In this document: in pieces, positions 1-64,000 of the stretch | Position numbering within the stretch: position 1 is the first letter of the stretch | Layout of the letters: every line of letters starts with the position of its first letter | NCBI GenBank assembly: GCA_937923175.1 | Contig: CALALB010000009.1 | Span: 62,001-126,000 of the forward strand | Reading direction: 5' to 3' | DNA length: 64,000 nt | DNA from: an uncultured Chromatiaceae bacterium | Lineage (GTDB): Bacteria; Pseudomonadota; Gammaproteobacteria; Chromatiales; Chromatiaceae | Notes under the pieces: generated by a model | Database searches by the model: none | The model's input: only the letters and a program-made list of their open reading frames with translations | What the model was told of the DNA's origin: nothing | Made by a program: the position numbers and the translations under genes

Positions 1-936
1 GCTGAAACGATCGGCCCTAACCCAGAGAAGGGCCCCTCGCCCATGCCAGAGGTCCCAGTGGATCAGGGCGCCGGGCAAGGGAGACCAGAGTCATCGCCCC
101 CAGCGCTGTCCCAAGCAGCCGAGCAGCCAGCCCAGGCTGAGCCCCTGCCCGAGGCGATAGGCCCTGCGCAAGAGGAGTCAGGCGGGCGCCTGCAAGCCGA
201 GGCCGAGCGTCTAGCCGCTGAGGAGCAGGCGCGGCTGGAGGCTGAGGAGAGGGCCAGGCGTCAGGCTGAGACCGAACGGCACCGCGCTGAACAACAGGCC
301 CGAGAGGAACGGGTGCGTCGGCAGGCGGAGCGCGAGGCGCGCGAACGCGCCGAGGCTGAACGTCGCCGCCAGGCCGAGGAGCGGGCCCGCCTCCAAGACA
401 GGGCCGAGCGGCAACGATTACAAGAAGAGGCCGAGCGTCTAGCCGCTGAGGAACAGGCGCGACTGGAGGCCGAGCTAGCCCAGGCCCGTCAGCGCCAGCT
501 CGCCGAGGAATCCAAACGCCTGGCCGAGATCGAGGAACGCCGCCTCGCCGAAGAGCAGCGGCGATTGGCAGGACAGGTCCAGCCGCCGTACCCTCAGTCT
601 CAGGCTGAACCCCAGACCCCCAGGCAGACGGGGGGAGCGCCCTTTGCTCAGGACCTCAGCGAGGCCCAGCGCTATATTCCGATCATCCGCGAACGCGTCC
701 GTCAGTTTTGGGAACGCCCAGTGGCGAGCGGGGCAGGACTGTCGGCTGTGGTCAGGGTGCGCCTACTGCCGGGTGGCGAGGTGATACCGGGCAGCGTTCA
801 GATCGTTAAGAGCAGCGGGCAGACGGCCTTCGACCAGTCGGTCATCGCTGCCGTCTATCGGGCCTCGCCCTTGCCGGTACCTGCGGGTGCGGCCTTTGCC
901 CCTTTTCGCGAGTTTGATTTGACCTTTCGCCCTTGA
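1..936 (+). CDS. tolA: TolA, C-terminal part (cut by window edge)
   Basis: TolA links the inner membrane to outer-membrane Pal and helps outer-membrane constriction at division. The reading frame is open from base 1, so the N-terminal membrane anchor lies outside the window. What remains is a long Ala/Glu/Arg/Gln-rich helical domain (about residues 55-200, with repeats such as AERLAAEEQARLE appearing twice), a short Pro/Gln-rich hinge, and a globular C-terminal TolA/TonB-like domain (about residues 220-311) containing YIPIIRERVRQFW and FDQSVIAAV. It is followed 34 bases later by tolB, as in the usual tol-pal operon. The helical domain is a low-complexity repeat, so its exact length may vary between strains. 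Confidence 0.93.
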   Translation, partial: AETIGPNPEKGPSPMPEVPVDQGAGQGRPESSPPALSQAAEQPAQAEPLPEAIGPAQEESGGRLQAEAERLAAEEQARLEAEERARRQAETERHRAEQQAREERVRRQAEREARERAEAERRRQAEERARLQDRAERQRLQEEAERLAAEEQARLEAELAQARQRQLAEESKRLAEIEERRLAEEQRRLAGQVQPPYPQSQAEPQTPRQTGGAPFAQDLSEAQRYIPIIRERVRQFWERPVASGAGLSAVVRVRLLPGGEVIPGSVQIVKSSGQTAFDQSVIAAVYRASPLPVPAGAAFAPFREFDLTFRP

Positions 937-970
937 TTCTCCGAGTCAGACGACTCAAATCATCTTTACA

Positions 971-2341
971 ATGAGCATGCTGATGATGCGCCTTGTCGCC
1001 CCTTTGGCAGTCCTGATCCCTGATTATCGGTATGGGCGAGCGCTGATTGCGGCCCTCCTTTTCCTGGGCTTGCCGTCCCTTTGGGCTCAGCCCCGTCTCA
1101 ATATCGAGGTCAGTGGTGGTACTGAAATGGCCCAGCCGATTGCCATCGTCCCGTTCGGGCTGTCCGAGGACCAGTCCCCGCAGGTCGATCTCGCTGCGAT
1201 CATCGCCGCCGATCTTGCCCGCACCGGACGATTCAGACCCCTGGCGACCCGCGACCTGCTTGATCGCCCGACCCGGCGCGAGGAGGTCGATTTTCGTGAC
1301 TGGAGCCTGCTGGGGGCGAATAATCTGGCCATCGGGCGTATCGAGCCGGCAGCCGGCGGGTATCAGGTTAGCTTTGCCCTCTTCGATGTCTTCAGGGCCA
1401 CAGAGATTGCCAATGGGACCCTGACCAGCACCGCTAGCGGTCTACGTCAGACGGCCCATCGGATCGCTGATGAGATCTATGAACGCCTGACTGGACAACC
1501 AGGGGTCGCCTCGACCCGGATCGCCTATGTGAGCAGTCGCGACAGCAGCCCTGATCCTGAGATCAGTCTGCGGGTCGCCGATGCGGATGGCTCCAATCCC
1601 CAAACCATCGTTTCCGCGGCTGAACCGATCCTGTCGCCGGCCTGGTCGCCGGATGGCCGCAGGCTTGCCTATGTCTCGTTTGAGAATAAACGCCCGGCGA
1701 TCTATATCCAGGAGCTTGCCACTGGCAGACGCGAGCTGGTCGCGAGTTATCCTGGGATCAATGGCTCGCCGGCCTTCTCGCCGGATGGCGGGCGGCTGGC
1801 GATGACCCTCTCCAAGGATGGCAACCCCGAGATCTATGTTCTGGATCTGGCCAGCGGTGCCCTCAGGCGTCTGACCGATCATTTTGCGATCGATACCGAA
1901 CCAACCTGGTCGCCGGATGGTCAATGGATCGCCTTTACCTCGGATCGCGCAGGCACTCCCCAGATCTATCGGATGCCAGCCAATGGCGGTCCGGCTGAGC
2001 GTTTAAGTCGAGAAGGGGACTATAATGCGCGCGCCTCCTATGCCCCCGATGGGCGCTCGCTCGCGATGGTCAGCCGGGTCAAGGGTGCCTTTCGCATCGC
2101 CTTGCTCGATTTGGAGTCGGGCACAACCCGTCTGCTTAGCCGCGGCGAGCTGGATGAATCGCCGAGCTTTGCCCCAAACGGGGCAATGGTGATCTATGCC
2201 ACCCTCCATCAAGGACGGGGGGTCTTGGGGATAGCTGCGGTCGTAGGGGGGGTCAGCCAGCGTCTCAGCCAAGAGAGCGGCGAGATCCGCGATCCGGCCT
2301 GGTCGCCGCTTGCGTTGGGGGGGCGGGCGTTGCGTCCCTGA
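971..2341 (+). CDS. tolB: TolB, periplasmic beta-propeller of Tol-Pal
   Basis: TolB is the periplasmic protein that binds Pal and connects it to TolA. The 456-residue product has an N-terminal hydrophobic signal segment ending near LPSLWAQ, an N-terminal alpha/beta domain (IAIVPFGL; ADLARTGRFRPL), then repeated WD40-like propeller blades, each with a WSPDGR or FSPDGG motif (about residues 215-445). Length and architecture match the family, although the leader ahead of the signal segment is longer than usual and the true start may be one of the internal Met codons just downstream. There is no strong ribosome binding site at the chosen ATG. It sits between tolA and pal in the standard order. 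Confidence 0.95.
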   Translation: MSMLMMRLVAPLAVLIPDYRYGRALIAALLFLGLPSLWAQPRLNIEVSGGTEMAQPIAIVPFGLSEDQSPQVDLAAIIAADLARTGRFRPLATRDLLDRPTRREEVDFRDWSLLGANNLAIGRIEPAAGGYQVSFALFDVFRATEIANGTLTSTASGLRQTAHRIADEIYERLTGQPGVASTRIAYVSSRDSSPDPEISLRVADADGSNPQTIVSAAEPILSPAWSPDGRRLAYVSFENKRPAIYIQELATGRRELVASYPGINGSPAFSPDGGRLAMTLSKDGNPEIYVLDLASGALRRLTDHFAIDTEPTWSPDGQWIAFTSDRAGTPQIYRMPANGGPAERLSREGDYNARASYAPDGRSLAMVSRVKGAFRIALLDLESGTTRLLSRGELDESPSFAPNGAMVIYATLHQGRGVLGIAAVVGGVSQRLSQESGEIRDPAWSPLALGGRALRP

Positions 2342-2492
2342 TCCTGAATAGCGGTGGATGGAGATCGCCCGCGGCCTGCCAGCATTGGTCATGGAGGTTT
2401 TCGCCCCGACTGTAGATTGAAAAACACCTAGACCCGCCCTTGGTAGCTGGATCCAGCAAGCCGCCCAACCGATACCTGAAGGAAAACCGGCG

Positions 2493-3026
2493 ATGATATT
2501 TATCCCCGATCTGCCTGCTCGCTTGTCTGGCCCCCTGATTCTAACCGCGATCCTGGTGATGGGCTGCGCCTCGGCCTCCAAGCCCAATGAGACCCCGGGC
2601 GGTTCCGGCTTGACCCCGGGCGGGCGGCAGCCCGGCACAATGCCTCTGACCTCAGAGCGCTCAGGCGGTATGCGCCCCTGGGAGGATCCTGCCAGTCCGC
2701 TCTATGAGCGCACCATCTATTTCGATTATGACACTGCCCAGATCAGGCCCGAATATGTCAATCTGATCCGCACCCATGCCCGCTATCTCGGGGACCATCC
2801 CGATCTGCGCGTTACCCTGGAGGGACATGCTGACGAACGCGGGACGCGGGAATATAACCTGGCGCTCGGCGAGCGGCGCGCCGATTCGGTACGCCAATTC
2901 ATGCTAGCCGAAGGGGTGCGGGCCACTCAGCTTGCTACCCTCAGTTATGGCGAGGAACGGCCGGCGGTTTTGGGGCACAGCGAGGAGTCCTGGCGTCTCA
3001 ATCGCCGGGTGATCATTCAATACTGA
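2493..3026 (+). CDS. pal: Pal, peptidoglycan-associated lipoprotein
   Basis: Pal is an outer-membrane lipoprotein that binds peptidoglycan and the TolB partner. The 177-residue product starts with a lipoprotein signal peptide with lipobox LVMGC (Cys at about residue 25), a Pro/Gly-rich linker, and an OmpA-like domain (about residues 70-177) with IYFDYDTAQIRPEY, the peptidoglycan-binding segment LEGHADERGTREYN and the family signature LGERRADSV. A GAAGGA-like ribosome site lies about 13 bases upstream of the ATG. The 150 bases separating it from tolB show no further gene. cpoB follows after 10 bases, so the two are probably co-transcribed. Confidence 0.96.
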   Translation: MIFIPDLPARLSGPLILTAILVMGCASASKPNETPGGSGLTPGGRQPGTMPLTSERSGGMRPWEDPASPLYERTIYFDYDTAQIRPEYVNLIRTHARYLGDHPDLRVTLEGHADERGTREYNLALGERRADSVRQFMLAEGVRATQLATLSYGEERPAVLGHSEESWRLNRRVIIQY

Positions 3027-3036
3027 TTCAGGCGTT

Positions 3037-3873
3037 ATGAATATCTGGATCCAGCGATCGGCCATGTTTTTAGGGGTGATGGGTATGATCAATGCCCTCC
3101 CCGCGGTTTGGGCCGCCGATCCCGAACTGGAAAGCCGACTCGGGCGTCTGGAGCGGATCATCGAAAATCAAAGCGGTTCTGAGCTCTTGCTCCAGATTCA
3201 GCGTTTGCAGGGCGAGATGCAGACCCTGCGCGGGATGATCGAACGGCAAGGTCTCGAGATCGACCAACTCAAGCGCCAGCAGCGCGATCAATTCCTCGAT
3301 CTCGATACCCGGCTGAGATCCAGGGACCATGCGGCTGAAACTGGGGTCATGCCCTCTGAGACTGGCAGTGCCGAGGCACTCCAGCCAGGGTCAGGTAGCG
3401 TCCCCGAGCTCCCCGCTGCCCCGGCCGAGCCGGTTGCACCCAACTTAGGCGGCATCCCAGCCCTGCCCCAGCCTGAAACGAGGCGGAGCGATGAACGGGC
3501 GCTCTACACCCAGGCCTTTCAGCTGGTCAAGGATCGCCGGTATCAGGAGGCTCGGGGGGCATTGAGCGAGTTTTTGCGCCGTTATCCCGAGGGCAACTAT
3601 GCTGAGAGCGCCCATTATTGGCTGGCCGAGACCCAGTATACCCTGCGCGATTATCCGGCGGCCTTGACCGAATATGAACGCTTCATTCAGCGATACCCAA
3701 CGAGCGCCAAGGTACCGGGTGCATTGCTGAAGATCGGTCTGATCCAGGTTGAACAAGGCCAATCCGAACAGGCCCGGGCTACCTTGGAACGCCTGATTCG
3801 CGATCATCCCGAGGCGCCTGAGTCCCGATTGGCGCGCGATCGCCTTGGACGGCTTGAGGGGCGAGCCCGCTAG
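3037..3873 (+). CDS. cpoB: CpoB (YbgF), Tol-Pal-associated TPR protein
   Basis: CpoB coordinates peptidoglycan synthesis with outer-membrane constriction and is the usual last gene of the tol-pal operon. The 278-residue product has a signal peptide (cleavage near PAVWAAD), an N-terminal trimerising coiled coil (about residues 27-90, with LERIIENQSG and IQRLQGEMQTLRGMIE), a Pro/Ala-rich linker, and three TPR repeats at the C terminus (YTQAFQLVKDRRYQEA; YAESAHYWLAETQY; PGALLKIGLIQVEQG). Architecture and length match the family. The next gene starts 27 bases downstream in the same direction. Confidence 0.94.
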   Translation: MNIWIQRSAMFLGVMGMINALPAVWAADPELESRLGRLERIIENQSGSELLLQIQRLQGEMQTLRGMIERQGLEIDQLKRQQRDQFLDLDTRLRSRDHAAETGVMPSETGSAEALQPGSGSVPELPAAPAEPVAPNLGGIPALPQPETRRSDERALYTQAFQLVKDRRYQEARGALSEFLRRYPEGNYAESAHYWLAETQYTLRDYPAALTEYERFIQRYPTSAKVPGALLKIGLIQVEQGQSEQARATLERLIRDHPEAPESRLARDRLGRLEGRAR

Positions 3874-3900
3874 GGCGAGAGGATGCCTTGATGAACGAGT

Positions 3901-5142
3901 ATGAATGAGCAATTGCCCTTTATTGGCATCGATCAGCTGCGGGTTGGGCTGTATGTCCATCTCGATCTGAGCTGGATCCAGCATCCCTTCCCGTTCAATC
4001 ATTTCAAGATCGAGTCTGAGTCCCAGATCGAGACCATCCGCAGTCTGGGTCTGCAGAGGGTGCGCTGGTCGCCCGAGCTCAGCGACCCAGAGCCGGCTGG
4101 CATCTCGGAACGGCCGTCATCGGCTGCTACCCCTGCCACCCTGCCTGCCCGCACCCTTCCGGATGATCAGCTCAGTCTCTTGCGCTGCGAGCGCGAGTTT
4201 GCCGAGGCCGCCCAATCGCTGCGTGAGATCTTTAAAACCGTTGCCAAGGAGCCGCAGCAGGCGCGCGACCAGGCCGAGCAGCTTGCCCATAAGCTGGTCA
4301 AGACATTGAACGATCAGGGCGAGTCTTATATCCGTCTGCTCTCCGAGCAGGCGGGCGATCGGACGGCGCTGCATGGGATCAATATCGCCGCCATCGCGCT
4401 CTTGCTGGGTCGGCGTCTCGGGTTCGATCAGGAGTCGCTCAATCGGCTAACATTGGCAGCACTGGTGCACGACATCGGCAAGATCCAATTGCCTGAGCGT
4501 CTGCATTGGCATGACCTCGATTTCAAAGGCCCCGAGCGTAAGCTGTTCCAGAAACATGTCGAATACGGGGTTGAAATTGCCGAGCGTATGGGCCTGGATC
4601 CAAGGATCTGCGCGGCGATCGCCCAGCATCATGAATATGTCGACGGCTCGGGCTTTCCGCGTGGTCTTAAGGGCGACCAAATCAGCGGCGATGCTCGCAT
4701 CCTGGCACTGGTCAATCATTATGACTGCCTGTGCAATCCAGCTAATCCCATCGATGCGGTGACCCCCCATCAGGCGCTCTCCCTGATGTTTGCCCAGTCT
4801 CGCTCTAAGTTCGATGCCCAGATCCTGCCGGTCTTCATCCGCATGCTCGGTGTCTATCCGCCGGGCTCAGTGGTGCTGTTAAGCAACGGGCGCTATGCCT
4901 TGGTGATCTCGGTCAATGCGGGGCGTCCCCTGAAGCCGCGCGTGCTGATCCATGAGCCCTGGGTCCCGCGCGAGTCAGCGCAGGTGATCGACCTGGAGGA
5001 CCGTCCGGATCTCAGCATCCGCCAGAGCCTCAAGCCCACCCAGTTGCCGCGGGCCGCTTTTGATTATCTCTTGCCCAGACAACGGATCTGCTATTTTTTT
5101 GAACGCGCGCGCGCCTCCGATGAGCAGTCAAAGAAGCCCTGA
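3901..5142 (+). CDS. HD-GYP c-di-GMP phosphodiesterase with DUF3391 domain
   Basis: Predicted cytoplasmic cyclic di-GMP phosphodiesterase, 413 residues. The N terminus (FIGIDQLRVGLYVHLDLSW to RVRWSPE) matches the DUF3391 domain commonly found ahead of HD-GYP. The catalytic part has the HD pair in LVHDIGKIQLPE (about residues 189-200), a metal-binding His in KHVEYGVEI, and HHEYVDGSGFPRGL near residue 242. The family signature usually reads GYP; here it is GFP, a conservative change seen within the group. A Lys/Gln-rich helical linker (about residues 95-150) separates the domains. It lies directly upstream of a GGDEF-EAL protein, which suggests shared c-di-GMP signalling. Confidence 0.9.
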   Translation: MNEQLPFIGIDQLRVGLYVHLDLSWIQHPFPFNHFKIESESQIETIRSLGLQRVRWSPELSDPEPAGISERPSSAATPATLPARTLPDDQLSLLRCEREFAEAAQSLREIFKTVAKEPQQARDQAEQLAHKLVKTLNDQGESYIRLLSEQAGDRTALHGINIAAIALLLGRRLGFDQESLNRLTLAALVHDIGKIQLPERLHWHDLDFKGPERKLFQKHVEYGVEIAERMGLDPRICAAIAQHHEYVDGSGFPRGLKGDQISGDARILALVNHYDCLCNPANPIDAVTPHQALSLMFAQSRSKFDAQILPVFIRMLGVYPPGSVVLLSNGRYALVISVNAGRPLKPRVLIHEPWVPRESAQVIDLEDRPDLSIRQSLKPTQLPRAAFDYLLPRQRICYFFERARASDEQSKKP

Positions 5143-5187
5143 TCAGAGTGCTGGAGGTGGTCGCATCCGCAAGGAGTCCCTATTCCC

Positions 5188-7638
5188 ATGGTGCGCGCAG
5201 ACTTGACCGCCGAGCTTGCCTTTGCCCAGGTCTTGATCGAGGAATTGATCGATGCCGTCTGGCTGGTCGATCCTCAAACCCAACGCCTGATTGCGGTCAA
5301 TCGCGCTGCTGTAGAGTTATTCGGCTTACCCCGCGAGGACCTCATCGGACACGAGGTCAGGGAGCTCGCCTACACCCCGGAGGACCTGTTTTTCTGGGAG
5401 GATGTTCTGGCCGGGCGCGCCCAGACCCTCATCTCCGAGACCCTGATACGTCGCCCAGATGCCAACCTGATCCAGGTCTTGCGGCGGGTAGGTTATCTGA
5501 GCTGGGGGCAATCTGGGCTCTATCTCGTGTGTTTCTCCGACCAAAGCGAGCGCTATGCCGCTGAACGGGAGCTCGAAAAGCTGATCGCTGAATTGCGCGC
5601 CACCCTCGAGTCGAGCACCGACGGTATCCTGGTGACCGATCTCGATGGCGGGATCCGCGGGTTTAACCGGCGCTTTGCCGAGCTTTGGGATCTGCCAAGC
5701 GAACTTCTCACCGAACGCAATGATGCCGCCATCTATGAGCGCATGCAGGCTACGGTCGCTGATACGGGGGATTATCTCCGATATACCGCAACGCTGAAGG
5801 CCAATCCGCTGTTCGAGTCGACCGATCTACTGAGGCTGCGCAACGGTCGGACCCTAGAACGCGTGACTGTACCCCAATATGCCCGCGGTTGCCCGATCGG
5901 CCGGGTCTTTTCATTCCGCGACATCACCCAGCGCCTGAAGAACGAGGAAGAGCTCAAACTGGCAGCCCAGGTCTTTGCCTCGAGCCTCGATGCCATCCTG
6001 ATCGCCGACCCCGAATTGCGTGTCCTGACTGTCAATCCAGCGGCTGAACAATTGATTGGGCAGGGCAGTGCCTCGCTCATCGGTCAGCGGCTCGATCAGA
6101 TCCTCCAGCGTTGGTCAGGCTCTGCCCGCGAGTCTGAAATCTGGCACTCGCTCGAACACTCAGCCCATTGGCAAGGCGAGCTCACCCAATGCCATCCAGA
6201 TGGTCGGAAACTGGTCTGCCTGGTATCTCTGGTGCGGGTCCTGGATACGGGGGGGGCGACGGCGCATTATCTCGCCTTCGTTAAAGACCTCTCCGAGGTG
6301 GTGGCGGCGCGTCAGCACATCGAGCGTTTGGCCTTTAATGATTCACTAACCGGCCTACCCAATCGCCGGCGTCTGGATGAGCGCCTAGAGTTTAATATCC
6401 AGCTCGCCCAACGCGACCACAGCAGCTTTGCTGTGCTCTTCGTCGATCTGGATCGTTTTAAACATATCAATGATGCCATGGGCCATCTCTTCGGCGACCG
6501 GGTCTTAACCAAGGTGGCCGAGCGGATCGCCCAGTGTGTGCGTCATGTCGATACCGTGGCCAGGCTGGGGGGCGATGAATTCGTCATCGTCCTCCATCGC
6601 GTCGATGCGCACGAGGCCGAATGCATCGCCCGCCGGGTGCTCGATGCCACTGCCAGACCATTCTCTATCGATGAGCTCGAGTTCACCCTCAGCTGCAGCA
6701 TCGGGATTGCTATGTATCCAGAGGATGGTCAGACGGCGGATGAGCTGATCAAGAACGCCGATACCGCCATGTATTACATCAAGGAACGCGGGCGCAATGG
6801 TCTGTGTTTCTATCAGCGCCAGATGAATGCCCACCTGCTCGAGCGGGTGCGTCTAGATCATGCCATGCGCAAGGCCCTGGCGCGCGGTCATTTTTGGTTG
6901 GCCTATCAGCCGCAGGTCGATCTCAAAAGCGGTCGGGTCAGCGGCGCCGAGGCCTTACTGCGTTGGCGGGATCCGGTCATGGGCGATCTCTCGCCGGGCT
7001 ACTTTATCCCCATCGCCGAGGAAAGCGGGTTTATCATCTCGCTCGGCGACTGGGTCTTGCGCCGGGCTATCGAGCAAGCAGTCCAGTGGTATCGTCGGGG
7101 TCTAAAGCTCCTTGTCTCGGTCAATGTCTCGGCAAGTCAGTTTCAAAAGCCCGATTTCAGCGAGCGTCTCGCGCAGGCCCTCGCTGAAGCCGGCTTGCCT
7201 CCTGGCCAATTGGAGCTCGAGCTCACCGAATCCATCCTGATCCAAAACGTCGAGGAAACCTTGGAACGGCTCGAGACCCTGGTTGGACTGGGTGTCCGTT
7301 TGGCCATCGATGACTTTGGCACTGGCTATTCCAACCTGGCCTATCTCAAACGCTTTCCGATCCATCGGCTCAAGATCGATCGCTCATTCGTCAGCGATAT
7401 CCCGCATGATGAAAGCGACACTGTCATCGCCACAGCAGTCATCAGTCTAGCTGCGGCGCTTAATCTCCAGGTCATCGCCGAGGGGGTGGAAAACGAGATC
7501 CAGCGCCAGTTTTTGCTTGAGGCCGGCTGTCACGCCTTCCAGGGTTATCTCTGTGCACCGGCCTTGCGCCCCGAGGCTTTTGAGGACTTGGTTGCCCGCC
7601 TTGGGCTGAGCGATCCGCAGGAAGAGACGCTCAGCTAG
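5188..7638 (+). CDS. PAS-PAS-PAS-GGDEF-EAL c-di-GMP enzyme
   Basis: Cytoplasmic sensor of 816 residues with no membrane segment. Three PAS-like regions come first (about 10-115, 135-250 and 265-375), then a GGDEF domain (about 385-545) with intact VARLGGDEFVIV and the RHVD inhibitory-site motif five residues before it. The C-terminal EAL domain (about 565-805) has EALLRW, ELTES, IDDFGTGYSNL, LKIDRSFV and VIAEGVE, so the phosphodiesterase residues look intact. Both activities are therefore possible; in such hybrids one often dominates. The start follows AAGGAG with 10-base spacing. It is 45 bases after the HD-GYP gene and probably in the same transcript. Confidence 0.92.
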   Translation: MVRADLTAELAFAQVLIEELIDAVWLVDPQTQRLIAVNRAAVELFGLPREDLIGHEVRELAYTPEDLFFWEDVLAGRAQTLISETLIRRPDANLIQVLRRVGYLSWGQSGLYLVCFSDQSERYAAERELEKLIAELRATLESSTDGILVTDLDGGIRGFNRRFAELWDLPSELLTERNDAAIYERMQATVADTGDYLRYTATLKANPLFESTDLLRLRNGRTLERVTVPQYARGCPIGRVFSFRDITQRLKNEEELKLAAQVFASSLDAILIADPELRVLTVNPAAEQLIGQGSASLIGQRLDQILQRWSGSARESEIWHSLEHSAHWQGELTQCHPDGRKLVCLVSLVRVLDTGGATAHYLAFVKDLSEVVAARQHIERLAFNDSLTGLPNRRRLDERLEFNIQLAQRDHSSFAVLFVDLDRFKHINDAMGHLFGDRVLTKVAERIAQCVRHVDTVARLGGDEFVIVLHRVDAHEAECIARRVLDATARPFSIDELEFTLSCSIGIAMYPEDGQTADELIKNADTAMYYIKERGRNGLCFYQRQMNAHLLERVRLDHAMRKALARGHFWLAYQPQVDLKSGRVSGAEALLRWRDPVMGDLSPGYFIPIAEESGFIISLGDWVLRRAIEQAVQWYRRGLKLLVSVNVSASQFQKPDFSERLAQALAEAGLPPGQLELELTESILIQNVEETLERLETLVGLGVRLAIDDFGTGYSNLAYLKRFPIHRLKIDRSFVSDIPHDESDTVIATAVISLAAALNLQVIAEGVENEIQRQFLLEAGCHAFQGYLCAPALRPEAFEDLVARLGLSDPQEETLS

Positions 7639-7722
7639 ATCAGCTAGAGGCGATGGATCTTTAGGCGGACTATGCGCCCAGCCCCTCTGTTCCTGCCAAT
7701 CGGAGGAAGCGGGCCGCCTCAG

Positions 7723-8037
7723 CTAGCCGTTGCTTGACCCACCCAGGCAAGGCGGCGACTCTGGTGCGCCGCCGCGGGCCTGCCATTCATCCGGCGTCCA
7801 GGTATGCATGGTTAAGGCATGCAGCCCCTGGTTGAACTCATCGGCCAACAGCTCGTTGATCCGCCGATGCCGATCGACCAGCGACAGCCCATTGAAGGCC
7901 TCGCTCACTACTAGGAGCTTGAAATGCGACTCGGCATCGGCAGGGACGGCATGCATATAGCTCTCATCCACGACATCGAGATACACAGGCGCTAGGGCCT
8001 CCTGGATATGGTGTTCGATACGCTGCTTGCGGTTCAT
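7723..8037 (-). CDS. bolA: BolA family protein
   Basis: 104-residue BolA/IbaG-family protein; members bind monothiol glutaredoxins and take part in Fe-S handling or regulation. Family features are RIEHHIQEALAPVYLDVVDES near the N terminus, the SHFKLLVVSEAF strand with its conserved His, and the helix-turn motif LVDRHRRINELLADEFNQGLHALTMHTWTPDEW. Its ATG overlaps the TGA of the upstream gene by four bases (ATGA), indicating translational coupling with the AAA-like protein. A short Gly/Ser/Pro tail after the core is not part of the conserved fold. Confidence 0.9.
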   Translation of the reverse strand: MNRKQRIEHHIQEALAPVYLDVVDESYMHAVPADAESHFKLLVVSEAFNGLSLVDRHRRINELLADEFNQGLHALTMHTWTPDEWQARGGAPESPPCLGGSSNG

Positions 8038-8933
8038 GGATCTGACTCCAGCTTGGGTTTATGCCGCTGAGGGGATCTTGAATCCGATTTGAGCTCGATC
8101 TCCTCGACCATTAGCCAGTTGACCGCGGTCTTTAGGACTTGATATTGGGCGTCCTGGGTTCTCGGATCGATAAGCCGCTCGCGTTCGACGCCTTCTAGGC
8201 GTCCATAAAGGCTGAGGCGCAACTGTTCAAGGGTACGCACATGCAGCTTCAGGTCGCTGAGCAGTCGGGCAAATTCGCTCTGGGTTGGCGCCACCTCGAG
8301 CAGCTCAAACAATTGGTGAAGCGCCCTAAACAGGGGCTCGGCCTCGGTTCCCAGACCAAAATTGCCTGGACTATACACCAGCTGCCGGTCTGGGATCCGC
8401 CCGATCCAGACGCGAAAGCCTTCCTTGCGCAATCCATGATAGATTGATGCCTCCGAGATCAGCATGACGAACAGATGCCTGGGATTGGCCACATAGGGCG
8501 CACCCCGGACCTCCCAGATCCCTTCTTTGACCAGGCGATAGAGCCGCAGATGCTCGCGAAAATCGGCAGCCTGCAATTGGTCGATGATCAAGGCCGTCGG
8601 CTCACCCTCGCTATGGGCGCAGGCCTCGCTGACCACCTGATCGAGCGGCTCGATCGGCGGCTCCATGCGCCCCAACTCATCGCGGGTCGGCGGTAGGATC
8701 AGCTGGGGCAGGGGCGGGGCGGTGTCGGTGAAATCGTGATAAAGGATCTGGGGATATTCAAGGGCGCGCGCCAGCGCCATGGCAAAGGCAGTCTTTCTGC
8801 GCTCACCATCGCCCTCGATATTCAAAAGCCGGATGCCGGTGTGGGGGGTCGCAAACAGACAGCGGACGAGAAACTCGTAATCGTCGTTTGATTCAAACCC
8901 GCACGCCGTCAGTTTTGCCCTGAGATCTGACAT
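8034..8933 (-). CDS. AAA-like ATP-binding protein with degenerate P-loop
   Basis: I do not recognise a named family. The 299-residue protein looks like a single AAA-type nucleotide-binding domain: a Walker-A-like stretch NIEGDGERRKTAFAMALARA near residue 40, a Walker-B-like PTALIIDQLQAADF near 115, and a sensor-like segment HLFVMLISEASIYHGLR near 150. The P-loop lacks the second Gly of GxxGxGK[ST], so nucleotide hydrolysis is doubtful. The C terminus is helical and charged. ATG at 8933 is preferred over an upstream TTG at 8942. Coupling to bolA by an ATGA overlap suggests a joint function, but none can be named. Confidence 0.7.
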   Translation of the reverse strand: MSDLRAKLTACGFESNDDYEFLVRCLFATPHTGIRLLNIEGDGERRKTAFAMALARALEYPQILYHDFTDTAPPLPQLILPPTRDELGRMEPPIEPLDQVVSEACAHSEGEPTALIIDQLQAADFREHLRLYRLVKEGIWEVRGAPYVANPRHLFVMLISEASIYHGLRKEGFRVWIGRIPDRQLVYSPGNFGLGTEAEPLFRALHQLFELLEVAPTQSEFARLLSDLKLHVRTLEQLRLSLYGRLEGVERERLIDPRTQDAQYQVLKTAVNWLMVEEIELKSDSRSPQRHKPKLESDP

Positions 8934-9024
8934 AGACGCCAAGCATAGACAGAAATCGCTCAGCGCCCAATAGGCTGGTCCTAATTTTCGCTAGACACCT
9001 AGGCAGTTGTAGGGCGATGAACGG

Positions 9025-9594
9025 TCAGGGTAAGAGAGCAAGGATCTCAGCATGGCCCCCTGCCCTGGCCCAGTCGGCGGCGGTCTTGCCCTCGAGATCA
9101 CGGATATTGGGATCAGCGCCCTGTTTAAGCAGGGTCTGGACCGTTGCGAGATGGCCCTCCTTGGCCGCCCAGATCAGGGCCGTCCAGCCCTTGGTGCGTT
9201 CCTGACGGTTGATCTGGGCGCCTCCTCGCAGCAACAGCCCAACGATCGCGACATGATTGTTCGATGCCGCCAGCATCAAGGCTGTATAGCCACCCCTGTC
9301 TACCGCATCGACCCGAGCGCCTGCCTGAAGCAGATGCTCGACAACAGCGACATGCCCGTTGAGCGCTGCCTTCATGAGCGGTGTCCAGCCGCACTCGGTG
9401 CGCGGGTCTGGATTGATATGGCGCGCTAGGAGCTGGTCGACTGCGGCAAGGTCGCCCTGTTCGGCGGCCTGGATCAAGGGTGAATCAGGTTCCCCTCCTG
9501 TTGGCCATTCCTCAGCAGGTCCACAGCCGGCGAGCAAGCCGAGGAGCAATAGGGCAGGGAGGGATAAGCAAGGGCGATTGATAAAATCCATCAT
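9025..9594 (-). CDS. Ankyrin-repeat lipoprotein
   Basis: 189-residue predicted lipoprotein: a hydrophobic signal segment (LPALLLLGLLAGC) with Cys at about residue 24, followed by about five ankyrin repeats filling the rest. Examples are SPLIQAAEQGDLAAVDQLL, TPLMKAALNGHVAVVEHLL, TALMLAASNNHVAIVGLLL and TALIWAAKEGHLATVQTLL. Small periplasmic ankyrin proteins bind other proteins; those near catalase genes are called AnkB, but nothing here ties it to a partner. ATG codons at 9594 and 9591 are both possible starts. It is transcribed in the same direction as the Ca2+-ATPase gene ending 100 bases upstream. Confidence 0.88.
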   Translation of the reverse strand: MMDFINRPCLSLPALLLLGLLAGCGPAEEWPTGGEPDSPLIQAAEQGDLAAVDQLLARHINPDPRTECGWTPLMKAALNGHVAVVEHLLQAGARVDAVDRGGYTALMLAASNNHVAIVGLLLRGGAQINRQERTKGWTALIWAAKEGHLATVQTLLKQGADPNIRDLEGKTAADWARAGGHAEILALLP

Positions 9595-9694
9595 CGCGAT
9601 CCAAACCGGTCATGTTGGATCAATGCGCAACCTGGCTGCCTGCAGGCTGCGGCAGCAGATCCCCCGCTCGCCAGGGTACAGGCAGTACCTCCAA

Positions 9695-12370
9695 TCAGAC
9701 CTTTACCGGATTGCCAAATAACCGATTGCGCAAGGACTTGCGGGCAAGATCCAAGGGAATGACCAGGACAGCCATGGCAAGCACGATCAGCCATTCACCG
9801 GGCGTCAGGCCAACGCTGCGCAGGATCTCGCCGCCGAAGGTAATAAAGGATACCTGGATGACCATGATCGCGGGGATGATGATCGAGAACAGCCGGTTGG
9901 CAAGGAGATGTTCGGCGAGATTCAACCCCTGAGTGCGGGCATTAAAGGTATTGAAGACCTGAGCGAAGACAAAGAAGGCAAAAAAGGCGGTCAAAAACTT
10001 GGCCATGGCCTCCGGGCTACCGGGGGGATGACCGCCGTCAAACCATTGCCGGGTGATCGGGCTGGTGAGAAACAGGATACTTAAGCCGGCAATGAATGAA
10101 CCATTGATGAGAATGGCAGACCACATATCGCCATTGATCAGGGCCTCATCGCGCCGGATAGGGGGTTCGCGCATATAGCGCTCAAGCGCTGCCTCGCCGG
10201 CAAAGGCCAGACCGGCCAGGGTATCCATGATGATATTGAGCCATAGCAGCTGGGTCATGGTCAGGGGCAGATCAAAGCCGAAGAATTGGCCCATGAAGGT
10301 CACGAGGATGGCCGAAAGATTGACGGTCAATTGAAAGACCAGGAATTTGCGGATCGATTTAAATAGGGTCCGGCCATAGAGCACAGCCTGGGTGATGGAT
10401 GAAAAATTGTCATCCAGGATCACGATATCGCTGGATTCCTTGGTCATCTCGGTGCCGCTGCCCATCGCAAAGCCGACATCGGCGTTCTTGACCGCAGGCG
10501 CATCATTGACCCCATCGCCGGTCATCCCAACCACCAGGTTGAGCTCCTTGGCGAGCTTGACCAGGCGGCTTTTATCAGTGGGATAGGCGCGCGCAACCAC
10601 AGAGAGATGCAGCAGGATCCCTTTGACCTCCTCATCGCTCATGGCGGCAAGCTCTGCCGAGGTGAGGACCAGGGCCTGAGGGTCGTCTTCCAGGAGGCCG
10701 ACATCGCGGGCGATCGCGCAGGCGGTATCCTTGGCATCGCCGGTGATCATGACCACATGGATCCCTGCCTGCTTGGCGAGCCTGACCGAGGGATAGGAGG
10801 TTGGGCGCAGTTCATCGCGCATCCCAAAGATCCCGAGTAGGGTCAAAGGACGCGGCAGGATAGAGCGCTGGGGATCGATAGGGGTCTCAGCGATCGCGAC
10901 CGCCAATAGACGCATGGCGCGCGCGGTCAATTGATCCATGGCTGGCTGTAGTCGCTCGTGCGCGAGCGGTTGAGGATTGCCTGCGCCATCGAGCCAATGG
11001 GTGCAGGCCTCGAGCACCACCTCGGGTGCACCCTTGACCAGGGTCAGACAGCGCCCATTGCTGACCTGGGTCGCCGAGAACTTGCGGCTGCTGTTGAAGG
11101 GGATATGCTCGATGATATCGGCCGGCGGCATGGTCAGATAAGGGGTCATGAAACGCAACAAAGCCTGTTCGGTGCGGTCGGCCCCCACCAGCCTGGGATT
11201 GTTGGGGTCGCTTGTATCGATCACTGCGCTGGTGTTATTGCGCAGGGCAAACCCCAGCTGATCGCGCAGCGCCTGGGGGATGGCAGCGAGCGACGCGAAT
11301 GAGTCGCCAGCGCCATTGAGTACAGCGCCCACCATCAGCCGCCCTTGGGTCAGGGTGCCGGTCTTGTCGGTAAAGAGCAGATTGAGCGAGCCGGCGGTCT
11401 CGATCCCCAGCAGCTTGCGCACCAAGACGTTTTCGTTTAAGAGCTTTTTCATATTGATTGCCAGGACCATGGCGATCATCATCGGCAAACCTTCGGGGAC
11501 AGCGACCACGATGATGATGATGGCCAGGATCAGGGCGGTCACAATATCCTTGACGATGGCCCCTGCTGGCTGAGCAAGATAGTCCTCGAGTCCGGCGGCC
11601 TGAATAAAAACGTTGTTAAACATGAAGGCGACAAAGATACAGGCCGCACCGATATAGCCAAAGGTGGCGATATGTCCGCCGAGCACGGAGAGCTTGTGCT
11701 GAAGCGGCGAGAGTCGATCCTCGGCCGACAGAAGCTCCTTCATGGTCTGCCCATAGCGGGTCTTGTCGCCAACCGCGGTCACGCGCATGACACATTCGCC
11801 ATCGGCGAGGAGTCCGGCCCGAAAGAGGCGATGTGTTTCACTGGCCCCGGCCTCGTCGATCCCCTCGGGCAAGGCGGTTTTGCTGACTGGCTCTGATTCG
11901 CCGGTCAGTGCTGCCTCATCGACCTCGGCATGTCCAGCGATCAATAACCCATCGGCGGGGATGGTGTCTCCAGGCTGAAGCAAGACCAGGTCGCCCACGA
12001 CCAGCTCATTGATCGGGATCTCGTGCAGCGCTCCATTGCGAAAGGTCTTGACCCGAATCAGCGAGGCCTCTTCGAGCAGCCTTTGGAATGAGCGCTCGTT
12101 GCTATATTCAGACCAGGTGGCAACCAGGGTAGCGATGACCACAGCAAGCGCAATCCCAAAGCCCTCATACCATTCGGCATAGCCGAAGAACATTAGGCCG
12201 ACTGTGACCGCCAGGGCGACGATCAGGATGACGATGATTGGATCCTTCAGGTTGTCAAGGAGCTTGTCCCAAAAGGTCTCGATCCTTTGGTTCGTGACCG
12301 CGTTTGAACCATGTTCGGCGCGGGCGCGGATGACCTCGGCCTCGCTCAGTCCTGGATAGATAAACTTCAT
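9695..12370 (-). CDS. Calcium-type P-type ATPase (P2B-like)
   Basis: Inner-membrane cation pump of 891 residues, most like plasma-membrane-type Ca2+-ATPases. Visible motifs: N-terminal cation-ATPase domain (LSEAEVIRARAEHGSN), actuator loop DEAALTGESEPV, the M4 motif VVAVPEGLPM that supplies Ca2+ ligands, the phosphorylated Asp in [12 protein letters not shown] (about residue 330), nucleotide-binding segment, VVGMTGDGVNDAPAVKNADVG, and C-terminal helices containing NLSAILVTF and QLLWLNIIMDTLAGLAFA. Start: ATG 12370 stands nine bases after CAGGAG, while ATG 12379 abuts it, so the downstream Met is chosen. Substrate is inferred from M4/M6 motifs; Ca2+ or Mn2+ export is likely. Confidence 0.92.
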   Translation of the reverse strand: MKFIYPGLSEAEVIRARAEHGSNAVTNQRIETFWDKLLDNLKDPIIVILIVALAVTVGLMFFGYAEWYEGFGIALAVVIATLVATWSEYSNERSFQRLLEEASLIRVKTFRNGALHEIPINELVVGDLVLLQPGDTIPADGLLIAGHAEVDEAALTGESEPVSKTALPEGIDEAGASETHRLFRAGLLADGECVMRVTAVGDKTRYGQTMKELLSAEDRLSPLQHKLSVLGGHIATFGYIGAACIFVAFMFNNVFIQAAGLEDYLAQPAGAIVKDIVTALILAIIIIVVAVPEGLPMMIAMVLAINMKKLLNENVLVRKLLGIETAGSLNLLFTDKTGTLTQGRLMVGAVLNGAGDSFASLAAIPQALRDQLGFALRNNTSAVIDTSDPNNPRLVGADRTEQALLRFMTPYLTMPPADIIEHIPFNSSRKFSATQVSNGRCLTLVKGAPEVVLEACTHWLDGAGNPQPLAHERLQPAMDQLTARAMRLLAVAIAETPIDPQRSILPRPLTLLGIFGMRDELRPTSYPSVRLAKQAGIHVVMITGDAKDTACAIARDVGLLEDDPQALVLTSAELAAMSDEEVKGILLHLSVVARAYPTDKSRLVKLAKELNLVVGMTGDGVNDAPAVKNADVGFAMGSGTEMTKESSDIVILDDNFSSITQAVLYGRTLFKSIRKFLVFQLTVNLSAILVTFMGQFFGFDLPLTMTQLLWLNIIMDTLAGLAFAGEAALERYMREPPIRRDEALINGDMWSAILINGSFIAGLSILFLTSPITRQWFDGGHPPGSPEAMAKFLTAFFAFFVFAQVFNTFNARTQGLNLAEHLLANRLFSIIIPAIMVIQVSFITFGGEILRSVGLTPGEWLIVLAMAVLVIPLDLARKSLRNRLFGNPVKV

Positions 12371-12399
12371 GACCATCATCTCCTGGGGGTGGGATGGGT

Positions 12400-12517
12400 G
12401 TCATTCTACAAGCTCGTCCCTGCTTTGATCCGGTCTAGCGCCTCTTTGGGCGCACCGGCCGGCCCGGAAAATCACTAACCCCAGGGTCCTAACCCATCTT
12501 TAACCGTTCCGCAATAC
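12400..12517 (-). other. Possible IS200/IS605-type right end / omegaRNA remnant
   Basis: Downstream of the broken tnpB the minus strand reads a stretch containing GGAACGGTTAAAGATGGGTT followed by an AGGACCCTGGGG segment. Similar AACGGTTAA-type text commonly marks the 3' end of TnpB-encoding IS200/IS605 elements, where the guide (omega) RNA is made. This is a resemblance from memory only; no flanking repeat or target site was identified, so the boundary is approximate. Confidence 0.3.
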
Positions 12518-13030
12518 CTAAGCAAACGAATCATTACTCGCTAAATCCGCCGCTTGTTTCCTGATGCATTGAGGCTGGCCAGCGCCTGACTCTCCCCAGT
12601 CTTGACCTCCGGCGGAACTTGCCGCACGGCCCTTTAGGGCGGCCAATCCATACCTCAACAGGTTCTTCGCCGCATTCATCTCGCGGTCATGGGTCTCACC
12701 ACAAACAGGGCACGTCCAGACACCCACCGACAGCGGCAGGGTTTCGAGCCTGTGCCCCCGGGCCCAACAGCTTGCTGCTGGCAAAGAAACGATCCACGAC
12801 CACCACCTGCCCACCGCCGCCTTTGGTGACCTCGAGCAGCTAGGGGGATTCTTGCGCTGGAGCGCGTTCAACTGCCGCAGCAAGGCAGCCGGTGATGGCT
12901 TAGGCAGGGGCTTGTCCTGTCTTACTGCCTTGTATTGCCGCCTCCACTCATCCAGCGCCCAGGGGTAGGCCAAGCGGGCTGTGCCCTCTGCCTTGAAAAG
13001 TCGGTTGCCTGCAAGCTCTAATCCCGATCC
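12518..13030 (-). pseudogene. tnpB: Decayed TnpB (IS200/IS605 family) with internal deletion and frameshifts
   Basis: Remnant of an RNA-guided TnpB nuclease/transposon accessory gene. The N-terminal segment WALDEWRRQYKA and AALLRQLNAL is typical of TnpB, and the C terminus keeps the zinc-finger/RuvC-III region TCPVCGETHDREMNAAKNLL. Between them the residues LLEVTK are joined almost directly to GGGGQVVVVDRFFASSK, so some 200 or more residues of the RuvC core are missing. That middle piece lies in a different frame from both ends, showing frameshifts near 12777 and 12840. The extreme N terminus is also broken (a third frame near 13000). It cannot encode an active nuclease. Confidence 0.82.
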
Positions 13031-13337
13031 CTGCCTTCGCCTGGTTTCAGTGCTCCTTACCGAACTCGATGACGAATCAGACCCACAAGGTCTATCTCAA
13101 CTGCAACCTGTAACCCGGACGTCATGACCACCGAGCCGGAAATTGACAGAAAAGAGGTTGCCCAATCCACTGGCCCCCGCCGGTCTTGATTGATTGCATC
13201 CGGGTGAGGGGGGTTTCTGAGCGGCCGGTAAAGCCATGCCCAGGCGCTCAACTCGGCGCCTGCGCACCGAGGCTTGCAAATCGCTGGCAAAAACCGGACA
13301 TTCAGCGGCTCTATTTTTGATTGTTGAGGCGAATGCG

Positions 13338-15725
13338 ATGGCAGAGATGGATCGGGCAGAGATAGAGACCCAGGACCCTGCAGCAACCCCGCCAGCACCT
13401 CTGGCGCGTGCCACGGATGTATTGCCGACCGAGATCTATCTGCTCCCTGTCGCTGCTCGCCCCTTTTTCCCCGGCCAAGCGGTACCCTTGATGATGGCTG
13501 CTGAACCCTGGCTACCGACCATGAGAGCGGTGGTCGAGACCGAGCACCGTCTGCTGGGTATCATCCTGGCGGATACCGAGAACGCGGAGGAAGCGACGGC
13601 CGATCGGCTCAGGCGCATTGGCACTGCCGCGCGCGTTCATCGCGTCCATCAGCAGGAGGGGCATCTGCAGGTCCTAGTCGAGTGTCTTCAACGCTTTCGC
13701 ATCGAGGATTGGATCTCGACCCAGGCCCCCTTTCGGGCGCGGGTGACCTATCTGCCGGAGTACAAGGGCCCGCCTGATCCCGAGGTCAAGGCCTATGCGA
13801 TGGCGGTTATCAATACCATCAAGGAGCTTCTGCCCTTGAATCCGCTGTATGTCGAGGAGCTGCGCATGTTCCTCGATCGCTTCGGGCCAGATGATCCCTC
13901 GCATCTCGCCGATTTTGCTGCCAGCCTCACCACCTCGACCAAGGACCAGCTCCAGGAGGTCTTAGAGACCGTGCCGCTGCTGCCGCGGATGGAAAAGGTT
14001 TTGGTCCTGCTCAACAACGAGCTTGAGCTTGCCAAGGCGCAGCAGAAGATCCGCCGCACGGTCGAGGAAAAGATCCAGAAACACCAACGCGAGTTCTTTT
14101 TACGCGAGCAGCTCAAGGCAATCCAAAAGGAGCTCGGGATCGCCAAGGACGATCGCACCGCCGAGATCGAGCGTTTCCGCAGCCGGTTGGAGGGCCTCAA
14201 GCTAACCGAACAGGCGGAAAAGCGGGTCAAGGAAGAGCTCGATAAGCTCGGCATGCTGGAGATCGGCTCACCTGAGTATGCCGTCACCCGTAATTATCTC
14301 GATTGGGTGACCCTCCTGCCTTGGGGCCGTTATTCTGAGGACATCCTGGATCTCGAACGCGCCCGCGGGATCCTCGACCGCGATCATTATGGGTTGCAGG
14401 ACGTTAAGGAGCGGATTCTGGAGTTTTTGGCAGTCGGCATCCACAAGGGCGAGATCGCCGGATCCATCGTCCTCTTAGTCGGTCCGCCGGGGGTTGGCAA
14501 GACCTCGATCGGACGTTCGATCGCCGATGCCCTGGGCCGGCGCTTTTATCGCTTCTCGGTCGGCGGGATCCGCGACGAGGCCGAGATCAAGGGCCATCGC
14601 CGCACCTATATCGGCGCCATGCCGGGCAAGTTCATCCAGGCGATGAAGGAGGCCGAGACTGCCAATCCGGTCATCCTGCTCGATGAGATCGACAAGATCG
14701 GTGCCTCCTTTCATGGCGATCCTGCCTCGGCCCTGTTAGAGGTGCTAGACCCCGAGCAGAACAGCGATTTTCTGGATCATTATCTCGATCTGCGTTTTGA
14801 TCTCTCTAAGGTCTTGTTTATCTGTACTGCCAATCAGCTCGACACCATCCCCACCCCCTTGCTCGATCGTATGGAGGTGATCAAGCTCTCAGGCTATATC
14901 GCCGAGGAAAAATATCAGATCGCCAAGCGTTATCTACTCCCACGCCAGCTTGAACGCGCAGGCCTTGGCCGGGATGCCCTGCGGATCGGTGGGGGTACGC
15001 TGCGCGCCCTCATCGATGGCTATGCCCGGGATGCCGGGGTCAGGCGGTTGGAAAAACAGCTCAACAGGATCGTGCGCAAGGTGGCGGTGCGCCTGCTGGA
15101 GGGGGCCGAAAAACCGGTGAGGATCAGGCAAAGAGACCTCAAGTCTTATCTTGGCAGTCCAGTGTTTCGCGACGAACGCAAGCTCTCAGGTCCAGGGGTG
15201 GTCACTGGTCTGGCCTGGACCCCCATGGGTGGGGCAACCCTCTCGGTCGAGGCTGCGCGCGTCCATCATTTCGGCCGGGGTTTTAAACTTACCGGTCAGC
15301 TTGGGGAGGTGATGAAGGAATCGGCTGAGATCGCCTATGACTATGTCGTTGGTCATGCCGAAGAATTTGGCATCAACCCCGAGTTTTTCGAGAAGGCATT
15401 CGTCCATCTCCATGTCCCAGCTGGGGCGACCCCCAAGGATGGCCCATCGGCTGGGATCACCATGGCCTCGGCCTTGATCTCGCTTGGGCGTAACCAGCCG
15501 GTGCGCCGTATTGCTATGACCGGCGAGATCACCTTGACCGGCGAGGTGTTTCCAGTCGGGGGGATCCGCGAAAAACTGATTGCGGCGCGCCGGGCGGGGA
15601 TCACCGAGATCATCCTGCCCGCCGACAACCGTGGCGACTTCGAGGAGGTCCCAGAACATGTGCGTGAGGGTCTCAAGGTCCATTTTGCCGAACGTTTCGC
15701 GGAGGTCTTGCTGCAGCTGTTTTGA
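13338..15725 (+). CDS. lon: Lon protease (ATP-dependent, LonA type)
   Basis: Cytosolic ATP-dependent serine protease of 795 residues, near the usual family length. Order: N-terminal substrate-binding LON domain (about 25-220, [20 protein letters not shown]), coiled-coil region, AAA+ module with Walker [12 protein letters not shown] (about 382), Walker [12 protein letters not shown], and C-terminal protease with the catalytic Ser in PKDGPSAGI (about 703) and Lys in [14 protein letters not shown] (about 745). ATG 13338 with GAGG about ten bases upstream is preferred; the frame stays open further upstream to 13236. No clpX or hupB flanks it, so this may be a second Lon copy rather than the housekeeping locus. 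Confidence 0.95.
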
Positions 15726-15818
15726 TCAGGCCCCGACTGGCCCTTAAAAAACCAAATCAGGCGCCGTTACCAACCCCAGGCAAATCGGCTAGATCGCTAG
15801 AGCAATGGGGGTTCGATC

Positions 15819-16031
15819 ATGATCAGTCCGTTCATGCAGCCCAAACGGCGGGGGATCGTTGCGCCATTCGCCGGGCGTTGGCAAGAGGCACGTCTGCTGC
15901 TTCGGCTCGATGCTGATCTGGAGGGCGGGCGCTGGCTGGCGCAGATCTATGATCAGGCTGCCCGGCGTCCTGTGCGCCGGCTCGATCTCGATCAGGCCCT
16001 TAGATCGGTCAGCAAAACCTTCGCCCTCTAG
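15819..16031 (+). CDS. Small hypothetical protein (70 residues)
   Basis: Unrecognised 70-residue ORF in the gap between lon and the GGDEF gene. Its codon choice resembles that of the neighbouring genes (many GAT CTC / ATC TAT / GCC pairs), and the composition is plausible for a small soluble protein: a segment RLLLRLDADLEGGRWLAQIYD followed by RRLDLDQAL. A weak GGGGG stretch lies upstream of the ATG. No motif or signal peptide is seen. It may instead be a chance ORF. Confidence 0.4.
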   Translation: MISPFMQPKRRGIVAPFAGRWQEARLLLRLDADLEGGRWLAQIYDQAARRPVRRLDLDQALRSVSKTFAL

Positions 16032-16217
16032 CCATTGGTCGCCTGCTCTCCGAACCTGACCAGCGCCGATTTCATGTCACTTCAGCCGATCCTCCGTCGG
16101 CATCTCGTCGGCCCAGATGTCATGGATCGAGCCAATTCCGCTGCTATGAAGGCCAAGACCCCCTGGCATGGATTTCGCCTCTCTCAGCGTGTCAACCGGT
16201 CATGCAGGGGGTGTCAG

Positions 16218-17144
16218 GTGCAACCGATCCAGCAAAACACCATACCTCAGTTCTCCCTTATGCCCGCATCTGAGGGTGCGGTGGCCATCGATGCCGTACG
16301 CTTTTTATTGGCGATGACCGCCTCGCTTGAACTCGATGCGGTCATCAGGACGCTCAATGCCTTTTTGGTTGAGCTGGTTGCCCCGACGGGTTGGTCCTAT
16401 CGCAGCCCCGGCGATGAACTGCACTTGAGCGAAGGTCAACAGATCGGCCACAGTGTCCAGTATCGGCTTGGGTTGAATGATCAGGCGCTGGGTGTACTCG
16501 AGCTGTACGGGGGGCGGCCCTTTTCTGCCGAGGACCAGCAGCGCATCGAGGGTCTATTGGCCTTGGCCGTGCCCTCAATCCAGAACGCCCTGCGGTTTTT
16601 CCAGGTCAGCCGGCAGCTCGAGCGCGATCCGCTCACTGGGCTGGGTAACCGCCGCGCCCTGATGCTCCAAGGCGCCCAATGGCTAGCCGATTGTATCCGG
16701 CATCGCCATTCGCTTTCGCTGCTGGTTTTGGATCTGGATCGTTTTAAGATGATCAACGATACCTATGGTCATCCTACGGGGGATCGGGTGCTGTGCCAGG
16801 TCGCCGAGGTCTTACGGACAGTCACCCGGGCGGCAGATCTCTGCGTGCGCCTGGGCGGCGATGAGTTTGTGGTACTCCTGCCCGGTGCGACCCTGGATGA
16901 GGCCCAGGACTGCGCCGAGCGCATCCGCCAGGCGCTGGCCGAGCATTGGGTCGAGACCGAAACCGGCGAGCGGGTTAGGATCGGGGTGAGCATCGGGGTA
17001 GCGACCTATCGCTCCGGCATGGACCTCGAGCAGCTGTATCGAGAGGCCGATGCAGCCCTTTATGCCGTCAAACAGGCGCGCCCAGAGCGTGCCCCGCACC
17101 GCCTGGGCCGAATGGGATTCCAGGTCCAACCGCTCCTGGCCTAG
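16218..17144 (+). CDS. GAF-like/GGDEF diguanylate cyclase
   Basis: Predicted soluble diguanylate cyclase of 308 residues. The N-terminal part (about 15-135) looks like a GAF-type sensor (LAMTASLELDAVIRTLNAFL; YRLGLNDQALGVLELYGG). The GGDEF domain (about 140-300) contains DPLTGLGNRRAL, LDLDRFKMINDTYGH, and intact RLGGDEFVVLL near residue 212, with the RAAD inhibitory-site motif five residues before. The start is a judgement: GTG 16218 has AGGGGG six bases upstream; the frame is open back to 16035 and an ATG at 16260 has no good ribosome site. It is the third c-di-GMP enzyme in the window. Confidence 0.87.
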   Translation: MQPIQQNTIPQFSLMPASEGAVAIDAVRFLLAMTASLELDAVIRTLNAFLVELVAPTGWSYRSPGDELHLSEGQQIGHSVQYRLGLNDQALGVLELYGGRPFSAEDQQRIEGLLALAVPSIQNALRFFQVSRQLERDPLTGLGNRRALMLQGAQWLADCIRHRHSLSLLVLDLDRFKMINDTYGHPTGDRVLCQVAEVLRTVTRAADLCVRLGGDEFVVLLPGATLDEAQDCAERIRQALAEHWVETETGERVRIGVSIGVATYRSGMDLEQLYREADAALYAVKQARPERAPHRLGRMGFQVQPLLA

Positions 17145-17900
17145 GGTCGTTGATCACCGACCAAGCAGCCAAATGATATCCAGATGGCCCGGCGCGACCC
17201 AATGCCGTCCTTCAGGCGCTGTGCTGGCCTCCTAGGCCTGTGCCTCTGCGTCTATCCATGCCTGGGAGTGACTGCCCTCCTTGTCCAAAAATCCTCGCTG
17301 TCATCGACTGGTATCCTCTCGGGGATCAGGTTTGCCAGTTGCGTTCTTCATGTTTCAAGCAGGGGGTCACTGCTAGCCAGGGAGCATCACCCGCTGGGCT
17401 GCTGGTACCCAGTGGATCGCCCTCATCGGTCCCAGTCCATCCCCAAGATCCAGACCCTAAGCCGGCAAATTCCGTTTTAGCCCGGATCGCCTCCTTCCCT
17501 AGCGGTCCAAGGTGGTCAAACCCTTGCTGCTGCAAACCATCGCAGACACTTACCAGCTGCGGGAATGCCCACCCGTGGGAGGGGCAGAGAGATAAAATCA
17601 CGCCAGCTCTTCGAGCTGCCTCTAGCAGCCCCTCATTCGTCCACTGTGAGCATGCATGCTTGCGGGTCGCCCTGGTTTTGAGTGAAGCCGCGGGCTCATC
17701 CAGTTCATGGACTGAGCTTTTGCCGTTTACTGGGTCATGACGCATGAGACAGATCAATATCCCATTGAACCCGTTCTCACCGCTTGAGGTGGGCGAGCAG
17801 ACTAATGCGGAATGAGGCAAAGGGCGAGTGGCAACGGTAGATCGGTATAGAGGTATAGAGCAGGGCGCAATGACCCGTTGCAGATCATAGGATCCTGATT
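17145..17900. other. Long gap without a supportable gene
   Basis: About 750 bases with overlapping ORFs on both strands (for example 17240-17740 plus and 17326-17820 minus), all with non-ATG starts, Pro/Ser/Cys-rich translations and no recognisable motif or ribosome site. I see no RNA gene, IS end or repeat array. The base composition becomes more AT-rich from about 17,900 on. It may be a degraded gene or an insertion scar. Confidence 0.5.
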
Positions 17901-17907
17901 GCAGGAC

Positions 17908-17939
17908 TTGACACTATATCTTGTGGAGTATAGTGTCAA
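17908..17939. promoter_or_regulatory. Perfect 11-bp inverted repeat upstream of molybdoenzyme operon
   Basis: Left arm TTGACACTATA (17908-17918) and right arm TATAGTGTCAA (17929-17939) are exact reverse complements separated by ten bases. The left arm holds a consensus -35 (TTGACA) and the right arm a -10-like TATAGT with 15-base spacing, so a promoter may be embedded in an operator. It lies 158 bases before the first operon gene within an AT-rich leader. Binding by a dimeric repressor or activator is inference; I do not recognise the site. Confidence 0.6.
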
Positions 17940-18096
17940 TTGCATTGTGCATAGATTTTATGCTAAATTAATTGGCAATGTTACCAAGCCAAATCTCATC
18001 GTCGTGAAGAATTAGATCGTTTGGTCTTTTTCGAATATAAGAAAACAATTATAACCAAGTCTCTGGTCGTCCACAATATCAGAAGGCGGAGGGTAC

Positions 18097-18807
18097 ATGA
18101 GCGAGGAGTTAAGGGTTTCGCCAATCGAAACCCGCGGCAAGACGTGCGTGAAACGTTATGCAATGGTCATCGATGTGCGCCGTTGCATCGGCTGTCTGGC
18201 CTGTCAGGTGGCGTGCAAGGCTGAATACGATACGCCGTTGGGTGTCAATCGTACCTGGGTACCCTACAGGGTGGTGGGTAAATATCCGAACGTCAAAAAA
18301 CAGTTTTTGCCGCGGTTGTGCAACCACTGCGACGATCCGCCCTGTGTGCGTAATTGTCCGGTGGGCGCGACCTTCAAGGTCGAGGATGGCGGTTTTGTAT
18401 TGCAACGCTATGAGCGTTGCATCGGTTGCCGCAGCTGTATGGCGGCCTGCCCCTATAATGCCCGTTTCATGCTGCCTTCTCATCGCACTTACACGCCGAT
18501 TACCAATGTGGTCGACAAATGCACCTTCTGTTTCCATCGCGTCAATGAAAATCTAGTGCCTGCCTGTGTCCAGACCTGCATTGGTCGAGCGCGCGTATTT
18601 GGCGATCTGAATGACCCAAACAGCGAGGTATCCTATCTCGTGGCCAAGAATGCCACTCAGGTGTTGCGGCCAGAACAGGGTACCAAGCCGCATGTGTTCT
18701 ACATTGGCGCTGATCGCAATCAGACCGAGTTTGCTCGCGATGCCTATCATCGACCCGAGGTGATGGAACTCGAGCGCGCGGCCTTCAAGCGTCATTTTAA
18801 GATTTAA
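18097..18807 (+). CDS. Four-cluster ferredoxin subunit of molybdoenzyme complex (PsrB/DmsB-like)
   Basis: Electron-transfer subunit, 236 residues, of a DMSO-reductase-family complex. Four cysteine clusters are visible: CIGCLACQVACK (about 33), CNHCDDPPCVRNCPVG (about 73), CIGCRSCMAACPYN (about 108), and CTFCF ... CVQTC (about 142-165), fitting four [4Fe-4S] centres. It has no signal peptide, so it would be exported in complex with the Tat-carrying catalytic subunit. The start follows AAGGCGGAGGG by only three bases from its end. Gene order here is B-C-A, as in some polysulfide/tetrathionate-type operons. The substrate cannot be inferred from this subunit. Confidence 0.9.
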   Translation: MSEELRVSPIETRGKTCVKRYAMVIDVRRCIGCLACQVACKAEYDTPLGVNRTWVPYRVVGKYPNVKKQFLPRLCNHCDDPPCVRNCPVGATFKVEDGGFVLQRYERCIGCRSCMAACPYNARFMLPSHRTYTPITNVVDKCTFCFHRVNENLVPACVQTCIGRARVFGDLNDPNSEVSYLVAKNATQVLRPEQGTKPHVFYIGADRNQTEFARDAYHRPEVMELERAAFKRHFKI

Positions 18808-18822
18808 AAAAGGAAAATCGAC

Positions 18823-19686
18823 ATGGGCGATTACGTCTGGTTCCATGACTATTCCTGGCATCCGGTTTATTCTGTTTACTTTTTTGTAGTCGGCATCCTT
18901 GCAGGGTTGTCGTTCTTGTCTTACGGATCATGGTTGATCCCGGCCTTGCGCCCATTGCGCGAAAAGGCGGCTTATGGGTCTCTGGGGTTGCTGGTGATTG
19001 GGGGTCTGCTGTTGATCGCTGACCTTTCCCAGCCCCTGCGTTTTTTGAATGTGCTGAATCCGGCCTATCTGCAATTTACCTCGCCGCTGGCCTGGGGGGC
19101 GCTCAATATCGTTGCCTTCGGTGTGTTTTCATTGCTCTACATCCTTGAGCTGCAAAAGAAACGGGAGGCTGCGCTCGGTAAGATTCTGGCGATGATCACC
19201 GCCCTGTTAGGCTTAGGGTTGCCGATCTATACCGGCTATGACCTGACCGTGCATCAGTCGCGGCCGATGTGGAATACGCCGATCATGCCGGTGCTATTCG
19301 TCGCCTTGGCGATTGCCTCGGGTTCTGCAGTCGGGTCGCTGCTGGCCGGCAAAAACCAGGATGCGCAAAGGGTTCTCCGTGAGTTTATGCTGTGGTCTGC
19401 GGCTGCAGTGGGCATTGTGCTAGTCGGCATGCTCGGGACAACCAGCTATGGGGGTTCGGCTGAGGAGCTGACCTTCCTGATCCTGACGACGGGCACCATG
19501 GGTTTGATCTTTGTCGGCGTGGGCATCATCGCCGGAACGGCTGCACCTATCGCCCTATTGTTCTATGCGCATCTTAGAGAACGGACTACTGGCCTGGCCT
19601 TTGCCGCCATCCTGATCCTGATCGGGAGTGCAGCTCTGCGCTATGCCTTGCTGATGGGCCCTCAAGAGTTACAAACCCTGTACTGA
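18823..19686 (+). CDS. NrfD-type membrane anchor of molybdoenzyme complex
   Basis: 287-residue integral membrane protein of the NrfD/PsrC family, which exchanges electrons between quinone and the ferredoxin subunit. About eight hydrophobic helices are visible, beginning with YSVYFFVVGILAGLSFLSYG and including LGLLVIGGLLLIADL and the segment FLNVLNPAYLQFTSPLAWGA typical of the family (the Pro-Leu-Ala-Trp after helix 3). A good AAGGA ribosome site precedes the ATG, 15 bases after the ferredoxin gene. It is shorter than PsrC proteins with nine or ten helices, matching the eight-helix NrfD subgroup. Direction of electron flow is unknown. Confidence 0.9.
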   Translation: MGDYVWFHDYSWHPVYSVYFFVVGILAGLSFLSYGSWLIPALRPLREKAAYGSLGLLVIGGLLLIADLSQPLRFLNVLNPAYLQFTSPLAWGALNIVAFGVFSLLYILELQKKREAALGKILAMITALLGLGLPIYTGYDLTVHQSRPMWNTPIMPVLFVALAIASGSAVGSLLAGKNQDAQRVLREFMLWSAAAVGIVLVGMLGTTSYGGSAEELTFLILTTGTMGLIFVGVGIIAGTAAPIALLFYAHLRERTTGLAFAAILILIGSAALRYALLMGPQELQTLY

Positions 19687-19708
19687 CCGCACGAGAGGAG
19701 ATCCAACC

Positions 19709-22360
19709 ATGATGGAAATGACCAAACTCAACCGGCGCACCTTTCTCAAGGTCAGTGCGGCTACTGGCGCGGCTGCTGCCGTAGCACCCCGGCTGCTGAA
19801 GGCCATGGAGCTCGAGCTGGCTGGCAAGGATGTCAGTCCAGTATCCGGTGTCCAACGCAAGGCTGTTCCCATCACCTGTCATTTCTGCAATATCCAGGAT
19901 GGCGCCATTGCCTATCTGGAGAACGATCGGGTGGTCAAGCTCGAGGGGAATCCCGAGCATGTTTCGACCCGAGGTCGTTTGTGTCCGAAGGGCAATTCGG
20001 GCATGTGGTATAGCTATGATCCGGATCGTATCCTGTATCCCTTGAAGCGGGTCGGCAAACGCGGTGAGGGAAAATGGAAACGCATTACCTGGGACGAGGC
20101 GCTCACTGAGGTCGCTGCCAAGCTGGACGAGGCACTCAAGGAAGACCCGAACACCATCGTCCTGAAATATGGGCGCAATCGCACCGGCGGGGTCCTCGAC
20201 CGCTTTATGCAAACCCTGGGTTCAGACAGCATCATCAACCATACCTCGGTTTGCGAGTCATCGAAGAAGGTGGGGATGGAGCCGGCTTGGGGGCCAGACA
20301 TCGAGACACCGGATTTCGCCAATACAAAGTACGTTTTGAACTTTGGCTCGAATGTGCTGGAGGCGTCCTATTTCCACAATCCGCTCTCACAGCGCGTCGC
20401 GGAAGGCCGCGTCGACAATCACATGAAGATCGTGACCTTCGACGTGCGCCTGTCGAACACCGCCGGCTTCTCGGACGAATGGATTCCGGTGCACCCGGGC
20501 ACGGATGGGGCTGTCGCTCTGGCGATCGGTCATGTGATCCTGCGTGAGGATCTTCAAGACTCCGAGTTCATCAACACCTGGACCAATGTCACGGTCGATG
20601 AGCTGAAAGAGCACTATAAGCAATTTACCCCCGAATGGGCGGAGAAGATCTCAGGCGTGCCGGCGGCAACGATCGAGCGCATTGCGATCGAGTTCGCCAC
20701 CACCAAGCCGGCGACGATCTTTACCTATCGCGGTCCGGCCAAGCACCTGTATGGGTCCTATAATGAAAAGGCCTGCATGATGCTGCCGGTCATGACGGGT
20801 AACATCGAACGGCGAGGGGGGTATTGCCTGCCGCGGGGGATGAGCTGGCCGCAGCCGAAACCTGAACCGCCCAAGCCGGCCAAGCATGCCTATATGAATA
20901 AGCATCATCATCCGCTGTACCCGCTAGCAAGCCACGGGGTTTCTCATCTTCTGCCCTTCCATATCGCCGACGGTACCATGAAGGTGAATGTCTATTTCAC
21001 CTACCAAGATAATCCAGTCTATACCAATCCGGGTGCCCGGGCGGTTTGGGGTAAGGTGCTCTCCGATGAAACGCTCGTCCCCTTCTTTGTCTCGATGAGC
21101 TCGCATATGGGCGAAGAAACAGCGCTCGCCGACATCATCCTGCCCGATTGCCCCTATCTCGAGCGCTGGGAACCGGAATCGATGCCGAATTCGCTCTGGC
21201 CCTGGCTGGGCATCCGCCAGCCGGTGCACAAGTCGCTCGGCGAATCACGCGAAAACCGCATCCTGATGCGCGACATCATCTGGAAGCTCGATCCGGATGG
21301 TTCGCGGGGCATGCGCAAATACTGGGAGTTCAAGGATGGCGAGGATTATATGCGCCATCACTTCGACAATATTCCCGGCCTCAAAGAAGCCGGCGGTCTC
21401 GACTTCCTGAAGAAACATGGCGTCTGGCCGATCTATGGCAAGCTCGATCCGAGGACGGGCAAGATCGTCGATAAGACCGGTCGCGAGATCAGGGCTGAGT
21501 ACGGCCTATACAAGAAAGAGCTGTCCGAAGAAGAGATGGCGGGTGCCATCATCGATGAGAATGGCCTGATCACCAAGAATGGCAAGGCGATCGGCATCCA
21601 GCGCAATGGTAAGAACTATGTTGGGTTTGCAACGCCCAATCGCCTGATCAACGTCCGGGTCGATGAGTGGGCCAAATATGGCTTCAACCCCATGCCGACC
21701 TTCAAGCGTATTCCCTGGCACGAGACGATGAGGGAGGATGAGATGATCCTCACCACCTTCAAGCTCAACGTGCATAAGCAGTCGCGCAGTGCGGCGGTGA
21801 AATGGCTGGCCGAGATCGCTCATAGCAACCCTGCCTGGATCAACACCGAGACGGCGAAGAAGATCGGTGTCAAGACCGGCGATCTCGTTCGTGTCGAGTC
21901 GAAGGTGGGTTATCTCGTCACCAAGGCCTATGTGACGGAAGGGATCCATCCCAAGGCCATCGCCATTCCGACCGCCTTTGGCCACTGGGAATACGGCCGT
22001 TTGGCGACTCTCAAGCTCAAGGAGAAAAAACCGGAATGGAGCCATGGCCAGGAAGACCCGGATTTCAACAACGTCTGGTGGGATGACAAGGGGGTTCACC
22101 CCAATGACATTATTCCAGCCATTGCCGACCCGATCGGTGGTTCACAGGCTTGGTTTGATACCGTGGTCAAGGTGACCAAGGCGGGTCCGAATGACAAGTA
22201 TGGTGATGTCGTTGCGGATTGGGACAGGCATGTCGAAGCCTTTAAAGAAGGTTTGCGCTATGCCTACACGGGTGATCTACACCGCAAGATGCACCCGGAG
22301 ATGGCCCACTGGAAGGGGCCCGAGGAGGCGGGGCACGAATCAGAGGGCAGTCATCTCTGA
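19709..22360 (+). CDS. Tat-exported molybdopterin oxidoreductase, catalytic subunit of unknown substrate
   Basis: 883-residue bis-MGD enzyme of the DMSO reductase family. A Tat signal (LNRRTFLK, Arg9-Arg10) puts it in the periplasm, unlike cytoplasmic SoeA. The cluster motif is Cys57, Cys60, Asp64 and Cys92 (CHFCNIQD ... RLCPKG): Asp stands where the third Cys is expected. The likely Mo ligand is Cys182 in HTSVCESSKK, as in polysulfide, thiosulfate, tetrathionate and arsenate reductases. Family signatures DEWIPVHPGTDGAVALAI (present as SDEWIPVHPGTDG) and ADIILPDCPYLERWE are clear. AGGAG lies eight bases before the start. Substrate and direction are unknown; a sulfur oxyanion, polysulfide or arsenic compound are candidates. 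Confidence 0.88.
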   Translation: MMEMTKLNRRTFLKVSAATGAAAAVAPRLLKAMELELAGKDVSPVSGVQRKAVPITCHFCNIQDGAIAYLENDRVVKLEGNPEHVSTRGRLCPKGNSGMWYSYDPDRILYPLKRVGKRGEGKWKRITWDEALTEVAAKLDEALKEDPNTIVLKYGRNRTGGVLDRFMQTLGSDSIINHTSVCESSKKVGMEPAWGPDIETPDFANTKYVLNFGSNVLEASYFHNPLSQRVAEGRVDNHMKIVTFDVRLSNTAGFSDEWIPVHPGTDGAVALAIGHVILREDLQDSEFINTWTNVTVDELKEHYKQFTPEWAEKISGVPAATIERIAIEFATTKPATIFTYRGPAKHLYGSYNEKACMMLPVMTGNIERRGGYCLPRGMSWPQPKPEPPKPAKHAYMNKHHHPLYPLASHGVSHLLPFHIADGTMKVNVYFTYQDNPVYTNPGARAVWGKVLSDETLVPFFVSMSSHMGEETALADIILPDCPYLERWEPESMPNSLWPWLGIRQPVHKSLGESRENRILMRDIIWKLDPDGSRGMRKYWEFKDGEDYMRHHFDNIPGLKEAGGLDFLKKHGVWPIYGKLDPRTGKIVDKTGREIRAEYGLYKKELSEEEMAGAIIDENGLITKNGKAIGIQRNGKNYVGFATPNRLINVRVDEWAKYGFNPMPTFKRIPWHETMREDEMILTTFKLNVHKQSRSAAVKWLAEIAHSNPAWINTETAKKIGVKTGDLVRVESKVGYLVTKAYVTEGIHPKAIAIPTAFGHWEYGRLATLKLKEKKPEWSHGQEDPDFNNVWWDDKGVHPNDIIPAIADPIGGSQAWFDTVVKVTKAGPNDKYGDVVADWDRHVEAFKEGLRYAYTGDLHRKMHPEMAHWKGPEEAGHESEGSHL

Positions 22361-22386
22361 CCAGGTGATAGAGGCTGAACAGGCTT

Positions 22387-23226
22387 ATGAAGACCTCCCA
22401 GATCGAGGGTAAGAAAAGCGGTATCAGCCAGCCCACGGCCATCCCTGAGGTTGCGGCAGGGATGGCTGCTGAGTGTGGTGCCCGCGCTCTGCTCTATCGC
22501 CTGCTGTCTGCCGTCTTCGTCGAGGAGGCATCGGCAGAGTTTCTGAGCGCCATGCGCACTCCGGAGATGCTCGAGCAACTGGCTGAGGTCGGTATAGGTT
22601 TCGATGCCGATTTCACTGCTGCGCCTCTGGCTGAGCTCGTGGATACGCTTGCGGTCGAATATGCCAGTTTATTCGCTGCCTCGGGTGGGTTCCCGCCGGT
22701 TGAATCGGTGCGTCTCTATGGCCGTTATCGACATGAGCCCAACTTTGAGGTGATGCAGACTTACCAGCGTCTAGGGTTCGTGCTCCAACCGGGTCGCCAT
22801 GAGGTATTTGCCGACCAGCTCGGCGTCGAACTGATGTTCATCGCCGAATTGCTCGAACGCCAGGCCGAAGCGCTCGCCAAAGGCGACCTTATCGCTAGCC
22901 GCAAGCTGGAAAAAGAGATCAAACGTTTCTGGAGTCGGCATCTAGGCCGCTGGGTCAGGGGGTATGCACGGCTGATCGAGCGAGCAGCGATGCATTCATT
23001 CTATCGGGAGATGGCCCGCTTTCTAAGAGGATTCGCCGAAGAAGAGATCGCTGCCCTGGGTCTGCACATCGAGGATGCCGATGGAGCGCGCCTCGAGGTT
23101 CCCAAGGCCGAGGTGCAGGAGGCGGCGGATCCGCAAAAACCGGGGTGCACCAGCGACGCCGCCCCACCAGGTCGGCAGGGTATCCGGCGGTTGCAGGATT
23201 TACGCTTACCAAGCGTCCCAGACTGA
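22387..23226 (+). CDS. TorD/DmsD-family molybdoenzyme chaperone
   Basis: 279-residue helical protein of the TorD/NarJ chaperone family, which binds the Tat leader and helps cofactor insertion into one partner molybdoenzyme. Supporting segments: CGARALLYRLLSAVF, LAVEYASLFAASGGFPPVESV, and the family core ADQLGVELMFIAELLERQAEAL followed by HLGRWVRGYARLIE. The C-terminal 50 residues are Pro/Gln-rich and outside the fold. It lies 26 bases after the catalytic gene, so it is presumably the dedicated chaperone for that enzyme. Confidence 0.87.
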   Translation: MKTSQIEGKKSGISQPTAIPEVAAGMAAECGARALLYRLLSAVFVEEASAEFLSAMRTPEMLEQLAEVGIGFDADFTAAPLAELVDTLAVEYASLFAASGGFPPVESVRLYGRYRHEPNFEVMQTYQRLGFVLQPGRHEVFADQLGVELMFIAELLERQAEALAKGDLIASRKLEKEIKRFWSRHLGRWVRGYARLIERAAMHSFYREMARFLRGFAEEEIAALGLHIEDADGARLEVPKAEVQEAADPQKPGCTSDAAPPGRQGIRRLQDLRLPSVPD

Positions 23227-23303
23227 CCTGCCGCCCCAGCCTGGGGCACGCTGGGCTCCTGGCTCGTGGTAACCCCGATCGTTGCTCATGAGGCGCTGAT
23301 TGT

Positions 23304-23747
23304 ATGAGTATCCTTGATCTTGCCCCGCCCAAGCTGTTGCCGCCCGATCGCCAGGTGCTTGCCAATCTCGATTGGTCAGAGGCTGCAGCGCTGTGGAATA
23401 GCAACCAACTGCGGGCACTGCATGATTGGTTGAACGAACGCTGGTCGCGCCTGATCCGCAATAGCCTGATGGGGACCAAAGATCCTGAGGCAGAGTTTCT
23501 GCAGGGATTGGCCTATGCGACGCTCGCGTTGTTTTTCACCCAAAACCGCAATCAGGAAGGCGCACTCTTGATGATCGATGATGCCTTAATCGTCTTAGCA
23601 AAATATCGGCCAGGTTATTTGGGGGTGAAGATTGAGCCGATCATCGCCGCCTTGCAGGAATTACGGCCGCTGCTCGTCGGTTTAGCGCCGGATGCGGAAT
23701 GTCCTGTGTATCCCTTTGTCTACCCGAAATTCGAATATACGCCCTGA
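23304..23747 (+). CDS. DUF309-like small helical protein
   Basis: 147-residue soluble protein. The arrangement EAAALWNSNQLRALHDWLNERWSRL, EFLQGLAYATLALFFTQNRN, GALLMIDDALIVL and YLGVKIEPIIAALQEL resembles DUF309 proteins (a helical bundle with an N-x(n)-H-x3-E-x2-W type first helix), though the His/Glu positions differ. The function of DUF309 is not established. Its location inside a molybdoenzyme operon suggests an assembly or maturation role, which is inference. Confidence 0.6.
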   Translation: MSILDLAPPKLLPPDRQVLANLDWSEAAALWNSNQLRALHDWLNERWSRLIRNSLMGTKDPEAEFLQGLAYATLALFFTQNRNQEGALLMIDDALIVLAKYRPGYLGVKIEPIIAALQELRPLLVGLAPDAECPVYPFVYPKFEYTP

Positions 23748-23751
23748 ACAG

Positions 23752-24423
23752 ATGGAGTCTGCTGCGCCCGATCAGCCTGAGTTATTGCTGAGGCGTCTGC
23801 TGAGTTTCAATCCGCAGGATCTGGCCCCTTACACCTCCGAGGATTTTATCATCGATGCCCCTGGCGTCGAGGACATCGCGGCGCGGTGTAGCGGCGTCGT
23901 TTTGGCTCAGGCGAATGCAGCCGAGGATCGGGCCATTCAGCTGCTTGTGGCGGGCGCGCCTTTGGTATTCATCGGGGATGCGGCCCTGCAGGACAGCGCG
24001 CTGGTCAAGCGTCTAGCGGCTCGTTATCCTGAGCGGGTGGGGATCTATGCCCCAGCAAGGCGTCAGTCAGTGAGCTGGTCATTCGATACGGTTTCCAATG
24101 CTGACTTCAAGGTCATGACCCCTTCACTAGCCGAGCCGGCATGGGAAGTCCTGAAGGCCGATGGTACACCGACTGGTACCCTGCTTACCTGGTGGTTGAC
24201 CGAATTGCGACAGCTCGGTGCCGTGCAGTTTCTCGTGCATGCCGAGGTGCGCGACGATACCGATCTCAATATCCTGGCTGGGCTGGTCGAGATGCTGGGT
24301 GAGAGCCTATGGGTTGCCCCCCGTAGCCCAGAGTGTCTACCGCTTGCCGACTGGATCAACTATGGGCGCTGCCGCCAGCTGGCGCTATCTGCCATCGATG
24401 CTGAGCACCTGAGGATCACCTAA
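23752..24423 (+). CDS. Unrecognised accessory protein (223 residues)
   Basis: I do not recognise this soluble protein. It starts with ATG 23752, four bases after the preceding stop. The sequence reads as an alpha/beta domain: VEDIAARCSGVVLAQANAAE, a hydrophobic strand APLVFIGDA, RVGIYAPARR, SWSFDTVSNADF, and a second half with FLVHAEVRDDTDLNILAGLVEML. There is no signal peptide, membrane helix or cysteine motif; a single Cys pair is scattered. Tight spacing places it in the molybdoenzyme operon. Confidence 0.75.
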   Translation: MESAAPDQPELLLRRLLSFNPQDLAPYTSEDFIIDAPGVEDIAARCSGVVLAQANAAEDRAIQLLVAGAPLVFIGDAALQDSALVKRLAARYPERVGIYAPARRQSVSWSFDTVSNADFKVMTPSLAEPAWEVLKADGTPTGTLLTWWLTELRQLGAVQFLVHAEVRDDTDLNILAGLVEMLGESLWVAPRSPECLPLADWINYGRCRQLALSAIDAEHLRIT

Positions 24424-24427
24424 ACGC

Positions 24428-24865
24428 ATGAAACCTTGGCGAGCTGTCCTTGTTTTGCTGTTCTCCAGCGCCTTAGCGCAGGCTACCCTTGCCTCAGTTG
24501 GCCCCCAGCATGGGCAGCCGGCGCTTCTTGCCATCGGGTCTGAATCAGTCGATCTCACCCAGGCATTAAGCCCGATGACGCCGCTTGCCGGCCACCCCTT
24601 CTCCTGGCCAGTCAGGGGCAAGCCACCGGCGAGTGTGATCCTAGCTGATCAGGGTATGCAGTCCCCCTTGAGTGGGGCTCAGCCGGACGCCGGCTCAGAC
24701 CCGCTCGCCGATCAGGGCGGGGTCGATAGGGAGGAAAGGCAAGTCGGCACCGGTTCAGAGGCTATTCGTAGCGGGACGCCGCCGGAGAGGGGATTTGGCT
24801 TCGTGATCCCTAAGAATACCTGTGAATCCGGCTCTGCCCTCCAGGAATTCCAGAGCGATTATTAA
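24428..24865 (+). CDS. Predicted secreted hypothetical protein
   Basis: 145 residues with an N-terminal signal peptide (AVLVLLFSSALAQATLA, cleavage after about residue 22). The mature part is Pro/Gly/Ser-rich with no recognised domain and one Cys near the end (KNTCESGSALQEF). It starts four bases after the previous stop. The final 44 bases overlap the open frame of the following Fe-S protein. A periplasmic factor for the exported molybdoenzyme is one possibility; it could also be a poorly conserved ORF. Confidence 0.55.
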   Translation: MKPWRAVLVLLFSSALAQATLASVGPQHGQPALLAIGSESVDLTQALSPMTPLAGHPFSWPVRGKPPASVILADQGMQSPLSGAQPDAGSDPLADQGGVDREERQVGTGSEAIRSGTPPERGFGFVIPKNTCESGSALQEFQSDY

Positions 24866-25961
24866 TACGGTTGTGGGTATCGCGTATCCAGAATTCCACC
24901 AGACTCATTGCGTTCGTTACCGCTATCGCTATAGCGCCTGCCAGCGTTGCGCCGAGGTCTGCCCGCATGAGGCAATCGTGCTCTCTGATCAGGGGGCGCA
25001 GATCGATCCAGCCCGTTGTCAACATTGTGCTCTCTGTCTCTCCGCCTGCCGGAGCGGCGCCTGGACGAGCAAAGGTTTCGAGCCGATTGAACTGGTGCGC
25101 CGGGCAATCGAACACACGCAATTTAGCATCGCTTGTGCACCCTCCGGGCTGAGGGGGGATGCCATCGTCCCCTGCCTAGGGGCAGTCGATGCAGGGATAA
25201 TCGCCTATTTAGGCAAACGCCGTATCCAGTTGACCCTCTTGGGCAGCGCCCATTGCCATCATTGCCCTCATGGTGCCAAGGGTACCGAGCAGATCAGCCT
25301 CAATCTGGAGGCTGCCGCAATCCTGCGCAGTGCTGCCCAAGAGGAGGGGCGGGACTGGCTAGAACCCGTGTTGTCCGCTGCCCCGAGCGTGACCCAGTCG
25401 CCCCAACCCGAGCGCCGCCAGCTGTTTCGCCGTCTGGTTGGCGGTTTGGTCGACGCCGGTCCGGATCCACAAACTGCCAACCCCCCAGTAGCCGCCGAGC
25501 GGGCCATTCGCGCTGCACCCTATGTCACCAGCGAACGACGTGAGCTTCTGCAGATCGTTTGTGAGCGCACGGGCGGCCAACCGACGCGCATCGATTGGCA
25601 TGAGGCATTGCCCCTGATGCAGCTGACCTTGGAAGGGGGCTGTACAAATTGTGAGGCCTGTTTCCGGGTCTGTCCGACTGGCGCCCTCCAGATCGTCGAA
25701 AACCCGGGTGAATGGGCGCTCACCTTCCAGATCGACCGCTGTGTGGGCTGTGCAGTCTGCCTTGAGGTCTGCCAGCCTGGGGTGCTCAGGGCCGTAGCCA
25801 ATTTCGATGCGCGTCCGGAACAGCCAGCGCGCATCCTCCATGCCCTGGCCAAACAGCGCTGCGCGCGCTGCGACCGTTTTTTCGTATCCCCCAGCCCCAC
25901 CGAGATCTGTCCGGTCTGTCGCGACGATGAAGAGGCCTTCTTGGCAATTTTCGGTAGATGA
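24822..25961 (+). CDS. Multi-cluster 4Fe-4S protein with C-terminal zinc-ribbon-like end
   Basis: 379-residue soluble Fe-S protein. Cysteine motifs are in two pairs: CQRCAEVCP and CQHCALCLSACR near the N terminus, CTNCEACFRVCP and CVGCAVCLEVCQPG near residues 275-310, with CHHC between them and CARCDRF ... CPVC at the end, a rubredoxin/zinc-ribbon-like knuckle. This suggests up to four [4Fe-4S] clusters plus one metal site. Sequence order resembles a duplicated 2[4Fe-4S] ferredoxin. Start is uncertain: ATG 24822 overlaps the previous gene; GTG 24873 is an alternative. It may carry electrons for the complex or serve in maturation. Confidence 0.78.
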   Translation: MNPALPSRNSRAIINTVVGIAYPEFHQTHCVRYRYRYSACQRCAEVCPHEAIVLSDQGAQIDPARCQHCALCLSACRSGAWTSKGFEPIELVRRAIEHTQFSIACAPSGLRGDAIVPCLGAVDAGIIAYLGKRRIQLTLLGSAHCHHCPHGAKGTEQISLNLEAAAILRSAAQEEGRDWLEPVLSAAPSVTQSPQPERRQLFRRLVGGLVDAGPDPQTANPPVAAERAIRAAPYVTSERRELLQIVCERTGGQPTRIDWHEALPLMQLTLEGGCTNCEACFRVCPTGALQIVENPGEWALTFQIDRCVGCAVCLEVCQPGVLRAVANFDARPEQPARILHALAKQRCARCDRFFVSPSPTEICPVCRDDEEAFLAIFGR

Positions 25962-25975
25962 GGGGGTGTAAGGCG

Positions 25976-26377
25976 ATGGAATGGGAATTCACACCGGCAG
26001 ATGTCGTCAAGGGCTTAAGCGATTATCGATTGGAGGATTTTCGTCGCGATCTGGCTGAAGAGGTGCGCTTAAATCTAGGCGAGGATGAAGAACGCTGTAG
26101 GCATGTTTTTCATCTGCTGTATGACCTGTGCTATGCGCTCGCTACCCACCAGGATCTAGAAGCGCACCTGGCCAGCTATGCCTATGACCCGCCCACAGTG
26201 CAATTCTTGCGCGAACTGTCTCCGCTGATGGCTGATAACGCTGCGATGCTCGGCGCCATTCTGCAGCGCCAGATCATGGATCGGGTCGAGTCGGGCATGC
26301 CGCTGGAGGACGCCATCGCCGAGGTCGGGGAATGGCATCGGCGGACCATCGCTGCAGAGCTTACCCAGTTGGGTTGA
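25976..26377 (+). CDS. Small helical hypothetical protein (133 residues)
   Basis: Unrecognised, acidic, all-helical protein with no membrane segment or motif beyond VFHLLYDLCYALATHQDLEAHL and NAAMLGAILQRQIMDRVESGMPLEDAI. ATG 25976 with TAAGG just upstream is preferred to 25958. It begins 15 bases after the Fe-S gene and is the last gene of the operon. The 350-base gap that follows holds a degenerate FNR-like site near the next start and no gene. Confidence 0.75.
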   Translation: MEWEFTPADVVKGLSDYRLEDFRRDLAEEVRLNLGEDEERCRHVFHLLYDLCYALATHQDLEAHLASYAYDPPTVQFLRELSPLMADNAAMLGAILQRQIMDRVESGMPLEDAIAEVGEWHRRTIAAELTQLG

Positions 26378-26688
26378 TTCCCTTCCAGCGCTCTCAGTCT
26401 TCAGGTTCAGGCGTTGAACCTATGATGCGCCGATTGGCAGCATCCTAAGCGGATAGGACCCTCGCCTGGGCCAGGGGGGTGCTTGGGCGTTTCGGCCTCG
26501 CAAAGGATTGGCGCGGCACTTTAGCCCCCCTCGGGCCCAAGGCGGCCCAGCCTTTCATGAACCTTCTGCAGGCCTGCCGAAGGTCTCCCCAATAGGCTGA
26601 GGCCCCCTTTGAGCCAGCCTGGGGTCAGGATAGAGTGACCCAGTCAACACATCGACCTGCCGACTTGGTTTAGACTGTCCGCTTTATG

Positions 26689-26702
26689 TTGGTTGTAATC
26701 AA
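26689..26702 (+). promoter_or_regulatory. FNR/CRP-like box upstream of chemoreceptor
   Basis: TTGGTTGTAATCAA differs by one base from the FNR consensus TTGAT-N4-ATCAA. It ends 27 bases before the MCP start codon, so it would act by repression or overlap the promoter if functional. A single match of this length in a 64-kb window could be chance. Confidence 0.35.
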
Positions 26703-26729
26703 ATATCTGTTTAAGAGGCAGTCAAAACC

Positions 26730-28397
26730 ATGCTAAGCGATCTCAAATTGAGCGTGAAGCTGGCCGCCAGCTTCTTTGCGATGGCAGTCATCATCTTGGT
26801 TCTCAGTGCCTTGGGCACGCGCAGTGAATTAGAAATGCGCGCTTATCTGGTTGGGATGAACCAAGAGACACTTCCTGCAATCGTGGCGCTCAACCGGTTG
26901 AACTATGAACGCGTTTCGCTCCGCGGCCGGATCTATGAGGTCAAGGCGCTCAGACATCAGGACCCCGAGTCGCTTGAGCAGGTTCTGCGCCAGCAGGTTG
27001 CTGCCTGGCGGGTGCTCGACGAGCAACTCAAGCAGATCGAAGATCTGCCGCGCTCGGTCGAAGAGCAGGCGATCTTCAACGCACTCAAATCCGACTATCA
27101 CAAATGGCGCGAGCACTATAGAGAGCTCGAGCGCCTGATCCAGTCCATGATCCAGGCCCCGGACGCGGCTGTCTTTAGCGATCTGCATAGCCAGTTTTCG
27201 GTTCAGCTCGATGCAACCTTCCTGGTTTCGGATCGGGTGGCGGTCTTGATCGAATCCCTGGTCGCACTCAAGAACAAATCCACTGCCGATACCCTGGCCA
27301 AGGCCGAACGTGAGAGCAGACTGGCAATCGTGCTCTATTGGATCGGCGCTGCTGTCGGTGTACTCGTGTCTGTTGTGTTAGGGGTCTTTGTTTCCCGCAG
27401 TGTTTTGCGCCAGCTTGGCGCTGACCCGGCGCAGGTGGTCGGGATCGTCAACCGGCTTGCCGAAGGCGATCTGACCACCGAGATCCAAACGCGCCAGGGC
27501 GATCAGACCAGCCTGCTGGCTGCCATGGCGCGTATGGTCGATAACCTCAGGCGACTGTTACGCGAGGTGGCCAATGCCAGCGCCCAGGTCGCCGCCGCTG
27601 CCACCCAGCTTTCCGCGACTAGTGAGGAGACCAAAGGTCAGGTCGAGATTGAACATGCCCAGGCCGAGCAGGTCGCCACCGCGATGAACGAGATGACCGC
27701 CACAGTCGAGGAGGTGGCGCGCAATGCTGCAGCTGCAGCCCATGCCGCCCAGGAGACCGACCGCGAGACCGAGGCAGGGGGCCAGGTCGTCGCCCAAACC
27801 ATCTCGGCGATCGATCTGTTGGCGCAGGAGGTCGAATCGGCAGGTCAGGTCATCGCCCAACTCTCGAAGGACAGCGAGGAGATCGGAGCGGTGTTGGATG
27901 TGATCCGGGGTGTAGCCGAGCAGACCAATCTGCTTGCCCTCAATGCCGCGATCGAGGCGGCGCGTGCCGGTGAACAGGGACGCGGGTTCGCCGTGGTCGC
28001 CGCCGAGGTACGCACCCTGGCCAGCCGCACCCAGTCCTCAATTCAGGACATCCAAGAAAAGATCGAGCGGGTCCAAAGCGGCTCGGCGGGGGCAGTTGCG
28101 GTCATGAACAAAGGTCAGCAGATGGCGCGCGAAAGTGTCGTCCAGGCCCAGCGCGCTGGCGAGTCGCTCCAGACGATCAGCGCAGCGATCGCCCGTATTG
28201 CCGATATGAACCGTCAGATCGCCAGTGCTGCTGAGGAACAGGCAGCGGTTGCCGAGGAGATCAACCGCAATATCCATGTGATTTCATCCACGGTCGATCA
28301 GACCGCCCGGGGTTCGGCCCATATCGCCAGTGCCAGCGAAGAGATGGCGCGTCTCGCCAGCCGACTCCAAGAGCGTTTGGGGCGTTTCAGGCTGTAA
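26730..28397 (+). CDS. Methyl-accepting chemotaxis protein
   Basis: Inner-membrane chemoreceptor of 555 residues. First membrane helix at about 10-30 ([19 protein letters not shown]), a helical periplasmic four-helix-bundle type sensor domain (30-195), second helix at about 196-222 ([20 protein letters not shown]), a HAMP domain, then a methyl-accepting signalling domain with the conserved hairpin tip [27 protein letters not shown] precedes the start. No CheA-binding motif gene or chemotaxis operon is nearby. The ligand is unknown; position just after the molybdoenzyme operon allows a redox or sulfur-compound taxis role. Confidence 0.92.
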
Positions 28398-28406
28398 TTT
28401 CAGAAC

Positions 28407-30008
28407 TCAGCCAGGCGCTGGGTATTGGATCAGCCGTCGGATGAGTTCCTCCAAAACCAGGGGGGTGAGCGGTTTGCTGATCCGGGCGGCGAGTTCAGGG
28501 ATCTCTGAACCCTGCTCATCCGGTGCGACCATGCCGATGATGGGCGGCTGGCGCACCGTCTGGGCCGGCTCGCCCGTCATCTGGGCGAGCATCCCGGTCA
28601 ATGGGTCCTGCAAGCCGACGAGATCGATGAAGACCAGGTCATAGTCAGCCGTCTTTAAACAGGCGATGCCTGTATAGGGATCCGAGACGATCGCCGTATC
28701 ATGGCCAGCTTGTTGGAACAGGGCGGCAGCAAGCTTTTGATGGATTGGATCGGGTTCGATAAAGAGGATACGCAGATGAGGGCGATGCTCAGCGAGCAGG
28801 TGCCGGGTGATTAAGGGCCCCTTTGCTGGGCGCTCGGGCGCAAGGACTCGACTGAGCAAGGCGCGCAGTTCGAACGGTGGGATCGGCTTGGTCAAGAAGG
28901 CATCGATCCCGAGCGACCGGCAACGTTCCGCATCGCCGCGTTGACCCAGCGAGGCGAGCATCACCAATGCCCTCTGCTCGGCCAGGCCCTCGACCTTGAG
29001 CTGTTGGGCCAGGGTAAAGCCATCGAGTCCCGGGAGCACCGAATCGAAGAGATAAAGATCGAAGCGTTGGCTCCGGGCCAGTTCCAGGGCCTGGATACCG
29101 CTGCTCGCCTGCTCGACCGCAAATCCCCAATCCTTGAGCCAATAGCTCAGGGTCCGCTGGGTCTCACGATGATCATCCACGATCAAGGCCCGTTTGCCGT
29201 TCCAACGGGTTGCCCAGGGTGCTGCTGTCTCCGCTGTCTTATCGGTTGGGAGCCGCACCAAGGGCAGATCGATATGCAATGCCGTCGGTGACTGATCATC
29301 GATCCAGATCCGGCCACCCATGGATTCGATCAGACGCCTGCAGGTCTCGACCTGCAAACAGTCCAGATAACTGAGCTTGGTCTCTGGGGTCTCTGCTGAC
29401 GGGGCGAAGAATCGGCGTAGCTCATCTGGCCTCTGACCAAGGTCAAGCAGCGAAAACCGGACCCAGTCGAGCTTGGGATCGTCGCTCTCAAGCCTTCGCA
29501 TCTGAATACAAGGGTTTACGTCCGGCAAATGAATCAATAGGGCATTGGCGAGGATCGTTAAGATCTGGCGGATCCGTCCTGGATCGCCTTGGTTGTGGTT
29601 CGGCAGATCATTGGCCAGATCAAGATGAACCCGGCGCCCTTGCGCCTGAACGCTGTCCGCGATGGCATTGGTGAGATCGGTAAACAACACCGCTGGATTG
29701 AAGGGGATCTGCACAAGTCCGATTGCGCCGGTTTGCAGATGCGTCATATCCACTAGGATCTCGGCCCGATCGAGCAGTGATTGGGCCCCGGCCTGGATCT
29801 GCTGGAGATAATCGCGCTGGTTTGGGCCCAGATCCGTATCCAGACTCAAGGCCGCAAGTTTAAGGATCTCCTGAAGCCCAAGGCGGATCTCGCGGCTTAA
29901 CTCGGTGAGATACTGACCTTCAGAGAGCGGATTCTGAGCTGCCGGGGGGGCAGATGCGCTCACCTGCGTTGAGGATAAGGCAGCGTGCGGTTCTGGGCTG
30001 GGGGTCAT
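28407..30008 (-). CDS. Degenerate hybrid histidine-kinase-like protein with two receiver domains
   Basis: 533-residue soluble protein. A HisKA-like helix LTELSREIRLGLQEIL has Arg where kinases have the phosphorylated His (SHEIR). A poorly conserved ATPase domain follows (N-box GDPGRIRQILTILANALL; G1-like LLDLGQRP), so kinase activity looks lost. Two receiver domains come next: the first has VDDHRE, the acceptor Asp in LYLFDSVLPGLDG and Lys in LTKPI; the second has FIEPD, acceptor Asp in LVFIDLVG and SKPLTP. It would be a phosphorylation target or scaffold rather than a source. It converges on the MCP gene. Confidence 0.8.
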   Translation of the reverse strand: MTPSPEPHAALSSTQVSASAPPAAQNPLSEGQYLTELSREIRLGLQEILKLAALSLDTDLGPNQRDYLQQIQAGAQSLLDRAEILVDMTHLQTGAIGLVQIPFNPAVLFTDLTNAIADSVQAQGRRVHLDLANDLPNHNQGDPGRIRQILTILANALLIHLPDVNPCIQMRRLESDDPKLDWVRFSLLDLGQRPDELRRFFAPSAETPETKLSYLDCLQVETCRRLIESMGGRIWIDDQSPTALHIDLPLVRLPTDKTAETAAPWATRWNGKRALIVDDHRETQRTLSYWLKDWGFAVEQASSGIQALELARSQRFDLYLFDSVLPGLDGFTLAQQLKVEGLAEQRALVMLASLGQRGDAERCRSLGIDAFLTKPIPPFELRALLSRVLAPERPAKGPLITRHLLAEHRPHLRILFIEPDPIHQKLAAALFQQAGHDTAIVSDPYTGIACLKTADYDLVFIDLVGLQDPLTGMLAQMTGEPAQTVRQPPIIGMVAPDEQGSEIPELAARISKPLTPLVLEELIRRLIQYPAPG

Positions 30009-30116
30009 GATCGTCGGTCATCCAGGCATCTTGGTCATGGCATGATCGCCAAAGCCTATGCGAGTAATTTAGGCCGATCAAGACCAAGGACAAGGACCCG
30101 ACGATCATCCAGGCTG

Positions 30117-31181
30117 CTAATCGGCTGGGGAGGCTGGGGCGGGGGACGCCGAATCCGGGCCCCCCTGATCCACCGGCTTGGTCTGAGCGAGTAGCTTGGC
30201 CCGATTGAGCTCGGCAAGGCTGCCCAGGTCATATTTGGACAGCCGGAAATAATAGGGCCGGTCAGACCCTTTAAGCACATAGTCCTCGCGCTCGACCATC
30301 TTAGAGAGCCGATAGATCTTGTTTTGGCCTGAGCTGAGCTCAACCCTGAGCTCAAGCACGGGTGCCGATTGGTTATAACCCGGATCATCCGCTGTCCCCA
30401 GCACATCGCGGTAGCTAAGGTTGGCGAGATCCTGGATCAGCGCCCGCGCCTTGTCCTGGTCGAGCTGCTCACCTGCGCCGGCATCGGCGAGACGCCAGCC
30501 TGCTCCCTCCTGTTCGATCCGCCAGTCGTTACCCGCGACCGCCCGGATCTCGCCGGCATCCAGCCTAAGCTGCCCCTTATCGATCCAGTCCTCACGGCGG
30601 TTGGAGACATCGGAGATCGCTAGCCCCAGCTCATAGACCGCTGGATCATTGACCAAACGCCCATACACCCGCCTAAAGCTTGGGGTCTCGCCGAGGATGA
30701 GGGTGCCGATGGTACCCTCCTTGCCGATCAGGGTCAGGCGGCGTTTGAAATCTTGGTCTGCGACCTTGAAGCGCGCCCTTGCCTCGGCGCTATTGGCGAT
30801 CGGCAAGGGGTGCTGAAGGGCAGAGAGGTCAGTGAGCAGCTGATCGATCTTAGAGGTAGCGGCCGGAAAGTCATCAAGCCCCCCTATGACCCAGTTGTTT
30901 TCGCCGCGCCGTTCGATCCGCAAGACCTCGGTCCCTTGGGGGCCCTCGATCTGGAGCGCCGTCACCTGCTCGGGTTTGAAGGCGAGCAGCGGGCCTTGGG
31001 GTTCATAGGCACGGTTATCCGATTGACTCAGCGCCAATCCAAGTGCCAGGAGGAGCTGGAACAACAACAAACCAGCAAGACCCATGACCCAAGGGGTGCG
31101 CAGATCCTGGCGCCAACCAGGACCCAGGGCAGCGCCCAGCGGCTGATTCTGCGATTCAAATGTCTTGACAAATTCAACCAT
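30117..31181 (-). CDS. DUF4340 protein of Gld-type ABC system
   Basis: 354-residue membrane-anchored protein. One hydrophobic helix near residues 31-52 (WVMGLAGLLLFQLLLALGLAL) is followed by a large extracytoplasmic region matching DUF4340 (VTALQIEGPQGTEVLRIER; LYRL-type strands; VKGSDRPYYF-like LKGSDRPYYFRLSKYDL). It starts four bases after the permease/GldG stop and is transcribed with it. Such proteins form the third component of Gld-like ABC transporters of unknown cargo. C terminus is Pro/Ser/Ala-rich. Confidence 0.85.
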   Translation of the reverse strand: MVEFVKTFESQNQPLGAALGPGWRQDLRTPWVMGLAGLLLFQLLLALGLALSQSDNRAYEPQGPLLAFKPEQVTALQIEGPQGTEVLRIERRGENNWVIGGLDDFPAATSKIDQLLTDLSALQHPLPIANSAEARARFKVADQDFKRRLTLIGKEGTIGTLILGETPSFRRVYGRLVNDPAVYELGLAISDVSNRREDWIDKGQLRLDAGEIRAVAGNDWRIEQEGAGWRLADAGAGEQLDQDKARALIQDLANLSYRDVLGTADDPGYNQSAPVLELRVELSSGQNKIYRLSKMVEREDYVLKGSDRPYYFRLSKYDLGSLAELNRAKLLAQTKPVDQGGPDSASPAPASPAD

Positions 31182-31184
31182 GGC

Positions 31185-34091
31185 TTATTGACCTCCAAGC
31201 CCGAGGATCGCCGCATGATCACGGGCGCGCCGGGCGCGGGTACGCCGATGTAGCCAATAGACCAGGATCAGGCCACCGATTGCCAGTAGATAATTGAGCG
31301 TCTCCCAAAAGAGACGGGTCTCGCGCCCGACCGGTACGAGCATGCGGCTAAACTGACCGCGCCCGCGCAATGACAGCAGGGCCGGATCCTCGAGCGACCA
31401 ATCGATGGCGTTTTGGATGAGTTCAAACGGCTTAAGATAGCGGGTCTGCATGGCCTCATGAGCGAGACTGATCGCAGCATCCCCAAGGAAGGACTGCGAG
31501 CCGATCAGGATCAGACGCGCCGACTCTGGAGAGCTGTCGATCACCCGCGAGATCTTGGGTGTCCTATCCTGCTCGGAATCCTCGTCCTTGGCAGGCCCGG
31601 CCACTGCCGCTTCTGGCGGCTCCTGGGACTGGTCCTTTTGGGCAAGCACCGGCGATGGTTTGCCGGCGAATGCCGACTCGAATCGACCCTCGACGGCCAC
31701 AGCCAATAGTTTGCGCCCGCGGTCTGAACCGCGGGCAAACCCCAAAGGCCCATGGGTCGTGAAATCGGGCTGGATCTCCTCGGAGTCGCTGGTCCAGGCA
31801 TCCGGCGAGCTTTCGATGAGCGCCGTCACCTTGCGGTTGGCGTTTTTCGCCTGATCGATGCCGATCGGCGAGACCCAGTTAAGGGTAATCTGACCCAAGC
31901 CCGCGGTGATCGGATGATTGGGATTTAGGCCTTCGCCGCGGATGTCGGGGAAATAGGGATACTCCAGGGTCTGGATCTCGCGGATTAAAAACCCTCCGAC
32001 ATTGCGCTGGATCGGGATTGGGAAGGGGGTATTGCGCGGGTCTAGGACCAGGCGGGGCTCTAAGATCAGTCCATGATACGCTAGCCAGTCCTCAAGCCCG
32101 GTTGAGCGCTTGCGCGCGCTGATCGCCCCACCCCCAAGGTTCAGATCAAAACCTGAGGTGGCGATGATGACGGTTCCCCCCTGCATCAGGAACTGGTCGA
32201 TGGCAAAGCGCTGTTTATCATCCAGCCCCGCGGGGCCGACGACCAGCAAGAGATCCGCGTCCTCGGGCACAGTCCCTGAACTCAGATCCGTCTCGCGGAC
32301 ATGGAAACCGTCCTCGAGCACCTGGCGCAGCAGGCTATAGTCGCTATTCATCCCAAACTGCCCAAACTCGGGGCTTGGGGTCATCAGGGCAATGGTGCGC
32401 AGTACCCCAGGGGCAAAGCGTTTGATCGCTGCTTCAAGCGCGCGATTGAGCCCAGCGCGGTCCATTGACTCGGGTAAAGGGACAGGAACGCTGCGCGTGC
32501 CGTCTTCAAGCACCAGATAGAAATAAAAGGGCGTGGGATTCAGGAGATCTACCACCAGCGGCTCAAACCCGTAGCGCTCCCGAAGGGTCTTGGCGAGCGC
32601 CCCATCGCCTGCGGACGGGTCCTGGATCTCGAAGGCAAAGCGCCCATGCGCGCGGTCGCGCAGCTCAGCGAGCAACGACTCGAGTTCGGTGCGCAACTGC
32701 GCCAAGGGCTCAGGGAGCTGCTCGGAGGGCGAGACGAATGCGCGCAGGGTCAAAGGCTTAGTGATATGGGCGAAGGGATCGCCGCCACCCTGATAGCCCT
32801 GGAGAACCTTGCGGATGCTGCGGGTGATGTCATATTCAGGATGGCGCAGCCTGACATCCAGATCCATCTCGCCGCGCACCTTGACCTCAATCAGATCGCG
32901 AAACCCCAGGGTCTCATATTGATCGCCATATTTGACCAGGATATCGAAATAGGAATTGATCACCGAGGCCTGATATTTGCTTGCGGTCTGAAAGGCCACT
33001 GGCTGGATGCCGTAGAGCTCGGCCGCTTCGCGTTCAAGCTCGGGGGATTGTTGTGGATCGACGATTTCGACCCGCACCCGCTCGCCGCCTGCAACCTGAT
33101 ATTCCTTCAGCAGATCGCGCAACTGGGGGACCAAGGGTGCAAGCAATGGATGGGTTTGGGCGCTGAAATAGCCGCGGATCAGGAGCGGCTCCCTGAGTTG
33201 GCTGAGATAGGTGCGCGTGGCCTCCGCCAGGCTATATTGTCTGCCCTCGGTCAGATCCAGGCGGGCCCCGGTGATCCCTTGCAGCCACAGATTGGCCGCG
33301 ATGAGATTGGCGACCGCCAGCCCAGTCACCAGTCCCCAGCGGCGATGATAGCGGGGATTGGATTCAGGCTCGGCCCAGCCTAGGCGCTCGAGGCTGTAGA
33401 TGGTGAGCGCCACAAAGGTGCCGGTGAGGCTGAGATAATAGTACAGATCCCGCAGATCGATCACCCCGCGGGTGATCGACTCAAAGCGCGACCCGCTTCC
33501 GAGGAGACGCAGCCACTCGCCAAGCTGATATCCGGCAAAGCTCGTGAGCGCCGGTGAGCCGATGGCATACAAGAGGGCGCCGATCAGGGTTGCGCCGATC
33601 AGCGCGACGATCGGGTTATCGGTACGCGCCGAGACAAACAACCCGATGGCGACATAGGCCGCGGCCAATAACAAGGCGGCGAGATAGGCCCCGATCACCG
33701 GCCCCCAATCGAGCGGCCCCAGCAGCGAGGCTGTGATGGGCAGCGGCAAGGTGAGGACCAGGGCGATTGCCACCAGCGCCCAGGCCGCTAGAAATTTGCC
33801 GATAACCAGCTTGTAGATCGGCACCGGCAGGGTCAGGAGGACCTCGATGGTGCCGGCGCGCCGCTCCTCGCTCCATGAACGCATGGTGAGCGCGGCGCAT
33901 AAAAAGACCAATAACACCGGCATCCAGGTAAAAAGCGGGCGCGCATCGGCGATATTGCGCGCAAAAAAGGCCTCCACCCAAAAAAAGACAAAGAGCGAGA
34001 TGGCCAAAAAGGCCCCGAGGAAGATATAGGCCACGGGCGAGCTGAAGAATGAACCAAGCTCGCGCCGGGCGACGGCTAGGATCTCAGGCAT
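31185..34091 (-). CDS. ABC-2 permease fused to GldG-like domain
   Basis: 968-residue membrane protein. The first 240 residues form an ABC-2 permease with about six helices (AYIFLGAFLAISLFVFFWVEA; WALVAIALVLTLPLPIT). A further helix near residue 265 leads into a GldG-like extracytoplasmic region with RTYLSQLREPLLIRGYFSA, VEIVDPQQSPELEREA, and LLVVGPAGLDDKQRFAIDQFLMQGG (about 610), then a long Pro/Glu-rich insert and a final helix (LNYLLAIGGLILVYWLHRR). In Bacteroidetes GldF and GldG are separate; fusions of this kind are found in proteobacteria. The first eight bases overlap the ATPase gene. Cargo is unknown. Confidence 0.85.
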   Translation of the reverse strand: MPEILAVARRELGSFFSSPVAYIFLGAFLAISLFVFFWVEAFFARNIADARPLFTWMPVLLVFLCAALTMRSWSEERRAGTIEVLLTLPVPIYKLVIGKFLAAWALVAIALVLTLPLPITASLLGPLDWGPVIGAYLAALLLAAAYVAIGLFVSARTDNPIVALIGATLIGALLYAIGSPALTSFAGYQLGEWLRLLGSGSRFESITRGVIDLRDLYYYLSLTGTFVALTIYSLERLGWAEPESNPRYHRRWGLVTGLAVANLIAANLWLQGITGARLDLTEGRQYSLAEATRTYLSQLREPLLIRGYFSAQTHPLLAPLVPQLRDLLKEYQVAGGERVRVEIVDPQQSPELEREAAELYGIQPVAFQTASKYQASVINSYFDILVKYGDQYETLGFRDLIEVKVRGEMDLDVRLRHPEYDITRSIRKVLQGYQGGGDPFAHITKPLTLRAFVSPSEQLPEPLAQLRTELESLLAELRDRAHGRFAFEIQDPSAGDGALAKTLRERYGFEPLVVDLLNPTPFYFYLVLEDGTRSVPVPLPESMDRAGLNRALEAAIKRFAPGVLRTIALMTPSPEFGQFGMNSDYSLLRQVLEDGFHVRETDLSSGTVPEDADLLLVVGPAGLDDKQRFAIDQFLMQGGTVIIATSGFDLNLGGGAISARKRSTGLEDWLAYHGLILEPRLVLDPRNTPFPIPIQRNVGGFLIREIQTLEYPYFPDIRGEGLNPNHPITAGLGQITLNWVSPIGIDQAKNANRKVTALIESSPDAWTSDSEEIQPDFTTHGPLGFARGSDRGRKLLAVAVEGRFESAFAGKPSPVLAQKDQSQEPPEAAVAGPAKDEDSEQDRTPKISRVIDSSPESARLILIGSQSFLGDAAISLAHEAMQTRYLKPFELIQNAIDWSLEDPALLSLRGRGQFSRMLVPVGRETRLFWETLNYLLAIGGLILVYWLHRRTRARRARDHAAILGLGGQ

Positions 34092-35022
34092 GCCCCACCT
34101 CCATCTGTTCCAAGGTCACAGCGCCGAAGAGGTCCTCTAAACGATGGCGTTCGACCTCTAGACCATAGAGCGCTAGACCGCGCTGACAAAGCGCCTGCGC
34201 GACGCGCGGCGCCAGTTGCTCGGGCGCCTCAGCAGTCAGGGCAAAACAGCGGATCTCGCCGGCCTGGTCCAAGGCCTCAACCGAGGCAGCCCCATCGATG
34301 GCAGCCAAAATCGGTAAGACCTCCCCTGCCGGCCGATCCAGCTTGACTAAAAGACGGGGCATCTCCCCCAAGGTATCCAGGCGCCCATCAAAGGCTAGAC
34401 GCCCTGAGCGCATGATCAATACCCGCCCGCAGACGGCCTCGACCTCTTGCAGGATATGGGTTGAGAGGATCACGGTAGCATCCTGGGCCAGCTCGCGGAT
34501 GAGCGAGCGCATGTGCTGGATCTGTGCGGGATCCAGGCCATTGGTCGGCTCATCCAAGATCAGGATCCTAGGCTCATGCAGGATAGCTTGAGCTACACCC
34601 ACCCGCTGGCGATAACCGCGCGACAGGGTCCCGATGGTCTCGGTCGCCTTGGCGCCAAGCTCGGTGCGTTCCAGGGCACGGCGAATGGCTGCGGGTCTTT
34701 GCCCCGGCCCAATCCCAAGCAGAGTGGCCTGATAATCCAGGGCATCCAGGACCGTCATCTCGGGATAGAGCGGGCAGTTTTCCGGGAGATAACCGATACG
34801 TCTTTGGGCTGCGCGGCGCTCTTGGGCCAGATCTAGGCCGTCGATGCGGATCGTCCCGCTGCTGGGTTCAAGATAACCGGTCAGCATCTTCATGATGGTG
34901 GTCTTGCCGGCCCCATTGTGCCCCAGCAGTCCGACGATCTCGCCCTTCTCGATGCGGAAGGAAACATCCTGGACTGCCTTAAGGGGGCCATAGGAGCGGC
35001 TGAGGTGTTCGACCTCGATCAT
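34084..35022 (-). CDS. ABC transporter ATPase (GldA-like)
   Basis: 312-residue ATPase subunit. Walker A GHNGAGKTTIMKMLTG, signature LSRGYRQRVGVAQA, Walker B RILILDEPTNGLDP and switch His in STHILQEVEA are intact. The C-terminal extension (about 220-312) is typical of ABC-2 exporters with a GldA/CcmA-like tail. The 3' end overlaps the permease/GldG gene by eight bases, so the three genes form one operon. An AGGAGG ribosome site lies before the ATG. Confidence 0.93.
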   Translation of the reverse strand: MIEVEHLSRSYGPLKAVQDVSFRIEKGEIVGLLGHNGAGKTTIMKMLTGYLEPSSGTIRIDGLDLAQERRAAQRRIGYLPENCPLYPEMTVLDALDYQATLLGIGPGQRPAAIRRALERTELGAKATETIGTLSRGYRQRVGVAQAILHEPRILILDEPTNGLDPAQIQHMRSLIRELAQDATVILSTHILQEVEAVCGRVLIMRSGRLAFDGRLDTLGEMPRLLVKLDRPAGEVLPILAAIDGAASVEALDQAGEIRCFALTAEAPEQLAPRVAQALCQRGLALYGLEVERHRLEDLFGAVTLEQMEVGHA

Positions 35023-35203
35023 GAACCTCCTCCTAGGTCAGGGGTAAAACTGGTGGCAGGGTCTAAGCGGGCGCGCATTTGAACCATAATCCGCAGCCAA
35101 CTGCAAGTGGTTTGTCTAATATACCCTGCTGGGCGCACCCTTCAGACAGGGCGATCTTGGATTGGTTTCGGTTGTTTCCGCTTCAAACCCCGTATATGTT
35201 GCT

Positions 35204-35908
35204 ATGACCGCCCAGCTGGTCGGCATCCATGTCCAGCCATTATTGTGGTCAATTCCTTTCGTCATGCTGGGTGCAGCCATTGCCTTCTGGCACCGCGCCT
35301 GGGGGCGCCGACTCGCCGGGCGGCGGGGTGAGCGGCTGGTGGGACAGGTGCTCGAACGCCTGTGTCCAGCAGTGCTCCATGATCTTATCCTGCCGCTTGG
35401 CAAGGGTTTGACCCAGATCGATCATGTGGCGCTGACGGTCAAGGGTCTGCTGGTGGTCGAGACCAAACATTATCGCGGTCTGATCCTCGGACGCGCCGAG
35501 GATCCCGAGTGGTTTCAGCAGCAGGGTCGGCGGCGCAGACGTTTTCAGAACCCCCTGCGCCAAAACGCCTTGCACCTTCAGGCAATCCTTGGTCTGGGGC
35601 TGGATGTACCGCTGTTTGGTCTGGTGGTCTTTACCGATTCGGCCGCCTTTCCGCACGGTCGACCCGCGGGCGTGTCCTCCCTAGCAAGCCTAGCGCAAGA
35701 CCTTGAGCCATGGTTAGATGGCCGACCTTCGCCTCGCTTGCGCCGCGCCTTTGCGCGGCTTGCCCAGTCGGCACTCCGGGACCGGATGGCGCAACTGGCC
35801 TTCCGGCGCCAGCAACGGGCGCGGCATGGATGGGGATTAGAACTTACCGCTGGCTGGGTCTGTTTGATCTGGGCGGTCCTGTCTGCCCTGGCTTTGGTGC
35901 TTTTCTGA
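35204..35908 (+). CDS. NERD-domain protein with terminal membrane segments
   Basis: 234-residue protein: a hydrophobic helix near the N terminus (WSIPFVMLGAAIAFWHRAWG), a NERD (nuclease-related) domain of about 110 residues containing RRGERLVGQVL and the core VKGLLVVETKHYRGLI, and a C-terminal helix (GWVCLIWAVLSALALVLF). NERD is predicted to be a PD-(D/E)xK-like nuclease fold; the E-x-K pair is present here. ATG 35204 is used because the upstream TTG 35162 has no ribosome site. Role unknown; it stands alone. Confidence 0.8.
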   Translation: MTAQLVGIHVQPLLWSIPFVMLGAAIAFWHRAWGRRLAGRRGERLVGQVLERLCPAVLHDLILPLGKGLTQIDHVALTVKGLLVVETKHYRGLILGRAEDPEWFQQQGRRRRRFQNPLRQNALHLQAILGLGLDVPLFGLVVFTDSAAFPHGRPAGVSSLASLAQDLEPWLDGRPSPRLRRAFARLAQSALRDRMAQLAFRRQQRARHGWGLELTAGWVCLIWAVLSALALVLF

Positions 35909-35915
35909 ATAGGCA

Positions 35916-35963
35916 CAGCCCTACCTGCCACCTATTCTAGGGTGGCAAAGGCAGATAGGGCTG
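35916..35963. terminator. Convergent hairpin between NERD gene and cobE
   Basis: CAGCCCTACCTGCC (35916-35929) pairs with GGCAGATAGGGCTG (35950-35963) with one mismatch; an inner, competing stem TGCCACC/GGTGGCA lies between. It sits between two converging genes and covers the cobE stop codon, so it may end transcription from both sides. No T-run follows, so Rho-independent function is not certain. Confidence 0.5.
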
Positions 35964-36434
35964 CTGGCGCTCAACCCGAGCAGCGGCCAGGGTCAAGGAT
36001 TTACCATCCGCGCCGCGATAGATCCGTTTGGGTATGAGGAGGGCGCTCAGGGTGGGCGATGGGCACCTGTCCACGCGAGCCCCGCTCCCGCCCTGATCCC
36101 TGACTCTCTTCCCTCGGGGGAGGGTGCTGAGCTCAGAGGCGGCCAAGAGCGCCGCTGCCTCCGCAACGCTCGGCGTGCCCAGGGTCAGGCAGAGACGCTC
36201 AGAGACGTTTGCCACTGGAACCCGGGCAAGGGCGGCGGATGGATACAGGCGCAGTGGCCAGCCTTGGATGCGGGCAAGCTCCAGCAGGGCGGGTTCAGTC
36301 GATTTTTGGAGATGGCTGGCCAGACAGAGCACCTCGACCGGACCCAGGGATTCCAAGAGCGAGTCGATGGCCTGGTTGAGCGTTGCGAGCCTGATCCCGC
36401 GCTGGAAACCAAGCCCGATTGCGATCTCGATCAT
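35937..36434 (-). CDS. cobE: CobE/CbiG C-terminal-domain protein (cobalamin synthesis)
   Basis: 165-residue CobE-type protein (CbiG C-terminal domain), a helper of the oxygen-dependent cobalamin pathway of uncertain biochemical role. Key features: IEIAIGLGFQRGI at the N terminus (glycine loop), VLCLASHLQKSTEPALLELA, a LCLTLGTPSVAEAAALLAA segment and LTLAAARV at the end. ATG 36434 is selected because the family starts at this GLGxRRG-type strand; the frame is open 40 residues further but would overlap cobB. Divergent from cobB with about 100 bases between them. Confidence 0.88.
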   Translation of the reverse strand: MIEIAIGLGFQRGIRLATLNQAIDSLLESLGPVEVLCLASHLQKSTEPALLELARIQGWPLRLYPSAALARVPVANVSERLCLTLGTPSVAEAAALLAASELSTLPRGKRVRDQGGSGARVDRCPSPTLSALLIPKRIYRGADGKSLTLAAARVERQQPYLPLPP

Positions 36435-36536
36435 GAGGAAAGGACTACCTAAAGACCGTGACAAAGAGACCGTCAGGATGCCGGCCTTCCCAAGGAGACC
36501 GGTGCTTACTAGGACAACGCCTCTGGGGAGAGCGAC

Positions 36537-37847
36537 ATGACCGCTGATCGCCATTGCCCAGCCCTATTCATCGGCGCCTGCGCCTCGGCTCAGGGCAAGA
36601 CCACGGTGGTTGCGGCCTTGGCCCGCTACCATCGTCAACAGGGTCGGCGGGTGCGGGTATTTAAGACCGGTCCAGATTTTTTAGACCCCATGGTTCTCGA
36701 GCGAGCCAGCGGCATGCCGGTCGAGCCCCTAGACCTCTGGATGGTGGGCGAGATGCTGTGCCGGCGCAAGCTCTATGAGTCAGCGGGTGAGTCCGATCTG
36801 ATCCTAATCGAGGGGGCGCTGGGGCTCTTCGACGGCTCGCCCTCAGGGGCGGATCTGGCTGCGACCTTCGGGATCCCTGTCTTGGCCCTGATCGATGCGC
36901 GCGGCATGGGCCAGACCTTAGGGGCTGTTGCGCTTGGGCTGATCCATTATGGCGCCGCGAAGGGCCTTCGGTTCTGGGGGATTGCCGCAAATCGGGTCGC
37001 CAGCGCGCGTCATGCCGAGATGATCGCAGCCGGTATGCCTGCTGGGGTCCCTTATCTTGGCCCTATCCCTCGCCTGGAATCGGTGCTCCCAAGCCGGCAT
37101 CTTGGGCTTGTCCAGGCGACCGAGATCGCCGATCTGGATGCAAGACTTGCCGCTGCGGCCGAGGGAATCAGCGGTTTGCCGCTGGTTGAATTACCGGAGG
37201 CCATCGGTTTTGCACCGCCTATCCCGGATTCCCAGCCGATCAGAAGCGACAGGCCGCTGCGCGGGCGGCGGATTGCGATCGCGCGCGATCTGGCCTTTTC
37301 GTTTATCTATCCGGACAACCTGCGTCTGCTCCGTGAGCTTGGGGCTGAGCTCAGATTTTTCTCACCTCTGGCAGATGCGGGGATCGAGGCCGATGCCATC
37401 TGGCTGCCGGGCGGCTATCCCGAACTGTATCTTGCTGAACTCGCAGCCAATGACTCCATGCATCAGGCGCTTAAGGACCATGTGCGCGCTGGGCGGCCTA
37501 TCTATGCCGAATGCGGCGGGATGCTGTATCTCCTCGAGCGTCTCATCGATCAGCATGGCGAGGCGATGCCCCTGGTCGGTCTGTTGCCTGGAGAGGGCCG
37601 GATGCAGGATCGCTTGGCTGGGCTGGGGATGCAGTCGCTCATCCTGCCGGAAGGCGAGTTGCGCGGTCATAGCTTTCATTATTCGACCATGGAGACGCCG
37701 CTTGTGCCGATCGCCTACGGCAGGCGGCATCCAGACGGTCGACCCGGGGAGCCCTGGTATCGCCACGGACCCATCCGGGCGAGCTATCTGCATCTCTATT
37801 TTCCCTCGGCACCCCAGGAAGCAGCGGCCCTCTTGATGGCGTCATGA
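36537..37847 (+). CDS. cobB: Cobyrinic acid a,c-diamide synthase (CobB/CbiA)
   Basis: Amidates the a and c side chains of (hydrogeno)byrinic or cobyrinic acid with glutamine and ATP. 436 residues: P-loop-like N-terminal ACASAQGKTTVVAALARYH, GPDFLDPMVLERASG and LIEGALGLFDG (ATP domain), then a class-I glutaminase domain with the catalytic Cys in YAECGGMLYL and the His in GHSFHYST. GGGGAG lies six bases before the ATG. cobE is divergent and the copper-ATPase gene lies downstream on the other strand. Confidence 0.93.
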   Translation: MTADRHCPALFIGACASAQGKTTVVAALARYHRQQGRRVRVFKTGPDFLDPMVLERASGMPVEPLDLWMVGEMLCRRKLYESAGESDLILIEGALGLFDGSPSGADLAATFGIPVLALIDARGMGQTLGAVALGLIHYGAAKGLRFWGIAANRVASARHAEMIAAGMPAGVPYLGPIPRLESVLPSRHLGLVQATEIADLDARLAAAAEGISGLPLVELPEAIGFAPPIPDSQPIRSDRPLRGRRIAIARDLAFSFIYPDNLRLLRELGAELRFFSPLADAGIEADAIWLPGGYPELYLAELAANDSMHQALKDHVRAGRPIYAECGGMLYLLERLIDQHGEAMPLVGLLPGEGRMQDRLAGLGMQSLILPEGELRGHSFHYSTMETPLVPIAYGRRHPDGRPGEPWYRHGPIRASYLHLYFPSAPQEAAALLMAS

Positions 37848-37988
37848 AGCTGCCTGGCGACCTCACCAGCATGCCAGCTTAGGCCTGGGCGGTTTACCCC
37901 CAGCGCCTCCCCCTCCCCCGGCCGTCACCCCGACGACAGTCAGGGTGGGGCGGTATCCAGAAAGACCTTGCCGGCCGTGCCCAAAGCC

Positions 37989-40502
37989 CTAGATTCCGGC
38001 TTTTGCCCGAATGAGGCGCCGGAATGACGAGGCCGGCGCCTCTGGGTGAAACCGCCGCAGACGCAAGCTATTGAAGACGACAAAGAGGCTGGAGAGGCTC
38101 ATCGCTGCGGCAGCGAACATAGGGTTGAGCAACCAGCCGGTCCATGGATAGAGGACGCCAGCAGCCACTGGGATCAGCAGGAGGTTATAGCCATAGGCCC
38201 AGAAAAAATTGACCCGAATGGTGCGAAGCGTCTGCCGGGCGAGTGCGATGGCTAGGGAGACGCCGCGCGGGTCACCGCGCATCAGGATCACCTCCGCCGA
38301 CTCGATGGCGATGTCCGTCCCAGTGCCGAGGGCAATTCCAACCTCTGCCTGAGCGAGTGCTGGGGCGTCATTGATCCCGTCCCCGACGCAGGCGACCCGC
38401 CGCCCTTCGGCCTGGAGACGCGCGATCCATGCCGATTTCTCGGCCGGGAGGAGACCAGCCTGCACCTGGGTGATTCCTAGAGTCTGGGCGACCGACTCGG
38501 CGGCCGCTGGGTTATCCCCTGTCAGCAGCGCCACCCTGAATCCCTGCGCCTGCAGCCGAGCGACCGCCTCCTGGCCTTCTGGCTTGAGCGGATCGGCAAC
38601 GGCAAAACAGGCCAGCAACCTTTGATCCTGGGCGAGATACAGCAGGGTGGTGGGATATTCACTGCGCATCTGGGGGTCTGTGGGCAATGCATTGGCCGTT
38701 GCCTGGGCAGTGGAGAGGGGTCCTAAATCGACCCCGAGCTGTTTGAGCCAGGATCGCGAGCCAATGGCGATCCTCTTGTCGCCGATCTGGGCGCTCACCC
38801 CGCAGCCAGGCTCGGATACCAGGGAGTGCGGTTCAGTCAGCGTCAAACCGCGCTCGCGCGAGCAAGCGACGAGAGCGCGCCCCAGAGGATGCGCACTGTG
38901 TTGTTCGACCGAGGCGGCAAGCGCAAGCGCCTCTTCCTCAGTGATACCAAAGGTCTTGATCTCAATGGGCCTAGGCTGCCCCTGGGTGAGGGTGCCGGTC
39001 TTGTCAAAGGCGATGGTATCGATCCGCGCCAGACGCTCAATGGCTTCGCCCTGGCGAAAGAGGATACCAAGCTCTGCCGCCCGCCCGCTGGCGACCAGGA
39101 TGGCGATCGGGGTCGCCAGGCCCAGGGCGCAGGGACAGGCGATCACCAGGACGCTGACTGAGGCGATGAGGGCGCGATCGAGCGCGGGCGCAGGTCCCAA
39201 TGTCAACCAACCGATCAAGGTTAGGACCGCGATCGCCAAGACAGTCGGCACGAAGACTGCGGCGATGCGATCGGCCAGGCGCTGGATCTGGGGTTTGCTC
39301 GCCTGGGCCGTTTGGACGAGCTTGAGGATCTGACCCAAGACCGACTCGGCCGCCGGGCGGGTGACGCGATATTTCAAGGCCCCTGTCTGATTGAGGGTTC
39401 CCCCAAAGACCGGATCGCCTGGGCCCTTGGCGATGGGCAGGGGTTCGCCGGTGAGCATCGATTCATCGAGCGCGCTCTGACCCGCGAGTACCAACCCATC
39501 GACAGGGATACGCTCGCCCGGACGCACCCAGAGCACATCGCCTGGAATCAGGGCATCGACGGGGACCTCAGCCTCGCCGGAGTCGGTGACTCGATGTGCG
39601 CTTTGCGGTTTAAGCGCGGCCAGGGCGCGGATGGCATCCGCTGCCCGGCCCTTGGCGCGCGCCTCAAGCAGGCGCCCAAGCAGGATCAGGGTGATGATCA
39701 TGGCCGCGGACTCGAAATAGCGGTGTGCGGTCCCCGGCGGAAAGAGCTGCGGCAGGATCAGGGCGAATAAGGAATAACCGAATGCCGCACCGCTCCCCAG
39801 GAGCACCAGGCTGTCCATCCCGGGACGGCCGCGGATGAGTTCCCGAACTCCCCGCTGCCAAAAACCCCGGCCTGCCCAGAACACGACCGGGGCGGCGAGC
39901 AGACACTCTATCCAACCCCAAACCGCGGCAGGCGCCAGATCCGCCATGACCCCCTGCAGCCCGTGCGACCCTGGCCCCATCGCGATGAGCAGGAGCGGCA
40001 GGCTCAGACCTACAGCGATGGATAGATCACGCCCAAGTCCCTGCCGCTCGGCGGTCGCTAAGCGCCCTGGACTGGATTGCCCTGCCTTGGGCAGCTCGGC
40101 GGTATAACCCAGGGTGTGGATCTGGTGGATGATCCGGGCGGCAGTCAGGCTCGTTGGCAAAAAACGGATCTCTGCCAAACCGGTGGCGAGATTGACCGCC
40201 GCAGACAAGACACCCGGCAGCTCCCGCAGGCTCGCCTCTAGACCTGAGACACAACCGGCACAGCGTAGGCCCTCGATCTGGAGATGAAGAGACTCGCTGC
40301 GCACCGGATAGCCAGCCTCGGCCAGGCGCTCGACCAATGGGCCAAGAGACCCAGGCGCCAGACGCACCTGGGCAAGACCGCTTGCAAGATCCACAGCGCA
40401 GGATTCGACCCCTGGCTGTTCGCTGATCAGACGTTCCACCCGCGCCACACAAGAGGCACAGCGGAGATGAGAAAGACCGAGGTAGAGTTCCTGGGGATTC
40501 AT
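37989..40502 (-). CDS. copA: Copper-translocating P1B-type ATPase
   Basis: 837-residue heavy-metal pump. Two HMA domains at the N terminus each hold a metal-binding CxxC (LRCASC at about 14, LRCAGC at about 80). Eight membrane helices follow with [10 protein letters not shown] (about 456, the Cu+-type CPC motif), the phosphorylated Asp in [10 protein letters not shown] (about 499), and [19 protein letters not shown] 40502 is preferred over 40580 since the extra leader is Pro-rich and not part of HMA. Its last dozen codons lie within a repeat-like inverted sequence. It interrupts the cobalamin gene block with no visible functional tie to it. Confidence 0.93.
37993..38025. repeat. Short inverted repeat at 3' end of copA
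   Basis: ATTCCGG (37993-37999) and CCGGAAT (38019-38025) form an inverted pair spanning the copA stop codon region. The minus-strand text (GTCATTCCGG ... GCCGGAATCT) matches a common bacterial dispersed repeat pattern and a second copy at 40664-40690. Confidence 0.5.
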
Positions 40503-40663
40503 CTTGCCCTCATCGGTGAAACAGGGAGGCAGCGGGGCTGCAGGCGACCAGAGGGTGAACGGGAGGGTCGCCCTAGGCAACCAGCGGGTGGACGGCCAGG
40601 GGGCGTTGTGCCTAGAGAGGTGTCGGAAAGGCGCAGCATCTTGGCAAACCCAGCTCTGGGCCG

Positions 40664-40690
40664 GTCATACCGGGGCAAGCCGGAATCTGG
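40664..40690 (+). repeat. Dispersed GTCAT..CCGG..GCCGGAATC repeat copy
   Basis: Contains GTCATACCGG and AGCCGGAATCTGG, which match the copy overlapping the copA end (read on the opposite strand, with ten extra bases inside that one). It lies in the 338-base gap between copA and cobL, which otherwise shows no gene. Confidence 0.45.
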
Positions 40691-40840
40691 ACCCCGGGAA
40701 GAGACAGAGACGCCCCTCCCAGCCTTCGCCGGCATGCGGGGAAAGGGGACATCCTTCAGGCTCCCGATCCCCATGGCTGCCTGGCCCCCGCTCATCCATC
40801 CTCTGGTGACTGATCGACTTCGCGCAGTTTGCGAGGCTTC

Positions 40841-42130
40841 CTATTGTTTAGAGAGACACAGGAGGGCAATCGGCATAGCCGGACGCCAGGCGTTCAACCG
40901 GCCCAAGGGCGCGGCCTGTTCCACGGAAAGACGGATGAGCTCGCCGCCCAAACGCGCATGGAGCTCCAAAAGCATCGCCTCGCTTTCTAGGGTGACCGCA
41001 TTGGTCACCAGGCGCCCACCGGTCTTGAGCGCCGACCAACAGGACTCAAAAACGCCTGGGACCGTCAGTCCCCCGCCGATAAAGATCGCATCCGGTGCCG
41101 GTAGGCCTTGGAGCGCCGCGGGTGCGCTGCCGGCGATGACCCTCAGTTCAGGGACCCCGAGGGCGGCGCAGTTCTGCTCGATGAATGCGCGCCGCGCCTC
41201 CACCGGCTCGATGGCGATCGCCTGACTTCCCGCGGCAGCGCGCATCCATTCGATGGCAATCGACCCGCAGCCAGCGCCGACATCCCACAGAAGCTCACCG
41301 GGACGGGGGGCAAGATAGGCCAAGCTGACTGCCCGCACTGGCCTTTTTGTAAGCTGGCCATCATGGATGAATGCCGCATCCGGCAAACCGGCCCGCCGGG
41401 ATAGGAGGAGCGGCGGGTTGGCTGCCATGGTGGCCTCGGCCCCGGCGGTCTGGCAATCGACTGCAACCAGGTTGAGCGCAGCGCATTCGCCAATCGACCA
41501 GGCAGAGGCTATCCCCTCGAATCTGCGCTCGCGCGGCCCGCCGAGAGACTCAAAGACGACCAGGCGGCTTGGGCCATAGCCTGCTGCCACCAGCCGTTCA
41601 GCCAGCTGGGCAGGGGTGCGGCCATCGGCAGAGAGGACTATCAGCCGTGCCCTGGGGGCAAGATAGAGATTGACCTTGGCAAGCGGTTGGCGATGGATGG
41701 GGATCACGCGGATCTCAGGCAGCGACCAACCCAGACGCGCCGCCGCCAGGGAGACCGAGGAGGGGGCTGGCAGGATGCGCAGCTCTGCGGGGGACAGGCG
41801 CTCGGCAAGCTTGGCGCCGACCCCATAGAACATCGGATCGCCGCTCGCCAAGACACAGACTGGTTGCCTCCGCAGGTCCAGGATCTCCGCATAGGCGCGC
41901 TCAAAAGGGGTTGGCCAGGGGCGACGCTCTTGGCCCGGCTGCTCGGGGATCAATGCCAGATGACGCATCCCACCAAACAACACCCGCGCCTGGCGAATTG
42001 CCGCGAGTGCTCTCTCGCCCAGTCCAGCGAGTCCATCCTCGTTGATGCCGACGATGGTCAACCAGGGCGATTCATCTGGGTTTAGCTCGTTCGCCCAGCG
42101 AGGTATGTCGGGGCGTCCTTCAGCTGCCAT
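40841..42130 (-). CDS. cobL: Precorrin-6Y C5,15-methyltransferase (CobL; CbiE-CbiT fusion)
   Basis: Bifunctional enzyme that methylates C5 and C15 of precorrin-6B and decarboxylates the acetate side chain. 429 residues: an N-terminal CbiE-type tetrapyrrole methylase (WLTIVGINEDGLAGL; ASGDPMFYGVGAKL) and a C-terminal CbiT domain (LLWDVGAGCGSIAIEWMRAA; AIFIGGG). ATG 42130 is chosen over an upstream TTG at 42142. It is divergent from cobH, separated by about 120 bases holding a perfect palindrome. Confidence 0.93.
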   Translation of the reverse strand: MAAEGRPDIPRWANELNPDESPWLTIVGINEDGLAGLGERALAAIRQARVLFGGMRHLALIPEQPGQERRPWPTPFERAYAEILDLRRQPVCVLASGDPMFYGVGAKLAERLSPAELRILPAPSSVSLAAARLGWSLPEIRVIPIHRQPLAKVNLYLAPRARLIVLSADGRTPAQLAERLVAAGYGPSRLVVFESLGGPRERRFEGIASAWSIGECAALNLVAVDCQTAGAEATMAANPPLLLSRRAGLPDAAFIHDGQLTKRPVRAVSLAYLAPRPGELLWDVGAGCGSIAIEWMRAAAGSQAIAIEPVEARRAFIEQNCAALGVPELRVIAGSAPAALQGLPAPDAIFIGGGLTVPGVFESCWSALKTGGRLVTNAVTLESEAMLLELHARLGGELIRLSVEQAAPLGRLNAWRPAMPIALLCLSKQ

Positions 42131-42174
42131 TTGCCCACTCAACTGATGCTGCTTCGGTTACAATTTAAATAACT

Positions 42175-42197
42175 TAGGGTGCGCATTGCGCACCCTA
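42175..42197. repeat. Perfect 11-bp palindromic repeat between cobL and cobH
   Basis: TAGGGTGCGCA and TGCGCACCCTA are exact reverse complements flanking one T. Similar sequence occurs at 46007-46023 (half copy) and 46038-46062 (imperfect copy), which argues for a dispersed repeat family rather than a dedicated operator, though its place between two divergent cob promoters leaves regulation possible. Confidence 0.6.
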
Positions 42198-42251
42198 TGG
42201 CTTTTACTGACCCAAGTGCGCCTTGTACCCTTGCATGTTTTAAGTCCCGCC

Positions 42252-42878
42252 ATGATCGATTACAACCGCAATGCCCATGAGATCTATCGCCAATCCTTCG
42301 CTATCATCCGCTCCGAGGCCGATCTCAGCGCTATCCCCGAGGATCTGCAAGACCTGGTGGTCCGGGTGATCCATGCCTGCGGTATGACGGATATCATCGC
42401 CGACCTTGCATTCACCCCTGGGGCAGGGGTAGCCGGGCGCGCGGCCTTGGCGCAAGGGGCGCCGGTGCTGTGCGACAGCCGAATGGTCGCCGAGGGGATC
42501 ACCCGGGCGCGCCTACCGGCGGCCAACCCGATCCTGTGCACCCTCAACGACCCCCAGGTCCCTGAGCTGGCAAGCCGGCTCGGTACGACCCGGGCCGCTG
42601 CGGCCCTCGAGCTCTGGCGCCCCTATCTGGCTGGGGCAGTGCTGGCGATCGGCAATGCACCGACAGCGCTGTTTCGGCTCCTGGAGATGCTCGATGAGGG
42701 CGCGCCCCGCCCGGCCTTGATTCTGGGTTTTCCGGTGGGATTCGTGGGTGCCGTCGAATCCAAGGAGGCGCTGATTGACGATAGCCGCGGCGTGCCCTTT
42801 GTGACCCTGCGTGGTCGGCGCGGCGGCAGCGCCATGGCCGCCGCCGCGGTCAATGCACTCGGACGCGATCACCCCTAA
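42252..42878 (+). CDS. cobH: Precorrin-8X methylmutase (CobH/CbiC)
   Basis: Moves the C11 methyl of precorrin-8X to C12, giving hydrogenobyrinic acid. 208 residues; the catalytic His is in [12 protein letters not shown], with [15 protein letters not shown] at the start and the substrate-binding [18 protein letters not shown] near the C terminus. ATG 42252 fits the family start; the frame also runs from 42186. The next gene starts five bases after the stop. Confidence 0.95.
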
Positions 42879-42882
42879 ACAG

Positions 42883-44460
42883 ATGGGAACAACCGGCCGT
42901 CTTTATGGCCTGGGCGTTGGCCCAGGCGATCCCGAATTGATCACAGTGAAGGCCCTGCGTTATCTGCAGGCTGCGCAGGTGGTCACCTATTATGCCGCAC
43001 CCAATCGCCCGAGCAATGCGCTGACCACAGTCTTGCCCTATCTTAGATCCGAGCAGATCCGCCTGCCCCTGATCTATCCGGTCACCGGGCCCAAGCCCGA
43101 GCCGCCTTATGATTATGAGGGAGAGATGCGCGCCTTTTATGACCGCTCGGCAGCGCGCCTGGCCGAATATCTGAAGGCTGGGCAGGATGTCGCCGTGCTC
43201 TGCGAGGGCGACCCGTTTTTTTATGGGTCATTTATGTATCTCCATGATCGGCTTGCCGGGCATTATCCGACCCTGGTCATTCCGGGGATATGCTCGATCC
43301 TGGCCGGCGCTGCTGCTGCCGGGACGCCTCTGGTCTATCGCGACCAGCAATTTCAGGTGATCTCAGCCACCCTGCCTGAGGAGATATTGTTCGAGCGGCT
43401 GCAAGGGGTCGAGGCGGCAGCGATCATAAAGTTGGGTAGTCATTTCGCCAAGGTCAAACGGGTCTTGGATCGCCTGAAGCTGACGGCGCGGGCGCGCTAT
43501 GTCGAACGCGCGAGCATGGCCGAAGAGCGGATCGGCCGACTCGATGAGGTCAGGCCAGAGGAGGTGCCCTATTTTTCCCTGATCCTGATCCCAGGCGAGC
43601 GTTGGAATGGCGGGGTCTCACCAGACCCTATTGGAGGCTGCCCGCCAGAGACCAAGGCTCCCCAGACCTTGCCAGCCGCCTCCGGCCGGGAGCCGGCGCC
43701 CCGAGGGCGCCTGACGGTCTTGGGTCTGGGCCCGGGTATGCCCGAGCTCATGGCGCCAGCGGTGCGGCAAGAACTCGAGCAGGCGCAAGACATCATCGGC
43801 TATGGCCCCTATCTTGAGCTCGCTGGGCCCTTCCACCCAGAGCAACGGGTGCTCGGCTCAGACAACCGAGAGGAGCTTGCTCGCGCCCGCCTGGCCTTAG
43901 AGCTTGCCGTGGCGGGGCGGCAGGTGGCAGTGGTCTCATCGGGCGATGCCGGGGTCTTTGGGATGGCAGCGGCAGTCTTTGAGGTTTTAGAAGGGGTAAC
44001 GGATCCTGCCTGGCAACAGGTCGAGATCCTGGTCCTGCCCGGGGTCTCAGCGGCCCAGGCGGTGGCAGCGCGCGCCGGCGCCCCCCTCGGCCATGATTTT
44101 TGCGTGCTCTCGCTTTCAGCTAACCTCAAGCCCTGGTCGGTCATCGCCCGTCGGCTTGAGTATGCCGCGCTCGCTGATCTGGCGATTGCCCTCTATAACC
44201 CTAGGTCCAAGGCGCGCCCGCATCAATTCGCCGAGGCGCTTGAGATCCTGCGCGCCCATCGGGCACCAGAGACCCCGGTGGTCATCGGGCGCGATGTGGG
44301 CCGCCAGGATGAGTCGCTTCAGGTGACCACACTCGCTGCCCTTGATCCAGAGGTGATCGATATGCGCACCCTGGTGATCATCGGCTCATCGCATACCCGC
44401 CTCATTGCCCGCCCTAATACAACCCCCTGGGTCTATACCCCAAGGTGGTATAAGGCCTAA
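42883..44460 (+). CDS. cobIJ: CobI-CobJ fusion (precorrin-2 C20- and precorrin-3B C17-methyltransferase)
   Basis: 525-residue fusion of two tetrapyrrole methylases. The N-terminal half (1-230) is CobI: GVGPGDPELITVKALRYLQ, CEGDPFFYGSFMYLHDRL, SILAGAAAAGTPL. A Pro/Ala-rich linker (about 240-275) leads to CobJ: LGLGPGMPELMAPAVRQELE, IIGYGPYLELAG, VVSSGDAGVFGMAAAVFEVLE and the end IIGSSHTR. The two activities are successive methylation steps around CobZ-type ring contraction (C20, then C17). Start ATG 42883 lies five bases after cobH. The 3' end overlaps cobK by three bases on the opposite strand. Confidence 0.92.
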   Translation: MGTTGRLYGLGVGPGDPELITVKALRYLQAAQVVTYYAAPNRPSNALTTVLPYLRSEQIRLPLIYPVTGPKPEPPYDYEGEMRAFYDRSAARLAEYLKAGQDVAVLCEGDPFFYGSFMYLHDRLAGHYPTLVIPGICSILAGAAAAGTPLVYRDQQFQVISATLPEEILFERLQGVEAAAIIKLGSHFAKVKRVLDRLKLTARARYVERASMAEERIGRLDEVRPEEVPYFSLILIPGERWNGGVSPDPIGGCPPETKAPQTLPAASGREPAPRGRLTVLGLGPGMPELMAPAVRQELEQAQDIIGYGPYLELAGPFHPEQRVLGSDNREELARARLALELAVAGRQVAVVSSGDAGVFGMAAAVFEVLEGVTDPAWQQVEILVLPGVSAAQAVAARAGAPLGHDFCVLSLSANLKPWSVIARRLEYAALADLAIALYNPRSKARPHQFAEALEILRAHRAPETPVVIGRDVGRQDESLQVTTLAALDPEVIDMRTLVIIGSSHTRLIARPNTTPWVYTPRWYKA

Positions 44461-45251
44461 GGGCTGCTGGGGCTCGCTTGCTGAGTCTTGGCAGATCCCT
44501 GGTTTGCCGATACTGATTCCAACCAGGCGAGGGCCGCCTCGACCGTAGCCACCGAGGGCACAGGGGCGCGCTCGGGGCGCTGAAGCATCACCACTGGGAT
44601 CCCTCGCTCGCGCGCGGCGATGAGCTTGGCGGCAGTCGCCTCGCCGCCGCTGTTTTTACAGACGATGGCATCGATCCGATATCGATCCAGCAAGGCGCGT
44701 TCATCATCAAGCGCAAAGGGCCCGCGCGCCAAGAGCCATTCGGCCTGGCGGACAGGGGGCAGGGGGTCGGGAAGGCTGACCAATCGGATCAGAAACCATA
44801 GATCATCGAGACCCGTGAAATGGGCGAGCTCTTGGCGGCCGATTGCTAAAAAGACCCGGGCGGCGTTGAGCCAGCGCAGGTAGGCGATCGCCTCCGTCCA
44901 GTCTGTCACCTGTCGCCAGCGATCGCCGGGCTCGGGCTGCCAGGGCGGGCGTTCAAGGCGCAGCAGGGGCAAACTGGCGCGCTGGCAGGCGGACCAGGCA
45001 TGCCAGCCCATCTGGGCGGCGAAGGGATGGGTGGCATCGATGACAAAGCGGATCCCCTGCTGGTGCAGATAGCCGACCAGCCCCTCAACCCCCCCGAAAC
45101 CGCCGATGCGCACCTCGCCTGCCGGCAGGCGGGGGGTCTCGGTGCGACCCGCAAGCGAGCTGATCACGCGAAAACGCCCAACACCGACTAGGCGGTCAGC
45201 GAGCATATAGCCCTCGCTGGTTCCGCCGAGGATGAGTACAGGGTGGGACAT
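44457..45251 (-). CDS. cobK: Precorrin-6A reductase (CobK)
   Basis: NADPH-dependent reductase of precorrin-6A to 6B. 264 residues: dinucleotide-binding VLILGGTSEGYMLADRL at the start, FVIDATHPFAAQMG, and CKNSGGEATAAKLIAARERGIPVVMLQRP near the C terminus, all standard for CobK. It converges on cobIJ with a three-base overlap of stop codons. About 120 bases upstream hold a strong hairpin (45296-45318). Confidence 0.93.
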   Translation of the reverse strand: MSHPVLILGGTSEGYMLADRLVGVGRFRVISSLAGRTETPRLPAGEVRIGGFGGVEGLVGYLHQQGIRFVIDATHPFAAQMGWHAWSACQRASLPLLRLERPPWQPEPGDRWRQVTDWTEAIAYLRWLNAARVFLAIGRQELAHFTGLDDLWFLIRLVSLPDPLPPVRQAEWLLARGPFALDDERALLDRYRIDAIVCKNSGGEATAAKLIAARERGIPVVMLQRPERAPVPSVATVEAALAWLESVSANQGSAKTQQASPSSP

Positions 45252-45295
45252 AAGCCGATTTGCTAGGAGTTACACTGGGTCTGCGCAATTCAGAG

Positions 45296-45318
45296 GGTGG
45301 GCAACTGGGTTGCCCACC
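45296..45318. repeat. Ten-bp perfect hairpin upstream of cobK
   Basis: GGTGGGCAAC (45296-45305) and GTTGCCCACC (45309-45318) form a perfect stem with a TGG loop, followed on the plus strand by GGCTTTT. This form is common as a dispersed intergenic repeat in proteobacteria. It lies between cobK and the cytochrome gene, both on the minus strand. Confidence 0.6.
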
Positions 45319-45369
45319 GGCTTTTGGCGCGGATTGATCTGGGTAGCCGGCAGGTGCCCGGCCTGGGGT

Positions 45370-45921
45370 CTAGGGCAAGCTGATACGGGCCATGATCCCG
45401 TCTTTGAGGCGCCAATGCTTGATCCCTGCGGCCATGTGCACCAGAACCGTAAGACCCAGGATCAATGCACCGAGCCCATGGAGGTCAAAAAGCTGTTCCC
45501 CAAGCTCCTTGTTGACGGGTATCAAGCCCGGCAGGTTAAACCCAAAGAATTGGATCGGATAGCCCTCGGCGGAGGTCGCGAGCATCCCGACGATGGGGAG
45601 TGCCAAGGACAGCAGATACAGGACGATCATCAAGACCCCGCTCACCAGGCGCTCGAAGAGGCTTAGAGGCGGATCATAGGGCGGCGCAGGATGACGTCGG
45701 CGCAGCCAAAGCCTGAAGGCGGTCAAGAGCAGGATCAGGATTCCAAAGCTCTTGTGATACATGAAAAGATCATTTGCGATCCGTTCGCCGACCAGTTTGA
45801 CCAGGCCCTCGTAACCGAGCGCCCAGAAGCTGAGGCCTCCGGCAAGCAATCCGAAGATCAGGATCGCGAGCAGCCAATGAAGCAGACGCTGGGGGAAGGT
45901 ATAGCGGTTGGCGGCAATCAA
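45370..45921 (-). CDS. Cytochrome b561-type membrane protein
   Basis: 183 residues with four membrane helices and paired His ligands: RLLHWLLA (helix 1), MYHKSFGILILLL (helix 2), LFDLHGLGALILG and VLVHMAAG (helices 3-4), typical of bacterial cytochrome b561 (di-haem). These proteins pass electrons between quinone and other carriers. It directly follows the CobZ-type genes on the same strand, so it might supply or accept electrons for that enzyme; this is inference. Confidence 0.88.
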   Translation of the reverse strand: MIAANRYTFPQRLLHWLLAILIFGLLAGGLSFWALGYEGLVKLVGERIANDLFMYHKSFGILILLLTAFRLWLRRRHPAPPYDPPLSLFERLVSGVLMIVLYLLSLALPIVGMLATSAEGYPIQFFGFNLPGLIPVNKELGEQLFDLHGLGALILGLTVLVHMAAGIKHWRLKDGIMARISLP

Positions 45922-45980
45922 GGTTTTTCTCCTCGCGTTGGCTGTGAAAAGGGTATCAGACGAACAAGACAGGGCTCATT

Positions 45981-47135
45981 TTAACCTTGATGAGGACCGC
46001 AGTCGGTAGGGTGCGCACTGCGCGGCGGTCGGCCATTGGAGGGTACGCATTGCCTATCCTCCAGGCTAAGCGATTCCTGCAATAAGGCCATCGCCCGGTA
46101 GCCGGCATGCAGAAACTTGCTATAAGGCAAAAGGGTAAAGAACGCCACGACCGATCCCAGGTGGATGACTAAAAGCACGGGCATCAGGTCAGTGGTCCGC
46201 CCCCCCAGCAAGGCCAGGCCGCTGGCCGAGACGATCAGAATCAGGGCGCTGAAGGCAAGATCCAAACGCGATGAGTGCGGCGTTCTGGGTTGGGGATCGG
46301 CCTTCAGCGTCACCCAGCCGAGGCCCCAGGCGGCTATCAACATCATGATTCCCCCCGCTACCCCTAGAATCACCGGTATGCTTAAAACAGGGTAGGGCGC
46401 AACCAGGCCCAAGACATGATGACACCAGCTGGCGCTCAGGGTCGAGGCGGCAGCCAGGGCAAGGCCGGCAAATAGGAGCTGATGGAGCTGCCGCCTAGAC
46501 TGGGAGAATGCAGCATCTCGGTCATTGCAGCCGACCCCACCACCGCTGAGATGACGCAGGCTTAGGACGGCGTGAAACGTCTGAAGCAGCGCCTGCCGCC
46601 AGCCGCGGGGTCTTGGGGGACGGGTTAGACGCCAATAGCGGCCCCAGGCGATTGCCAGCGCCATCCCAGACCCTAGCATGGGAAGGGCGCCAGCGAAGAC
46701 CATGGATCCCCAAGACAGTCGGCGATAAAAGGGGCTGAGCGAGCCCTCGCCGAGGCCAAATGCGGCATTGATCTGGATCAGACCTAACACCAGCAGCCAA
46801 CCGCAGGCGATGGCCAAGAGCAAACCAGTAAAGGGGTGATTCAGCAACCAGCGACCCGCAACCGGCCAAACGTATTCAAGATAGAGCTGATGGCGCAACC
46901 CAGCCAGGGCGCGCGGCAGATTGACTGCAAAGACATGGGGCGGGGCATATTGACAGGCATAAAAACAATTACGGCAGGCATGACAAAGGTGTGCCAAATG
47001 GTCGAGATCTGCATCGACAAGCTGGGGACGACGCTCGGCTGCAGCAAAGACTGGACAAAAGCCGTTGCAATAGTTGCAGATCCGGCAGATTTGCAGGATC
47101 CGGCGAGCCTCGGCGCGGATCTCAGCCGCGGACAT
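45981..47135 (-). CDS. CobZ C-terminal-type / TcuB-like Fe-S membrane protein
   Basis: 384 residues matching TcuB/CobZ C-terminal domain: an N-terminal pair of [4Fe-4S] motifs (CRICNYCNGFCPVF and CHACRNCFYACQYAP), then about six membrane helices (LLLAIACGWLLVLGLIQI; ISVSLV-type; LFAGLALAAASTLSASWC; VIHLGSVVAFFTLLPYS) with His residues suitable for b-type haem. In Rhodobacter capsulatus CobZ this is fused to a flavoprotein domain and makes precorrin-3B. Here it is a separate gene overlapping the flavoprotein gene by 14 bases. The final 25 or so residues are encoded in a repeat-like region and look non-homologous. Confidence 0.85.
   Translation of the reverse strand: MSAAEIRAEARRILQICRICNYCNGFCPVFAAAERRPQLVDADLDHLAHLCHACRNCFYACQYAPPHVFAVNLPRALAGLRHQLYLEYVWPVAGRWLLNHPFTGLLLAIACGWLLVLGLIQINAAFGLGEGSLSPFYRRLSWGSMVFAGALPMLGSGMALAIAWGRYWRLTRPPRPRGWRQALLQTFHAVLSLRHLSGGGVGCNDRDAAFSQSRRQLHQLLFAGLALAAASTLSASWCHHVLGLVAPYPVLSIPVILGVAGGIMMLIAAWGLGWVTLKADPQPRTPHSSRLDLAFSALILIVSASGLALLGGRTTDLMPVLLVIHLGSVVAFFTLLPYSKFLHAGYRAMALLQESLSLEDRQCVPSNGRPPRSAHPTDCGPHQG
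46007..46062. repeat. AGGGTRCGCA-type palindromic repeat copies
   Basis: 46007-46023 contains TAGGGTGCGCA followed by CTGCGC, and 46038-46062 has the imperfect palindrome GGAGGGTACGCA ... TGCCTATCCTCC with two mismatches. Both resemble the perfect copy at 42175. They lie inside the last 80 bases of the TcuB-like gene, so its C-terminal tail is repeat-coded. Confidence 0.55.
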
Positions 47136-48492
47136 AGCGCGCTGCCTCGATCCCCGCGATCCGCCCGAAGACCAGACTGATAGTCAAGGCAAGGCCCGAG
47201 AGATAGCCCTGCGGCATCAGATTGGGCGCCATCGTCATCCCCGCGGCGAATAGATTCTCCAGGGCACCCCCCCCGGCCAGCCGAACCCGCGTATCCGGTC
47301 CTACGGCCAGCCCTTGATAGGTGAATGTCATGCCAGGGCGCATCGGATAGGCATGAAAGGGCGGCTCTAACAGGGGATAGGCGCGGTGGGTCTTGGGTGG
47401 AATCAGCCCTTGGGTTTGCCAATCATCCCCAGTCTCTGTCGGCTGGACCGCGGCATTATAGGCGTCGAGGGTGCGGCTGAACGCCTGCGGATCGATGCCG
47501 AGCCTAAGCGCAAGCTGCCTCGGGGTGGGGGCGCTCATCGGCGGATACAGGGCAGGGGGTGCGGCCCTGAAACCCCGAGCATCCAGGATCAAATAGCCGA
47601 TCTGTCCAGGCCAATCGGCAAGCCGCCGCCCCCAAAGCGCATAGCGGGTCGAGGCGGTATTGCCGCCCTCGTCCTCGCGCCGCTGCCCCTCGCGATCGAC
47701 CGCGATCCCCTCGGGGATGCCGCGGATGCGGGTGACAATCCCGCCATCATCCGGGGGCGAACGGGCATCGACTGCAACCAGATAGGCCTCCCTAGGATCG
47801 CCGATCGCTTGGGCGCCCTGGGCCAGTAGATCTGCAAGCAATTCGCCAGTGATGAGGGGCGAGCCGCGATTGATCAATCCATCCGCTGCCTGACCCCAAT
47901 GCCGCCTCAGCCAGACCCGATTGGCCTGGAAACCTCCGCAACAGACGATGACCGCGCGCGGTCGCAGCCGCTGCAGCTCGGTCCTGCAGCGGCCGATCAG
48001 CTCCTCCAGGCGACCGCCGGCGATCTTAGGTCCGATGATCTCGGTCTCCAAGCGGATCAGTACCCCTAATCGTTCAGCCAGGGCATAGAGCCGATTGAGC
48101 AAGGTCTTGCCGCCCCCCAGGAGAAAGACCGTGCGGCGCGATTCAGGCAGAAGATGGTCTCGCACCGGCTGGAGGGGGACGCCTGCCGCCAGCAACCACT
48201 CGGTGAGCTCGAGCGAGCGCTCGACGAGCATCTGACCTAAGATCGGGTCGGCTGTGCCCTGGGTGGCGCGTTTGAGATCAGACCAGAATTCAGCGGGCGG
48301 ATAGACCCCTGGCGAAAAGGGGTTGGGGGCGAGATGTGCCAGACGCAGGTTGCGGGCATGGCGGGCATTGCCGCCGCGCAGATGCCAGGGTGCCCGTTCG
48401 GCCAGCATCACCGAGCAACCTGCCCGCCTTGCCTCGATCGACGCAGCCAGCGCCGCTGCCCCGCCGCCGATGACCAGGATCTCAGGGTGCAT
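47122..48492 (-). CDS. cobZ: CobZ N-terminal-type / TcuA-like FAD-dependent oxidase
   Basis: 456-residue flavoprotein with a Rossmann FAD site (ILVIGGGAAALAASIEARRAG) and the TcuA/CobZ pattern (ARNLRLAH; VIVCCGGFQANRVWLRR; FAAGMTMAPNLMPQGYLSG near the end). In CobZ this domain uses FAD to introduce oxygen into precorrin-3A. Its genomic setting among cob genes favours CobZ function over tricarballylate oxidation. ATG 48492 is preferred to 48534 because the FAD loop then lies near the N terminus, as usual. Overlap of 14 bases with the Fe-S partner indicates coupled translation. Confidence 0.85.
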   Translation of the reverse strand: MHPEILVIGGGAAALAASIEARRAGCSVMLAERAPWHLRGGNARHARNLRLAHLAPNPFSPGVYPPAEFWSDLKRATQGTADPILGQMLVERSLELTEWLLAAGVPLQPVRDHLLPESRRTVFLLGGGKTLLNRLYALAERLGVLIRLETEIIGPKIAGGRLEELIGRCRTELQRLRPRAVIVCCGGFQANRVWLRRHWGQAADGLINRGSPLITGELLADLLAQGAQAIGDPREAYLVAVDARSPPDDGGIVTRIRGIPEGIAVDREGQRREDEGGNTASTRYALWGRRLADWPGQIGYLILDARGFRAAPPALYPPMSAPTPRQLALRLGIDPQAFSRTLDAYNAAVQPTETGDDWQTQGLIPPKTHRAYPLLEPPFHAYPMRPGMTFTYQGLAVGPDTRVRLAGGGALENLFAAGMTMAPNLMPQGYLSGLALTISLVFGRIAGIEAARYVRG

Positions 48493-48821
48493 GCTGCGAT
48501 CGCTTTGGGTGCGGGCGCAATGCCAGCTGCTCATGTCTCACCCGCTGCCGATGAATGGATCCATCCCCCAATCGCCCAGATCGATCAACAAGCGAATGAG
48601 GATGGGCGGCCATGCATCGGGGAATGCTGTTGATCGGGGCTCCCCCGTCAGGGTCTAGCAAGGCGGGTATCGGCACGGCAGAGCGAGTAGGTGGCACCTT
48701 TCCTCTAGCGCTTGTCATTGCGCTTGTCAATTTAAGGATTGGGTGAGCCGGCTCTGGTTCAAATGCGCTCTGGGATCCTACAATATCAATAGGCAGATTT
48801 GCACTCAGCAGAGGACATGAG

Positions 48822-49058
48822 ATGATCACCGGTATTCTCGGGCAAGCGGGTTGGATGGGGATGCAACGCGGCATGGAAGGGATGCGGCAGAATGCCAGCG
48901 AGATCGCCAGCGTCAAGCAGATCGAAGGGTCTTCAGTGCGCGACATCAGCGCACCCCTGATCGATCAGAAGCTCAATGTGCGTCAGGTCGAGGCAGCGGC
49001 CAAGGTCGTCCAGGCCTCAGCCGATCGCCTAGATCATCTGATCGATCTGCGGGCCTGA
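48822..49058 (+). CDS. Small hypothetical protein (78 residues)
   Basis: Unrecognised small soluble protein: GILGQAGWMGMQRGMEGMRQNASEIASV, then QVEAAAKVVQASADRLDHLIDL. The C-terminal heptad-like part suggests a short coiled coil. A GAGG ribosome site precedes the ATG. The last 25 bases overlap the 3' end of the convergent glycosyltransferase gene. The preceding 290-base gap shows no gene. Confidence 0.6.
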   Translation: MITGILGQAGWMGMQRGMEGMRQNASEIASVKQIEGSSVRDISAPLIDQKLNVRQVEAAAKVVQASADRLDHLIDLRA

Positions 49059-50200
49059 AGCGTCCGCTGATAGAACCGCAGGAGCCGCTCGGCCAGGACG
49101 GGGGCGGACCACTCGCGGGCATGGGCGACCGCCTCGCGGGAGAGATGGGCGCGGAGCTGTGGGTCGGTCAGCAGACGCACCGCCTTGGCGGCAAAATCGG
49201 CCTCATCATCCTCGGCGATGAGTGCCCCCCGGCCATCGCCGAGCACCTCCTTGGTACCCATGATGGCCGTTGAGACGACAGGCACCCCAAGTGCCATGGC
49301 CTCAAGCAGCACCAGACCCTGGGTCTCAGTACGCGAGGCAAAGAGAAAGGCTGTGCCTGCCCGGTAACAGTCCTCGAGACTGCCATCGCGGTTGAGATAG
49401 CCCAGGAAGAGGGTATTGGCGCTGAGTCCAAGCTGGAGGCTCAGGTGTTCGAGTTCGCGCCGTGCTGGCCCTTCGCCAGCGATCACCAATAACACATCTG
49501 GAACCTCGGCCTTGATCCGAACCAAGGCCCGCAGGATGAAATCGATGTTTTTTTCAAAGGCCAGCCGGCTGACCAACACCAGGACCGGCCGGTCAGGCGG
49601 GATCCCATACGAGGCCCGAAAGCGTTGACCATCACCCTGGCTGAATTGCTGGAGATCGATACCGGTGGGGATCACCTCGGCCGGGGTGCGGATGCCATAG
49701 GCCCGCAGGATTTCGAGCATAGCCCGGGAGGGGGCAACGAGCGCATCGACCTTGTTGCATTGGGCCGCGGAAAAATGGCGGGCGGCCCTGCGCATCCAGG
49801 TCGCCGGCAGCCAGGGGACATAATGATGGAGATATTGTTCGAAAAAGGTGTGATAACTCTCGATCACCGGCAATCCGAGCCGTCGCCCTAATGCCAACCC
49901 AGTGTAATGGGCAACAAAGGGCGTTTGAATGTGAACGAGATCAAAGTCATACCCTCTGAGCCGCTCGGTCAGACGGCGGATATATAGCGGCTTTAGGATC
50001 CGATCCTCTGGATCGATCGGCAGATAACGCGACGGGACGCGAATGATCTCGAAGTCTTCGGGCGTATTGACCCCATAATCGGGTGCGATCAGGGTAACCT
50101 GGTGTCCCTGGGTGCCAAGCTCGCGCGCAAAGGTCTGGATTGAGGTCGAAACCCCCGTCACCCGCGGGAAATAGACATCCGAGATCATCAAGATACGCAT
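49034..50200 (-). CDS. GT4-family glycosyltransferase
   Basis: 388-residue GT-B retaining glycosyltransferase of family GT4. N-terminal acceptor domain: MISDVYFPRVTGVSTSIQTFARELG and VHIQTPFVAHYTGLALGRRLG. C-terminal GT1-type donor domain: VLVLVSRLAFEKNIDFILRAL, LVIAGEGPARRELEHL, LFLGYLNRD and EAMALGVPVVSTAIMGTKEVLGDGRGALI. Closest types use GDP-mannose or UDP-sugars on lipid or polysaccharide acceptors; the exact donor cannot be told. It overlaps the small gene at 48822-49058 by 25 bases at the 3' ends. Confidence 0.92.
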   Translation of the reverse strand: MRILMISDVYFPRVTGVSTSIQTFARELGTQGHQVTLIAPDYGVNTPEDFEIIRVPSRYLPIDPEDRILKPLYIRRLTERLRGYDFDLVHIQTPFVAHYTGLALGRRLGLPVIESYHTFFEQYLHHYVPWLPATWMRRAARHFSAAQCNKVDALVAPSRAMLEILRAYGIRTPAEVIPTGIDLQQFSQGDGQRFRASYGIPPDRPVLVLVSRLAFEKNIDFILRALVRIKAEVPDVLLVIAGEGPARRELEHLSLQLGLSANTLFLGYLNRDGSLEDCYRAGTAFLFASRTETQGLVLLEAMALGVPVVSTAIMGTKEVLGDGRGALIAEDDEADFAAKAVRLLTDPQLRAHLSREAVAHAREWSAPVLAERLLRFYQRTLQARRSIR

Positions 50201-50337
50201 GGCTCATTCATCCAAGGCGGAAAAATCCATTGATGATATCGAATCGAGACCAAGTCTGTATCCTGCCCGGATAGGGGACATCCTCTAGGATTGGACAGTG
50301 AGGCCTGGCCAACAGGTGGGGGGATGGTAGAGGCAGT

Positions 50338-50355
50338 TTGTCACAGAGCCGTCAT
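50338..50355 (+). promoter_or_regulatory. Pho-box-like site upstream of pstS
   Basis: TTGTCAC (50338-50344) and CCGTCAT (50349-50355) repeat with 11-base periodicity, matching the two TGTCA-type half-sites of PhoB boxes. It lies about 80 bases before the pstS start, where phosphate-starvation control is expected. Confidence 0.6.
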
Positions 50356-50435
50356 CTTTTGGGCATAAGATGGAAACCGCTTTTAGAGACAATGCATCGA
50401 GTCCTTTTCATCCATTGCCTGGAGATCAAGGCCCC

Positions 50436-51485
50436 ATGAAACAGTCCGCGATTGTAGTTGCTGTGACGCTTGCCGCGAGTTCGGCGTTTTCGGTGCCTGC
50501 CATGGCCCGCGATACCCTCTATATCGTTGGCTCATCGACCGTTTTCCCGTTTTCGACTGCGGTGGCCGAGGCCCTGGGACGCAGCAAAAAGGGCATCAAG
50601 ACCCCTAAGGTTGAATCTACCGGGACAGGCGGCGGTATGAAGCTCTTCTGTGCTGGGGTCGGGATCAATCATCCCGATATCACCAATGCCTCGCGCGCTA
50701 TCAAGGCAAGCGAGTACGAGACCTGTCAGGCTAATGGGGTCAAGGAAATCACTGAGGTCAAGATCGGATTCGATGGCATCGTGATTGCCAACTCCAAGAC
50801 TTCGGGGCGTTGGGATCTGAACCTCAAGGATCTCTATCTGGCGCTTGCCAAGGATGTACCGGACGGCAAAGGGGGGTTTCAGCCAAATCCATACAAAAAA
50901 TGGAACGAGGTCAATCCCGATCTGCCTGACCTTAAGATTGAGGTCTTAGGCCCTCCGCCGACCTCTGGAACGCGCGATGCCTTTGTTGAGCTGGCCATGG
51001 AGGGTGGCTGTAACAGCATCTCTGAGATCAAGGCCCTGAAAAAGACCGATGAAAAGAAACATAAGGCGGTCTGCCAGGGGATCCGCGAGGATGGGGCCTA
51101 TATCGAGGCGGGCGAAAATGACAATCTGATCGTTCAAAAGCTCATTGCCAATCCAAGTGCCCTGGGGATCTTTGGTTACAGCTTCCTCGATCAGAACACC
51201 GACAAGATCCAGGGTTCCAAGGTCAATGGCGTCGAGCCGAAATATGAAACCATCTCGACGGGCCAATACCCGATCTCCCGCTCGCTCTATTTCTATGTGA
51301 AGAACGCCCATCTGGAGAGCTTTCCGGCGATCAAGGACTATGTCACTGAGTTTACCAGTGACAAGGCCTGGGGTCCCAACGGCTATCTGGCCGATAAGGG
51401 TCTGATTGCCCTGCCGGATGCCGAGCGCAAGGCGATTGCCCAGAAGGCGCGCGCCTTTACCCCCATGGAGAAGCCCAGCCATTAA
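50436..51485 (+). CDS. pstS: PstS, periplasmic phosphate-binding protein
   Basis: 349-residue periplasmic receptor of the high-affinity phosphate ABC importer. A signal peptide (KQSAIVVAVTLAASSAFSVPAMA, cleavage near residue 24) is followed by phosphate-binding motifs VGSSTVFPFSTAVAE, STGTGGGMKLFCAG and LGPPPTSGTRDAF. ATG 50436 begins the signal peptide; GGAG is about 11 bases upstream. The Pho-box-like site upstream and the pst genes downstream support the role. Confidence 0.96.
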   Translation: MKQSAIVVAVTLAASSAFSVPAMARDTLYIVGSSTVFPFSTAVAEALGRSKKGIKTPKVESTGTGGGMKLFCAGVGINHPDITNASRAIKASEYETCQANGVKEITEVKIGFDGIVIANSKTSGRWDLNLKDLYLALAKDVPDGKGGFQPNPYKKWNEVNPDLPDLKIEVLGPPPTSGTRDAFVELAMEGGCNSISEIKALKKTDEKKHKAVCQGIREDGAYIEAGENDNLIVQKLIANPSALGIFGYSFLDQNTDKIQGSKVNGVEPKYETISTGQYPISRSLYFYVKNAHLESFPAIKDYVTEFTSDKAWGPNGYLADKGLIALPDAERKAIAQKARAFTPMEKPSH

Positions 51486-51546
51486 CGAGCCATTCAGCAG
51501 GCTTGCGGGCGCAGGTCATTGCCTGGTCTGATGGCGACTGAGGCTC

Positions 51547-52998
51547 ATGCGTTTGCCGATGCCCGCCTTGGGCATCGGTCTTCTGGCACTAATCCTGACA
51601 ATGGCGATGTCTAGTTGGCTGCTCTTCCTAAGCGTGCTCTTGATCATGGCCTTGGCCTATCAGCTGGGGCGCCGGCGTGCCATCGCCCAGGTAGGCGGGC
51701 CGACCAAGATCAAACGTCTGCATTCATTGCCGGCCTATCATGGCCTGTATGCTGCACTCTGGGCCGGGATTCCGGCCCTGTTTGTGATGGGATTATGGAT
51801 CGGGTTCCAGGACCAGGTCATCATCGCGCAAGTGATCGATGCCTTGTCTCCGACCCAGATAGAGGGGCTTTCACCCGGTCAATTTAATCTGCTGATCAGT
51901 GATATCCGCAATCTTGCAACCGGTAATATCGTCTCGGCCCAGGTGACGTCTGAGCTTCAGGCGGCGGCCGATCACTACAATAGACTTCGCGCGCTCTCGA
52001 GGATCGCCATGTGGGTCGTGGTTCTGGCCCTGGCGCTGGGGGCGACCCTGATGGTGTGGTTGCAGATCCACCCGTCACTGCGCGCACGCAACCGGGTCGA
52101 ATCGATCACCCTCGCGATCATGATCGTTTTTTCCTCAATCGCGATCCTCACAACCCTTGGGATCGTCCTTTCGGTGGTCTTCGAGTCGATCCGCTTTTTT
52201 AAGCTCATCTCGCCCCTGGAGTTTTTCTTCGGTCTCACCTGGAGCCCGCAGATTGCATTACGGGCCGATCAGGTTGGGGCCTCGGGCGCCTTTGGCGCGG
52301 TCCCGCTGTTTGTCGGCACGCTCGTCATCTCTGTAATCGCCATGCTGGTGGCAGTGCCCATCGGTCTCTTATCGGCCATTTATCTCTCTGAGTATGCGAG
52401 CAGACGGGTCCGCGCGGTCGCTAAACCACTCCTAGAGGTCCTGGCCGGTATCCCGACCGTAGTTTATGGTTTCTTTGCCGCCCTGACGGTTGCGCCATTC
52501 ATCCGTAGCCTTGGCGCCTGGCTGGGGCTTGATGTCGCCTCTGAGAGTGCGCTGGCTGCCGGATTGGTGATGGGTATCATGATTATTCCCTTTGTTTCAT
52601 CGCTCTCGGATGATGTGATCAACGCCGTGCCCCAGGCGATGCGCGATGGTTCTTATGCATTGGGTGCAACCCAATCGGAGACGATCCGGCGGGTGATCAT
52701 CCCCGCAGCCTTGCCTGGCATCATCGGGGGTATCCTGCTTGCCGTCTCGCGGGCGATCGGCGAGACCATGATCGTGGTCATGGCGGCAGGTTTGTCTGCC
52801 AACCTGAGTATCAATCCCCTAGAGAGCCTTACGACAGTGACAGTTCAGATCGTCACCCTACTGACGGGCGACCAAGAGTTCGACAGTCCCAAGACCCTGG
52901 CCGCATTCGCCCTGGGGCTGACCCTGTTTGTCGTTACCCTGGCATTGAATGTGGTGGCCTTATCGATTGTTCGCAAGTATCGGGAGCAATATGAATAA
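51547..52998 (+). CDS. pstC: PstC, phosphate ABC permease
   Basis: 483-residue permease, longer than E. coli PstC because of an N-terminal extension with two to three extra helices (LLALILTMAMSSWLLFL; LWAGIPALFVMGLWIGF), a form seen in many gammaproteobacteria. The core permease domain has the EAA-type motif ALGATQSETIRRVIIPAALPGI and helices around VVYGFFAALTVAPFI. Follows pstS by 62 bases and overlaps pstA by eight bases. Confidence 0.93.
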   Translation: MRLPMPALGIGLLALILTMAMSSWLLFLSVLLIMALAYQLGRRRAIAQVGGPTKIKRLHSLPAYHGLYAALWAGIPALFVMGLWIGFQDQVIIAQVIDALSPTQIEGLSPGQFNLLISDIRNLATGNIVSAQVTSELQAAADHYNRLRALSRIAMWVVVLALALGATLMVWLQIHPSLRARNRVESITLAIMIVFSSIAILTTLGIVLSVVFESIRFFKLISPLEFFFGLTWSPQIALRADQVGASGAFGAVPLFVGTLVISVIAMLVAVPIGLLSAIYLSEYASRRVRAVAKPLLEVLAGIPTVVYGFFAALTVAPFIRSLGAWLGLDVASESALAAGLVMGIMIIPFVSSLSDDVINAVPQAMRDGSYALGATQSETIRRVIIPAALPGIIGGILLAVSRAIGETMIVVMAAGLSANLSINPLESLTTVTVQIVTLLTGDQEFDSPKTLAAFALGLTLFVVTLALNVVALSIVRKYREQYE

Positions 52999-54304
52999 GC
53001 CAGCCCCTCAGATAACGCCGACAGGGCGCCCTAACCCCGTCGATATTGTTCGTGCCTCATTGAAACGCCGCTACGCCCGGGAGCGGCGTTTCCGATGGCT
53101 TGGTGCGACTGCGGTCCTCATTGGCCTATTATGTGTCGTCCTGCTCTTTGCCGATATCATTCTCAAGGGTTACACGGCCTTTCAACAGACCTATATCCGC
53201 TTGCCGATCGCGCTTGAGGCCGAGTCGATCGACCCTGAGGGCACAGGGGCGCGCGCGGCGATCGAGGATGCCGACTACCTCGCGTTGATCCGCAATGCCT
53301 TGTTTGAACTTTTCCCTGAGGTCAGGGATCGGCAGGAACGACGCCTCTTGACCTCAATCGTCAGCGTTGGGGCACCCAACCTGGTACGCGAGTATGTCCT
53401 GGCCCACCCCGATCGGATTGGCACCACGCAAGAGATCTGGGTCCCGGCAACGGCTGACATCGATATGCTGATGAAAGGGCATATCAATCGCGACCTTCCG
53501 GAAGCCGAGCGCCGGGTCAAGGATCAGACCCTCGGCTGGATCGATCGCCTGGCAGCAGAAGGTCGAATCGCCAAGCGTTTCAATACGCCCTTTTTCGTCA
53601 ATGGGACCTCCCGCGAACCCGAACTCGCCGGGATCGCCGGTGCCCTGATGGGCTCGTTCTACACCCTGTTGTTGACCCTGATCCTGTCATTCCCGATCGG
53701 CGTGGGAGCAGCGATCTATCTGGAAGAGTTTGCGCCGCGCAATCGCTGGACCGATCTGATCGAGATCAACATCAATAACCTGGCTGCAGTGCCCTCCATT
53801 GTCTTTGGTCTGCTGGGGTTGGCAGTCTTCATCGGCTTTTTCGGGATGCCGCGTTCGACCCCCTTGGTTGGGGCCCTGGTGCTCACCCTCATGACCCTGC
53901 CGACCATCATCATCGCAAGCCGGGCTGCCCTGAAATCCGTACCGCCCTCGATCCGCGAGGCAGCCCTTGGAGTAGGGGCCTCGTCCTTGCAAACCCAGTT
54001 TCATCATGTTTTACCGCTGGCCATGCCAGGGATGTTGACCGGTACCATCATCGGCATGGCCCAGGCGCTCGGCGAGACTGCCCCCTTGCTGATGATCGGG
54101 ATGATCGCCTTTATCGTCGATATCCCCCAGGGATTCACCGATATGGCCACGGTGCTGCCGGTCCAGATCTATTTGTGGGCCGATAGTCCAGAGCGTGGCT
54201 TCGTCGAGCGCACCTCCGCAGCGATCATGGTGCTATTGGCATTTCTGTTTGCGATGAATCTGGCTGCTGTCTTATTGCGCCGCCGGTTCGAGCGGCGTTG
54301 GTGA
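52991..54304 (+). CDS. pstA: PstA, phosphate ABC permease
   Basis: 437-residue permease of the long PstA type with an extended extracytoplasmic region (about 60-190). N-terminal helix WLGATAVLIGLLCVVLLFADI; core domain GIAGALMGSFYTLLLTLILSFPIGVGAAIYLEEFAP (read in parts) and the EAA-type AALGVGASSLQTQFHHVLPLAMPG. The start overlaps pstC by eight bases (ATGAATAA). The intervening 100 bases before pstB show no gene. Confidence 0.93.
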   Translation: MNKPAPQITPTGRPNPVDIVRASLKRRYARERRFRWLGATAVLIGLLCVVLLFADIILKGYTAFQQTYIRLPIALEAESIDPEGTGARAAIEDADYLALIRNALFELFPEVRDRQERRLLTSIVSVGAPNLVREYVLAHPDRIGTTQEIWVPATADIDMLMKGHINRDLPEAERRVKDQTLGWIDRLAAEGRIAKRFNTPFFVNGTSREPELAGIAGALMGSFYTLLLTLILSFPIGVGAAIYLEEFAPRNRWTDLIEININNLAAVPSIVFGLLGLAVFIGFFGMPRSTPLVGALVLTLMTLPTIIIASRAALKSVPPSIREAALGVGASSLQTQFHHVLPLAMPGMLTGTIIGMAQALGETAPLLMIGMIAFIVDIPQGFTDMATVLPVQIYLWADSPERGFVERTSAAIMVLLAFLFAMNLAAVLLRRRFERRW

Positions 54305-54401
54305 TCGACTGGGGGCCAGTCTCATGATGAGTTGCCTCAGCGCCGACTAGGGTGCCACCCAGCTGCGGGGCGGTGAATTTCAGACGAGGCATTTGATGTA
54401 G

Positions 54402-55265
54402 ATGAATACCATGGTTGAAACAATGAACAGGGTGACTGATGCCCTCAGTGCCGTGGAATTGGCGCAGGAGCGGGCATTCTGCCAGACAGTCGGCGATTTT
54501 ACGGTCCCGAACCCGCGGATGACCTGCCGAGATGTCGAGGTGTGGTATGGTCCCAAGCAGGCGATCAGGCGAGTCAATCTGGACATCGGTCGCAATGAGG
54601 TCCTGTCGATGATCGGCCCTTCGGGTTGCGGCAAATCGACCTTCTTGCGTTGTCTCAACCGTATGAACGATACCATCCCGGGTTGTCGGGTTACTGGTTC
54701 GATCAAGCTCGATGGCCAGGATATCTACGACAAAAAACTCGATCCGGTTTTGTTGCGGGCGCGGGTGGGAATGGTCTTCCAAAAGCCCAATCCATTCCCC
54801 AAGTCGATCTATGAGAACGTCGCCTATGGGCCGCGGATCCATGGCCTGACCAATAGCAAGGCCGAGCTCGATGAATTGGTCGAAACCAGCCTGCGCAAGG
54901 CCGGGCTTTGGGATGAGGTCAAGGATCGACTCGATCAGCCGGGGACTGGTCTTTCGGGCGGCCAGCAGCAGCGCCTCTGTATCGCCCGCACCATCGCGGT
55001 GGCACCGGACGTGATCCTCATGGATGAGCCCTGCTCGGCGCTCGACCCCATCGCCACTGCGATCATTGAGGAATTGATCGATGAGCTGCGCGCTAATTAT
55101 TCGATCGTCATCGTAACCCACTCGATGCAGCAGGCAGCGCGGGTCTCCCAGCGCACCGCCTATTTTCATCTCGGCGACCTGATCGAGGTGGGTGAGACCA
55201 ATCAGATCTTCACCAATCCTCAGCACAAGCTGACCGAGGACTATATCACCGGTCGCTTTGGCTAA
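54402..55265 (+). CDS. pstB: PstB, phosphate ABC ATPase
   Basis: 287-residue ATPase of the importer. Walker [16 protein letters not shown], PstB-type [21 protein letters not shown], signature [16 protein letters not shown], Walker [18 protein letters not shown] 40-residue N-terminal extension precedes the ATPase fold. GAGG lies 12 bases upstream of the ATG. It is followed 17 bases later by phoU. Confidence 0.96.
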
Positions 55266-55282
55266 GCTCGCAGGAGGGGTGG

Positions 55283-56032
55283 ATGAATGAGCAAGAGGGC
55301 AAACACCCAAGCACCGATCTGACGGCTGGACACACCGTCCGGCGCTATGACCAGGAGCTCGCTCGGCTCCGCACCCTCATCCTGCAGATGGGTGAGCATG
55401 TCAGCGAGCAGGGTCGTGCTGCCGTGGCTGCCTTGCTCAATGAGGATGACTGCCAGGCCTATCGCGTGCTCGACCGCGAGCCGCAGATCGATTATCTATC
55501 CCTGGATGCCGACGAGGAGATTTTCAGGCTGATCGTGCGTCGGCAGCCGACGGCGGTTGATCTGCGGATCGTCCTGGCACTCTCGAAGATCGCGGCCGAG
55601 TATGAGCGCGCGGGCGACAAGGCAGCGCGCATTGCCCACCAGGTCCTGGAATGGATCGAGGAGACCGATGTCCTCGTCGAGCCCGTTCGGGCATCCTTGC
55701 AGGCACTCGGCGAACGCGCGCTCGGCATGTTCGAGCGCAGCCTGCGCGCTGTGGCGGCCTTTGATGTCAGCCAGTCGCTTGGAATCTTCGAGGATGAGCC
55801 AGACCTAGATCAAGAGGCGCGCGAGCTGCGCGAATTGCTCAACGGCTCTGCCCAGGAGGGTCTATCACCCCGCTATGCGATCACCCTATTCTATTGCGCC
55901 CAGGCGCTCAAACATATCGGCAGACATGCCTCCAATATCGCTGAATTGGTGATCTATGTCGCGATTGGTCAGGATGTGCGCTATCGCAATCGCGAGATCC
56001 TGATCGAGACCCTGCGCCACCGCGGTTATTGA
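55283..56032 (+). CDS. phoU: PhoU, phosphate signalling regulator
   Basis: 249-residue PhoU with two three-helix bundle repeats. Metal-binding-type segments are DADEEIFRLIVRRQP and KIAAEYERAGDKAARIAHQVLEW in the first repeat, and FYCAQALKHIGRHASNIAELVIYVAIGQDVR in the second. It represses the Pho regulon with PstSCAB when phosphate is plentiful. AGGAGGG precedes its ATG. The last 31 bases of coding sequence are duplicated 71 bases downstream. Confidence 0.94.
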   Translation: MNEQEGKHPSTDLTAGHTVRRYDQELARLRTLILQMGEHVSEQGRAAVAALLNEDDCQAYRVLDREPQIDYLSLDADEEIFRLIVRRQPTAVDLRIVLALSKIAAEYERAGDKAARIAHQVLEWIEETDVLVEPVRASLQALGERALGMFERSLRAVAAFDVSQSLGIFEDEPDLDQEARELRELLNGSAQEGLSPRYAITLFYCAQALKHIGRHASNIAELVIYVAIGQDVRYRNREILIETLRHRGY

Positions 56033-56100
56033 GCCAGGCGACCAACACCCGGCTGCTGACATCCCAGGCCCTGATCGAGACCCTGCGCCAGCGCGGTCAT
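55999..56100 (+). repeat. 31-bp direct repeat at the phoU 3' end
   Basis: The segment 55999-56029 (CCTGATCGAGACCCTGCGCC...) recurs at 56070-56100 with two differences in 31 bases. The second copy is downstream of the phoU stop codon, so the end of phoU has been duplicated, with the copy serving no visible coding role. Confidence 0.8.
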
Positions 56101-56190
56101 CGCGCCATCCCACCAAGCATCGACCTGGGGCGGCAAACCCGCTAAGCTGTCTGCTCCTCGAGAGACGGCCGATGCGCCTTGAGGTGCGCG

Positions 56191-57276
56191 ATGAGCGAGA
56201 TACTCAGGATCCTGTTTGCTGAGGCGATGCAGCTCAGCCGCGATGGCCGCTGCTCCGAGGCGACGGCACTCATTCAACGCGCTTTCCACCTTGTCCGTCC
56301 GCAGGCCCAGGGGAAACCGGCTGGCCAAAGGTTAGGGCTTAATCCGGACGATCGCATCATCAAGGGCAATTTTGAGTTCGTTGAGGATATCGGGCCAGGC
56401 GGCGGTTTCATCATTCATGGGCGCTATCACCATGGCCCAGACGCCTGTGACTATCGTCTCTATGTGCCATCCCGATTGGATGGCCCTCCGGCTGCCCTGC
56501 TTCTGATGCTGCATGGTTGCCAGCAGGATGCGACCAGCTTTGCTGCTCTGACTCGGATGGACCGCTTGGCCGATGCATTCGGGTTCATCGTCCTCTATCC
56601 AAACCAGGGACGCCCTGCAAATTCAGTGGGCTGTTGGAACTGGTTTTTATCTGAACATCGGCGTCCGGAACGCGGTGAATCGGCCCTACTTGTGGCCCTC
56701 ACCGATGAGATCGCGGGGCGCTATGCGGTCGAGCGGCGGCGGCGTTATGTCGCTGGATTCTCTGCAGGTGCAGCCATGGCCTTGATCCTGGCAGCGGTTT
56801 GCCCGGACCGTTTTTCCGCCATCGGTGTGCATTCAGGGCTTCCCTATGGGGTAGCGCATGACCAGCTCTCGGCGCTCGCCTTGATGCGGCAGGGTCCGGT
56901 CGGCCTGGCTGATCTCCCCCTATTCCCGAGTCAGACCCCAATCATTGTTTTTCAAGGCGATGCCGATATCCGGGTCAATCCAGCGAATGCAGCTGCCATC
57001 ATCCAGCAGGCGTTGGGCGGTTTAGGCAGGGATTCCGAGCAGCTGCGCACCGAGCAGCGGCTGGTCCGAACGGAAAACCGCTGGGATTGCTCGGTCATGG
57101 TCTGTCGCGATGCCCAAGCGAGGTCTTGGGCCGAGCTCTGGATGGTTCATGGCGGCGGGCATGGCTGGTTCGGCGGTGATCCCCAGATGGCGTTCGCCGA
57201 GCCCAAGGGCCCAGACGCCTCGCGCGAGCTGGTGCGCTTCTTTTTCGCTGTCTCAGGTATCCATCAGGATGAATGA
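56191..57276 (+). CDS. PHB depolymerase family esterase (LpqC-like)
   Basis: 361-residue alpha/beta hydrolase of the PHB-depolymerase/LpqC family. Catalytic nucleophile Ser in the lipase box YVAGFSAGAAMALI (about residue 191), oxyanion segment LLLMLHGCQQDA, NQGRPANSVGCWNWF, and the catalytic His in HGGGHGWFGG. There is no signal peptide, so it acts inside the cell or on soluble esters. N-terminal 50 residues form a helical lead-in. ATG 56191 with GAGGT seven bases upstream is preferred to 56179. It converges on the mltD-like gene with 13 bases of overlap. Confidence 0.9.
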   Translation: MSEILRILFAEAMQLSRDGRCSEATALIQRAFHLVRPQAQGKPAGQRLGLNPDDRIIKGNFEFVEDIGPGGGFIIHGRYHHGPDACDYRLYVPSRLDGPPAALLLMLHGCQQDATSFAALTRMDRLADAFGFIVLYPNQGRPANSVGCWNWFLSEHRRPERGESALLVALTDEIAGRYAVERRRRYVAGFSAGAAMALILAAVCPDRFSAIGVHSGLPYGVAHDQLSALALMRQGPVGLADLPLFPSQTPIIVFQGDADIRVNPANAAAIIQQALGGLGRDSEQLRTEQRLVRTENRWDCSVMVCRDAQARSWAELWMVHGGGHGWFGGDPQMAFAEPKGPDASRELVRFFFAVSGIHQDE

Positions 57277-58169
57277 TCATCCAGGAAGGGGCCGGTCTGT
57301 CTCTTGGAATCGGCCAGATTCGCCCCGTCTGGGGCTGGATGTGCTGCGGCTCGTCCGAGACGGTCTAGAGATAGCCGGCCTGGGTGCTGGGCCTCGGCGA
57401 CCAAGCGCGCATTCGCCAGGATACGCGGGACATATTGGCGGGTTTCCTCGGGCAGATCGAGCGACCAGAAGTCGGTCGGCTTACCCTGGCGGCGGTTGTT
57501 TTCGATCGCTGTGTTCACGCATTTGGGGCCACAGTTATAGGCGGCTAGCGCCAGCTCCCAATCTCCATTAAAACGCCGATTGAGCTGTTCTAGATAATCC
57601 AGGGCCGCACGGGTTGAAGCGACCACATCGCGCCGCTCGTCGGTTGTCTCGTCCAGCCTGAGTCCCATCTCGCGCGCTGTCGTGGGGATGAATTGCCACA
57701 TGCCCGCAGCAGCCTTGGGCGAGGTGGCCCAGGGATCATAGCGGCTTTCGACATAGGGCAGGATCGCCAATTCCATCGGCAAGCGGCGCCGCTCGATTTC
57801 GCTGACGATGAGTGGCAAATAAGGCAACCCACGTTCAGCCAGTCGCTCGACAGCGCGCGGATCGCGGCGCAGGCGCTCATACAAGGCATCGACCCGTTCA
57901 TTGGCCTGAAGGTCAAGCTGCATCCCCAGACGTATCCGCTGCCAGAGATCGCCATCCGCGCCGCCCTGTCCGACCAGGCGCCCGCGCTCCCGGATCACGA
58001 CATCCAAGGCGGGTCTGACATAGCCATACTCACGCGCCGAGACAGACCCCGTATAGTATGAATCCGCAAGTAGATTTGGATCGCGTTGGCTTGCACAACC
58101 GCTGAACAAGGGCAATGCGAGGACTGAGAGCACCCCCGCAACCGCTCTCAGATACCTGGATTTTGGCAT
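57264..58169 (-). CDS. mltD: MltD-like lytic transglycosylase, no LysM domains
   Basis: 301-residue lipoprotein: signal peptide with lipobox LFSGC (about residue 25), then a transglycosylase domain (about 110-230) with catalytic Glu in LPYVESRYDPWATSPKAAAG and AYNCGP. Full-length MltD carries LysM repeats after the catalytic domain; none are present, and the end is a short Pro/Ala tail. It cleaves peptidoglycan glycan strands. In E. coli mltD neighbours gloB, yafS, rnhA and dnaQ; here the next genes over a divergent AT-rich gap are the same minus gloB. Confidence 0.9.
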   Translation of the reverse strand: MPKSRYLRAVAGVLSVLALPLFSGCASQRDPNLLADSYYTGSVSAREYGYVRPALDVVIRERGRLVGQGGADGDLWQRIRLGMQLDLQANERVDALYERLRRDPRAVERLAERGLPYLPLIVSEIERRRLPMELAILPYVESRYDPWATSPKAAAGMWQFIPTTAREMGLRLDETTDERRDVVASTRAALDYLEQLNRRFNGDWELALAAYNCGPKCVNTAIENNRRQGKPTDFWSLDLPEETRQYVPRILANARLVAEAQHPGRLSLDRLGRAAAHPAPDGANLADSKRQTGPFLDDHSS

Positions 58170-58330
58170 GGCAACCCCGCTTAATTAACATAAGTATTTG
58201 ATTTAATTTAATTAAAATCGCCTTGCTATCATAACCCAAAAACACAAGCAAACTCTAGATAGATCGATATGACCACTGAGTAACATCAGTACCGAATTGA
58301 TGAGGACGGGGAGGTAGGTTTGCGGTTAGC
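58170..58330. other. AT-rich divergent intergenic region (mltD / methyltransferase)
   Basis: Strikingly AT-rich for this genome at 58196-58260 (runs such as TTTAATTTAATTAAAA), consistent with one or two promoters serving the divergent genes. No gene, RNA or palindrome beyond TTTAATTAAA is seen. Confidence 0.5.
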
Positions 58331-58357
58331 ATGCGCGCTCAAAGAGGCCGAGACATC

Positions 58358-59092
58358 ATGAGAGATCCATCGCCAACCGATCCATTCGCTCCTTTGGATG
58401 CCTGGTATCGCTCGCACCTGGGCGCAGCGGTGGCGCGCCTTGAGTCTGCCTGTGTTGAGCGTCTGCTTGCCAATACCTTTGGCTATTATCTGGTCCAGAT
58501 AGGTGCTGCCCCGGGATTCAGTGAGTTACTGAGCGTCAGTCGGATCCGCCAACGCATCCTGATCAATGCCTCAGGGCCGACACCAGGGGCGGAGGGGGCT
58601 TGGATTCTGAGCGACCTGACGGCGCTGCCCCTGGCCTCTGACAGCGTGGATGCAATCCTCTTGCCTCATGTTCTCGAGCATTGTCCGCAGCCTCAGGCGG
58701 TCTTGGCCGAGGTCGAGCGGGTGTTGATCCCGGAAGGACGCCTGGTGGTCACAGGTTTCAATCCGCTGAGCCTCTTTGGGCTACGCTGTCTATGGTGGCC
58801 GGCGCATGGGCGTCCGCCCGGTCGGTTTTATCTCGCCTCTCAGGTCACGAATTGGCTCAATGCTTCTGGTTTTGCGATCGAGTCGCTTGACTATGCGCTC
58901 TTTGGGCTCCCCCGGGGTCGGTATGCCCAAACCATCGAGGGCCTCGGCCGGCGATTTTGGGCGCCCCTCGGCGGCCTGTATGCGATCCGCGCTGTCAAGC
59001 GGGTGACCACCCTGACGCCGATCAAGCCCTATCGCCGTCACTGCCATCTCATCCTGCCCAAGGGGGCGATGCGTCCCACGGTGTCCAGTTGA
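58358..59092 (+). CDS. SAM-dependent methyltransferase (YafS-like)
   Basis: 244-residue class-I methyltransferase of the group next to rnhA in gammaproteobacteria (yafS). The SAM-fold is seen as ILINASG ... [22 protein letters not shown], the Methyltransf_11 signature, followed by [23 protein letters not shown]. Substrate unknown. ATG 58358 has AGAGG ten bases upstream, better than 58331. The stop TGA shares its last base with the rnhA ATG (TGATG). Confidence 0.88.
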
Positions 59093-59529
59093 TGGATCAG
59101 CTGGTCGAGGCCTTCACCGATGGTGCCTGCAAGGGCAACCCTGGACCGGGTGGCTGGGGTGTGTTGTTACGCTGGCGGGGACATGAAAGGGAGCTGTATG
59201 GCGGCGAACCCGAGACCACCAACAATCGCATGGAGCTTATGGCGGTGATCATGGCCCTGGAGTCGTTGAAACGCCCCGTGTCGATCCGAATCAGCACTGA
59301 TTCGCGCTATGTTCAACAAGGGGTTACGGTTTGGCTCCCCCGGTGGAGGCGCAATGGCTGGCTTACCGCTGATCGTCAGCCGGTCAAAAACCGCGATCTC
59401 TGGGAACGGCTGGATCAGGCCAGCACCAGACACCAGGTCGAATGGCATTGGGTGCGCGGCCATGCGGGTCACCCCGATAATGAGCGCGCTGATCGATTGG
59501 CCAACCAAGGCCTGCAGTCTGTCCTGTGA
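59092..59529 (+). CDS. rnhA: Ribonuclease HI
   Basis: Removes RNA from RNA-DNA hybrids. 145 residues; catalytic Asp in [14 protein letters not shown], Glu in [14 protein letters not shown], Asp in STDSRY and the His/Asp pair in [17 protein letters not shown] are all present. One-base overlap with the methyltransferase gene indicates coupling. dnaQ begins ten bases downstream. Confidence 0.97.
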
Positions 59530-59539
59530 GGTTAAAGTG

Positions 59540-60268
59540 ATGCGTCAGATTGTTCTGGATACCGAGACCACTGGCCTTAAGCCGCAGGAGGGCCATCGCA
59601 TCATCGAGATCGGATGCATTGAGTTGATCGATCGGCGTCTGACCGGCAATGACCTTCATGTCTATCTCGACCCCGAACGGGCGATCGATGTCGATGCAAT
59701 CAATGTCCACGGCATCAGCGCTGAATTTCTCGCCCAAAAGCCCAGATTCGCCGAGATCGCTGAACACCTGATCGACTATCTGCGTGGAGCGGAACTCATC
59801 ATCCACAATGCGGCCTTTGACGTCGCCTTTTTGGATCATGAGTTGTGGTTATGGAGAGGTGAGGATGCGCCGCGGATTGCCGATCTATGCACCGTGTTCG
59901 ATACCCTGAGCCTGGCTCGCCGACTCTTCCCAGGACAGCGCAACAGCCTCGACGCCCTCTGTAAACGCTACGCGATCGATCACTCCAGGCGCGTCACCCA
60001 TGGTGCCTTGCTTGATGCTGGGCTATTGGCTGAGGTGTATTTAGCGATGACCGGCGGCCAGGTTGCCCTCCATTTGGGCGATGAACCCGGCCCTAGGTCC
60101 GGTTTATCAGTGGGCTTGGGATCGCGCGGCCGGATCGACCCCCAGCGTCCGCCGCTGCGGGTGGTGCGGGCTCATGGGGATGAGGAGCGGGCGCATCGCG
60201 AGCGCCTGCAGGCGATTCAGGCAGCCAGCGGTCAATGCCTCTGGTTAAGCGAGGATGCCGACATCTGA
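59540..60268 (+). CDS. dnaQ: DNA polymerase III epsilon subunit (proofreading exonuclease)
   Basis: 242-residue 3'-5' exonuclease of the DNA polymerase III core. Exo motifs: IVLDTETTGL (ExoI), HNAAFDVAFLDHEL (ExoII), and HGALLDAGLLAEVYL (ExoIII with His and Asp). The C-terminal part (about 185-242) matches the alpha-binding tail. ATG 59540 follows a GAGG ribosome site. It converges on fnr with a six-base gap. Confidence 0.96.
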   Translation: MRQIVLDTETTGLKPQEGHRIIEIGCIELIDRRLTGNDLHVYLDPERAIDVDAINVHGISAEFLAQKPRFAEIAEHLIDYLRGAELIIHNAAFDVAFLDHELWLWRGEDAPRIADLCTVFDTLSLARRLFPGQRNSLDALCKRYAIDHSRRVTHGALLDAGLLAEVYLAMTGGQVALHLGDEPGPRSGLSVGLGSRGRIDPQRPPLRVVRAHGDEERAHRERLQAIQAASGQCLWLSEDADI

Positions 60269-60274
60269 AGGGGA

Positions 60275-61033
60275 TTAGCGTTGCTGTTGTTGGTGCCGGC
60301 AGGGGCCCTGACCGTTGGCGATGGCCTCTAGTGCCCCTAGATCGAGCAGGCGAATATGTTTGCGCTCGACATGCACCAGACCATCGTCCTGGAAACGGGT
60401 AAAAAGGCGGCTGACGGTCTCAACGGCCAGACCCAGATAGTTACCGATCTCATGCCTAGACATGCTCAGGTAAAAATCGGTGGCTGACAGGCCCCGGCGG
60501 TGCAACCGCTGGGAGAAATCGAGCAAAAACGCGGCCAGGCGCTCCTCTGCGGTCTTTTTGCCGAGCACCAGGAGCATATCGGTATCATGGCCAATTTCCT
60601 TGCTCAGCAAACGGTACATTTGATGCTGTAGGCTGGGGATGAGGGCGGTCAGCTCCTCAAGCTGTCCAAAGGGGATCTCACAGATGGCTGAGGTTTCGAG
60701 GGCGCTCGCCGTACAGGCGTGGACACCCTTGTCGATGCCATCGAGCCCGATGAGCTCGCCTGGCAGATGAAATCCAAGAACCTGTTCGCTGCCATCGCGG
60801 GTCGCGGCAAAGGTCTTCAGTGAGCCGGTCTTGACCACGAATAAGGAACGAAAACGCTCACCTTCCTGAAAGGGGCGATCGCCGCGACGCAAAGGCCGGG
60901 TACGCCGAATGATCCCATCGAGCCGTTCAACATCCTCGGGCGCCAACCCCATCGGCAGACAGAGCGAAGACAGGGTGCAATTGCGGCAGGCGATGCGAAT
61001 GGATTCGATCGAGATTACAGTCTGGTGGCTCAA
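60275..61033 (-). CDS. fnr: FNR-type oxygen-sensing transcription regulator
   Basis: CRP/FNR-family regulator, 252 residues from a TTG start. The [4Fe-4S] ligands are complete: CRNCTLSSLC at residues 16-25 and Cys in GVHACTAS in the middle, matching E. coli FNR spacing. The recognition helix reads GLAVETVSRLFTRF, with the ExxSR pattern that reads TTGAT half-sites. TTG 61033 is chosen because the family starts here, GAGG lies eight bases upstream, and a consensus FNR box lies further upstream in what would otherwise be coding sequence of a longer frame (to 61240). Confidence 0.88.
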   Translation of the reverse strand: MSHQTVISIESIRIACRNCTLSSLCLPMGLAPEDVERLDGIIRRTRPLRRGDRPFQEGERFRSLFVVKTGSLKTFAATRDGSEQVLGFHLPGELIGLDGIDKGVHACTASALETSAICEIPFGQLEELTALIPSLQHQMYRLLSKEIGHDTDMLLVLGKKTAEERLAAFLLDFSQRLHRRGLSATDFYLSMSRHEIGNYLGLAVETVSRLFTRFQDDGLVHVERKHIRLLDLGALEAIANGQGPCRHQQQQR

Positions 61034-61093
61034 GGATTGGCCCTCGCTCGCTTGGAAGCTAGATGTCAACCTAAGGGTTATATGCCCTCGTTT

Positions 61094-61107
61094 TTGATCT
61101 GGATCAA
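61094..61107 (-). promoter_or_regulatory. Consensus FNR box in fnr leader
   Basis: TTGATCTGGATCAA is a full match to TTGAT-N4-ATCAA. It is about 60 bases upstream of the TTG start of fnr and 150 bases upstream of pyrG, so autoregulation of fnr is the simplest reading. Confidence 0.8.
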
Positions 61108-61135
61108 GGGTTTCTAGGCGCAATCGGCCGCCTGA

Positions 61136-62890
<1,755 letters not shown>

Positions 62891-62902
62891 GGGATGGGCC
62901 AG

Positions 62903-63751
62903 ATGATCGAGCTGGCTGGTTTTAGGGTTGGTTTGGATTGCCCGTTCGTGTTGATCGCCGGGCCTTGCGTGATCGAAAGCGAGACCTTGGCGCAAGAGAC
63001 GGCAGGGGTCTTGAAAGAGCTCACCGCTGAGCTCGGCATCCCTTTCATCTACAAGTCATCCTTCGATAAGGCCAACCGTTCCTCACTCAGCAGTTTTCGC
63101 GGACTAGGGCTGGAGTCGGGTTTAAGGATCCTGGCAGGGGTGCGCGAGCAGATCGGGGTACCGGTACTGACCGATGTGCATGAGGATACACCCCTGGCCG
63201 AGGTCGCCTCGGTCGTCGATGTACTCCAGACCCCGGCCTTTTTATGCCGCCAGACCAACTTTATCCAGGCGGTGGCGCGGCAAGGCAAGCCGGTCAATCT
63301 CAAAAAGGGCCAATTTCTCGCCCCCTGGGAGATGAAGCAGGTGGTTGAAAAGGCGCGCGCGGTCGGTAATCACCAACTCCTGGTCTGCGAACGGGGCGTC
63401 TCGTTTGGCTATCACAATCTGGTCGCTGATATGCGCTCGCTGGTCATCCTGCGCGAGACCGGCTGCCCGGTGGTCTTTGATGCGACCCATTCGGTGCAGC
63501 TGCCGGGCAGTCAGGGAAGCCGTTCGGGCGGACAACGCGAGTTCGTGCCGGCCTTGGCCCGGGCGGCGGTCGCAGTGGGCATCGCAGGGCTTTTCATGGA
63601 GACCCACCCAGATCCAGATCAGGCCTTAAGCGATGGGCCCAATAGTTGGCCGCTCGGTCGAATGCGCCCGCTTCTAGAGACCCTGGTTGCCCTCGACCGT
63701 ACCGTCAAAGCGAGCGGACTCATCGAATCCGGCCCATCCTGGATGACCTAA
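62903..63751 (+). CDS. kdsA: 3-deoxy-D-manno-octulosonate 8-phosphate synthase
   Basis: Condenses arabinose 5-phosphate with phosphoenolpyruvate for lipopolysaccharide Kdo. 282 residues: [41 protein letters not shown] and HSVQLPG are typical; the Cys in GPCVIES is the metal ligand of metal-dependent forms. ATG 62903 is chosen (AAGGG ten bases upstream); ATG 62894 in frame is an alternative. It follows pyrG by 12 bases. Confidence 0.96.
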
Positions 63752-63763
63752 ACCGGATGCTGA

Positions 63764-64000
<237 letters not shown>

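Follow-up and report, generated by a model that had tools for sequence, protein, structure and literature searches.

The arsenite oxidase systems Aio and Arx and the arsenate reductase system Arr have related sensors. According to the available passages of PMC5908839, the pocket of AioX is formed by residues Y88, C106, Y131, S161, S163, H192 and D210, and a loop at V56-57 is present in AioX and ArxX but absent from ArrX, which has the same pocket residues and yet binds arsenate. The pocket therefore does not fix the direction of the reaction. An antimonate reductase, AnrA, is named in the part of PMC13284237 that was available, and section 8 of PMC10100899 mentions unnamed novel lineages in the region of the tree considered here. 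No description of the core clade treated below was found in literature text searches or in the available passages of PMC10100899, PMC7331816, PMC6683785, PMC6549141, PMC6620896 and PMC5908839, a coverage outside which most subscription papers lie. A text search combining PhnD, TorD, NrfD and selenite reductase gave no paper, and no experimentally tested member was found for the family of the catalytic subunit A.

The window, a 64,000-nucleotide stretch of DNA from an uncultured Chromatiaceae bacterium, has nine genes on the + strand at 18097-26377, every ORF without an internal stop (Table 1). The original prediction of a B-C-A subunit order with a Tat-carrying A and a TorD chaperone is borne out. 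With Molybdopterin, Molydop_binding and Fe4S4 domains in A, Fer4 in B and NrfD in C, the complex is a three-subunit Fe-S molybdoenzyme of the DMSO reductase family, and A scores 27.0 bits with TAT_signal (cut-off 22.7). The B subunit is 89% identical to its KH32C counterpart and has TtrB as its top NCBIfam model, at 220 bits and thus below the cut-off of 416. The five further genes that had been placed beside the complex follow at 23304-26377, three of them with starts suggested by homologues (23752, about 24873 and 25976). The order B-C-A-TorD-accessory genes is found again in other genomes at 74-86% identity in A, among the best 80 of 571 relatives, so the arrangement is not due to chance; counts of relatives are therefore minimum values, biased towards close ones. 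Spacing and conserved order make the nine genes a candidate for co-transcription.

Table 1. Features of the operon and its upstream region (window positions)
Feature	Position	Strand	Basis or remark
Perfect 11-bp inverted repeat TTGACACTATA-N10-TATAGTGTCAA, upstream of the operon	17908-17939	.	candidate operator
B subunit, ferredoxin-type Fe-S electron-transfer protein	18097-18807	+	Fer4_11 5.5e-24
C subunit, NrfD-type membrane subunit	18823-19686	+	NrfD PF03916 2.2e-33
A subunit, Tat-exported Mo/W-bisPGD catalytic subunit	19709-22360	+	Molybdopterin 5.7e-32, Molydop_binding 2.2e-16, Molybdop_Fe4S4 1e-8
TorD-family chaperone	22387-23226	+	PF02613 1.5e-16
DUF309-like protein (h147)	23304-23747	+	DUF309 E 8.4e-6, 25.8 bits, slightly below cut-off 27
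HisF/HisA-like (beta/alpha) barrel protein (h243)	23752-24423	+	AlphaFold2, Foldseek
Rhodanese-like protein (h145)	24428-24865	+	hhalign to sister-clade rhodanese family
Multi-cluster Fe-S protein	24873-25961	+	Fer4_7 2.1e-14; longest ORF opens 24822
Small all-helical protein (h139)	25976-26377	+	AlphaFold2; longest ORF opens 25958

In the cluster motif of A, C57-X2-C60-X3-D64-X27-C92, Asp replaces the usual third Cys. Asp stands at this position in 23/23 core rows and CX2CX3C in all six Arr/Arx rows read, while the wider family has both Cys and Asp. Cys182 is the likely Mo ligand. The active-site positions GR[N/Q/D], H-T-S-x-C and K occur in 23/23 core rows, a signature near those of Arr (GRY, HSAxC, K) and Arx (GRG, HSSxC or HASxC). 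It is not specific: GR and His are also found in own_C9a (presumably SoeA-like), L022, L023 and one Ttr-type row (L127), while two of five Arx-type rows have no Lys. These residue counts rest on 23 of the 26 core loci and on 85 rows of the family, predicted proteins of 600 amino acids or less (such as the broken L030) being omitted.

A is below the cut-off of all 25 NCBIfam models listed. The best score is with PhsA (348 bits, cut-off 694); with ArrA the score is 194 bits (cut-off 1600; the Arr reference row itself has only about 1154), and the TtrA cut-off is missed by A as well as by the Ttr reference rows. A Psr-type enzyme, a 'thiosulfate reductase' entry that we take to be from Thermus, is the first PDB match and ArrA the second; identity to the Arr/Arx references is 28-31%. 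Phylogenetic analysis places the window A in a supported family in two trees (57 rows, SH-aLRT 99; 30 rows, 99/100), within a core clade supported 100/100 in the 30-row tree. In both trees A is outside the Ttr-type clade, and the E. coli PhsA reference is outside the window family on a long branch. In the 30-row tree five Arr/Arx rows form a clade of their own (100/100), separate from the window family (99/100), with no firm branching order between the two. L063, L066, L088, L112 and L029 were omitted from the trees as near duplicates, and L086, whose protein prediction is too short, is not in the first tree. The mismatch to Ttr and Arr, claimed from the sequence alone, thus holds, and A appears to be a catalytic lineage apart from the PhsA, Ttr and Arr/Arx references to which, besides own_C9a, the trees are confined; the named PsrA, SrrA, SreA, SoeA, AioA and Geobacter AnrA lie outside the comparison.

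The substrate was originally called unknown, and a lead on it now comes from the relatives because they carry arsenite-type sensors. An AioX-type binding protein is found at 24 of the 26 core loci, at 22 of them together with its kinase and regulator; the window genome has no AioX-type sensor at E<=0.001. For the binding protein adjoining the KH32C operon, the best solved match is AioX (1.4e-61), followed by ArrX (1.1e-35), far above PtxB or PhnD. With numbering assigned by hand from the alignment of this protein to AioX, the AioX pocket is complete in 23 of the 24 core sensors, L052 running off its contig before the last residue, and the loop has V56 with F57 (20) or I57 (4) in all 24. A second, partial sensor copy at L044, with Thr in place of S163, is excluded from the counts.

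Such a sensor is also carried by 28 plasmid records besides KH32C. Among 12 chosen for inspection, 11 show, in the stretch retrieved, arx-type genes or aio genes, the latter annotated 'arsenate reductase (azurin)', and the remaining one is annotated aioX-aioS on a stretch too short to show more. In the sensor tree, which omits alignments of fewer than 220 columns as well as L063, L088, L029 and L112, three Comamonadaceae core sensors group with a Hydrogenophaga aio-cluster sensor (100) and two wider-family sensors with a Sulfuricella arx sensor (99); most core sensors are in a weakly supported group (82). The sensor swaps remain within arsenite-type sensors. On the sequence evidence as a whole we lean, by a modest degree, towards the complex being an arsenite oxidase of a third respiratory lineage, in which Asp takes the third Cys position of the first Fe-S cluster.

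Arsenic genes and quinones bear on both the substrate and the direction. ACR3 is found within 10 kb at 5 core loci against 0.10 expected (22 ACR3 matches in 81.9 Mb; P 6e-8 if independent), or at 4 loci against 0.10 (P 2e-6) without KH32C, for which the search covers the plasmid record only. The other 17 of the 22 ACR3 genes are not near the operon, and genomic islands could join ars genes and operon without a common substrate. The menD gene is above the cut-off in 5 of 20 core genomes, the window genome included, and mqnC in 0 of 20, so many carriers seem to use ubiquinone, although the lack of menaquinone genes may reflect missing sequence, most core genomes being MAGs. Ubiquinone fits arsenite oxidation better than arsenate reduction. 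The reverse direction, in which the complex would serve anaerobic respiration as an arsenate (or antimonate) reductase from outside the ArrA clade, is unlikely. It would suit the five menD carriers, the nearby ars genes, the Psr-type and ArrA matches of A and the pocket that is common to ArrX in the available part of PMC5908839, but the core sensors have an AioX/ArxX-like loop, 15 of the 20 core genomes lack menD above the cut-off and mqnC exceeds it in none. The window organism also has reaction-centre genes and can therefore use electron donors.

The accessory genes are tied to the core clade. Downstream sequence is present at 21 of the 26 core loci, and the DUF309-like, HisF-like and rhodanese-like genes are each found in all 21 and the last gene in 18. 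The DUF309-like gene, whose predicted identity is matched by the domain model if not at its cut-off, occurs in none of the non-core loci fetched and in 2 of 112 relatives, the two that carry a core A. Co-occurrence and a distinct clade, the two checks proposed at the outset, thus agree, and A inside a characterised clade with the accessory genes absent was not seen for PhsA, Ttr or Arr/Arx. The two hypothetical proteins are present but not without identity. The first (AlphaFold2 pLDDT 90.7) matches HisF 5tql in Foldseek (E 1.7e-7), and hhalign links it to the c16 family that the sister operons carry (89%, E 2.2e-6). The second has a signal-peptide-like start and a conserved C-terminal FVIPxNTCE, and aligns with the sister-clade rhodanese family (hhalign 98.3%, E 2.2e-14); PF00581 is above the cut-off for the sister-clade member L069 and below it for the core member L042, and the window copy is divergent. 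For the multi-cluster Fe-S protein, recognised as such from the start, the KH32C orthologue can be aligned with an Fe-S protein of two arx-type clusters, encoded there upstream of the catalytic subunit (24%, E 1e-14; 28%, E 8e-12). The partners described as unrecognised thus include an arx-like Fe-S protein, a HisF-like barrel and a rhodanese-like protein. The last accessory protein is all alpha as predicted (pLDDT 93.0), with no PDB fold match at E<=0.001.

A partner of rhodanese type suggests sulfur or selenium chemistry and so speaks against arsenite oxidation. The srr operon of Bacillus selenitireducens includes rhodanese genes, and a rhodanese-like protein is found in both core and sister operon types. 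Polysulfide, thiosulfate, tetrathionate or selenite as substrate, as in Psr/Phs/Srr or Ttr, with the sensor and ars genes explained by a shared island, would also agree with the best NCBIfam score and the best solved match of A. This is nevertheless rather unlikely, given that both trees separate A from the PhsA and Ttr references, that the core sensors have an AioX-type pocket and are swapped inside that type, and that ACR3 is enriched near core loci. Thioarsenate or another mixed arsenic-sulfur species would account for an arsenite-type sensor together with a rhodanese-like protein, but the latter could instead act in cofactor maturation, and such a substrate is very improbable.

The window copy differs from its relatives in its upstream region. 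It has no sigma-54-like site of the kind found at other core loci, and its genome has ACR3 on a different contig from the operon. In window 13001-18100 and 26371-36000 nothing matched the sensor, operon and ars queries at E<=0.05, and Rfam gave no RNA in 16000-27000. The inverted repeat has one match in the real sequence and none in 100 shuffles, and of the 55 genomes searched the window genome alone carries it. Decay of a horizontally acquired operon that no longer functions, which is compatible with any reading for the relatives, would explain the missing sensor and sigma-54-like site, the divergent rhodanese-like gene and a congener that carries only fragments. It is quite improbable because all nine frames are intact, the catalytic residues are retained and the repeat in front of the operon is in none of the other 54 genomes.

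Arsenite oxidation is favoured by the sensor match and pocket, the plasmid aio/arx neighbours, the sensor swaps, ACR3, the active site, the arx-like Fe-S protein and the quinone type; besides the rhodanese-like partner, the window genome without sensor or sigma-54-like site and with ACR3 elsewhere, and the low identity of A to Arr/Arx, speak against it. If arsenite is the substrate, a periplasmic, membrane-anchored A-B-C molybdoenzyme with its own TorD would oxidise it to arsenate in an Arx-like working mode with a catalytic subunit of separate lineage. Electrons would pass from Mo to the first cluster of A, with Asp in the third ligand position, through the clusters of B and the NrfD-like C to the quinone pool; from the pool they would enter the photosynthetic chain of the window organism or, in relatives, reach nitrate or other acceptors. 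Expression in the relatives is probably turned on through a binding protein of AioX type, a kinase and a regulator of sigma-54 type, a control that the window copy has lost. Roles in maturation or substrate handling are probable for the four accessory proteins other than the Fe-S protein.

The broader proposal, for which the chances are about even, is a third respiratory arsenite oxidase lineage that is independent of Aio and Arx, has Asp as a ligand of the first cluster and a separate set of accessory genes, occurs in Beta-, Gamma- and Alphaproteobacteria (a purple phototroph among them) and has been re-wired repeatedly among arsenite-type sensor systems. If so, genome surveys based on aioA and arxA overlook a third arsenite oxidiser in groundwater, sediment and purple bacteria, and estimates of which organisms transform arsenic change. 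Cys and Asp at one cluster position within the family are a natural series on the tuning of the first Fe-S cluster, and the family of A tests whether the substrate of an enzyme is predicted by its sensor type.

Compared with known systems, the locus shares with Ttr a B subunit that scores best with the TtrB model, but A is outside the Ttr-type clade. PsrA/PhsA/SrrA give the best NCBIfam and PDB scores of A, which is nevertheless below the cut-off; E. coli PhsA, the one member compared, is placed outside the family on a long branch. Arr has in common a Cys-ligated Mo enzyme with a related active-site pattern, and differs in its separate clade, the low ArrA score of A and the scarcity of menD in core genomes. 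Aio shares the AioX-type sensor system of the relatives, whereas the nine genes include no Rieske-type small subunit and an NrfD subunit instead. Most similar is Arx (arxB2ABCD and arxXSR), with a Tat-exported catalytic subunit, an NrfD subunit, TorD, an extra multi-cluster Fe-S protein, the GR...H..xC pattern, ars genes near some loci and, in relatives of the window copy, an AioX-type sensor, kinase and regulator beside the operon. In contrast to Arx, with the order B2-A-B-C-D, a third Cys and GRGWG, the window operon has the order B-C-A-TorD, Asp at the cluster position, the core GRN/GRQ/GRD, a clade of its own and four further accessory genes.

The catalytic subunit A belongs to a lineage separate from the Arr/Arx, Ttr-type and PhsA references compared with it. 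Related loci were taken from 112 relatives, of which 14 had a match at E<=1e-100, from a plasmid collection and from a genome scan (best 80 of 571 relatives). Loci with an A identity of at least 74% were defined as core and number 26, the window counted, among the matches listed. Two trees of A were built with DmsA as outgroup, one with 72 rows and a more careful one with 41 rows. Both place the window A in a core clade within a wider family; the latter gives a support of 100/100 to the core clade and 99/100 to the family. The Arr/Arx rows, which form a clade of their own (100/100), lie outside this family, as do the Ttr-type rows and E. coli PhsA, and A is 28-31% identical to the Arr/Arx references. 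The program flags several reference rows as long branches, and the order of the family, Arr/Arx and Ttr is not fixed by the tree.

In the window A, a Tat signal scores above the Pfam cut-off, and the cluster motif reads CX2CX3D-X27-C. All 23 core rows have Asp at the third cluster position; of 85 family rows, 57 have Asp there, 25 have Cys and 3 a gap. The Cys that ligates Mo is absent from some distant rows. In three family members (L035, L036, L037) the region of this Cys reads Ser or other residues, and cytochrome-like genes follow A. A distant relative on a Sulfurovum mangrovi plasmid (L130) has NrfD, TorD and a 379-aa Fe-S gene, with the match to A split in two pieces without a listed gene.

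Coordinates of the operon and of features in related sequences
Feature	Sequence	Position	Remarks
Nine operon genes	window	18097-26377	+ strand, all intact
Molybdoenzyme genes upstream, outside the window	G000:C9 (window contig)	430; 38429	one without a Tat-like start, one with
Second operon, Rhodocyclaceae MAG	L058	16712-22636	opposite strand, convergent with core operon; A, B, C and Fe-S protein, families as in core operon
C-terminal fragment of helical gene and nearby regulator-like stretch, congener	G004:C1 (L148)	1253589-1253883 (9590-9884)	retained

The accessory genes are conserved within the core. The DUF309-like, HisF-like and rhodanese-like genes were each found in 21/21 core loci with at least 4.3 kb of downstream sequence, and the helical gene in 18. 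The Fe-S protein is present in 21/26 core loci and TorD in 22/26, the loci without them being ones that stop within 0.5 kb past A. Profile searches (E<=1e-3) of the non-core fetched loci gave no match for the DUF309-like, HisF-like or helical genes, and found the rhodanese-like gene in nine sister loci only. Among the 112 relatives, the DUF309-like gene is confined to the two genomes carrying core A, and the helical gene to the window genome, apart from a fragment of 35 residues in a congener (G004). Less than 30 bases from that fragment is a 57-residue stretch resembling the regulator end, with an arsC-ACR3-arsD operon about 1.3 kb away; fragment and stretch are probably what is left of a core-type operon. 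The congener also has a shortened sister-type A gene with an in-frame TAG (L030).

This sister operon type, with A 56-59% identical, occurs in Allochromatium, Sedimenticola and Phaeovulum, among others. Its marker genes are present at 14 loci, some of which are one contig fetched twice. The operon has B, C, A and TorD, followed by glycosyltransferase-like, MGS-like (methylglyoxal synthase domain, just under cut-off) and Fe-S protein genes, a small cytochrome, Mrp-like ATPases and HisF-like and rhodanese-like genes. The sensor gene comes next where the contig extends far enough. The MGS-like and glycosyltransferase-like genes recur in L025-L029 and L063-L070. Profile comparison links the HisF-like (89%) and rhodanese-like (98%) proteins of both types, thus the common accessory set is TorD, Fe-S protein, barrel and rhodanese. 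The predicted barrel model (pLDDT 90.7) matches HisF structures.

The surroundings of the relatives point towards arsenic. A PhnD-type binding protein is present in 24/26 core loci, in 22 together with kinase and regulator; in the other two (L052, L060) the sequence is cut off. None of the three was found near the operon in the window or in L024, and a search of the window genome found no such sensor. For the binding protein of the KH32C plasmid, AioX is the closest among solved structures, and the core sensors match AioX/ArxX in pocket and loop residues, as far as the sequence extends and by the residues given in PMC5908839. In a sensor tree of 54 rows, three Comamonadaceae core sensors cluster with that of an aio cluster (support 100). 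The remaining core sensors fall in a weakly supported group (82) together with one sensor from an arx cluster and one from an aio cluster, and two wider-family sensors group with this arx sensor (99). Twelve of 28 plasmid sensor homologues were inspected; 11 had aio or arx-type genes and one an aioX-aioS annotation. ACR3 lies within 10 kb of the operon in five core loci, for an expected count of 0.10 (four, again for 0.10, with KH32C left out), and arsC is also close by at a sixth, L087.

All 25 core loci other than the window have a sigma-54-like site 66-129 bases ahead of the estimated B start, matching at 8 to 11 of 11 positions. Depending on the locus, 0 to 44 of 200 letter shuffles score as high as the site itself, and weak cases therefore carry little weight alone. 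The site was not found at the window operon, where a perfect inverted repeat is present upstream.

The function is most likely arsenite oxidation, at somewhat better than even confidence, a confidence slightly lowered by the limited specificity of the active-site signature. menD was below cut-off or absent in 15/20 core genomes and mqnC over cut-off in none of the 20, one having two mqnC-like matches below it. These counts, weakened by draft genomes, point to ubiquinone use in many carriers. By the potentials involved ubiquinone suits oxidation, which is therefore favoured; arsenate reduction is a less likely alternative, as are sulfur or selenium substrates. The window genome itself, a draft of 2.5 Mb, belongs to a phototroph, judging by two reaction-centre genes.

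In its anatomy the complex is of a known kind. The relatives of the window operon share Arx-like control and an Arx-like Fe-S partner with Arx, but the catalytic lineage falls outside Arx and Arr, and the operon is therefore not classed as Arx.
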